A stretch of DNA of 28,159 bases from a virus: positions 1 through 28,159 of IMG/VR virus record IMGVR_UViG_3300046450_002448; one strand, written 5' to 3'. Of this stretch, positions 1 to 28,159 are shown in pieces. The notes below the pieces were generated by a model, which was not told the DNA's origin, did no database searches, and saw only the letters and a list, made by a program, of their open reading frames with translations. Position numbers and translations under genes: made by a program. Every line of letters begins with the position of its first letter. Position 1 is the first letter of the stretch.

Positions 1-1
1 T

Positions 2-394
2 GAAGGCGAAGGCGGATATGGAGCTGTAAGATTTGCAACACAAAGTTGGACAAGTGCTAGTAATAAAATAGTTGCCACATTTAATATGGGAGCTCATGCA
101 GCCGCGGTATGTGAAATGATATGTTGCCATACTGATTGGTCTAACCATTCAGGTGGTGGACGTATTGTTAAAGTTATATTCACCTCAGGATACGGATCTC
201 CTGGTTCAATAATACAAGATTCATATACACCTAGTCAATTTGGTGATATTGCTTTTTCAATCGGCACAAGTGGTGATACAAGATATTTGTATGTAACAAA
301 TAATGGTGGGGCTTATGCCGCAAGTGGCCCAGGTACAGTAAGAATAGTGATGACCGCAGTATCAACTAGTAGTTGGTCGTTAGCAACATCGTAA
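2..394 (+). CDS. virion structural protein, C-terminal fragment (5' truncated by window edge)
   Basis: The frame is open from base 2, so the gene starts outside the window; the internal ATG at 86 is not a convincing start because coding sequence continues upstream. The 130 visible residues are rich in Gly, Ser, Thr and aromatic residues, with short beta-strand-like stretches and little Lys or Glu, a composition typical of the tip or receptor-binding part of phage tail fibres. The stop lies 12 nt before the next ATG, and an AGGAG ribosome site in the gap serves that gene, a peptidase-S74 fibre protein. This position supports a fibre or baseplate-associated virion protein. No specific family was recognised. 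Confidence 0.6.
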   Translation, partial: EGEGGYGAVRFATQSWTSASNKIVATFNMGAHAAAVCEMICCHTDWSNHSGGGRIVKVIFTSGYGSPGSIIQDSYTPSQFGDIAFSIGTSGDTRYLYVTNNGGAYAASGPGTVRIVMTAVSTSSWSLATS

Positions 395-406
395 TAGGAG
401 AATAAA

Positions 407-1399
407 ATGAGTGCCGCAGATCACACAGGACCAGTAACAAAATTTGGAAGTGTCGAAGTACGAACAAACGACGAAGGAGTCGAAACTATATATGTTGGCC
501 AATTAGGCGATGCAGAAACTAATGTCGACGATTTACACGTTTCCAATGATTCTATTTGGTTAGGAGATGATCACAAGGTACAAATTACAGGTGCAGGAAA
601 GTTTAAATTTCGTAAACGAGTTAAAAATTCTGTTCCTCCTGTTATTACATCTGGTGGTGGAGATTCTGCAGGTGCATTAAGTCATTCAGGAGAAGCCTCT
701 CTTGCCGCATTGAGCAAAAGGCAATGGAGAAGGTACGCTAGGTCGTTAGGTGGAGGTCTTGCTAGTGCTAAAAATAAAGATATTTGGAGAGACAATACTG
801 CTGATTATGATGCAGAAGAAGATGTAACATTTGGATCAATTGATGTAAATGGCGGAGCAATTGATGATACAACAATTGGCGCAACCACAGCATCAACTGG
901 TGCATTTACAACACTTGGTACAACTGGTCTCTTTTCTCCAAGTTCACTTAGCACATCAAGTGCTGATATAAATGGCGGAGCAATTGATGGTACACCGATT
1001 GGCGCAACCACAGCATCAACTGGTGCATTTTCGACACTTACCGCTACAGGTGAGATTACAGCATATTATTCGGATCGTCGACTTAAAGATGTTTCAGGAC
1101 CAATTACTAATGCGTTAGATAAAGTAGATCAATTAACTGGCTATCATTACAAAAGTAACGAAATAGCAAATAAACTTGGACACACAAACACTGAACCTCA
1201 AATTGGTTTAATGGCACAAGATGTGAATGTGGTATTTCCTGAGGCTGTAACATTAGCACCTATTGATATAAACACAGATGGTTCATCAAAATCAGGTGAG
1301 AATTATTTAACTATTAAATATGAAAAGCTAATTCCAGTACTTGTTAATGCTATTAAAGAACTTAGACAAGAAGTTAATACTCTTAAAGCCCTAGTTTAA
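407..1399 (+). CDS. tail fibre/spike protein with C-terminal peptidase S74 intramolecular chaperone
   Basis: 330 residues. The last ~110 residues match the S74 (endosialidase-type) intramolecular chaperone: the Ser-Asp-Arg-Arg-Leu-Lys motif at 222-227 supplies the self-cleavage Ser222/Lys227 pair, followed by the typical GLMAQDV segment and a YEKLIPVLVNAIKELR-type C-terminal helix. In this family the domain trimerises the fibre and then cuts itself off. The N-terminal part is a low-complexity shaft with two near-identical repeats of NGGAID..IGATTASTGAF type (residues about 148-170 and 189-211). An AGGAG site sits 6-10 nt before the ATG. It follows the 2-394 gene by 12 nt, so the two probably form a fibre pair. 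Host-surface binding is inferred. Confidence 0.85.
   Translation: MSAADHTGPVTKFGSVEVRTNDEGVETIYVGQLGDAETNVDDLHVSNDSIWLGDDHKVQITGAGKFKFRKRVKNSVPPVITSGGGDSAGALSHSGEASLAALSKRQWRRYARSLGGGLASAKNKDIWRDNTADYDAEEDVTFGSIDVNGGAIDDTTIGATTASTGAFTTLGTTGLFSPSSLSTSSADINGGAIDGTPIGATTASTGAFSTLTATGEITAYYSDRRLKDVSGPITNALDKVDQLTGYHYKSNEIANKLGHTNTEPQIGLMAQDVNVVFPEAVTLAPIDINTDGSSKSGENYLTIKYEKLIPVLVNAIKELRQEVNTLKALV
848..1039 (+). repeat. 69-bp direct repeat inside the S74 fibre gene
   Basis: Two copies of a 69-bp unit at 848-916 and 971-1039 differ at only a few bases and stay in frame, 123 nt apart. Each encodes an NGGAID-x-x-IGATTASTGAF-type shaft segment. Such shaft repeats are common in marine phage fibres and allow length variation by recombination. 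Confidence 0.85.
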
Positions 1400-1401
1400 T
1401 C

Positions 1402-1430
1402 TTGACAAACAAAGTATAATCTGTTAAAAT
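1402..1430 (+). promoter_or_regulatory. sigma-70-type promoter upstream of the glycosyltransferase operon
   Basis: A perfect TTGACA at 1402-1407, 17 nt of spacing, then TAAAAT at 1425-1430. The predicted start, about 1437, falls almost on the ATG at 1440, and no Shine-Dalgarno sequence precedes that ATG, so the first gene may be translated from a nearly leaderless mRNA. The motif begins 3 nt after the fibre gene stop codon. Confidence 0.65.
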
Positions 1431-1439
1431 ATATAGTGC

Positions 1440-1778
1440 ATGAAAAATGACTGGATCGGCGAAGTAACCGAGTTAGCAAAAAAACATCAAGTCAATCTAC
1501 TTCTATTACAATTTAATGATTCAAGTAAAAATATAGATGTAGTAGTTTCAGGCCAAATTCCTATCGCTAATGAGCTCATAGATAAACTCTCAACTGACGA
1601 AGAAATGAGCTCTGCACCTATTAAATTAATAGTTCAGTCATTACAAGTACAAAACAAAAAAATTATAGAGTTAAAGAAAACTAATAAATCATTAATAAAA
1701 GACGTAGAACATATGTCAAACATGTACGCCCAATTATGGAAAAAATTAGAAGATCTTAAACGGTATGAAAAAAACTAA
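1440..1778 (+). CDS. hypothetical protein, predicted C-terminal coiled coil
   Basis: 112 residues, family not recognised. Residues 1-65 are mixed alpha/beta in appearance. From about 70 to the end the sequence is Lys/Glu-rich with heptad-like hydrophobic spacing (IELKKTNKSLIKDVEHM), suggesting a coiled coil. It is the first gene after the promoter at 1402-1430 and overlaps the following GT9-like gene by 14 nt, so it is probably co-translated with the glycosylation genes. It may be a partner or scaffold for them; that is inference from position only. Confidence 0.6.
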   Translation: MKNDWIGEVTELAKKHQVNLLLLQFNDSSKNIDVVVSGQIPIANELIDKLSTDEEMSSAPIKLIVQSLQVQNKKIIELKKTNKSLIKDVEHMSNMYAQLWKKLEDLKRYEKN

Positions 1779-2664
1779 TCTTTATGTTGCACATGGCGGC
1801 ATAGGAAAATGTGTATTATTTTCATCTCTTATAGACACTTTTTCAAAAAGAGATAACGATAAGATATCAATAGCATGTGGATTTCCGGATGTATTTAAAT
1901 TCCATCCTAAAATTAATTCAGCACCACAATGGACAGGAGGCGATTTACGTCACGATATTGCTGAATATTTTAATGATATTATTTTTAGAGAACCATATGT
2001 ATCACAGTATGCAAAACGTGATAGGCATATTGTAACAGAATGGGCTCGATGTTTCGGCTTTGAATTAGAAACAGAGGGCAAGGATATGCAACCTGACATT
2101 GTTATAAATCCTCAATGGGTCGGTGAAGCTGATAAAATTTATAATGACTTTATTAAGGAAAAATTTATAATGTTGCAATTTACTGGAGGACAACCTGCTG
2201 ATAATCATTATGTAAACAAAAAACAATACGCACAAAATGCAATGACTCAAGGCAGAAATTTACAGAATTATTATGATGTAATGCTTGCATTAGCTGAACA
2301 ATATAAAAATTATAAATTCTTTTTATATGCATTACCAAATGAACCAATACAAATTCCGCCCGAATTGCAAAAACGATGTTTAACAGCACAAACAAATGCT
2401 ATGGTATTTGCCGCACTAGTTAAAAAAGCAGAAACGTTTCTTGCTATTGATTCTAGTTTACATCATTTTGCCGCGGCACGACAATGTCGTAAAAAAGGAG
2501 TTGTTATCTGGGGTACTACAACAACACCAACAATGATTGGTCATAACTTACATGTAAATATGCAAAGTTTAAGTCCTACTGAAATTAAGGTTGAAACCAA
2601 AGATGTTATAGATAATATTCAAAAGGTTTTAACAACTAAGAATCAAAATAAAGGAAAAAAATGA
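1765..2664 (+). CDS. GT9-like (heptosyltransferase-type, GT-B fold) glycosyltransferase
   Basis: 299 residues. The N-terminus has a hydrophobic strand followed by GGIGK (11-15), like the GG-L/I-G-D/E loop of ADP-heptose:LPS heptosyltransferases. The C-terminal half has the family pattern FLAIDSSLHHFAAA (about 225-238) followed by a GVVIWGTT strand, corresponding to the nucleotide-sugar binding region with the 'D-S-x-x-x-H-x-A-A' signature. The middle contains a FIMLQFTGG strand (134-142), resembling the start of the second Rossmann-like domain. It overlaps its neighbours by 14 nt upstream and 4 nt (ATGA) downstream. Probable role: transfer of a sugar to a virion or cell-surface glycan. Donor and acceptor cannot be deduced. 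Confidence 0.65.
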   Translation: MKKTNLYVAHGGIGKCVLFSSLIDTFSKRDNDKISIACGFPDVFKFHPKINSAPQWTGGDLRHDIAEYFNDIIFREPYVSQYAKRDRHIVTEWARCFGFELETEGKDMQPDIVINPQWVGEADKIYNDFIKEKFIMLQFTGGQPADNHYVNKKQYAQNAMTQGRNLQNYYDVMLALAEQYKNYKFFLYALPNEPIQIPPELQKRCLTAQTNAMVFAALVKKAETFLAIDSSLHHFAAARQCRKKGVVIWGTTTTPTMIGHNLHVNMQSLSPTEIKVETKDVIDNIQKVLTTKNQNKGKK

Positions 2665-3161
2665 ACGCACCAGTAACAAAATATAATGAATCAACATCGG
2701 ATTTTATAGCCGAGGCTTTACCATTGGTTGCTATACATCGGACAAGATTTGAATTAGAACATATTTGGTTAGCACAACATCCTGGCGTAGCTAGGAAAGT
2801 ATATACAGTTTTAGCTGAACTTTATAGATTAGAGGACCTTGGAACCCAAACAGCCGAAATAGAAATTACTATTTTAAAAGAATTGCTTAATGATATTCTT
2901 CCTGAAGGTACTGGACCACAAGAAGTACTTGGAGCATTAGAAGATCAAGAAGAACAATACTGGGTTGAAAAATTAGGTAAAATGGCGTCAGTTGATATTT
3001 TAACACTAGGAAAGATTCAACCTGCTACAATGGAAATAATTACAAATTTACCTACTAATATTATGTATAGAACAATAAGAGAAACATTGATAAAAGTAAA
3101 ACAACTTAACGCTGAAATACAAAATATAGAGCAGGCACTTACTAGTGGACAAACCGAATAA
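2661..3161 (+). CDS. hypothetical protein in the glycosyltransferase operon
   Basis: 166 residues, predicted mostly alpha-helical with many Glu and Leu residues; no signal peptide, membrane segment or cysteine motif is visible. It starts in a 4-nt ATGA overlap with the GT9-like gene and overlaps the next glycosyltransferase by 17 nt, so all three are likely translationally coupled. Family not recognised. It could be a small structural protein or an accessory to glycosylation. Confidence 0.6.
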   Translation: MNAPVTKYNESTSDFIAEALPLVAIHRTRFELEHIWLAQHPGVARKVYTVLAELYRLEDLGTQTAEIEITILKELLNDILPEGTGPQEVLGALEDQEEQYWVEKLGKMASVDILTLGKIQPATMEIITNLPTNIMYRTIRETLIKVKQLNAEIQNIEQALTSGQTE

Positions 3162-3747
3162 AATTTGTGTATGCATTCCAGCGTATGAACAAGTTTATGC
3201 TTATTTTGCAGACAGATTAGCAAAGTTATTTTTACGAGCAGGTAAACTTGGTATTGATATACATATTAAAATACGCTCAGGAAGTGATTTAGCTCGCAAT
3301 AGAAATTTTCTTGTTGAAGATGCATTAGCAATTAATGCTAGTCATATTTTGTGGTTAGATGGAGATATAATATTTCCAGATGATTTAATAGAAAGATTAT
3401 TAGCACATAACGTTGATGTAGTAGCAGGAATATACCCTACCCGGAATACTCCAATTGATAGTACAGGTTTTTATAGTTATTCACATGAACTATTAGAACG
3501 GGCATATATTACAAAAAATGGTCCTGATCTACTTGAAATAGAAGCTTGTGGTTTAGGCTGTATGTTAGTATCAATAAATATATTCAAGCAAACTCAACCA
3601 CCGTGGTTTCAATTTACTCCAAATCATGGAGAAGATATATACTTTTGTAAAAAAATAGATGCTACAATTTATGCAGATAGAAAAATTAGTCTTGAATTAC
3701 AGCATATAGGAATAAAGCCATATACTCATGAGGATATAAATGTTTAA
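3145..3747 (+). CDS. GT-A-type (GT2-like) glycosyltransferase
   Basis: 200 residues, short for a glycosyltransferase but compatible with a minimal GT-A domain. An N-terminal strand (ICVCIPAYEQV) is followed by a GSDLARNRN segment (46-54) as in phage GT-A proteins, then ILWLDGDIIFPDD (68-80), in which Asp72-Gly-Asp74 is the metal and nucleotide-sugar binding DxD motif. VVAGIYPTR follows shortly after, and an EACGLGCMLVS segment sits where the acceptor loop normally lies. The chosen ATG overlaps the upstream gene by 17 nt. Sugar specificity is unknown. Confidence 0.75.
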   Translation: MDKPNKICVCIPAYEQVYAYFADRLAKLFLRAGKLGIDIHIKIRSGSDLARNRNFLVEDALAINASHILWLDGDIIFPDDLIERLLAHNVDVVAGIYPTRNTPIDSTGFYSYSHELLERAYITKNGPDLLEIEACGLGCMLVSINIFKQTQPPWFQFTPNHGEDIYFCKKIDATIYADRKISLELQHIGIKPYTHEDINV

Positions 3748-4876
3748 TGAAATCTTTTTAAAGGTAACAACCAACACACTAAATCCACTTAGAAAACAAA
3801 TTACATTTAACGATTTAAAAAAAATTCCTGATAACCCATTTACTGTTGACCGACTTGCTTGGAATGCTATTAACCTAAACAAAGCCGAAAAAATATATGT
3901 TGATACTGTAACAGATTTAACAAATATACCTGATGCTAAAACAGATCTTATATGGTTAATAAACAACAAATATAATATACGTTCTGATTTTCCTTGGAAT
4001 TGGCGACCACGAAAATCTTTAGCAATGAGTAAAATATGGGATTTTCCCCGTGTTAGCTCGGCTACAGGAAAAGTCATTACATGGGATTGTGTTCGACTTA
4101 TTCCTAACATACCATTAGCAGAATTATTAAAATTGGAAAAGGTACAATCAAAAATCCAAGCAAGTTATAATAGTAGTAGTTTTGATATTGTTCACATATC
4201 GTTTGATGAAAGACAAGCCGAGTTTACATTTCAGCGAGTAAAATATAAAGCTCCAAAATTATTACAGGTTAAAGGAGTTGATAGTATTGCTAAAGCACAT
4301 CAAGAAGCAGGAAGGATATCAAAATCCGAAATGGTATGGATTGTAGATGCTGATGCAATTTTGTTTGATACGTTTGAATTTGATTTTCAACCTCCAGAAA
4401 GCAAACGCAATAATACAATATATGTCTGGCAAGCAAAAAATCCTATTAATGGATTAATATATGGTCACGGAGCAATTAAATTAGTGCCAAAATCTGTATT
4501 AGAAACATTAAATGTAGCGAATGTTGATGTTGCTACAAGTGCCTTGGCAAATTTTATTCAAGTTGAAGAAGTTAGTAACTATCATCAGTTTAATACCGAT
4601 CCTTTTAATACATGGAGAACAGCATTCCGTGAATGTGCTAAACTTGCTCGCGGTGCAAATTATTTTGGTAATAAAGATCTTTATCCAGGAAATGAAAAGA
4701 ATAAAGAGTATTTAAATGCTTGGTGCAAAAAAGGCAAAGACGAAAAATTTGGAAAATATTGTATCAAAGGCGCTAATGCTGGTAAGGCGTATGGAAAAAA
4801 TAAAAAAAATGATATGCATTTAATAAACAATTATGAATGGTTAAAGCAAGAATTCATTAAGAGTAATACCGTATAA
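3740..4876 (+). CDS. glycosyltransferase-like protein with DxD motif
   Basis: 378 residues. The central region reads DIVHISFDER (149-158), then about 40 residues later MVWIVDADAILFDTF, in which Asp203-Ala-Asp205 resembles a GT-A DxD motif after a hydrophobic strand. KGVDSIAKAHQEAG (178-191) lies between them. The C-terminal third (YGHGAIKLVPKSVL, then NTWRTAFRECAKL) looks like an acceptor-side domain. I recall similar arrangements in marine T4-like phages but cannot confirm a named family. It overlaps the previous gene by 8 nt and ends the operon. A TATAAATA motif overlaps its stop codon. Confidence 0.6.
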   Translation: MFNEIFLKVTTNTLNPLRKQITFNDLKKIPDNPFTVDRLAWNAINLNKAEKIYVDTVTDLTNIPDAKTDLIWLINNKYNIRSDFPWNWRPRKSLAMSKIWDFPRVSSATGKVITWDCVRLIPNIPLAELLKLEKVQSKIQASYNSSSFDIVHISFDERQAEFTFQRVKYKAPKLLQVKGVDSIAKAHQEAGRISKSEMVWIVDADAILFDTFEFDFQPPESKRNNTIYVWQAKNPINGLIYGHGAIKLVPKSVLETLNVANVDVATSALANFIQVEEVSNYHQFNTDPFNTWRTAFRECAKLARGANYFGNKDLYPGNEKNKEYLNAWCKKGKDEKFGKYCIKGANAGKAYGKNKKNDMHLINNYEWLKQEFIKSNTV

Positions 4877-4879
4877 ATA
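4872..4879 (+). promoter_or_regulatory. T4-late-type promoter motif TATAAATA
   Basis: An exact match to the T4 late -10 octamer lies 19 nt before the ATG at 4899 and overlaps the stop codon of the preceding gene. In T4 this motif is read by RNA polymerase with the gp55 sigma factor and gp33/gp45. Its position before a virion-type gene supports late expression. Confidence 0.6.
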
Positions 4880-4898
4880 TTAGAATAAGGAATAATCA

Positions 4899-5453
4899 AT
4901 GGCTGATGTTACATTCACAGTTACAGTGGCAAGTAGTAAATTTTATTTAGGTTCACAACAAGCTCCTGCAATTAGTCTCGACGAAGGTAAAACTTATAGA
5001 TTTGATCAGTCTGATTCAAGTAATTTAACCCACACACTTAGATTTAAGTCATTAGCAGGCGGAGCCGAATGGACGACTGGTGTAACAATAAGTGGCACAG
5101 CCGGCAATGCTAATGCATATACTGAATGGGTAGTTGGTTCAAGTTATATTCCTGAATATGATTCAGGAGCTAACCACGCATTAAATTTTCTTTATTATTC
5201 ACAGTCAGGTGGTGACAGTTATGGTAGTACAGCTCATATTGGTAATCCGGGTGACACTGATACTTATAATCCTTTACCAGCAACTGGTACTGCAATATCA
5301 GCAAGTGATGTTGCAGGTTTACAAGGCAAGTCTCTTTCTAATGTTACATTTAGTAGTTTACAAACTGATCGACACGCAGAAGATGGCGGGTCTATAGGTA
5401 ATACTAATGTTGATTTAAGTGATACATTTGGTGGTACTTCCTCAAGAAGCTGA
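4899..5453 (+). CDS. putative virion structural protein, beta-sandwich type
   Basis: 184 residues, Gly/Ser/Thr/Asp-rich with few Lys residues and many alternating hydrophobics. The N-terminal 110 residues (FTVTVASSKFYL, LDEGKTYRFDQSDSSN, EWTTGVTISGTAG) resemble a domain seen often in marine phage tail and capsid decoration proteins. In many relatives, as I recall them, a cupredoxin-like YxCxxH ending follows; here that position reads NFLYYSQSG, with no cysteine, so copper binding is unlikely. The C-terminus is a GNPGDTDTYNPLPA-type linker plus a short tail. A TATAAATA late motif and an AAGGAA ribosome site precede it. It is convergent with the Nudix gene and overlaps it by 12 nt. Confidence 0.6.
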   Translation: MADVTFTVTVASSKFYLGSQQAPAISLDEGKTYRFDQSDSSNLTHTLRFKSLAGGAEWTTGVTISGTAGNANAYTEWVVGSSYIPEYDSGANHALNFLYYSQSGGDSYGSTAHIGNPGDTDTYNPLPATGTAISASDVAGLQGKSLSNVTFSSLQTDRHAEDGGSIGNTNVDLSDTFGGTSSRS

Positions 5454-5909
5454 TTGCTCTCTTTTCACATAATCATATAATGCTTTACTGACAGAATAAT
5501 TGTCTATTGTTTTATCTATCTTTTTACGTATTTTATCATTTTCGAATAATCTTTTTGCGCCTTGATGCAATCCAACAGGCAAACTAGATGCATCTACCCA
5601 ACAATATCCATTGCTTTCTTTATTCAATTGAGGTATAAACTCATTTCGTACTAGCATAAGATAATTTGTATATGTAAATTCGTTATTGCGATATGTGTTT
5701 AAATGAATAATTTTTGATATTTGTACTTCTCGCGAAATTTCTTCACTTAATTCCCGCATTAAACCATCAAACGGTTTTTCGTTAGGATTAAGTTGCCCGC
5801 CCCATGTACCCCAAGTTTTTACTTTTGATTTGTTATTGTTTCTTAATTGAAAACAAAATCGCTTAGTTGATGCTGAATATAACAAACAACCCGCGGCTTT
5901 ATATACCAT
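5442..5909 (-). CDS. Nudix hydrolase
   Basis: 155 residues. The Nudix box is clear: Gly38, five residues, Glu44, seven residues, Arg52-Glu53, then Glu56-Glu57, matching G-x5-E-x7-RE-x2-EE; the usual following Gly is Ser59. Upstream, an AAGCLLY strand and a TWGTWGGQL segment fit the fold. The family cleaves nucleoside diphosphates linked to another moiety (dNTPs, NDP-sugars, ADP-ribose, capped RNA); the substrate cannot be read from sequence. Start: a GAGGGA ribosome site lies 3 nt before the ATG and 6 nt separate it from the upstream gp15-like gene, so it is the last gene of a minus-strand three-gene unit. T4 also carries a Nudix hydrolase, though not beside its tail genes. Confidence 0.85.
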   Translation of the reverse strand: MVYKAAGCLLYSASTKRFCFQLRNNNKSKVKTWGTWGGQLNPNEKPFDGLMRELSEEISREVQISKIIHLNTYRNNEFTYTNYLMLVRNEFIPQLNKESNGYCWVDASSLPVGLHQGAKRLFENDKIRKKIDKTIDNYSVSKALYDYVKREQSAS

Positions 5910-5915
5910 GTCCCT

Positions 5916-7277
5916 CTATAGATAGATACGCCAGTAACTTGGCTTATACGTTCCCTCAACAGCATTAATCCAGTTATCATCAACCCATTCGTATATCTTA
6001 CTATCGGCATTATTTAATACATAGTTAATTGCTGATGTTGCACTTGCATCAAAACTTACTACCCAGGCAGATCCATTATATTCTATTATATCATTTGAAT
6101 TAGCACTTAATGAACTCCAACTTGCAATTTGAGCAACATCGTTTGTTATAAGATATCGTTGTCCGTTAGTTGCCGCGGCAACTGTTCCGTCGCCAGGATA
6201 ATTTGCTTGTGGATTAATTATACCTGTAATCGAACTTAAAGTTGTTGCTGGATATGAATCAGTATCAAATACAATATCAAGTAAATTATCATTACCAGAA
6301 TTAAGACTTATAGTACCGACAATATCTGCACTTGTATCTGATGGATCGGCTGTTTTTCTAAATCGTAATTGACTTATTCCTGCTTTAAGCTCACCGTATG
6401 ATTTAAGCAGATCTGCCCATTTTAATGTATCATTATTAGAGTCAACTGATTTTAAGTCTTTGCCTAATAACTGAACAGTAGTACCACTAACTTTTGCATG
6501 AAAATCATCAAACGATACTATTACCCATGTTTGTGCTTGATTAGTTGAGTCATATATAGGATTACTTAATACCCATTCTTCTAATTCTCCTGTTGCTACT
6601 ACATCTAAGTCATTTAAAATAGTATGAATTATTGTTTGTTTTCTAATCTTTGCAGGAGGATTTATAAAAATAGGAACCTCAAATCCTAAAGTAGCAATAT
6701 CAATATTATCTTCTGTACCAATTGGTATTGTTCGAGAACTAAATGCGGTTGTTACTAGAGAGACATATGTTAAACTACTCCAGTCTAACGGATTGTTACT
6801 ACTTTTAATATTAAGTGTAGGATTAAACACAACCATTATTTGTTCTAACATTTGCAATTTTTGATCCATGTTACTAGCCCATAAATCTAAATTCATTGTT
6901 AATTTATAAGGCGTAGGCATGTGTCTTTCGACAGTATATGTTTTTCCAATCTTATCCTCATATGCATCAGTTACGTGATTGAAACTTTTTTCAAACACTT
7001 GAACTTTTTCTTCGTGATTTTGATACATACGCATTTCAGGTGCCATAGTAATATTATCAATATAGCCTACCATAATAGGTACGGTGTTAATTATATTCTC
7101 ACTGTTTTGTTTTAAAATAGATTCAGTCATGCGGTCTCTACTTGCATACCTAACAGGAATACGTTGGTATTCTTCTAGGCCAGCTTCGTTATGCCCCATT
7201 TGTATAGAGAAATTATTAAACAATCTTAAAAATTGTTGAACATACCTACGTATTTGTTTATCGTAAAAATATTGCAT
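5916..7277 (-). CDS. tail sheath stabiliser/completion protein, T4 gp15-like
   Basis: 453 residues. The N-terminus (YFYDKQIRRYVQQFLRLFNNF, then RIPVRYASRDRM) matches the pattern of the T4-like tail terminator/sheath stabiliser, in which an aromatic-rich start leads into an RxYxxxFxxLFN helix and a V-x-Y-x-S/N-x-x-R segment; PTPYKLTMNLDLWASNMDQ and LEQIMVVFNPTL follow, as in that family. The T4 protein caps the sheath and tube at the neck. T4 gp15 is about 270 residues; the excess is a C-terminal extension from about 230, holding the W/Y module at 372-439 also found in the gp14-like and sheath proteins. Its ATG shares one base with the upstream stop codon (TAATG). A gp3-like identity is the alternative. 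Confidence 0.7.
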   Translation of the reverse strand: MQYFYDKQIRRYVQQFLRLFNNFSIQMGHNEAGLEEYQRIPVRYASRDRMTESILKQNSENIINTVPIMVGYIDNITMAPEMRMYQNHEEKVQVFEKSFNHVTDAYEDKIGKTYTVERHMPTPYKLTMNLDLWASNMDQKLQMLEQIMVVFNPTLNIKSSNNPLDWSSLTYVSLVTTAFSSRTIPIGTEDNIDIATLGFEVPIFINPPAKIRKQTIIHTILNDLDVVATGELEEWVLSNPIYDSTNQAQTWVIVSFDDFHAKVSGTTVQLLGKDLKSVDSNNDTLKWADLLKSYGELKAGISQLRFRKTADPSDTSADIVGTISLNSGNDNLLDIVFDTDSYPATTLSSITGIINPQANYPGDGTVAAATNGQRYLITNDVAQIASWSSLSANSNDIIEYNGSAWVVSFDASATSAINYVLNNADSKIYEWVDDNWINAVEGTYKPSYWRIYL

Positions 7278-8314
7278 TATGTTGGATCCGTATCTTCGGG
7301 CTTAATTGCTTGACTGAGCCCTTCTGCTCCCTCAATTGTATCACCACCAATTATAGGATCTTCTAAATTATTTGTAAAGTCATATGCAGGAAAGGTTGTC
7401 TTTTCCCATCTATTTGTTTCGTCATTGTCGTATCTTCGTTGCCATTTACTACCAGTATATTCAAACATACGAGCAGGCGAAAAGTCGGTACGTATTACAT
7501 AGTCACCAGTAGCAGGACTAGATGGAAATTGTGTAACTTGTGCTATTGATTCACCCCAATCATCCTCGGCATTCCATGGGCCAGGATATGTTGCATTTGC
7601 TAAATGTTTATTATCAGGCAAATTATCAGGGTTTTCTTTTACGGCAGCCGCCACAATTGCATCATTAACTTCGATTTCTTTTGTATACCTAGACAACATA
7701 TTTTTAAGACTGTCGGAATCATCGGCTGTTCCTAATATATCTTTGTATTCTTGTGAGTCAATTAGTGGACTACATTTTACACGCCATATGTGAGGATACC
7801 AAGTTTGTGAAAACCCCTCCGATGCTCTGTTAGCATCCTGTACAATATAAAATTTGTTTATTGCAGGTGCATCGGCATCTAATAATAAGTCATCACGCAA
7901 ATGAGGTAACTCAAATACATCTCCTGGCATTAATTTTCGACCCATAATATCTACCATTGTATTAAGGTGAAAATTTATAAACAATACATCTGCTGTAAGA
8001 AAAAATCCAAATTGACTTAAATCAAAGTCATTATCGGCTACATTATATATTCCACGTAAATCGTATATGTCTTGATCATATTTTCTATCACGATTTTCTA
8101 AAAATAATAAATCTTGTATAATAGTTTCTTTTGTTGCCGCATCTAATGCGCCAGGATTTTGTATTGCTGGATCATCGTTGTTGATTTCTTCAACTCCGAT
8201 ATATTTGTGAACAAGGAACGAGGTCCCACCAACAAGAAATTGTTCGCCGATGGTCCTGTCCATAAAGTAATAATCGTTCGTTTTTTCTGATTTATATAAG
8301 CTAAGTCTAGGCAT
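7277..8314 (-). CDS. neck protein, T4 gp14-like
   Basis: 345 residues. Strong marine T4-like gp14 signatures run along the protein: ENRDRKYDQDIYDLRG (73-88), DFDLSQFGFFL, MGRKLMPGDVFELPHLRDD (124-142), NKFYIVQDANRASEGFS and TWYPHIWRVK (171-180). In T4, gp13 and gp14 form the neck that joins the filled head to the tail. The region after about 195 is an extension that includes a W/Y module at 264-295 (PATGDYVIR..FEYTGSKW). T4 gp14 is about 256 residues, so this is longer. It is the first gene of the minus-strand unit gp14-gp15-Nudix, far from gp13 at 23923 and on the opposite strand, unlike the usual contiguous order. Confidence 0.8.
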   Translation of the reverse strand: MPRLSLYKSEKTNDYYFMDRTIGEQFLVGGTSFLVHKYIGVEEINNDDPAIQNPGALDAATKETIIQDLLFLENRDRKYDQDIYDLRGIYNVADNDFDLSQFGFFLTADVLFINFHLNTMVDIMGRKLMPGDVFELPHLRDDLLLDADAPAINKFYIVQDANRASEGFSQTWYPHIWRVKCSPLIDSQEYKDILGTADDSDSLKNMLSRYTKEIEVNDAIVAAAVKENPDNLPDNKHLANATYPGPWNAEDDWGESIAQVTQFPSSPATGDYVIRTDFSPARMFEYTGSKWQRRYDNDETNRWEKTTFPAYDFTNNLEDPIIGGDTIEGAEGLSQAIKPEDTDPT

Positions 8315-8321
8315 ATAAATA
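8314..8321 (+). promoter_or_regulatory. T4-late-type promoter TATAAATA, part of a 12-bp palindrome between divergent genes
   Basis: An exact TATAAATA on the plus strand lies 22 nt before the ATG at 8344. Bases 8315-8326 form the perfect palindrome ATAAATATTTAT, so the minus strand carries GATAAATA, ending 4 nt before the divergent gp14-like ATG. The plus-strand promoter for the SGNH operon is well placed. A minus-strand start would give an almost leaderless gp14 mRNA and is less certain. Confidence 0.6.
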
Positions 8322-8343
8322 TTTATCTTACGTTAAAGTTCTT

Positions 8344-9174
8344 ATGAAAATGAAAAAGCTGTGGGTATTTGGAACAAGCAATACTGCTGGTAGTTGTGAC
8401 CATGAATACATGGAAAACTGTTATACTAAAATAATTCACGATAATACTAATTATATTGTTAAAAATTTAGCAAAGGGCGGTATTAGTTTTGAAAGCCAGA
8501 TACGATATATATATTATTTTTTAGAGCAGTTGCAAGAAAAACCTGATTCAATTTTAATTGAATTTCGGGGGTTGGGGTTTTCTTCAAGCCCGTTAGGATA
8601 TATGCCAAATAATGTTTTAAGCGATATGTATTCTTACTTAAAAATAATTATAAGAAGATTTGAAGATAATATCAATAATAATGAATATGCAAATATTCAA
8701 CCTCTCTATGGTAATACAAAGACACGAGAAGAAGTATTTTTTAATGGAATATCTACAAGGAATAGTTATAGGTTTAAAGAAGAATGGTATCAAAACCTTG
8801 AGTTACCTAAACATTTCGTTGTTAGCGAAGAAATAGAAACATACCTTAAGGTTCACAATAACTTAATTCGTACAAATTATATGTTTATAGAACAGCGTAT
8901 TTTATCTATCTATGGTTTATTATTAACTATAAAAAATTTAGGTATAACACCCTATTGGTTTTTTATAGACCCCTTCACAGAAGAGAAAAACATAACAACT
9001 CCGTTGGTAAGAGACCAACTCGATTCAATGTATGTAGGGTATTTTAAAAATAATGAATGGCTTTCTTTTTTAACTCATATTAAATTACAAGATGAGTTAT
9101 TGTGTGAATGTTCGCATCCTAATGAAAAAGCTCATGAAATGATAGCTAACGATTTAATACCTCAATTATGTTAA
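8344..9174 (+). CDS. SGNH/GDSL-hydrolase-like protein, copy 1 of 3
   Basis: 276 residues, no signal peptide. WVFGTSNTAGSC at the N-terminus corresponds to SGNH block I with Ser12 as the candidate nucleophile (GTS instead of GDS). VKNLAKGGIS (about 39-48) fits block II with its conserved Gly. The C-terminal ECSHPNEKAHEM segment matches block V (D-x-x-H-P-N), with Glu255 in place of Asp and His258 as the candidate base. A clear block III Asn was not found. The family hydrolyses esters, often acetyl groups on sugars. The stop overlaps the next start by 7 nt. It may deacylate or acylate a glycan; the substrate is unknown. Confidence 0.65.
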   Translation: MKMKKLWVFGTSNTAGSCDHEYMENCYTKIIHDNTNYIVKNLAKGGISFESQIRYIYYFLEQLQEKPDSILIEFRGLGFSSSPLGYMPNNVLSDMYSYLKIIIRRFEDNINNNEYANIQPLYGNTKTREEVFFNGISTRNSYRFKEEWYQNLELPKHFVVSEEIETYLKVHNNLIRTNYMFIEQRILSIYGLLLTIKNLGITPYWFFIDPFTEEKNITTPLVRDQLDSMYVGYFKNNEWLSFLTHIKLQDELLCECSHPNEKAHEMIANDLIPQLC

Positions 9175-9980
9175 TACAAGCATTTGGAACCAGCAATACA
9201 TTTGGTAATTGCGGTGAAGATAATCTAATAAGTTTAGATAGCACCTGGCCGTATATTCTAGCCAGTAAAGCCAACGTATCTGTAGAAAATTTATCGTGTA
9301 TTGCTATAACTAATCCCGAACTTGGAGTTATGTTAGATTATTATATTAAACCAAATAGTATAGTAATTGCAGAACTTAATCATCCAACAAGACCAAGAGC
9401 TGGTGTAAGTTTTGATGGGTTAGCATCTCCGGATAATATTACTAGATTGCATGACAAATTAGATAAACGTGATCTAGTTACACGTGAAGCGTACGAAAAG
9501 GGAGGGCTACCTTTAGAAAATAATAATTTACCTAGTCATTTTGTTCCTATTTCTCCACCTAAGGATGTAACAAAACGTATAGTTAAACACATGGAAGATC
9601 AACAGCTCAGGGAATTTGCTAATGACGCAAATCTTTTAGCAAAATCATTATCTAAACATTGGATTTTTAGTACAAGTTATGTTGTAGATCAGTTTGCGTT
9701 AGTATGTATGATGAAGGCAATTTGTGATAAACATAATAGTACGTTCATGTTTTATGGATGGCATGGTGATTTTAGAAGTTGTATACTACCAGGATGGGCA
9801 ACAATTATTGAACAACTAGTACCACAAAACTTACTTACTGGTGTTAAAAAGAGTTACTTTAAAGATTACAACAAAGAAGCATGGGAAAAAGAAACATGCA
9901 GTGATGGCCACCAGAATGAAGTAATTCACAAATATGTAGCAGAGAAAATTTATGAAGAAACTATGGGTATTTGGAACTAG
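9168..9980 (+). CDS. SGNH/GDSL-hydrolase-like protein, copy 2 of 3 (divergent C-terminal motif)
   Basis: 270 residues. AFGTSNTFGNC at the N-terminus places the candidate nucleophile at Ser9, and VENLSCIAIT matches the block II position less well than the paralogues. The C-terminal motif is CSDGHQNEVIH (244-254): Asp246 and His248 are only two apart rather than three, and His-Pro-Asn becomes His-Gln-Asn. The active site may therefore be altered. The last 29 nt overlap the start of copy 3, so its C-terminus is encoded by the DNA that encodes the paralogue's N-terminal motif. Its ATG overlaps the stop of copy 1 by 7 nt and no clear ribosome site precedes it, which suggests translational coupling. 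Confidence 0.6.
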   Translation: MLIQAFGTSNTFGNCGEDNLISLDSTWPYILASKANVSVENLSCIAITNPELGVMLDYYIKPNSIVIAELNHPTRPRAGVSFDGLASPDNITRLHDKLDKRDLVTREAYEKGGLPLENNNLPSHFVPISPPKDVTKRIVKHMEDQQLREFANDANLLAKSLSKHWIFSTSYVVDQFALVCMMKAICDKHNSTFMFYGWHGDFRSCILPGWATIIEQLVPQNLLTGVKKSYFKDYNKEAWEKETCSDGHQNEVIHKYVAEKIYEETMGIWN

Positions 9981-10965
9981 CCATAGTGCTGGATCATGCC
10001 AAATAAAAGATGAATCAATATCGAGATTCTTTGGTCCGCCGTCTAAGAAACATCAATTTTTAGTTAATCCATACCCTAAACTCATTCATAATGAAACAGA
10101 ATATTCAGTGAAAAATTTTGCCATACCGGGTATTGATCATGATATGCAATTATTTTTTATTGCTACTTTAGTAGGTTTAGTTAAAGAGCGGCCTGATGTA
10201 ATTATAATAGAACATAGAAGTTTGTTTGAAAAAACCTGGCCTGCCTTTTTTGATTCGATATTTAATACTATTTCACGCGACCCTACAACACCCGATGGCC
10301 CAGAAGGATTTGGCATTATAGCACGTTATTTTAGTACATTATGTGAACATGTGGCTATTCGTTCTGATGTTAAAAATGATATATACTTCTGGTTTTACTC
10401 TATATATAACACGTTAAGTGAGTTACAACAACTAATAAATTCAAATTCCTCACTTTTTTTAAGTGACAAAATGAACCTAGGGCTTAAAGATATCTCTGCA
10501 AAAAATAGTATTAATTACCGTGAGGCAACAAAACTCTTAAATACTCTTGGTATTAACTATGAAAAAAAATGGCTTACACACGAACAATGGATAGAATTTG
10601 TAAGATTCTATTCTATGAATATTCATTGTAATAGTATAGATGTGTTTAAAAAAATAATGGATTTTATTGGAACAATAAATTTTTTAAAAAACTTAGGAAT
10701 AAAAGTAAAATGGTTTCAAATAGATCCTATGCCGCCAACAAGATGTTATCTTAGAAATTTACAAAATAAATTAGTAGAAGATGCCTTACTTGAAGATTGT
10801 ATATATCCATACAGCAAACATTCGGACAATCAAGATGAGAAATATTTTGAATATGATGAAAAGTTATTCTTCCAGTTAGCTGATAAATCTTTTTGCTGTG
10901 ATTGCGGACATCCAAATGATAAAGCACATAGAATTTTTGCAGATATTATAAAAAATGAACTATAA
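9952..10965 (+). CDS. SGNH/GDSL-hydrolase-like protein, copy 3 of 3
   Basis: 337 residues, the longest copy. WVFGTSHSAGSC gives Ser10 as the candidate nucleophile; VKNFAIPGID matches block II; the C-terminal DCGHPNDKAHRIF holds a proper block V with Asp317 and His320 three apart. The extra length relative to copy 1 lies in a helical middle region (about 100-240) that might be an acceptor-binding insert. It starts 29 nt inside copy 2 and ends 11 nt inside the radical SAM gene, so four proteins are encoded as one overlapping unit. Of the three copies this has the most canonical catalytic motifs. Confidence 0.65.
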   Translation: MKKLWVFGTSHSAGSCQIKDESISRFFGPPSKKHQFLVNPYPKLIHNETEYSVKNFAIPGIDHDMQLFFIATLVGLVKERPDVIIIEHRSLFEKTWPAFFDSIFNTISRDPTTPDGPEGFGIIARYFSTLCEHVAIRSDVKNDIYFWFYSIYNTLSELQQLINSNSSLFLSDKMNLGLKDISAKNSINYREATKLLNTLGINYEKKWLTHEQWIEFVRFYSMNIHCNSIDVFKKIMDFIGTINFLKNLGIKVKWFQIDPMPPTRCYLRNLQNKLVEDALLEDCIYPYSKHSDNQDEKYFEYDEKLFFQLADKSFCCDCGHPNDKAHRIFADIIKNEL

Positions 10966-11968
10966 AGAAATAGAAATCGAATGTACTGGTACATGCAATG
11001 CAATGTGCCCGTCATGCTCAAGGCATACTATTGATGCCGACAACCTTAAATGGTATTCTCGTAAAAACATATTGCCACAAGGTAACATAGATGTTGGTGC
11101 ATTTGAACAGAATTTTGTAAATGGATTAGGTGATCATAAAATTGAAAAAATTAATTTTCAAGGATCTTTTAGTGATCCGTTAACACATCCTCATTTTATT
11201 AAACTACTCGCCTTAGGTGCATCAATACCTAGTGTTTACGATATAGCCGTATATACAAATGGATCATTACGTACTCCTAAGTTCTATAAAGAATTAGCAA
11301 AATATTTGAATTCTGAAGATCGTAAATTATTTTTCTCAGTTGACGGATTACGTAACAAGAATGCCATTTATCGAAAAGGAACCTTTTGGGGTAAAATTTT
11401 AGAAAATATGAAAGCATTTACAGGAGCTGGTGGCAAAGCCGTGTGGAAAGCAGTTTTCTTTGAACAACATATGTCTGATTATAGAGAGATGGAAAAAATG
11501 GCAATGCGTTTAGGCTTTCACGGATTTCATGTTACAATGAATCGTAAATCATTAAAGGAGAGGCAAGCAATTTTTAAACTATCAAATCAGCCTGATGACG
11601 TTGATCCAGAACACGATCTCGATGATATGTATATGACTCATGCCGAAAATCAATCAGTATCCTGTAGACATTTAGATGACCAATATGCATTTATTGGAAA
11701 TGATACAAGTGTTTATGCTTGTTGTGATTTATGGGGAGATTTATCTGAAAGTGGCAAAAATACACGTTCAATGGCATTTGAAACTACACAATACGGAACA
11801 CTTACAAATAGTTTAAAAAAGTTTAAATTCCACGAAATTGTAGAGAACAAGTTTTACAAAAAATTTAATCATTCTATTACTGATAAACCATGTGCTTTAT
11901 GTGTTAAAAATTGTGGTGATAATGCAGACTCACTTGAGTTTCGAACTATGCATAGAACAAAAGATTAA
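10955..11968 (+). CDS. radical SAM protein with SPASM-like C-terminal cysteines
   Basis: 337 residues. Cys14-x3-Cys18-x2-Cys21 (CNAMCPSC) is the radical SAM iron-sulfur cluster motif, close to the N-terminus as expected. FQGSFSDPLTHP (about 66-77) occupies the usual GGE-like position, followed by a YTNGSL strand and an FSVDG strand. The C-terminal third has clustered cysteines: SCRH, ACCD about 20 residues later, and CALCVKNCGD near the end, as in SPASM/twitch domains binding extra Fe-S clusters. Such enzymes typically modify peptides, and some act on sugars or aminoglycosides. It overlaps SGNH copy 3 by 11 nt. It is a divergent relative of the three radical SAM genes at 15166-18127. Confidence 0.85.
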   Translation: MNYKEIEIECTGTCNAMCPSCSRHTIDADNLKWYSRKNILPQGNIDVGAFEQNFVNGLGDHKIEKINFQGSFSDPLTHPHFIKLLALGASIPSVYDIAVYTNGSLRTPKFYKELAKYLNSEDRKLFFSVDGLRNKNAIYRKGTFWGKILENMKAFTGAGGKAVWKAVFFEQHMSDYREMEKMAMRLGFHGFHVTMNRKSLKERQAIFKLSNQPDDVDPEHDLDDMYMTHAENQSVSCRHLDDQYAFIGNDTSVYACCDLWGDLSESGKNTRSMAFETTQYGTLTNSLKKFKFHEIVENKFYKKFNHSITDKPCALCVKNCGDNADSLEFRTMHRTKD

Positions 11969-11970
11969 GG

Positions 11971-11999
11971 TTGACAAAATCCAGTAAATAGCTTATACT
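11971..11999 (+). promoter_or_regulatory. sigma-70-type promoter of tRNA-Tyr
   Basis: TTGACA at 11971-11976, a 17-nt spacer, TATACT at 11994-11999. The predicted start near 12006 is just before the mature tRNA-Tyr 5' end at 12009. It probably drives tRNA-Tyr, glutaredoxin and tRNA-Cys as one transcript. Confidence 0.75.
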
Positions 12000-12008
12000 A
12001 TTAACACT

Positions 12009-12093
12009 GGGGAGGCTGAGCAAGTGGCGAGCCCAACTGACTGTAAATCAGCCGTCGATGACTGTGAAGGTTCGACTCCTTCCCTCCCCACCA
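12009..12093 (+). tRNA. tRNA-Tyr (anticodon GTA), CCA encoded
   Basis: The acceptor arms 12009-12015 and 12083-12089 pair perfectly over 7 bp. The T arm is GAAGG / TTCGACT / CCTTC (12066-12082). The anticodon loop CTGTAAA carries GTA, and a long variable arm follows, as expected for the type II bacterial tRNA-Tyr. Discriminator A at 12090 and encoded CCA at 12091-12093. The outermost base pair of the anticodon stem appears mismatched. Confidence 0.93.
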
Positions 12094-12118
12094 AAAAATA
12101 TATTGTAGGATTTAAAAG

Positions 12119-12367
12119 ATGGAAATTAAGTTAACTGGCAATGTAGTTGTTAGACATGAAAAAGTACCAGATTGTGAATGGTGTGATAAATCAAAACAAC
12201 TATTAGACGAAAATAATATACCTTATACAACAATTATATCTGATAAAAAGTTCTTTGGTGAATTGTTTCGGGTAACTAATAGCGGAAAATTACCGCAAAT
12301 TTTTATGGGTGGAAAATATATTGGACAGTATTTTGAATTGGAGAAATACATCAGCGAACAAACTTAG
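12119..12367 (+). CDS. glutaredoxin
   Basis: 82 residues, a normal size for a small glutaredoxin. The redox motif Cys19-Glu-Trp-Cys22 follows an unusual N-terminal strand (VVVRHEKVPD). KSKQLLDENNIPYTTI after it matches the helix-strand pattern; LPQIFMGGKYIG (about 58-69) holds the cis-Pro loop and glutathione-site glycines. It likely reduces ribonucleotide reductase or other disulfides, as in T4-like phages. It sits between two tRNA genes, and its TAG stop ends at 12367, one base before tRNA-Cys begins. A GTAGGAT ribosome site lies before the ATG. Confidence 0.9.
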   Translation: MEIKLTGNVVVRHEKVPDCEWCDKSKQLLDENNIPYTTIISDKKFFGELFRVTNSGKLPQIFMGGKYIGQYFELEKYISEQT

Positions 12368-12443
12368 GTGGCCGTGGCTGAGCGGCTTAGGCAACAGTTT
12401 GCAAAACTGTTTTACGCAGGTTCGACTCCTGTCGGCCACTCCA
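12368..12443 (+). tRNA. tRNA-Cys (anticodon GCA), CCA encoded
   Basis: The acceptor arms 12368-12374 and 12433-12439 pair over 7 bp. The anticodon stem ACAGT/ACTGT encloses the loop TTGCAAA with anticodon GCA. The T arm has the TTCGACT loop at 12421-12427. Discriminator T at 12440 (U73, the known identity base of tRNA-Cys) and encoded CCA at 12441-12443. It abuts the glutaredoxin stop codon directly. Confidence 0.93.
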
Positions 12444-12719
12444 ATATTATTAATATTTTTATTATTAGGGTGTGCGGCCGACCAACAACAACGTACACCA
12501 TTATGGATACGAAGTCTCGAAACATTACCAAAAGTAGACCACTTTAGTCGAGCTGGGGTTTTTACTATAAACAACAAAGTATATGTACAATTCTGTGATC
12601 CAGAAGGTAATCAAATATGGATGAGATATAGTGAAGAAAAGCATAAATGGAGACAAAGTAGATATAATTCTTTAGGATGTGTTGATGGAAAAAGTAGCAC
12701 AGGACCAAATGACTCTTAA
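12399..12719 (+). CDS. putative small lipoprotein, start uncertain, frame overlaps tRNA-Cys
   Basis: Downstream of tRNA-Cys the frame reads ILLIFLLLGCAADQQQ, a hydrophobic stretch ending in the lipobox-like LLGC, then about 80 polar residues (KVDHFSRAGVF, VYVQFCDPEGNQIWMRY) to the stop at 12719. The mature part looks like a real small exported protein. No ATG starts it cleanly: the only upstream in-frame ATG (12309) lies inside the glutaredoxin gene. A TTG at 12399, within the tRNA-Cys anticodon loop, would give a plausible 24-residue lipoprotein signal peptide; CTG at 12429 or ATA at 12444 are other options. An outer-membrane lipoprotein such as an o-spanin is possible but unproven. Confidence 0.4.
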   Translation: MQNCFTQVRLLSATPILLIFLLLGCAADQQQRTPLWIRSLETLPKVDHFSRAGVFTINNKVYVQFCDPEGNQIWMRYSEEKHKWRQSRYNSLGCVDGKSSTGPNDS

Positions 12720-12752
12720 CATTAAATATTCAACTTATAGAAAGGTATAACA

Positions 12753-12896
12753 ATGGAATGTATTACACTAGCAAATGATATAATATCAATGTATTCAACT
12801 AATATGATTATCGGACTCGTATTTTTTACGGGGCTCGGAGTTTGTTTAGGACTACTCTTTACAAAAAAGATAGTGAACAATGAAACCATGGTTTAA
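12753..12896 (+). CDS. small single-pass membrane protein (47 aa)
   Basis: ATG at 12753 with an AGAAAGG ribosome site about 7 nt upstream. The protein has a short polar N-terminus, one hydrophobic segment (about residues 18-37, MIIGLVFFTGLGVCLGLLF) and a Lys-containing C-terminal tail, suggesting a periplasmic N-terminus and cytoplasmic C-terminus. It overlaps the next small gene by 17 nt. Family not recognised; a holin-like or membrane-accessory role is conceivable from size and neighbours only. Confidence 0.55.
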   Translation: MECITLANDIISMYSTNMIIGLVFFTGLGVCLGLLFTKKIVNNETMV

Positions 12897-13053
12897 TACA
12901 ACATTAATTTTTATGATTACTCTAATATGGATAGTAATAGGATGGCAACTACACAAAAGACTATCTCATATAGAAATGATACTAAAAGTCAAACAAGTAT
13001 CAGAAGCACACTTAATATTTCGACATAATTCTTGGCATAAAAAGAAGCAATAA
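12880..13053 (+). CDS. small single-pass membrane protein (57 aa) with basic C-terminus
   Basis: ATG at 12880 overlaps the preceding 47-aa gene by 17 nt. After KPWFN there is one strong membrane segment (residues 7-23, [17 protein letters not shown]), followed by an amphipathic, basic stretch ending HKKKQ. No signal-peptidase site is evident. The arrangement resembles small inner-membrane lysis or accessory proteins, but no family was recognised. It ends 16 nt before tRNA-Asp. Confidence 0.55.
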
Positions 13054-13069
13054 TACTCAGTTACTATAT

Positions 13070-13146
13070 GGTCCCATCGTCTAGGCGGCCTAGGACACCG
13101 GCCTGTCACGCCGGCAACATGGGTTCGAATCCCATTGGGACCGCCA
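13070..13146 (+). tRNA. tRNA-Asp (anticodon GTC), CCA encoded
   Basis: The acceptor arms 13070-13076 and 13136-13142 pair over 7 bp. The anticodon stem CCGGC/GCCGG encloses CTGTCAC with anticodon GTC; the T arm is ATGGG / TTCGAAT / CCCAT. Discriminator G at 13143 (the Asp identity base) and encoded CCA at 13144-13146. It is more GC-rich than the surrounding genes, as structural RNAs in AT-rich genomes are. Confidence 0.95.
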
Positions 13147-13150
13147 CCTC

Positions 13151-13158
13151 CATAAATA
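13151..13158 (+). promoter_or_regulatory. T4-late-like promoter motif CATAAATA before isocitrate lyase
   Basis: CATAAATA, one mismatch from the T4 late octamer, lies 44 nt before the isocitrate lyase ATG, just after tRNA-Asp. The same variant occurs before the neck gp13 gene. Late expression of isocitrate lyase would follow if it is active; read-through from the tRNA promoter is the alternative. Confidence 0.4.
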
Positions 13159-13202
13159 TTCATATAATCCATATAATAATTAATAATCTCTCAAGGAACA
13201 AA

Positions 13203-14435
13203 ATGACAAATTCTTCTCGGTGGGATGGTATAAAAAGACCATATACAGATGATGATGTTGATCGATTAAGTGGTTCTATTAAAATTGATTATACCATAGC
13301 ACAACTTGGAGCAGAAAAGCTCTGGAATAAATTCCATTCACAAAATTATGTTAGTGCATTGGGTGCATTAACAGGTAACCAAGCAATGCAACAAGCAAAA
13401 GCAGGGCTTGATTCGGTTTATCTTAGTGGTTGGCAAGTTGCTGGTGATGCGAATGATAGTTTAGAAATGTATCCTGATCAATCACTGTATGCGGCTAATA
13501 GTGTACCAATCGTAGTAAAGCGAATTAATAATACATTTCAACGTGCAGACCAAATACAAACAATGGAAGGTGAAGGAGATATAGATTATTTTCTTCCTAT
13601 TGTTGCAGACATGGAATCAGGATTTGGCGGTGTACTTAATACACATGAGTTAATGAAGGACATGATTGAAGCAGGCGCCGCAGGTGTGCATTTAGAAGAT
13701 CAATTATCATCTGCTAAAAAATGCGGACACATGGGCGGAAAGGTACTTGTACCAACTCAAGAAATGGTTTCTAAACTTATTGCCTCAAGACTTGCCGCAG
13801 ATATTATGGGTGTTGATACTGTTTTAATTGCAAGAACAGATTCGTTAGCAGGTGCATTATTAGTTACTGATGCCGACGAATACGACCATAAATTCATTAC
13901 CGGTGAACGAACAAGTGAGGGGTTCTATAAAGTAAATGCAGGAATGGACCAAGCAGTTTCAAGAGGACTTGCTTATGCTCCATATTGTGATTTAATTTGG
14001 ATGGAGACTTCCTTGCCTGACATTGGCGAGTGTAAAGAATTTTGTACAGAAATACGTAAAGAGCATCCAAATAAGATGTTTGCATATAATTGCTCTCCTT
14101 CTTTTAATTGGAAAGCAAAATTAAGTGATGCTGACATCCGTAGTTTTAAAGATGAACTTGGCGACTTAGGAGTAGTATATCAGTTTATAACCCTTGCTGG
14201 ATTTCATAGTTTGAATTATAGTATGTTTGATTTAGCATGTAAATATAGAGATACTGGCATGACAGGTTTTGTTGAACTACAGCAAAATGAATTTGCCGCA
14301 CAAGACAGAGGCTTTACCGCAGTTAAACATCAAAGAGAAGTTGGTGCAGGTTACTTTGATGAAATAGGACAAGTATGTACAGGTAGTTCCAATTTGAGTG
14401 CAACAAAAGGATCAACTGAACAAGAACAGTTCTAA
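13203..14435 (+). CDS. aceA: isocitrate lyase
   Basis: 410 residues from the ATG at 13203, preceded by AAGGA; upstream in-frame codons cross tRNA-Asp, so the longer frame is rejected. The enzyme cleaves isocitrate to glyoxylate and succinate, the first step of the glyoxylate shunt. Signatures are intact and in order: LSGWQVA (74-80), the metal-binding ADMESGFGG loop with Asp136, HLED (163-166), catalytic KKCGHMGGK with Cys174, [23 protein letters not shown] (296-303) and the C-terminal STEQEQF. It resembles E. coli AceA along its length and is about 24 residues shorter, mostly N-terminal. Flanked by phage tRNAs and viral genes, it is an auxiliary metabolic gene. No malate synthase is present in the window. 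Confidence 0.95.
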
Positions 14436-14449
14436 AAAAAGGGACAAAT

Positions 14450-14866
14450 GTGGCAAGCACTTTTCATTTAGCAATTCCTGCCGGGGATTTACACAATGCA
14501 ATTTATTTTTATTGCAATGTATTAGGTTGTACAAAAGGCAATTCAGAAATTAACAACTGGCAGGATATAAATTTTTGGGGTAATGAACTTACATTACATG
14601 CGTCAAAAAATAAACAAACTGGAGAACAACACGATGTTGATATGGGTCGTGTATTAGTTCCGCATTTTGGAGTACATGTTGAAGCAGAAGAATTTCAAGC
14701 TCTTAAAAAACGATTAATACAAAATAATATAAAATTTATTGACGAACCTTATATAAGATTTAAAGGCGAACTCTTAGAACAAGAAACAATGTTTATAGAA
14801 GATCCAAACGGTAATATTTTAGAACTTAAAACAATGGTTAATCCTGACGAATTATTTACGAGATAA
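14450..14866 (+). CDS. VOC-superfamily (glyoxalase/dioxygenase-fold) protein
   Basis: 138 residues, one complete VOC domain of two beta-alpha-beta3 modules. STFHLAIPAGDL at the start supplies His6; VPHFGVHVEAEEF gives His72; IEDPNGNILELK gives Glu125, so a His-His-Glu metal site is plausible. IRFKGELLEQETMF is typical of a widespread bacterial VOC group often labelled glyoxalase or extradiol dioxygenase, whose reaction is mostly unknown. The start is GTG at 14450, which reuses the last base of an out-of-frame ATG; an AAAGGGAC ribosome site precedes it. It is 14 nt after isocitrate lyase and almost certainly co-transcribed; a role in handling an aldehyde or alpha-keto acid is speculation. Confidence 0.85.
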   Translation: MASTFHLAIPAGDLHNAIYFYCNVLGCTKGNSEINNWQDINFWGNELTLHASKNKQTGEQHDVDMGRVLVPHFGVHVEAEEFQALKKRLIQNNIKFIDEPYIRFKGELLEQETMFIEDPNGNILELKTMVNPDELFTR

Positions 14867-14870
14867 TAAT

Positions 14871-15164
14871 ATGCACAGATATACAGTAGAAATTCTTTAT
14901 CATTTTGAATGTGATTTATGTCATCAATGGTGGAGTTATGCAGTAACTCCAACCTCATTAACAGATTATAATTTAACTCTTTCAAATGATGAGAAGGTGC
15001 ATTGTATGCATTGCGGACAAACAAAAGAAGTAGAAGTTAAACCTAATGTTTATATATCTGATAAGAAAGCACCGTATGAACCTAATCCAGAAAATAATTC
15101 TAGGATGAAAATAGCAAGTATCATTGATAGAGAAATACGGAGTGCATCAAAGATACGACAATGA
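14871..15164 (+). CDS. small zinc-ribbon protein
   Basis: 97 residues with two cysteine pairs, CDLC (about 15-18) and CMHC (about 45-48), a classic two-knuckle zinc ribbon. HQWWSYA between them resembles zinc ribbons of small phage and bacterial regulators. The C-terminal half is polar and Lys-rich. It sits 4 nt after the VOC gene and ends 1 nt before the preferred start of the first tandem radical SAM gene. DNA/RNA binding or protein contacts are possible; function unknown. Confidence 0.7.
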   Translation: MHRYTVEILYHFECDLCHQWWSYAVTPTSLTDYNLTLSNDEKVHCMHCGQTKEVEVKPNVYISDKKAPYEPNPENNSRMKIASIIDREIRSASKIRQ

Positions 15165-15165
15165 C

Positions 15166-16215
15166 ATGCCGTTATTATATCAACCACGACGAATAGAACT
15201 TGAATTAAGTTCATATTGTAATGCGAAATGTATTGCTTGTACTCGTCTTCAAATTAATAATTATACTGGTCTTCTTTATAAAAATCCTTATACAGTTTTA
15301 AATAAAAATTTAGATTTCGAGTTCTTACAAGAAAAAGTTTTTTCCCGCCCTTGGTTTAAGGATATTCGACAATTTGGATCTGTTGGTAACAATGGAGATC
15401 CAATGATGAATCCTGAAATAGCAACAATATTTGAACAGGCTAGAAAAGTTAATCCTACCGTTGGATTGTTTGTACATACAAATGGTTCAATTGGCAGGAA
15501 AGATACTTGGAAGCGGCTTGCTAAACTGTTTACTACAAGCAGAGACAAATTTTCTTTTTCTATTGATGGATTAGAAGATACAAACCATTTATATCGTGCC
15601 GGTGTTTCGTGGAAAAAAGTTATGAGCAATGTCAAAATATTTATTGGTGCTGGCGGTCGTGCTTCTTGGAAGTTTATTCCTTTTAAACACAATAAGCACC
15701 AAATACCAGAAGCATTTGAATTATCTAAAAAATTAGGATTTATTGGTTTTCAAATTATTAAAAATTTACTTGAAAAAAATGAATTAGATATAGCAGATAG
15801 GGTATTAAAGTTGGTGTTAGCAAATAAACATAAAGTCGTTAACGAATACAGATATGAACCTATAAGATCGCCTTTATGGCAGAAAAGAATAGATATTGAG
15901 CCTGTGTGTACAGGTAGAAAAGTTGTGTATATATCATCTGATAAAAAATTCTATCCTTGTTGTGATTTTTATTATTGTAACGAAAAAAAACACAAAGTAT
16001 TTTATGATTGGTGGAACGACGAAGGACCGTGGAACGATTTGTCTATACATTCTGTTGAGAGTGCATTAAGTAATAAGAAAATGTTTGAATTATGGGAGAC
16101 GTTTAGAACACCTGAAATGATCTCAATTTGTGCTGAAGCATGTGCCTGCGAAGGTGGGACAGCTTTCAAAAAAGGAGATTTAGAGGATCTTAAAAAAGAA
16201 AAATATACACTATGA
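15166..16215 (+). CDS. radical SAM/SPASM-like protein, tandem copy 1 of 3
   Basis: 349 residues from the ATG at 15166, one base after the preceding stop; this start gives the same spacing to the cysteine motif as in the paralogues, so the longer frame from 15124 is not preferred. Cys18-x3-Cys22-x2-Cys25 (YCNAKCIACTR) is the radical SAM cluster site; GNNGDPMMNP replaces the GGEP-type segment; HTNGS and FSIDGLED follow. The C-terminal region has a Cys at about 245, a FYPCCDFYYC cluster and CAEACAC near the end, a SPASM-like pattern for auxiliary Fe-S clusters. The substrate is unknown; peptide or glycan modification is possible. Confidence 0.88.
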   Translation: MPLLYQPRRIELELSSYCNAKCIACTRLQINNYTGLLYKNPYTVLNKNLDFEFLQEKVFSRPWFKDIRQFGSVGNNGDPMMNPEIATIFEQARKVNPTVGLFVHTNGSIGRKDTWKRLAKLFTTSRDKFSFSIDGLEDTNHLYRAGVSWKKVMSNVKIFIGAGGRASWKFIPFKHNKHQIPEAFELSKKLGFIGFQIIKNLLEKNELDIADRVLKLVLANKHKVVNEYRYEPIRSPLWQKRIDIEPVCTGRKVVYISSDKKFYPCCDFYYCNEKKHKVFYDWWNDEGPWNDLSIHSVESALSNKKMFELWETFRTPEMISICAEACACEGGTAFKKGDLEDLKKEKYTL

Positions 16216-17168
16216 GTTACTCGCCTAAAACTATTGAGTTAGAACTAAGTTCATATTGTAATGCACGATGTCTTGCTTGTACTCGATATCAATTTAACGA
16301 TAACCAATTTGTATTAAATCCTTTAGGTGTTAGAAATAAAAATTTAGATGTTAACTTTCTAGAGGATTGTCTCTTTTCTCAAAAATGGTTTAAAGATGTA
16401 GAACGAATTTTATGTATAGGAAATAACGGAGATGCATTAGCAAATCCTGATATAGTTAAAATAGTATCAGATATAAGAACGTATAATACTACTACAAACC
16501 TTGGCATCGAAACAAATGGATCGATAGGTACTCCAGACACATTCAAAAAATTATCATCGTTTTTTCAAACACCTCATGGAGAAGTTACCTTTTCAATTGA
16601 TGGGTTAAAAGATACAAATCATATCTATAGGCATGGTGTATTATGGAATAAACTTATGAGAAATGTAAAAACATATATTGATAATGGAGGACAAGCAAAA
16701 TGGAAATGGATTACATTCAAACATAATGAACATCAAGTAGATGAAGCACGAGAGTTATCAAAACAGTTAGGATTTACAGATTTTAACGTTCACCCAAATT
16801 TATTGCCTTTAGATAAAGCAGATTATATTTTAAAACATGTAAATCGTTCAGGAGACTTAGAAGAAAAACAAATAGTACTAGACAACAAAAAACCGATGTG
16901 GGCCGAAAGTACAGTTAATCCTCAATGCGAGACCCGCTCGTTAGTATACATATCAAGCGATAAAAAATTCTATCCTTGTTGTGATTTTTATAATAACACA
17001 TCTGACAATAACGCAGAATTTTTTAATTGGTGGGAAGATACCGATTGGAATGATCTAACCAAATATTCTATTGAAGAAGCTCTTAATAGTTATAAAGTAA
17101 AAGAATTAGAAAAAACTTGGGAAAATAAAAAAGTTTGCTTCCTTTGTAAACAAAAGTGTGAAGCATGA
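16212..17168 (+). CDS. radical SAM/SPASM-like protein, tandem copy 2 of 3
   Basis: 318 residues, starting in a 4-nt ATGA overlap with copy 1. Cys16-x3-Cys20-x2-Cys23 (YCNARCLACTR) binds the radical SAM cluster. GNNGDALANPD, ETNGSIG and FSIDGLKDTNHIYR parallel the other copies. C-terminal cysteines: PQCETR, FYPCCDFYN and CFLCKQKC at the end, which suggest a SPASM-like domain with auxiliary clusters. A 33-bp stretch of DNA around the FYPCC codons is identical to copy 1, pointing to recent duplication or gene conversion. Substrate unknown. Confidence 0.88.
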   Translation: MSYSPKTIELELSSYCNARCLACTRYQFNDNQFVLNPLGVRNKNLDVNFLEDCLFSQKWFKDVERILCIGNNGDALANPDIVKIVSDIRTYNTTTNLGIETNGSIGTPDTFKKLSSFFQTPHGEVTFSIDGLKDTNHIYRHGVLWNKLMRNVKTYIDNGGQAKWKWITFKHNEHQVDEARELSKQLGFTDFNVHPNLLPLDKADYILKHVNRSGDLEEKQIVLDNKKPMWAESTVNPQCETRSLVYISSDKKFYPCCDFYNNTSDNNAEFFNWWEDTDWNDLTKYSIEEALNSYKVKELEKTWENKKVCFLCKQKCEA

Positions 17169-18127
17169 CGTACATACCAGAAAGAATAGAAGTCGAAATT
17201 AGCTCATATTGTAATGCAAAATGCTTGGGTTGTAATAGAATAAATTTTAAGGAAGATGGTACAGTTTGGAAAAATCCTAATATAACATATAATTTAAATC
17301 TTAGTGTAGATTTTTTAGAGGATAAAATATTTTCAACAACTTGGTTTAAAGATGCATCTTATTTTATAACAGTTGGTAACAACGGAGATGCATTAGCCAA
17401 TCCAGAAGTTGCAGATATTTTTGAAAAGGCACGAGAATATAATCCACATATAAGTTTTGGTTTACACACAAATGGATCATTAGGTAAAAAGGAAACATTT
17501 GAGCATCTTGCAAAATTATTTTCTTCACAAAATGGTCTATTAGAATTTGCTATAGATGGATTAGAGGATACCAATCATTATTATAGAGTCGGTGTAGAGT
17601 GGAATAAAATTATGGAAAACGCTCAAACATTTATTAATGCTGGAGGAAATGCCGGTTGGAAGTTTATTCCTTTTAAACACAATAAACATCAAATAGCCGC
17701 CGCAAAACAATTATCAAAACAATTAGGTTTTAATAAATTTAAAGTTGTAAACAACCTACTACCTAACGATACTCTCCTAGATAATTTTCATGCTAAAGGT
17801 ACACAAATATTAGATAGGTATAATGATATTCCTAAATCAATTACTAACAATGAATCGCCATGGGTAACTAGAAATTGTAATATAAAACCACAATGCACAC
17901 ACAACAATATGATATACATATCATCAACGAAAAAATTGTATCCATGTTGCTGGTTCGATGCAGAATGGAATCCATCTGTTAAAAATTGGTGGGAAGATAC
18001 TAATTGGAATGATCTTAGTGTATATACTGTTGAAAGCATTATGCAGAATAATAAACTAAAAGAACTTATAAATTCTTTTAATAAGGAAAAAATAATCAAA
18101 ACCTGCCAAAATTTATGCAGTTTATAG
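17165..18127 (+). CDS. radical SAM/SPASM-like protein, tandem copy 3 of 3
   Basis: 320 residues, starting in a 4-nt ATGA overlap with copy 2. Cys16-x3-Cys20-x2-Cys23 (YCNAKCLGCNR) is intact, followed by GNNGDALANPE, HTNGSLG and FAIDGLEDTNHYYR. The C-terminal cluster is reduced: PQCTHNN, LYPCCWFDAE and CQNLCSL, with fewer cysteines than copy 1, so the auxiliary cluster content may differ. A 30-bp block (17656-17685) is identical to copy 1. It is the last gene of the overlapping array; a sigma-70-type promoter for the next gene begins 10 nt after its stop. Confidence 0.87.
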   Translation: MTYIPERIEVEISSYCNAKCLGCNRINFKEDGTVWKNPNITYNLNLSVDFLEDKIFSTTWFKDASYFITVGNNGDALANPEVADIFEKAREYNPHISFGLHTNGSLGKKETFEHLAKLFSSQNGLLEFAIDGLEDTNHYYRVGVEWNKIMENAQTFINAGGNAGWKFIPFKHNKHQIAAAKQLSKQLGFNKFKVVNNLLPNDTLLDNFHAKGTQILDRYNDIPKSITNNESPWVTRNCNIKPQCTHNNMIYISSTKKLYPCCWFDAEWNPSVKNWWEDTNWNDLSVYTVESIMQNNKLKELINSFNKEKIIKTCQNLCSL

Positions 18128-18137
18128 CAAAAAGAGG

Positions 18138-18166
18138 TTGACTTTTCAATAAATAGGTAGTATAAT
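18138..18166 (+). promoter_or_regulatory. sigma-70-type promoter
   Basis: TTGACT at 18138-18143, 17-nt spacer, TATAAT at 18161-18166, with the sequence AGGTAG immediately before the -10 box, as in the promoter at 21946-21974. The predicted start near 18173 leaves a leader of about 50 nt before the ATG at 18224. Confidence 0.75.
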
Positions 18167-18223
18167 AATACTATTAAAGGCTTTTTAACACACTTAACAC
18201 TTTGGCTAACATTGGAGAAAAAC

Positions 18224-18787
18224 ATGGCAAAAATAAACCTTCGTAAATCTGCGGCAATTCAAAAAGAACTACAAGCACGAATTGCTAATATTAATGTTGA
18301 TACAATAGTTGATGTCAACGAGTTCACAAAACCACAAGATGCGGTTGCTGAACGACTACAGGAAACAATTGATAACATACAAATGCGGACACATCTGCTC
18401 ACTACTCTTTACAGTATAAGAGCTAAAACTGCTCAGGTAAATTCCAAATGCGGAGTAACTGCTCTGCTTGCAGAAGAAGTCCGGCTTGATAAAGAAATTT
18501 GTTTATATACGGAACTTAGTAGAAGTAAACCTCGTCGTAATTTTGATGAAATTGAGGGACAATTAGAAAAAATTAAAAATAGAAAAGAAGAAAGTGTTAG
18601 TAGCAGTGATACTATTAGTGTTTCTATTTTTGATAGAGAACAAGTTTCGACATTTAAAGAAACAGTAAAGACTTTAAAAAAGTCAAAACAGCAAGCAAAC
18701 GATAAATTGCTTGAAAATAATGTTAAGAAATCCATAGAATTAAGTATTGAAGAAGAGACAATTCTCAGTAATGAGAATTTGATCTAA
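18224..18787 (+). CDS. hypothetical protein, predicted helical/coiled coil
   Basis: 187 residues from the ATG at 18224, which has GGAG 6 nt upstream; a TTG at 18212 is the alternative start but lacks a ribosome site. The protein is highly charged and probably almost all alpha-helical (AIQKELQARIANIN; LDKEICLYTELSRSKPRRNFDEIEGQ; FKETVKTLKKSKQQANDKL). No enzymatic motif, signal peptide or membrane segment is visible. With its own strong sigma-70-type promoter it is probably expressed early or middle. Family not recognised. Confidence 0.6.
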   Translation: MAKINLRKSAAIQKELQARIANINVDTIVDVNEFTKPQDAVAERLQETIDNIQMRTHLLTTLYSIRAKTAQVNSKCGVTALLAEEVRLDKEICLYTELSRSKPRRNFDEIEGQLEKIKNRKEESVSSSDTISVSIFDREQVSTFKETVKTLKKSKQQANDKLLENNVKKSIELSIEEETILSNENLI

Positions 18788-18987
18788 GTTAGAGGTGGAT
18801 GCTAGTAAAAGAGGCTACATTTAAACTCAGTTCTACATGGACTTATAAACCCTATAAGCATTGATTCCGGGCACATTGATTGTTTGTTGATCCCGGTAGC
18901 AAGGGCCTTTGTTGTTCGTTGTTTGTAGTTTTTTTGTTTTTTGATTAGCCATCTTTAAACCCGTCCCCCTTTATCTTAAATACGGTT
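18788..18987 (+). other. 200-nt non-coding region with two hairpins and a T-rich tract
   Basis: No credible ORF. A perfect 6-bp hairpin CTTATA/TATAAG with 5-nt loop lies at 18842-18858. CCGGG (18867-18871) and CCCGG (18892-18896) can pair across a 20-nt loop and are each preceded by TTGAT, so the region is also a short direct repeat. T7-G-T6 at 18929-18942 follows. The region is more GC-mixed than its neighbours and could hold a small RNA or a 5' leader for the next gene. No known riboswitch was recognised. Confidence 0.4.
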
Positions 18988-19401
18988 ATGGAACTTGTTC
19001 AAGATGAAAACCTCCGCGGAGAGCTTCGTCATGCAATGGAGACACAATTTAGGTATAAATTGTATCATAATATTGCTTTTCGATATTTTCCAAGCATGGG
19101 TATAAAAGATATTATTCAAGGCTTTGCCAACGACGAAATAGGATTAGTTGGTATTCTTCATTTACATTATACACCCGAAAAAGGCAAGATAGGCCTGTGG
19201 AAATCTATTTGGTACGATTCCGAAGAAGAAGGTACCCGAGTAGGACAAGCAATAGCCGATGCCTCCCCATTTGATGCAGAAAAAGTAGCAATGATGCTTA
19301 TTAAAGAACAATTAAGCATCATTCGATCTGCTGAAACCCCTGAACCCGACGACTGGTTAGATTCGCTAAATACAGACAAAGATACAGTATTATTGAATTA
19401 A
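18988..19401 (+). CDS. hypothetical protein
   Basis: 137 residues, family not recognised. The protein is probably alpha/beta: an N-terminal helix (LRGELRHAMETQ), a GIKDIIQGFANDEIG segment, a strand LVGILHLHYT and an acidic C-terminus (ETPEPDDWLD). No membrane segment or cysteine motif. No ribosome site is visible before the ATG, and it follows a long non-coding stretch, so start or regulation may be unusual. It precedes the ExbB-like gene by 94 nt. Confidence 0.55.
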   Translation: MELVQDENLRGELRHAMETQFRYKLYHNIAFRYFPSMGIKDIIQGFANDEIGLVGILHLHYTPEKGKIGLWKSIWYDSEEEGTRVGQAIADASPFDAEKVAMMLIKEQLSIIRSAETPEPDDWLDSLNTDKDTVLLN

Positions 19402-19459
19402 AATATAATATTGTTTTTAGCATCAGTTATTAAGCCTGAGAGATAAACACGAAGGGAAA

Positions 19460-19495
19460 GTCTTGATGCACACAAAATAAAGTTGGAGTCAAGAC
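19460..19495 (+). promoter_or_regulatory. leader hairpin abutting the ExbB-like start codon
   Basis: GTCTTGA (19460-19466) and TCAAGAC (19489-19495) are perfect inverted repeats with a 22-nt loop. The ExbB-like ATG starts at 19496, directly after the 3' arm, and the GGAG ribosome site (19485-19488) is the last part of the loop. Folding could reduce ribosome access. Confidence 0.4.
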
Positions 19496-19954
19496 ATGAA
19501 AGCACTATTACGATGGTGGCTTATTTTTTGTTTATCAGTGCTTGCCGGAAGTGTAGCGGTTTATTTCGGTTTACATCAAGATTTATATGATGGTGATCAA
19601 ACCAAATTAAGTTTTCTTATATTAGCAGTCTTTTGTTGCACATCTGTTTGGATTGGTCGGTGTACCAAAATATCTGAACATCAATTTCAAAATATAGACT
19701 TAGGGTGGTTTATTTCTGAAGCATGCCTTGCCTTGGGTATGATTGGAACTGTAACAGGCTTTCTATTAATGCTCAGTGGTGCATTTGCAAATATTGATTT
19801 AGCAAATACAGCGACAATTCAAACAGCATTATCCCAAATGGCGTTAGGTATGAGTACTGCCTTATATACAACACTGGTTGGCTTAATTTGTTCTCTGACA
19901 TTAAAAATTCAACTAGTTAATGTTGAAAACGAGAACCTACACAATGGAGAGTAA
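19496..19954 (+). CDS. MotA/TolQ/ExbB-family proton channel subunit
   Basis: 152 residues with four likely membrane segments (about 6-25, 37-54, 72-95, 112-137). The pattern LGMIGTVTGFLLMLSGAF (80-97) and then LSQMALGMSTALYTTLVGLI (112-131) matches the last two helices of ExbB/TolQ/MotA proteins, which form the pentameric proton-conducting core. It is shorter than ExbB (about 240) because the large cytoplasmic domain is missing. It is followed directly by an ExbD/MotB-like protein, the expected partner. The family converts proton flow to mechanical work in the periplasm. A hairpin and GGAG precede its ATG. Confidence 0.8.
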   Translation: MKALLRWWLIFCLSVLAGSVAVYFGLHQDLYDGDQTKLSFLILAVFCCTSVWIGRCTKISEHQFQNIDLGWFISEACLALGMIGTVTGFLLMLSGAFANIDLANTATIQTALSQMALGMSTALYTTLVGLICSLTLKIQLVNVENENLHNGE

Positions 19955-20693
19955 ATCACGATATAAAAGCAGTTTGGCATTTACCGACTTGCTTTTCAAC
20001 ATATTAATCGGCTTTGCGTTCATGTTTATAATAGCATTCCTTTTGATTAATCCTGTACAAAAAGATGCTGACATTGAAGCTAAAGCTGAATTTATGATTA
20101 TAATGTCATGGGATGATCAATCTGCATATGACATAGATTTATGGATGCAGGATCCTGTAGGTAACATAGTTGGATTCCCTAATATGCATGCCGGGTTATT
20201 ACATTTAGATAAAGATGATCTTGGCAAATCTAATGATTCAGTTACAATGCGTGATGGTACAGTAAAACAGATTTATTTAAATCGAGAAGTAATGACAATT
20301 AGAGGTATTGTGCCAGGTGAATATATTGTTAATAATCACTTATATTCTATAAAGTCCGCTAATGGTGAAGGCGCACCAATGGAAGTAACAACAAAAATAA
20401 TAAAACTTAATCCTTATAGGGAAGTACATACTGGGATTGTTATTTTACCTCGCCGAGGTAGTGAAGAAACAGTTATAAGATTTACAATTGATCGTGAAGG
20501 TCATGTAAAATCAACGAATAAAAGGCAAAAGAAATTTGCAGGGAAACGTGTACCAACTGGGATTAATCCTGGTCTTGGTAATACACCAATGAATGCCGAC
20601 CCCGAAGGAGAAGGGGAACAAATTGGAACTAGAAGAAATAATGTTAGTGTTCCTGCTGATGATGATGAAATACATAGAAATGATGGACTGTAG
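19944..20693 (+). CDS. ExbD/MotB-like single-pass protein with large periplasmic beta domain
   Basis: 249 residues from ATG 19944 (11-nt overlap with the ExbB-like gene); an in-frame ATG at 19920 is an alternative start. A short basic N-terminus leads to one membrane helix, FTDLLFNILIGFAFMFIIAFLLI (13-35), with Asp15 where ExbD/MotB proteins carry their essential proton-binding Asp. The periplasmic part is not an ExbD or OmpA-like domain: MSWDDQSAYDIDLWMQDPVGN (from about 54) and IVPGEYIVNNHLY recall the beta-sandwich of YfaP/DUF2135-like proteins, which may bind ligand or surface polymer. A proline/glycine/acid-rich tail of about 60 residues follows. This combination is unusual. Confidence 0.7.
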   Translation: MESKSRYKSSLAFTDLLFNILIGFAFMFIIAFLLINPVQKDADIEAKAEFMIIMSWDDQSAYDIDLWMQDPVGNIVGFPNMHAGLLHLDKDDLGKSNDSVTMRDGTVKQIYLNREVMTIRGIVPGEYIVNNHLYSIKSANGEGAPMEVTTKIIKLNPYREVHTGIVILPRRGSEETVIRFTIDREGHVKSTNKRQKKFAGKRVPTGINPGLGNTPMNADPEGEGEQIGTRRNNVSVPADDDEIHRNDGL

Positions 20694-20713
20694 GTTTTTA
20701 GAGGAGAATAGTT

Positions 20714-21226
20714 ATGTTAACTTTTAGTTTTTTAATAGTAGCATGGTTAGTATTGCTTACTATATTTTTATGGGACTTAATACAACATGGTGTTGATAAA
20801 CTGTACATGTTTGTTATAATACCATTAACATTATTTCTTACTGTAACAACTTACATTACAGTACAGAGTATGTTAGGATACCCAACAGATAAAGTAAAAG
20901 AAGGAAAATTTACTGTAATTTCATCAGCAGTTAAGGAACCAGATTGGATATTTTACTGGGTAGCCTATCATGGTGATGAAGAACCAATTGCATATCGATT
21001 TCCATACTCAGAAGAAGATCATGATAAACAAGAAGAACTATCTGGACGACAAGCAGACGGTGAAATTATTCAAGGTGAACTTGTCGACGAGGATGCTATG
21101 AATCAAACTCAAAGTAAAAGTGTTTTAGGTGAAATTGAATTTTACACATTTGATGTTTCTCAATTGATCCCAAAAAGTGAGCCGATTCCTGACAAACCTA
21201 AACATATGGTCCTTCCTAACCACTGA
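20714..21226 (+). CDS. two-helix membrane protein, third member of the ExbB/ExbD-like module
   Basis: 170 residues. Two strong N-terminal membrane segments (about 3-22 and 30-50) are followed by about 115 polar residues. The loop between the helices is short and charged (WDLIQHGVDKL), so the long domain is probably on the same side as the N-terminus. The polar part contains DWIFYWVAYHGDEEPIAYRFPY and a very acidic stretch. An AGAGGAG ribosome site precedes the ATG, and 20 nt separate it from the ExbD-like stop, so co-transcription is likely. Family not recognised; it may be an accessory to the channel. Confidence 0.65.
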   Translation: MLTFSFLIVAWLVLLTIFLWDLIQHGVDKLYMFVIIPLTLFLTVTTYITVQSMLGYPTDKVKEGKFTVISSAVKEPDWIFYWVAYHGDEEPIAYRFPYSEEDHDKQEELSGRQADGEIIQGELVDEDAMNQTQSKSVLGEIEFYTFDVSQLIPKSEPIPDKPKHMVLPNH

Positions 21227-21227
21227 T

Positions 21228-21332
21228 ATGAGCATTTATGAAATGTTACGGGCAATCGGCCATCCGGTTGATTTGCTTGGAAATCCTCTCAACAAGAAAA
21301 AGATATATTCGGTTGACATTCCTGACCACTAA
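21228..21332 (+). CDS. 34-aa small ORF following the membrane module
   Basis: The ATG at 21228 starts one base after the stop of the 170-aa membrane protein (TGATATG). The product has the hydrophobic/turn pattern IGHPVDLLGNPLNKKK and ends in DIPDH. Its last 4 nt overlap the end of the convergent gene on the minus strand. Tight spacing suggests it is translated by coupling, but at this length chance cannot be excluded. Confidence 0.4.
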   Translation: MSIYEMLRAIGHPVDLLGNPLNKKKIYSVDIPDH

Positions 21333-21952
21333 GATGATGGTGGAAAATTTCTATTACGGAATTGAATAAACTCGTGCCAATATAACATACTTGTATGCAG
21401 TTTATCAATATCAACAGGGTCTGTTATATACTCAACGAAATCATAATTCTTATTAAAAATTATATCTTCTAAATTTAATTCAATACAATATTTGTTTACG
21501 CCTTGTATTACAACAGGAGGATTAAATATTTCTTGTCTATCAAATCGTTTAACATTTGTACGTTCAAAATATGAGTTACCATTTGGGAGAAAACATAAAA
21601 TAGATGGATCATCACTATTAACAAACAAATTACTTCTCCACTCGTTTTGAAGAATTAATGTTTTAATTTTTTCCGATTGAAATATATGCTTACCTTCAAC
21701 CTTCATTAAGCTAGTTGTATCAGTTATGTAATTCCATGCTTCTTGAGTCTTGCATAATGCATGGTAATATGATGCTATACACAAATATTTTCCAATTTCC
21801 GAGGTACTACATATTTCAAACTGTTTATCTTTTTTAACTATATTATAATAACTATAACCCAGAGCATCTTGCAATGCCCATGTAAGAAAATGTCCACAAT
21901 GGCCTATAGCATTGAAAATATAAATTAGTTGTTTGTTGTTTTTGGTTGACAT
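21329..21952 (-). CDS. hypothetical protein
   Basis: 207 residues, family not recognised. The N-terminus (QLIYIFNAIGHCGHFLTWALQDALGY) is a hydrophobic strand followed by a Gly/His loop and a helix, reminiscent of a nucleotide- or PAPS-binding loop of sulfotransferase-like phage proteins (GGNFL type), though the match is too weak to call. The rest is mixed alpha/beta with a Trp/Phe-rich end. It is convergent with the 34-aa ORF and divergent from the 22007 gene. Its start codon overlaps the -35 box of the plus-strand promoter, so the two genes may not be transcribed at the same time. Confidence 0.55.
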   Translation of the reverse strand: MSTKNNKQLIYIFNAIGHCGHFLTWALQDALGYSYYNIVKKDKQFEICSTSEIGKYLCIASYYHALCKTQEAWNYITDTTSLMKVEGKHIFQSEKIKTLILQNEWRSNLFVNSDDPSILCFLPNGNSYFERTNVKRFDRQEIFNPPVVIQGVNKYCIELNLEDIIFNKNYDFVEYITDPVDIDKLHTSMLYWHEFIQFRNRNFPPSS

Positions 21953-21974
21953 ATTGATTATAAGGTAGTATAAT
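21946..21974 (+). promoter_or_regulatory. sigma-70-type promoter of the 22007 gene
   Basis: Perfect TTGACA at 21946-21951, 17-nt spacer, perfect TATAAT at 21969-21974, with AGGTAG before the -10 box as at 18138-18166. The predicted start near 21981 gives a leader of about 26 nt. The -35 box overlaps the start codon of the minus-strand gene. Confidence 0.8.
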
Positions 21975-22006
21975 ACTTATATATTAATAATTAATGAAAA
22001 GAATAC

Positions 22007-22528
22007 ATGTCAACATACGTTGAATTTACATACGAGCAAGCCCAGAAAGTTTTAGTTGATGAAATGGGATTTAAATGTATTAATAACGTAGATCCAAAAT
22101 CAGAACATTGGGCTGGTAATCCACATACTGACGAATATATATTTGAGCGTATTATAAAGCATAACAATGCTGATGATTTTATGAAGGCATTGTCAGGTAA
22201 AAATTTCCGTTATTCAATTCGTATTTTTTCGTCAGTTGATCGAAACAGTAAAAAAACTAGAGAGTCAGGTTCGGATGCAATTCGTGTTACACTTTATGAT
22301 CTTAAAACTGATCGTCCTGTAAAAGTAGAACGTCGAGTAAATAGAACAGTAAATGCCTTTCATAATATGAAGGAGCGAGCACGAGAACTTTGGAAATATG
22401 TAAACAGTCACAAACATGTGTGTCCAAACTGCGAAGGGCTACTTGTTAAACGAACCGCAAAACGTACTAAACAAGATTTTTTAGGTTGTTCTGCATTTCC
22501 TGAATGTAAACACACACAAAACATATAA
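22007..22528 (+). CDS. protein with C-terminal topoisomerase-type C4 zinc ribbon
   Basis: 173 residues. The N-terminal ~130 residues are a charged alpha/beta domain of unknown type. The C-terminus, CPNCEGLLVKRTAKRTKQDFLGCSAFPECKHTQ, is a C4 zinc ribbon of the type found at the end of bacterial topoisomerase I (CPxC...G.F.GCS.FPEC) and in other DNA-binding proteins; the quoted cysteines are at about 139, 142, 162 and 168. A DNA or RNA role is likely. Strong sigma-70-type promoter upstream. Confidence 0.7.
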   Translation: MSTYVEFTYEQAQKVLVDEMGFKCINNVDPKSEHWAGNPHTDEYIFERIIKHNNADDFMKALSGKNFRYSIRIFSSVDRNSKKTRESGSDAIRVTLYDLKTDRPVKVERRVNRTVNAFHNMKERARELWKYVNSHKHVCPNCEGLLVKRTAKRTKQDFLGCSAFPECKHTQNI

Positions 22529-22529
22529 T

Positions 22530-22718
22530 ATGATTTGTACTAATTGTAAAACCACATTTAGAAACGATTCTGGAATTGATGTTAGCAAGATGTTTAATTG
22601 CCCAAAAGGCACAGGTTATGTATGTTCTAAAGAGTGTAAAAAAGAGCTTATCGCAAATTTAAAGGACGGTTCACATTGGACTGAAATGAAAAACATTTTA
22701 AAAAATATGAAGGGATAA
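22530..22718 (+). CDS. small zinc-binding protein
   Basis: 62 residues with CTNC at 3-6 and further cysteines at about 24, 32 and 36 (FNCPKG, YVCSKECKKEL), enough for one treble-clef or ribbon zinc site. The C-terminus is Lys-rich. It begins 1 nt after the stop of the C4-ribbon gene and ends 1 nt before the next ATG, so it is the middle gene of a tight three-gene unit. Function unknown; nucleic-acid contact is plausible. Confidence 0.6.
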   Translation: MICTNCKTTFRNDSGIDVSKMFNCPKGTGYVCSKECKKELIANLKDGSHWTEMKNILKNMKG

Positions 22719-22719
22719 A

Positions 22720-23877
22720 ATGGCAAAAGGCTTATTAAAAAATGCACCAAAACCTAAAAAACGAAAAAGTCCTCAACAGTTTGATGAGCAGTACACCGGA
22801 CCAGAGCCTGAGGCGGCCGGAGCAATTTCTAAAGCACAATTAGGAGATGCATTTAATTATTATGCTTATCATAAGAACATTAAAGATGCTAAAAAATATA
22901 TTGTAGACTATCTACAGGAAGTTGGCAGTAAAGACGAAGCTAGAATGGTAAAAGCATGTCCTGAAGTATTTTTTATTTCAACTTACGGCTGGCTTGCTCG
23001 AATGGCATCAAGAGGTGTAGAACATTCAATAGAAATTCATGAAAAACTTGATCGTCATATTGAATATCTTTGCACAATGGGATTTCGTAAACAAGAAAAA
23101 ACAGATGAAGCTAAAGAAATTCGTGCAGTAGGACCAACTATTCAAGATCGTATTAAAGACCAGGCATGGGATATTGGCGGTGAATTAGAAAAGTGGAAAG
23201 ACATGTGTGCAAGCCAAGGAGACACATGGGCAATGGTTTCATTACAAAATAAACCACTTGTTCATTTGCGTAGTAATGGATGTAACCAAGCTCATGCAAG
23301 AGTTCTTAGAGGTGAATATATGATAGAACTTGAAGAACTTAAACAAGCCTATGAAAAAACAGATGAAGATTTAGTTGAAGGTTATTCACATATGTCAACG
23401 CCTGATAAAAAGCGTTTTATGATATTCTTAAACGATGTTCTTGATGCATGTGATATGATTATAGGCGAATCAGTTGCTAATAGAAAACAACGTACAAAGA
23501 AACCCGCAAGTGCAGAAAAACAACTTGCTAAACTAAAATATTGTGTTAAAGATGATAAACTCAAAGTTGTAAGTGAAAAGCCAATAGGATTAATTGGTGC
23601 CACGGTCGCAGTTGTTTATCAGATTAAATTTAGAAAAATTGGTATTTTAATTGCAGATGATAGTTCGGGCTTTAAAGTAAAAGGTACAACACTTACAAAT
23701 GTAAACGAAACCAATAGTAGAAGAAAAACACTTCGCAAACCAATAGAACAGTTAAAAGAATGCAAAGGACTTACTAAAAATAAATTTGATAAGTGGTTTA
23801 CTAGCATTAAGTCAGTTGAAACAAAACTTACTCCTCGATTCAGCGACGATACAATAATTCTTAAGATATTTAAATAG
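22720..23877 (+). CDS. hypothetical protein
   Basis: 385 residues, family not named. A basic, Pro-rich N-terminus (PKPKKRKSPQQ) precedes a helical domain (LGDAFNYYAYHKNIKDAKKYIVDYL; then FISTYGWLARMASRG), a charged middle, and after about 275 a beta-rich part (IGLIGATVAVVYQIKFRKIGILI, about 287-309). No membrane segment is evident and the hydrophobic stretch looks like buried strands. I recall similar proteins in marine T4-like phages without a function. It follows the zinc-ribbon genes and is separated from the neck gp13 gene by a hairpin switch. Confidence 0.6.
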   Translation: MAKGLLKNAPKPKKRKSPQQFDEQYTGPEPEAAGAISKAQLGDAFNYYAYHKNIKDAKKYIVDYLQEVGSKDEARMVKACPEVFFISTYGWLARMASRGVEHSIEIHEKLDRHIEYLCTMGFRKQEKTDEAKEIRAVGPTIQDRIKDQAWDIGGELEKWKDMCASQGDTWAMVSLQNKPLVHLRSNGCNQAHARVLRGEYMIELEELKQAYEKTDEDLVEGYSHMSTPDKKRFMIFLNDVLDACDMIIGESVANRKQRTKKPASAEKQLAKLKYCVKDDKLKVVSEKPIGLIGATVAVVYQIKFRKIGILIADDSSGFKVKGTTLTNVNETNSRRKTLRKPIEQLKECKGLTKNKFDKWFTSIKSVETKLTPRFSDDTIILKIFK

Positions 23878-23884
23878 TCCCCCC

Positions 23885-23920
23885 TGTTACCTCTTGCATA
23901 AATATTAAAAAGAGGTAACA
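23885..23920 (+). promoter_or_regulatory. 11-bp hairpin with late promoter in its loop and the gp13 ribosome site in its stem
   Basis: TGTTACCTCTT (23885-23895) pairs perfectly with AAGAGGTAACA (23910-23920) across a 14-nt loop. CATAAATA, a T4-late-like octamer, occupies 23897-23904, within the loop. The AGAGG ribosome site for the ATG at 23923 lies in the 3' arm. Read-through RNA would form the hairpin and hide the ribosome site; RNA initiated about 6 nt after the octamer would lack the 5' arm and be translatable. This matches the known design of T4 late genes such as e (lysozyme). Confidence 0.7.
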
Positions 23921-23922
23921 AT

Positions 23923-24669
23923 ATGGCGCAGTCTTCACGACAAAAACTAATCAAAGATATAGAACTCAGTCTAGGTGGAGGCATCGTAGATGTCGAACTC
24001 GATGCTGATCATTATAATTTAAGCATTGACCATGCGTTGGAACGTTACAGACAACGCTCCTCAAATGCTACAGAAGAAAGCATGATGGTATTATCACTCA
24101 CAAAAGACCAGAGTGATTATACTTTACCTGATATTGTAATTGAGGTTAAAGATGCGTATAGGACAGTTACGGGTATTTCAAATTCTACCGGGAATGATAT
24201 AGAACCATTTGAAGCGGCTTATTTAAATACCTATCTATTACATTCAGGACGAGCTGGCGGACTACTGACATTTGAAGCATATGCTGAACATAGAGAAATG
24301 CTTGGTCGAATGTTTGGTAGTGAATATCTATTTACATGGAAGCGTAGTTCAAAAACACTTTCATTCCATCGAAAAATAAAATCTAACGATGAATCTATTA
24401 TTTTACATTGTTATAATTATCGACCTGAGGACGATTTATTATCTGATACATATGCAGGATATTGGTTACGTAGTTGGGCAGTTGCAGAATCAAAAATGAT
24501 TATTGCAGAAGCTAGAAGCAAATTTAGTCAAATTGCAGGACCTCAAGGAGGTACTACATTAAATGGTGAGGCATTGCGTCAAGATGCCGCAACTCAGATG
24601 GATAAGCTAGAACAAGAGCTTGTAACCTATGCAGATGGAGGAGATCCTCTCCATTTTGTTATTGGTTAA
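23923..24669 (+). CDS. neck protein, T4 gp13-like
   Basis: 248 residues (T4 gp13 is about 309). SRQKLIKDIELSLGGGIVDVELDADHYNLSIDHALERYRQRSSN at the start follows the T4-like gp13 pattern: a short helix, the LGGG-x-VDVELD turn and a helix with the RYRQRSSN basic end. Then comes YTLPDIVIEVKDAYR and a strand-rich middle with HCYNYRPEDDLL. With gp14 it forms the neck that closes the packaged head for tail attachment. It lies directly upstream of the tail sheath. Translation is probably controlled by the preceding hairpin. Confidence 0.75.
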   Translation: MAQSSRQKLIKDIELSLGGGIVDVELDADHYNLSIDHALERYRQRSSNATEESMMVLSLTKDQSDYTLPDIVIEVKDAYRTVTGISNSTGNDIEPFEAAYLNTYLLHSGRAGGLLTFEAYAEHREMLGRMFGSEYLFTWKRSSKTLSFHRKIKSNDESIILHCYNYRPEDDLLSDTYAGYWLRSWAVAESKMIIAEARSKFSQIAGPQGGTTLNGEALRQDAATQMDKLEQELVTYADGGDPLHFVIG

Positions 24670-24734
24670 ACACCATATATACCTACAACCGACTAAATAT
24701 GTAAAACAGATCAAGACTATTTTAAGGAATCTAA

Positions 24735-27458
24735 ATGGCGACATTAGTATCACCAGGAGTGGCTGTATCAGTCACAGATGAATCATTTTATGCCGGAGCA
24801 GGCGCTGGAACTGTTCCTGTGATCGTGATTGCAACAGGACAGGATAAAACACTGGCTGATGCAAGTACAGCGGCATACACAACATTTGCAACCGCAGGCA
24901 AATTATATTTAATAACTAGCCAGCGTGATTTACTTACCTCATATGGAGAACCCACTTTTAAAATTAGTAGCGGGACAGCAGTACATGGGCATGAAACAAA
25001 TGAACATGGATTGTTAGCGGCCTATTCGTTTTTAGGTATATCCAATAGAGCATATATATTAAGAGCAAATATTAATACTACCGAACTAGAAGCCACAGTA
25101 ACAGAACCAACTGGTCCTCCAAATGATGGCCAAGTATGGCTTGATACAACGTCGACTGCCTGGGGTATTTTTGAAGCAGATAGTGATGGTGCGTGGGTTA
25201 GTAGAACACCGGCAGTATTAACAGCGGCAGAAATAACCGGAGTAGGTGCTCTTGCAGTTCCAAATGATGCTATAGCAACAGTAACAGCATTAACAGTTGA
25301 TTCATATGCAATCGTAACACTTGATTCCGCTGGAACAAGTTTAGCTGGATTTAGATACTATAAAAAGACAGCCGCAAGTACATGGACTGAAATTGTTGAA
25401 GCTGATTTACAAGGATTAGCCGGAAATTATGCGGCAACTAATGTTTACGTACAACCTCATACAAGTGTACCAGCTGGTGCTCGATATGATGTTTGGGTTA
25501 AAACATCTTCAGCAAATGCAGGAATGAATGTTGTTTTTAAAGAGTATAGTTCAACTACAGCAGGATGGACAACATTAACAACTCCTGTTTTAGATACAGA
25601 TACACAAGCAAATTCACCAGGACGTTTTGGAGTAGGAACTCTTGCATACGGAACCGCAGTAATTACAGCAGGCGATATTGCTAGTATTACAATTGATGAT
25701 GCAGGTACAGGTTATAGTGCAAGTGATTTACCAACCGTTGTATTGAATGGTGCTACTAATAGAACCGCAACCCCAACTGTTGATTCTAGTGGTAAACTTA
25801 CTGCTATTACATTAGGTGGAACAGCAGATACTGGATTAGTACAAGGTGATGTAGTAGTTGCAATCCGTGGAGGAGCAACACCAGCCGCAGGTAGTGTATA
25901 TGTTGATGCTACTGTTTCGGCTGTAGCCGGCGATACTTCAATGGTAGTTAAATCTGCTGATGGAGCAGGAGCGTGGGCATCAATTACGCCTGGTACTGCA
26001 ACTGGTAATTTACAAAACAGTCCACTTGCTTTAACAGGTACTACACTAGACAACACATTATGGTATGATAGCACATTATCAACTACCTCAATTGATGTAT
26101 ATCGTAAAGCAACAGGCATGTGGGTGCCAAAAACATTAAGCGGAGTTGGTACAGCGACACCAACTGCTCCAAGTAATGGTGACATATGGGTTGATACAAC
26201 AACCGCACCACAACTTGTGTTTAAAGTTTATAATTCTAGTACAAGTTTATGGGTAGCTCATGATAGTGCTGATCAAACAACACCATCAGGTATTGTATTT
26301 GGTGATATAACTGAAACAGCAGATGATTCGACTAATGGTGCTACAGGAGCAACATTGTTAACAGGTGCTCCAAATCCAGCATTATATCCGGACGGAATGC
26401 TCGCAGTGAACTTATGTCGTACTTCTTATACTGTTAAAAAGTATGATAGTGCATTGACAACTACTTGGAAATGGCGTTCAGAAAGCGGAACAGGCGCAGA
26501 TGGATCGGCATGTTTTGGTAGATATGCTCAAAGAAAAGTTGTTATTACTGCAATGCAAGCCGCATTAACAAGCGATGATTTAAGAGCAGAATCGTTAAGT
26601 TTTAACTTAATTGCCGCACCAGGATATACTGAATGTGCTGATGAAATGTATACGTTAGCCGGAGACAGAAAAGATACAGCATTTGTTGTTGTTGACACAC
26701 CGCTTAGACTTGCAAATACCGGAACAGCAGTTAGTACATGGATTGATGGTACTGATGCTGTAGAAAATGGCGAAAAGGGATTAGTAAGTCCTAAAAATGA
26801 TAAAATGGCAACTTGGTATCCAGGTGGAGCATTAACAACAAATACAGATGGTTATACAGTTGCTCAGCCTATTAGCCATGTTATTTTAAGACAACTTGCA
26901 TACAATGATCAGGTTGCTTACCCTTGGTTTGCACCAGCAGGTATTGCAAGAGGGTCAGTATTAAATGCTACAAATATTGGGTATTTGAATAGCGAATCAG
27001 AATTTACACCTGTTGCATTATCAGCAGGTATGCGAGACACTTTATATAATAAAAAAGTTAATCCTGTAGCAAACTTTCCTGGAGAAGGACTTGTTGTATG
27101 GGGACAAAAAACATTATATGGCGCATCGAGTGCATTAGATAGAATTAATGTATCAAGACTAGTTATATACATGAGAGAACGACTTGATAAAATTGTAAGA
27201 CCGTTTATTTTTGAACCAAATGATACTTTAACAAGAGCAAATGTTAAAGACATGATCGAAAGATTTGTTGGTGATATTCAAGCAAAACGAGGTATTTACG
27301 ATTTTGCAGTTGTGTGTGATAAAAGTAATAATACACCTACAAGAATTGATAAGAATGAGCTTTGGATTGATATTGCAATAGAACCTTCAAAATCAGCAGA
27401 ATTCATTTATATTCCTGTAAGAATACTGAACACTGGATCCTTAGCAGGTACTAGTTAA
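24735..27458 (+). CDS. tail sheath protein, T4 gp18-like, enlarged
   Basis: 907 residues, against 659 for T4 gp18. The N-terminus LVSPGVAVSVTDESFY and the C-terminus (about 760-907, RFVGDIQAKRGIYDFAVVCD, WIDIAIEPSKSAEFIYIPVRI) are the conserved core, the latter the intersubunit handshake and contractile domain. Between about 115 and 520 lies a large insertion of repeated W/Y modules (128-158, 246-283, 438-466, 478-510: G-D/Q-x-W-x-D-T..., ending in W-V) plus a beta-helix-like segment (315-369, SITIDDAGTGYSASDLPTVVL). Such insertions probably project outward from the sheath. It contracts to drive the tube through the envelope. TAAGGA precedes the ATG. Confidence 0.92.
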   Translation: MATLVSPGVAVSVTDESFYAGAGAGTVPVIVIATGQDKTLADASTAAYTTFATAGKLYLITSQRDLLTSYGEPTFKISSGTAVHGHETNEHGLLAAYSFLGISNRAYILRANINTTELEATVTEPTGPPNDGQVWLDTTSTAWGIFEADSDGAWVSRTPAVLTAAEITGVGALAVPNDAIATVTALTVDSYAIVTLDSAGTSLAGFRYYKKTAASTWTEIVEADLQGLAGNYAATNVYVQPHTSVPAGARYDVWVKTSSANAGMNVVFKEYSSTTAGWTTLTTPVLDTDTQANSPGRFGVGTLAYGTAVITAGDIASITIDDAGTGYSASDLPTVVLNGATNRTATPTVDSSGKLTAITLGGTADTGLVQGDVVVAIRGGATPAAGSVYVDATVSAVAGDTSMVVKSADGAGAWASITPGTATGNLQNSPLALTGTTLDNTLWYDSTLSTTSIDVYRKATGMWVPKTLSGVGTATPTAPSNGDIWVDTTTAPQLVFKVYNSSTSLWVAHDSADQTTPSGIVFGDITETADDSTNGATGATLLTGAPNPALYPDGMLAVNLCRTSYTVKKYDSALTTTWKWRSESGTGADGSACFGRYAQRKVVITAMQAALTSDDLRAESLSFNLIAAPGYTECADEMYTLAGDRKDTAFVVVDTPLRLANTGTAVSTWIDGTDAVENGEKGLVSPKNDKMATWYPGGALTTNTDGYTVAQPISHVILRQLAYNDQVAYPWFAPAGIARGSVLNATNIGYLNSESEFTPVALSAGMRDTLYNKKVNPVANFPGEGLVVWGQKTLYGASSALDRINVSRLVIYMRERLDKIVRPFIFEPNDTLTRANVKDMIERFVGDIQAKRGIYDFAVVCDKSNNTPTRIDKNELWIDIAIEPSKSAEFIYIPVRILNTGSLAGTS

Positions 27459-27478
27459 TAAATATATGAAATGACGCA

Positions 27479-27494
27479 CCGGTCCGTTGACCGG
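27479..27494 (+). other. 6-bp hairpin after the sheath gene
   Basis: CCGGTC (27479-27484) and GACCGG (27489-27494) form a perfect stem with loop CGTT. It is the first of two GC-rich hairpins in the AT-rich 157-nt gap between sheath and tube. It may stabilise the 3' end of the sheath mRNA. Confidence 0.5.
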
Positions 27495-27504
27495 AGCATC
27501 AACT

Positions 27505-27536
27505 AGGAGGGTACCGGCTCGCGTTGGAACCCTCCT
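27505..27536 (+). terminator. possible terminator between sheath and tube genes
   Basis: AGGAGGGT (27505-27512) pairs perfectly with ACCCTCCT (27529-27536) over a 16-nt loop, followed only by TTC, so the U-tract is weak. The stem is GC-rich in an AT-rich gap. It could end the sheath transcript partly or protect its 3' end. Confidence 0.5.
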
Positions 27537-27615
27537 TTCATACAACCCCCGGTTGCATTAAATCTCCTAATTCTAATAAATAACATAAAGCATAGATAAA
27601 CTGCGGAGAATATTC

Positions 27616-28159
27616 ATGGCTGTTTTAAGCAATTTTAAAGTACCTGTTGATGGAACGCAACCTGAAGGTACAACCCTAATGCCAAAGTTGGCGTATAGGT
27701 TTAGGGTTACATTTCAAAACTTCGGAGGCAGTAACGCAACCGATAGTTTAATTAGACTTACTAGAAACCTAGTAAGTTGCGGCAGACCCGATATACAACA
27801 CGATGAAATTGTGTTAGACGTATACAACTCAAAAGTGTATATGGCCGGTAAGCACACATGGCAACCTATTCAGTGTGTAATTAGAGATGATGTAGATGGT
27901 AACGTAATTAAAGCAATTGCTTCTCAATTACAAAATCAAATTGATCATGCCGCTCAAAGTGCGCCAATTGCGGGTGTAAATTATAAATTTGGTATGTTTA
28001 TAGAAACATTAGACGGATCAAATCCAGCGAATGAAGATAGCATTTTAGATTCATGGAATATGAGTGGATGTTTCTTGCAACAAGTTCAATATAGCGAAAG
28101 TAATTACGCAAGTGGTACGGAAGTACAGACAGTAACTCTGTCAATCAGATATGATAATG
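27616..28159 (+). CDS. tail tube protein, T4 gp19-like (3' end beyond window)
   Basis: 181 codons without a stop before the window ends; T4 gp19 is 163 residues, so only a few residues should be missing. The protein begins AVLSNFKVPVDGTQP, then PKLAYRFRVTFQNFG, RLTRNLVSCGRPDIQ, HTWQPIQCVIRDDVDGNV and WNMSGCFLQQVQYSES, all in the order and pattern of T4-like tail tube subunits, which stack as hexameric rings inside the sheath. GGAGAA precedes the ATG. An AATAAATA motif at 27575-27582 may be a weak late promoter. Confidence 0.88.
   Translation, partial: MAVLSNFKVPVDGTQPEGTTLMPKLAYRFRVTFQNFGGSNATDSLIRLTRNLVSCGRPDIQHDEIVLDVYNSKVYMAGKHTWQPIQCVIRDDVDGNVIKAIASQLQNQIDHAAQSAPIAGVNYKFGMFIETLDGSNPANEDSILDSWNMSGCFLQQVQYSESNYASGTEVQTVTLSIRYDN

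Follow-up and report, generated by a model that had tools for sequence, protein, structure and literature searches.

Tandem radical SAM genes in the tail-fibre region of a marine T4-like phage fragment: a local gene expansion with a possible role in glycan modification

Groups of radical SAM genes have been described in several phages. The Campylobacter phages CP220 and CPt10 carry 11 and 12 such genes respectively (PMC2853527), and the report on the marine T4-like genome TARA_ERS488813_N000010 gives 12, along with ATC, paaD and grx (PMC5332604). In pelagimyophages, radical SAM cassettes and glycosyltransferases are found in the host recognition cluster, within the variable tail-fibre region (PMC7029224). 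The DNA analysed here, hereafter the window, comprises positions 1 to 28,159 of the IMG/VR virus record IMGVR_UViG_3300046450_002448. It is a fragment of a T4-like marine phage, and a trio of tandem radical SAM genes lies in its hypervariable tail-fibre region. The locus resembles CP220 and CPt10 in having neighbouring radical SAM genes and sugar-transferase-like genes as an exchangeable module in a T4-related phage; those phages differ in their 11-12 genes per genome, an amidinotransferase, a gut host and distant sequence (PMC2853527). One CP220 protein matches the first protein of the trio at 30% identity over 54%. With TARA_ERS488813_N000010 it shares a T4-like background and many radical SAM genes accompanied by Fe-S assembly genes and glutaredoxin, although the main text of that report names ATC, IscU and PaaD and not a sufBCDSE set, ferredoxins or a reductase (PMC5332604). 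The pelagimyophage cassettes likewise lie with glycosyltransferases in a variable tail-fibre region, but tandem triplication is not described for them and their substrate is not given (PMC7029224).

The trio consists of rS1 (15166..16215, 349 aa), rS2 (16212..17168, 318 aa) and rS3 (17165..18127, 320 aa), and a fourth, older paralogue, rS0 (10955..11968, 337 aa), lies about 4 kb upstream; all are on the plus strand. ATGA overlaps of 4 nt join rS1 to rS2 and rS2 to rS3. The ORFs lie exactly where an earlier reading of the DNA, made from the letters alone (the sequence-only reading), had placed them. The start codon of rS1 at 15166 follows the stop of a zinc-ribbon ORF after 1 base, and rS0 overlaps an SGNH-like gene upstream by 11 nt. 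All four proteins contain the CxxxCxxC motif and the PF04055 barrel that define the radical SAM superfamily. Pfam Radical_SAM scores of rS0 and rS1 (30.8 and 34.6 bits) are above the cut-off of 29.5, while those of rS2 and rS3 (25.7 and 27.5 bits) are below it but significant (1.4e-5 and 4e-6). Pairwise identity within the trio is about 50%, and that between rS0 and rS1 is 24%. The assignment of rS2 and rS3 draws on ORF calling, PF04055 and alignment; that of rS1 draws also on an AF2 model searched with Foldseek, and that of rS0 on synteny and a tree. We are highly confident that rS0 to rS3 are twitch radical SAM proteins.

Four such genes in phage DNA had been called exceptional, which does not hold in view of the phages cited above (PMC2853527, PMC5332604, PMC7029224) and of the following counts. 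A search of IMG/VR with the alignment of the four proteins retrieved at least 575 relatives; the four-sequence alignment was needed for this, as a search of viral contigs with rS2 alone gave no match. Runs of at least three tandem radical SAM genes were observed in 25 of 81 loci (80 fetched loci plus CP220), which were selected for holding a relative and include a few near-duplicates. Adjacent copies in these loci are most often joined, as in the trio, by a 4-nt overlap, which was counted in 34 pairs. Twenty related records contain 2-25 radical SAM matches apiece, for example 13 in 37 kb, and among the matches listed the genes were clustered beyond chance (p < 0.05) in five of the seven records tested. 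Radical_SAM matches made up 37 of 144 proteins within three genes of a relative, against 9 of 141 at a distance of six genes or more; on bacterial contigs carrying about 20 relatives, they were found in 31 of 140 neighbours. Radical SAM islands of phages occur widely in aquatic metagenomes, and the trio itself belongs to an already known kind of phage gene cluster.

The cysteines of the four proteins were then compared with those of 82 relatives. In rS1 the radical cluster is assigned to C18/C22/C25 and the auxiliary cysteines to C248, C265, C266, C322 and C326; the corresponding residues are C16/C20/C23 and C239, C256, C257, C312 and C316 in rS2, and C16/C20/C23 and C244, C261, C262, C314 and C318 in rS3. 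Common to rS0-3 are CxxxCxxC and a single auxiliary set, C-x16-18-CC...CxxxC. Residues C18, C22, C25, D134, R144, W168, C265 and C322 (rS1 numbering) are invariant across the relatives, and C326, C266 and the cysteine at the C248 position are kept in at least 75 of 82, the C248 cysteine of the window proteins falling two columns off in the MAFFT alignment. The motifs are therefore not lost in relatives, a point on which the sequence-only reading had staked its proposal. It had also taken the differing terminal cysteines as a sign of separate substrates. This was not borne out, since the cluster ligands are identical in rS0-3 and the extra, non-ligand cysteines alone differ (C271/C328 in rS1, C309 in rS2, C313 in rS0). 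Four C-terminal cysteines fit one putative [4Fe-4S] cluster, and judged from the sequences the predicted layout in all four proteins is identical, a single auxiliary cluster of the twitch type. One [4Fe-4S] cluster would cleave SAM, and C248, C265 (or C266), C322 and C326 of rS1 would hold the predicted auxiliary cluster. Conserved C-terminal cysteines are too few for a full SPASM domain with two auxiliary clusters and its seven-cysteine motif; the SPASM profile PF13186 gave 15 bits in rS0 and rS2 (cut-off 21.5) and was absent in rS1 and rS3.

For rS1, AF2 gave a confident model (pLDDT 89.2). Its nearest solved folds in Foldseek are SkfB, SuiB, BlsE, MoaA, anSME and BtrN, with SkfB and SuiB the best two, and EpeE, viperin and TYW1 are matched as well. 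Pfam, the cysteine alignment and AF2/Foldseek thus agree on a radical SAM protein with a C-terminal auxiliary-cluster domain, as had been proposed. Below the superfamily level, no curated family profile reached its cut-off with rS0-3, and no known radical SAM family with a defined substrate fits. The best-scoring curated profile for rS1-3 is NF033640 (N_Twi_rSAM); membership was rejected, as rS1-3 reach 52-66 bits and rS0 39 against a cut-off of 170, and the first 108 profile positions are unmatched. The twitch dehydrogenases BtrN and SpeY and the peptide maturases SkfB and SuiB share the barrel and the C-terminal auxiliary-cluster domain with the window proteins, but sequence identity is just 11-16% and their substrates are not transferable. 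A BtrN/SpeY-like dehydrogenase activity, i.e. alcohol oxidation on a cyclitol or sugar, might be imagined as a matter of fold resemblance only.

The origin of the trio was traced by comparison with L004, a locus from a 55-kb IMG/VR record that is collinear with the window. The two share a structural protein at 86% identity, and a conserved phage protein 3' of the trio (18212..18787, plus strand) is found at the same place in L004 with 68% identity. An rS0 orthologue is present in L004 at the same place as in the window (4168-5196), while a single radical SAM gene occupies the position of the window's three. Therefore the trio is, by comparison with this one syntenic relative, a lineage-specific local expansion of one ancestral gene, with rS0 an older paralogue. 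In the tree, the trio groups with the single L004 gene (SH-aLRT 99), and the rS0 proteins of the window and L004 make up a separate clade (support 100); this quick tree gave no branching order within rS1, rS2 and rS3. Alternatively, L004 may have lost two copies. Another possibility is that rS1-3 have no distinct roles and for the most part add gene dosage or are relaxed duplicates, which recombination in a hypervariable region left as a by-product. The difference of one gene against three would be in line with this, as would a further copy-number change at 21329-21952 on the minus strand, where the window has one copy of a gene and L004 has two in tandem (13995-15388). However, rS1-3 are only about 50% identical and retain every cluster ligand together with D134/R144/W168, and therefore each copy looks constrained; moreover, relatives often carry diverged copies in long tandem series. 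Duplication without separate roles seems improbable to us.

The surroundings of the radical SAM genes bear on what they might do. The genes lie between an S74-type tail fibre (S74 named by eye) and the T4-like structural genes gp15 (tail sheath stabiliser), gp13 (head-tail adaptor) and gp18 (tail sheath). A GT-A-like glycosyltransferase family protein is encoded at 3740..4876 (plus strand), and 42 of the 81 loci contain homologues, which for the most part precede the radical SAM gene by 1-4 genes on the same strand. Three SGNH-like genes precede rS0 on the plus strand: 8344..9174, identified by motif alignment; 9168..9980, which is 69% identical to the L004 gene overlapping the rS0 orthologue there; and 9952..10965, recognised from its motifs (GTSHSAG ... 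CGHPNDKAH), which is the gene overlapping rS0. The sole PDB match of the family profile is a GDSL lipase (E 0.024). A strict motif scan for SGNH genes as regular partners matched one gene, the window's own, so the SGNH/radical SAM pairing holds only for this phage and L004. The glycosyltransferase-like and SGNH-like neighbours named by the sequence-only reading are thus present. Also recurrent nearby are additional radical SAM families, methyltransferase-like and SDR-like proteins and hydroxylases, families that have no Pfam match being named by eye. Among the 140 neighbours on bacterial contigs are 7 Glycos_transf_2 proteins, UDP-glucose dehydrogenase and epimerases.

Because GT-A-like, SGNH-like, radical SAM and hydroxylase genes are neighbours in a tail-fibre region, modification of a glycan, of the host envelope or of the virion, is suggested for rS0-3, and we put its probability at roughly 0.4. 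The enzymes would abstract hydrogen at C-H positions that are not activated, either in sugars or in a growing glycan. They would work in successive or alternative steps beside the glycosyltransferases of the phage and its SGNH-like proteins, which would handle acyl groups, and infection would thereby alter a glycan of the host envelope (or of the virion), e.g. against superinfection. Invariant or nearly invariant cluster residues are consistent with this, as are closest folds of the SPASM/twitch type that include two enzymes with sugar-like substrates, BtrN and BlsE, and a position matching the pelagimyophage host recognition cluster (PMC7029224). On the other hand, the GT-A-like gene of the window is 11 kb away from the trio, with opposite-strand genes in between, and the SGNH assignment is at the level of motifs. 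The GT-A-like model (pLDDT 78.5) has glycosyltransferases as top Foldseek matches, but at a low TM-score (about 0.3), and they include the peptide glycosyltransferases SunS and GalNAc-Ts.

The best two folds, SkfB and SuiB, are themselves peptide maturases, and with anSME and EpeE they point to a serious rival, in which the substrate is a protein, either of the virion (tail fibre or baseplate) or of the host. The enzymes would then resemble sulfatase maturases or RiPP maturases in their action, and the hydroxylases and glycosyltransferases would work on that polypeptide too. Hydroxylase families near relatives, a 2OG-oxygenase-like gene (by eye) directly before the single L004 copy and the tail-fibre location would fit such a role, which we consider somewhat less likely than glycan modification. 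A RiPP maturase acting on a precursor peptide was rejected, since no conserved small ORF lies beside the enzyme. The short ORFs and the zinc-ribbon protein had been put forward as precursor candidates; no small-ORF family around relatives recurred in more than three loci, and neither the short ORFs beside the trio nor the zinc-ribbon-like ORF (14871..15164, plus strand; zf-CHY E 0.0084, below cut-off) is shared with L004. NCBIfam peptide-maturase models also match weakly. That nucleotides, tRNA, DNA or another small molecule are the target, as for MoaA, viperin, QueE and TYW1, we regard as improbable: MoaA, viperin and TYW1 are among the fold matches, QueC-like genes lie near some relatives and a PTPS-like gene adjoins a SUF block (below), but in sequence the proteins are no closer to the MoaA, viperin, QueE or TYW1 families, and these QueC- and PTPS-like genes are occasional rather than regular neighbours.

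Radical SAM enzymes are oxygen-sensitive. Contig CAJIZS010000002.1 (89.5 kb) is 99.06% identical to window positions 16979-25141 over 8172 aligned bases; it breaks inside rS2, and its rS3 is 100% identical to that of the window at the amino acid level. Its binning with a Methylophilaceae MAG gives a faint indication of the host. At its far end, amid phage genes, it encodes SufB (802 bits, cut-off 717), SufC, a SufB/D-core fragment, SufS, SufE-like, SufT and SufA-like proteins (L145:14464-18843 and L146:23-1348), and ferredoxins and a reductase are encoded on this contig as well. Several of these ORFs are interrupted, probably through assembly errors. An intact block is present in a separate IMG/VR record (L154:7995-14347) in the collinear order SufB, SufC, short SufD, SufS, SufE, radical SAM, SufT, 4Fe-4S ferredoxin and SufA, with a 4-nt overlap between the radical SAM gene and sufT. 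Upstream lie a 2Fe-2S-type ferredoxin, recognised by its cysteine motif with no Pfam match, and a reductase that Pfam assigns only as a pyridine-nucleotide oxidoreductase. The block recurs in L156 and L188 without the radical SAM gene and in part in L155, and SufB relatives are encoded in 40 IMG/VR loci. SUF-bearing phages were also considered as especially rich in radical SAM genes; of 22 records with SufB, 15 contain one or more (range 0-23), counts that have no baseline and from which enrichment is not claimed, and the radical SAM-rich records G004 and G007 are without SufB.

In the searchable literature, outside which lie most subscription papers and all preprints, only partial sets of viral Fe-S genes are described. 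A near-complete SUF set with redox partners in apparently the same phage looks like a more surprising point than the trio. It also favours glycan modification by rS0-3, whose clusters and electrons could come partly from the phage-encoded SUF proteins, ferredoxins and pyridine-nucleotide reductase; the phage may in this way supply its own radical enzymes. It is conceivable, if doubtful, that certain marine T4-like phages work as radical-enzyme factories with a supply of their own, in which SufBCDSE/T/A, two ferredoxins and the reductase load and reduce the phage's own radical SAM set for envelope or virion modification beyond the host's ability. Should phage radical SAM islands remodel virion proteins or glycans at the surface, this would amount to a broad, unexplored level of chemistry between phage and host. 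Part of this is testable through the SUF/ferredoxin link, which predicts that Fe-S supply is limiting for such phages and that their radical enzymes are at work while infection proceeds.

Further genes were observed around the trio. A glutaredoxin gene (12119..12367, plus strand; TIGR02190, 1.1e-10) lies 3' of rS0 and, by synteny, also in L004. A complete isocitrate lyase gene is located at 13203-14435 (NF011645, 694 bits, KKCGH motif present); a malate synthase to pair with it was not found in the window, the L004 record or the co-binned MAG, and aceBA is known from a T4-like genome (PMC5332604). Directly after the lyase, a VOC/glyoxalase-like protein is encoded at 14450-14866, which is absent from L004. 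Adjacent membrane-type ORFs at 19496-20693, ExbB/MotA-like and ExbD-like by eye, are conserved in L004 (76% and 62%), the ExbD-like second ORF having no PHROG match. Genes for tRNA-Tyr (12009-12093), tRNA-Cys (12368-12443) and tRNA-Asp (13070-13146) are scattered among rS0, glutaredoxin and isocitrate lyase.
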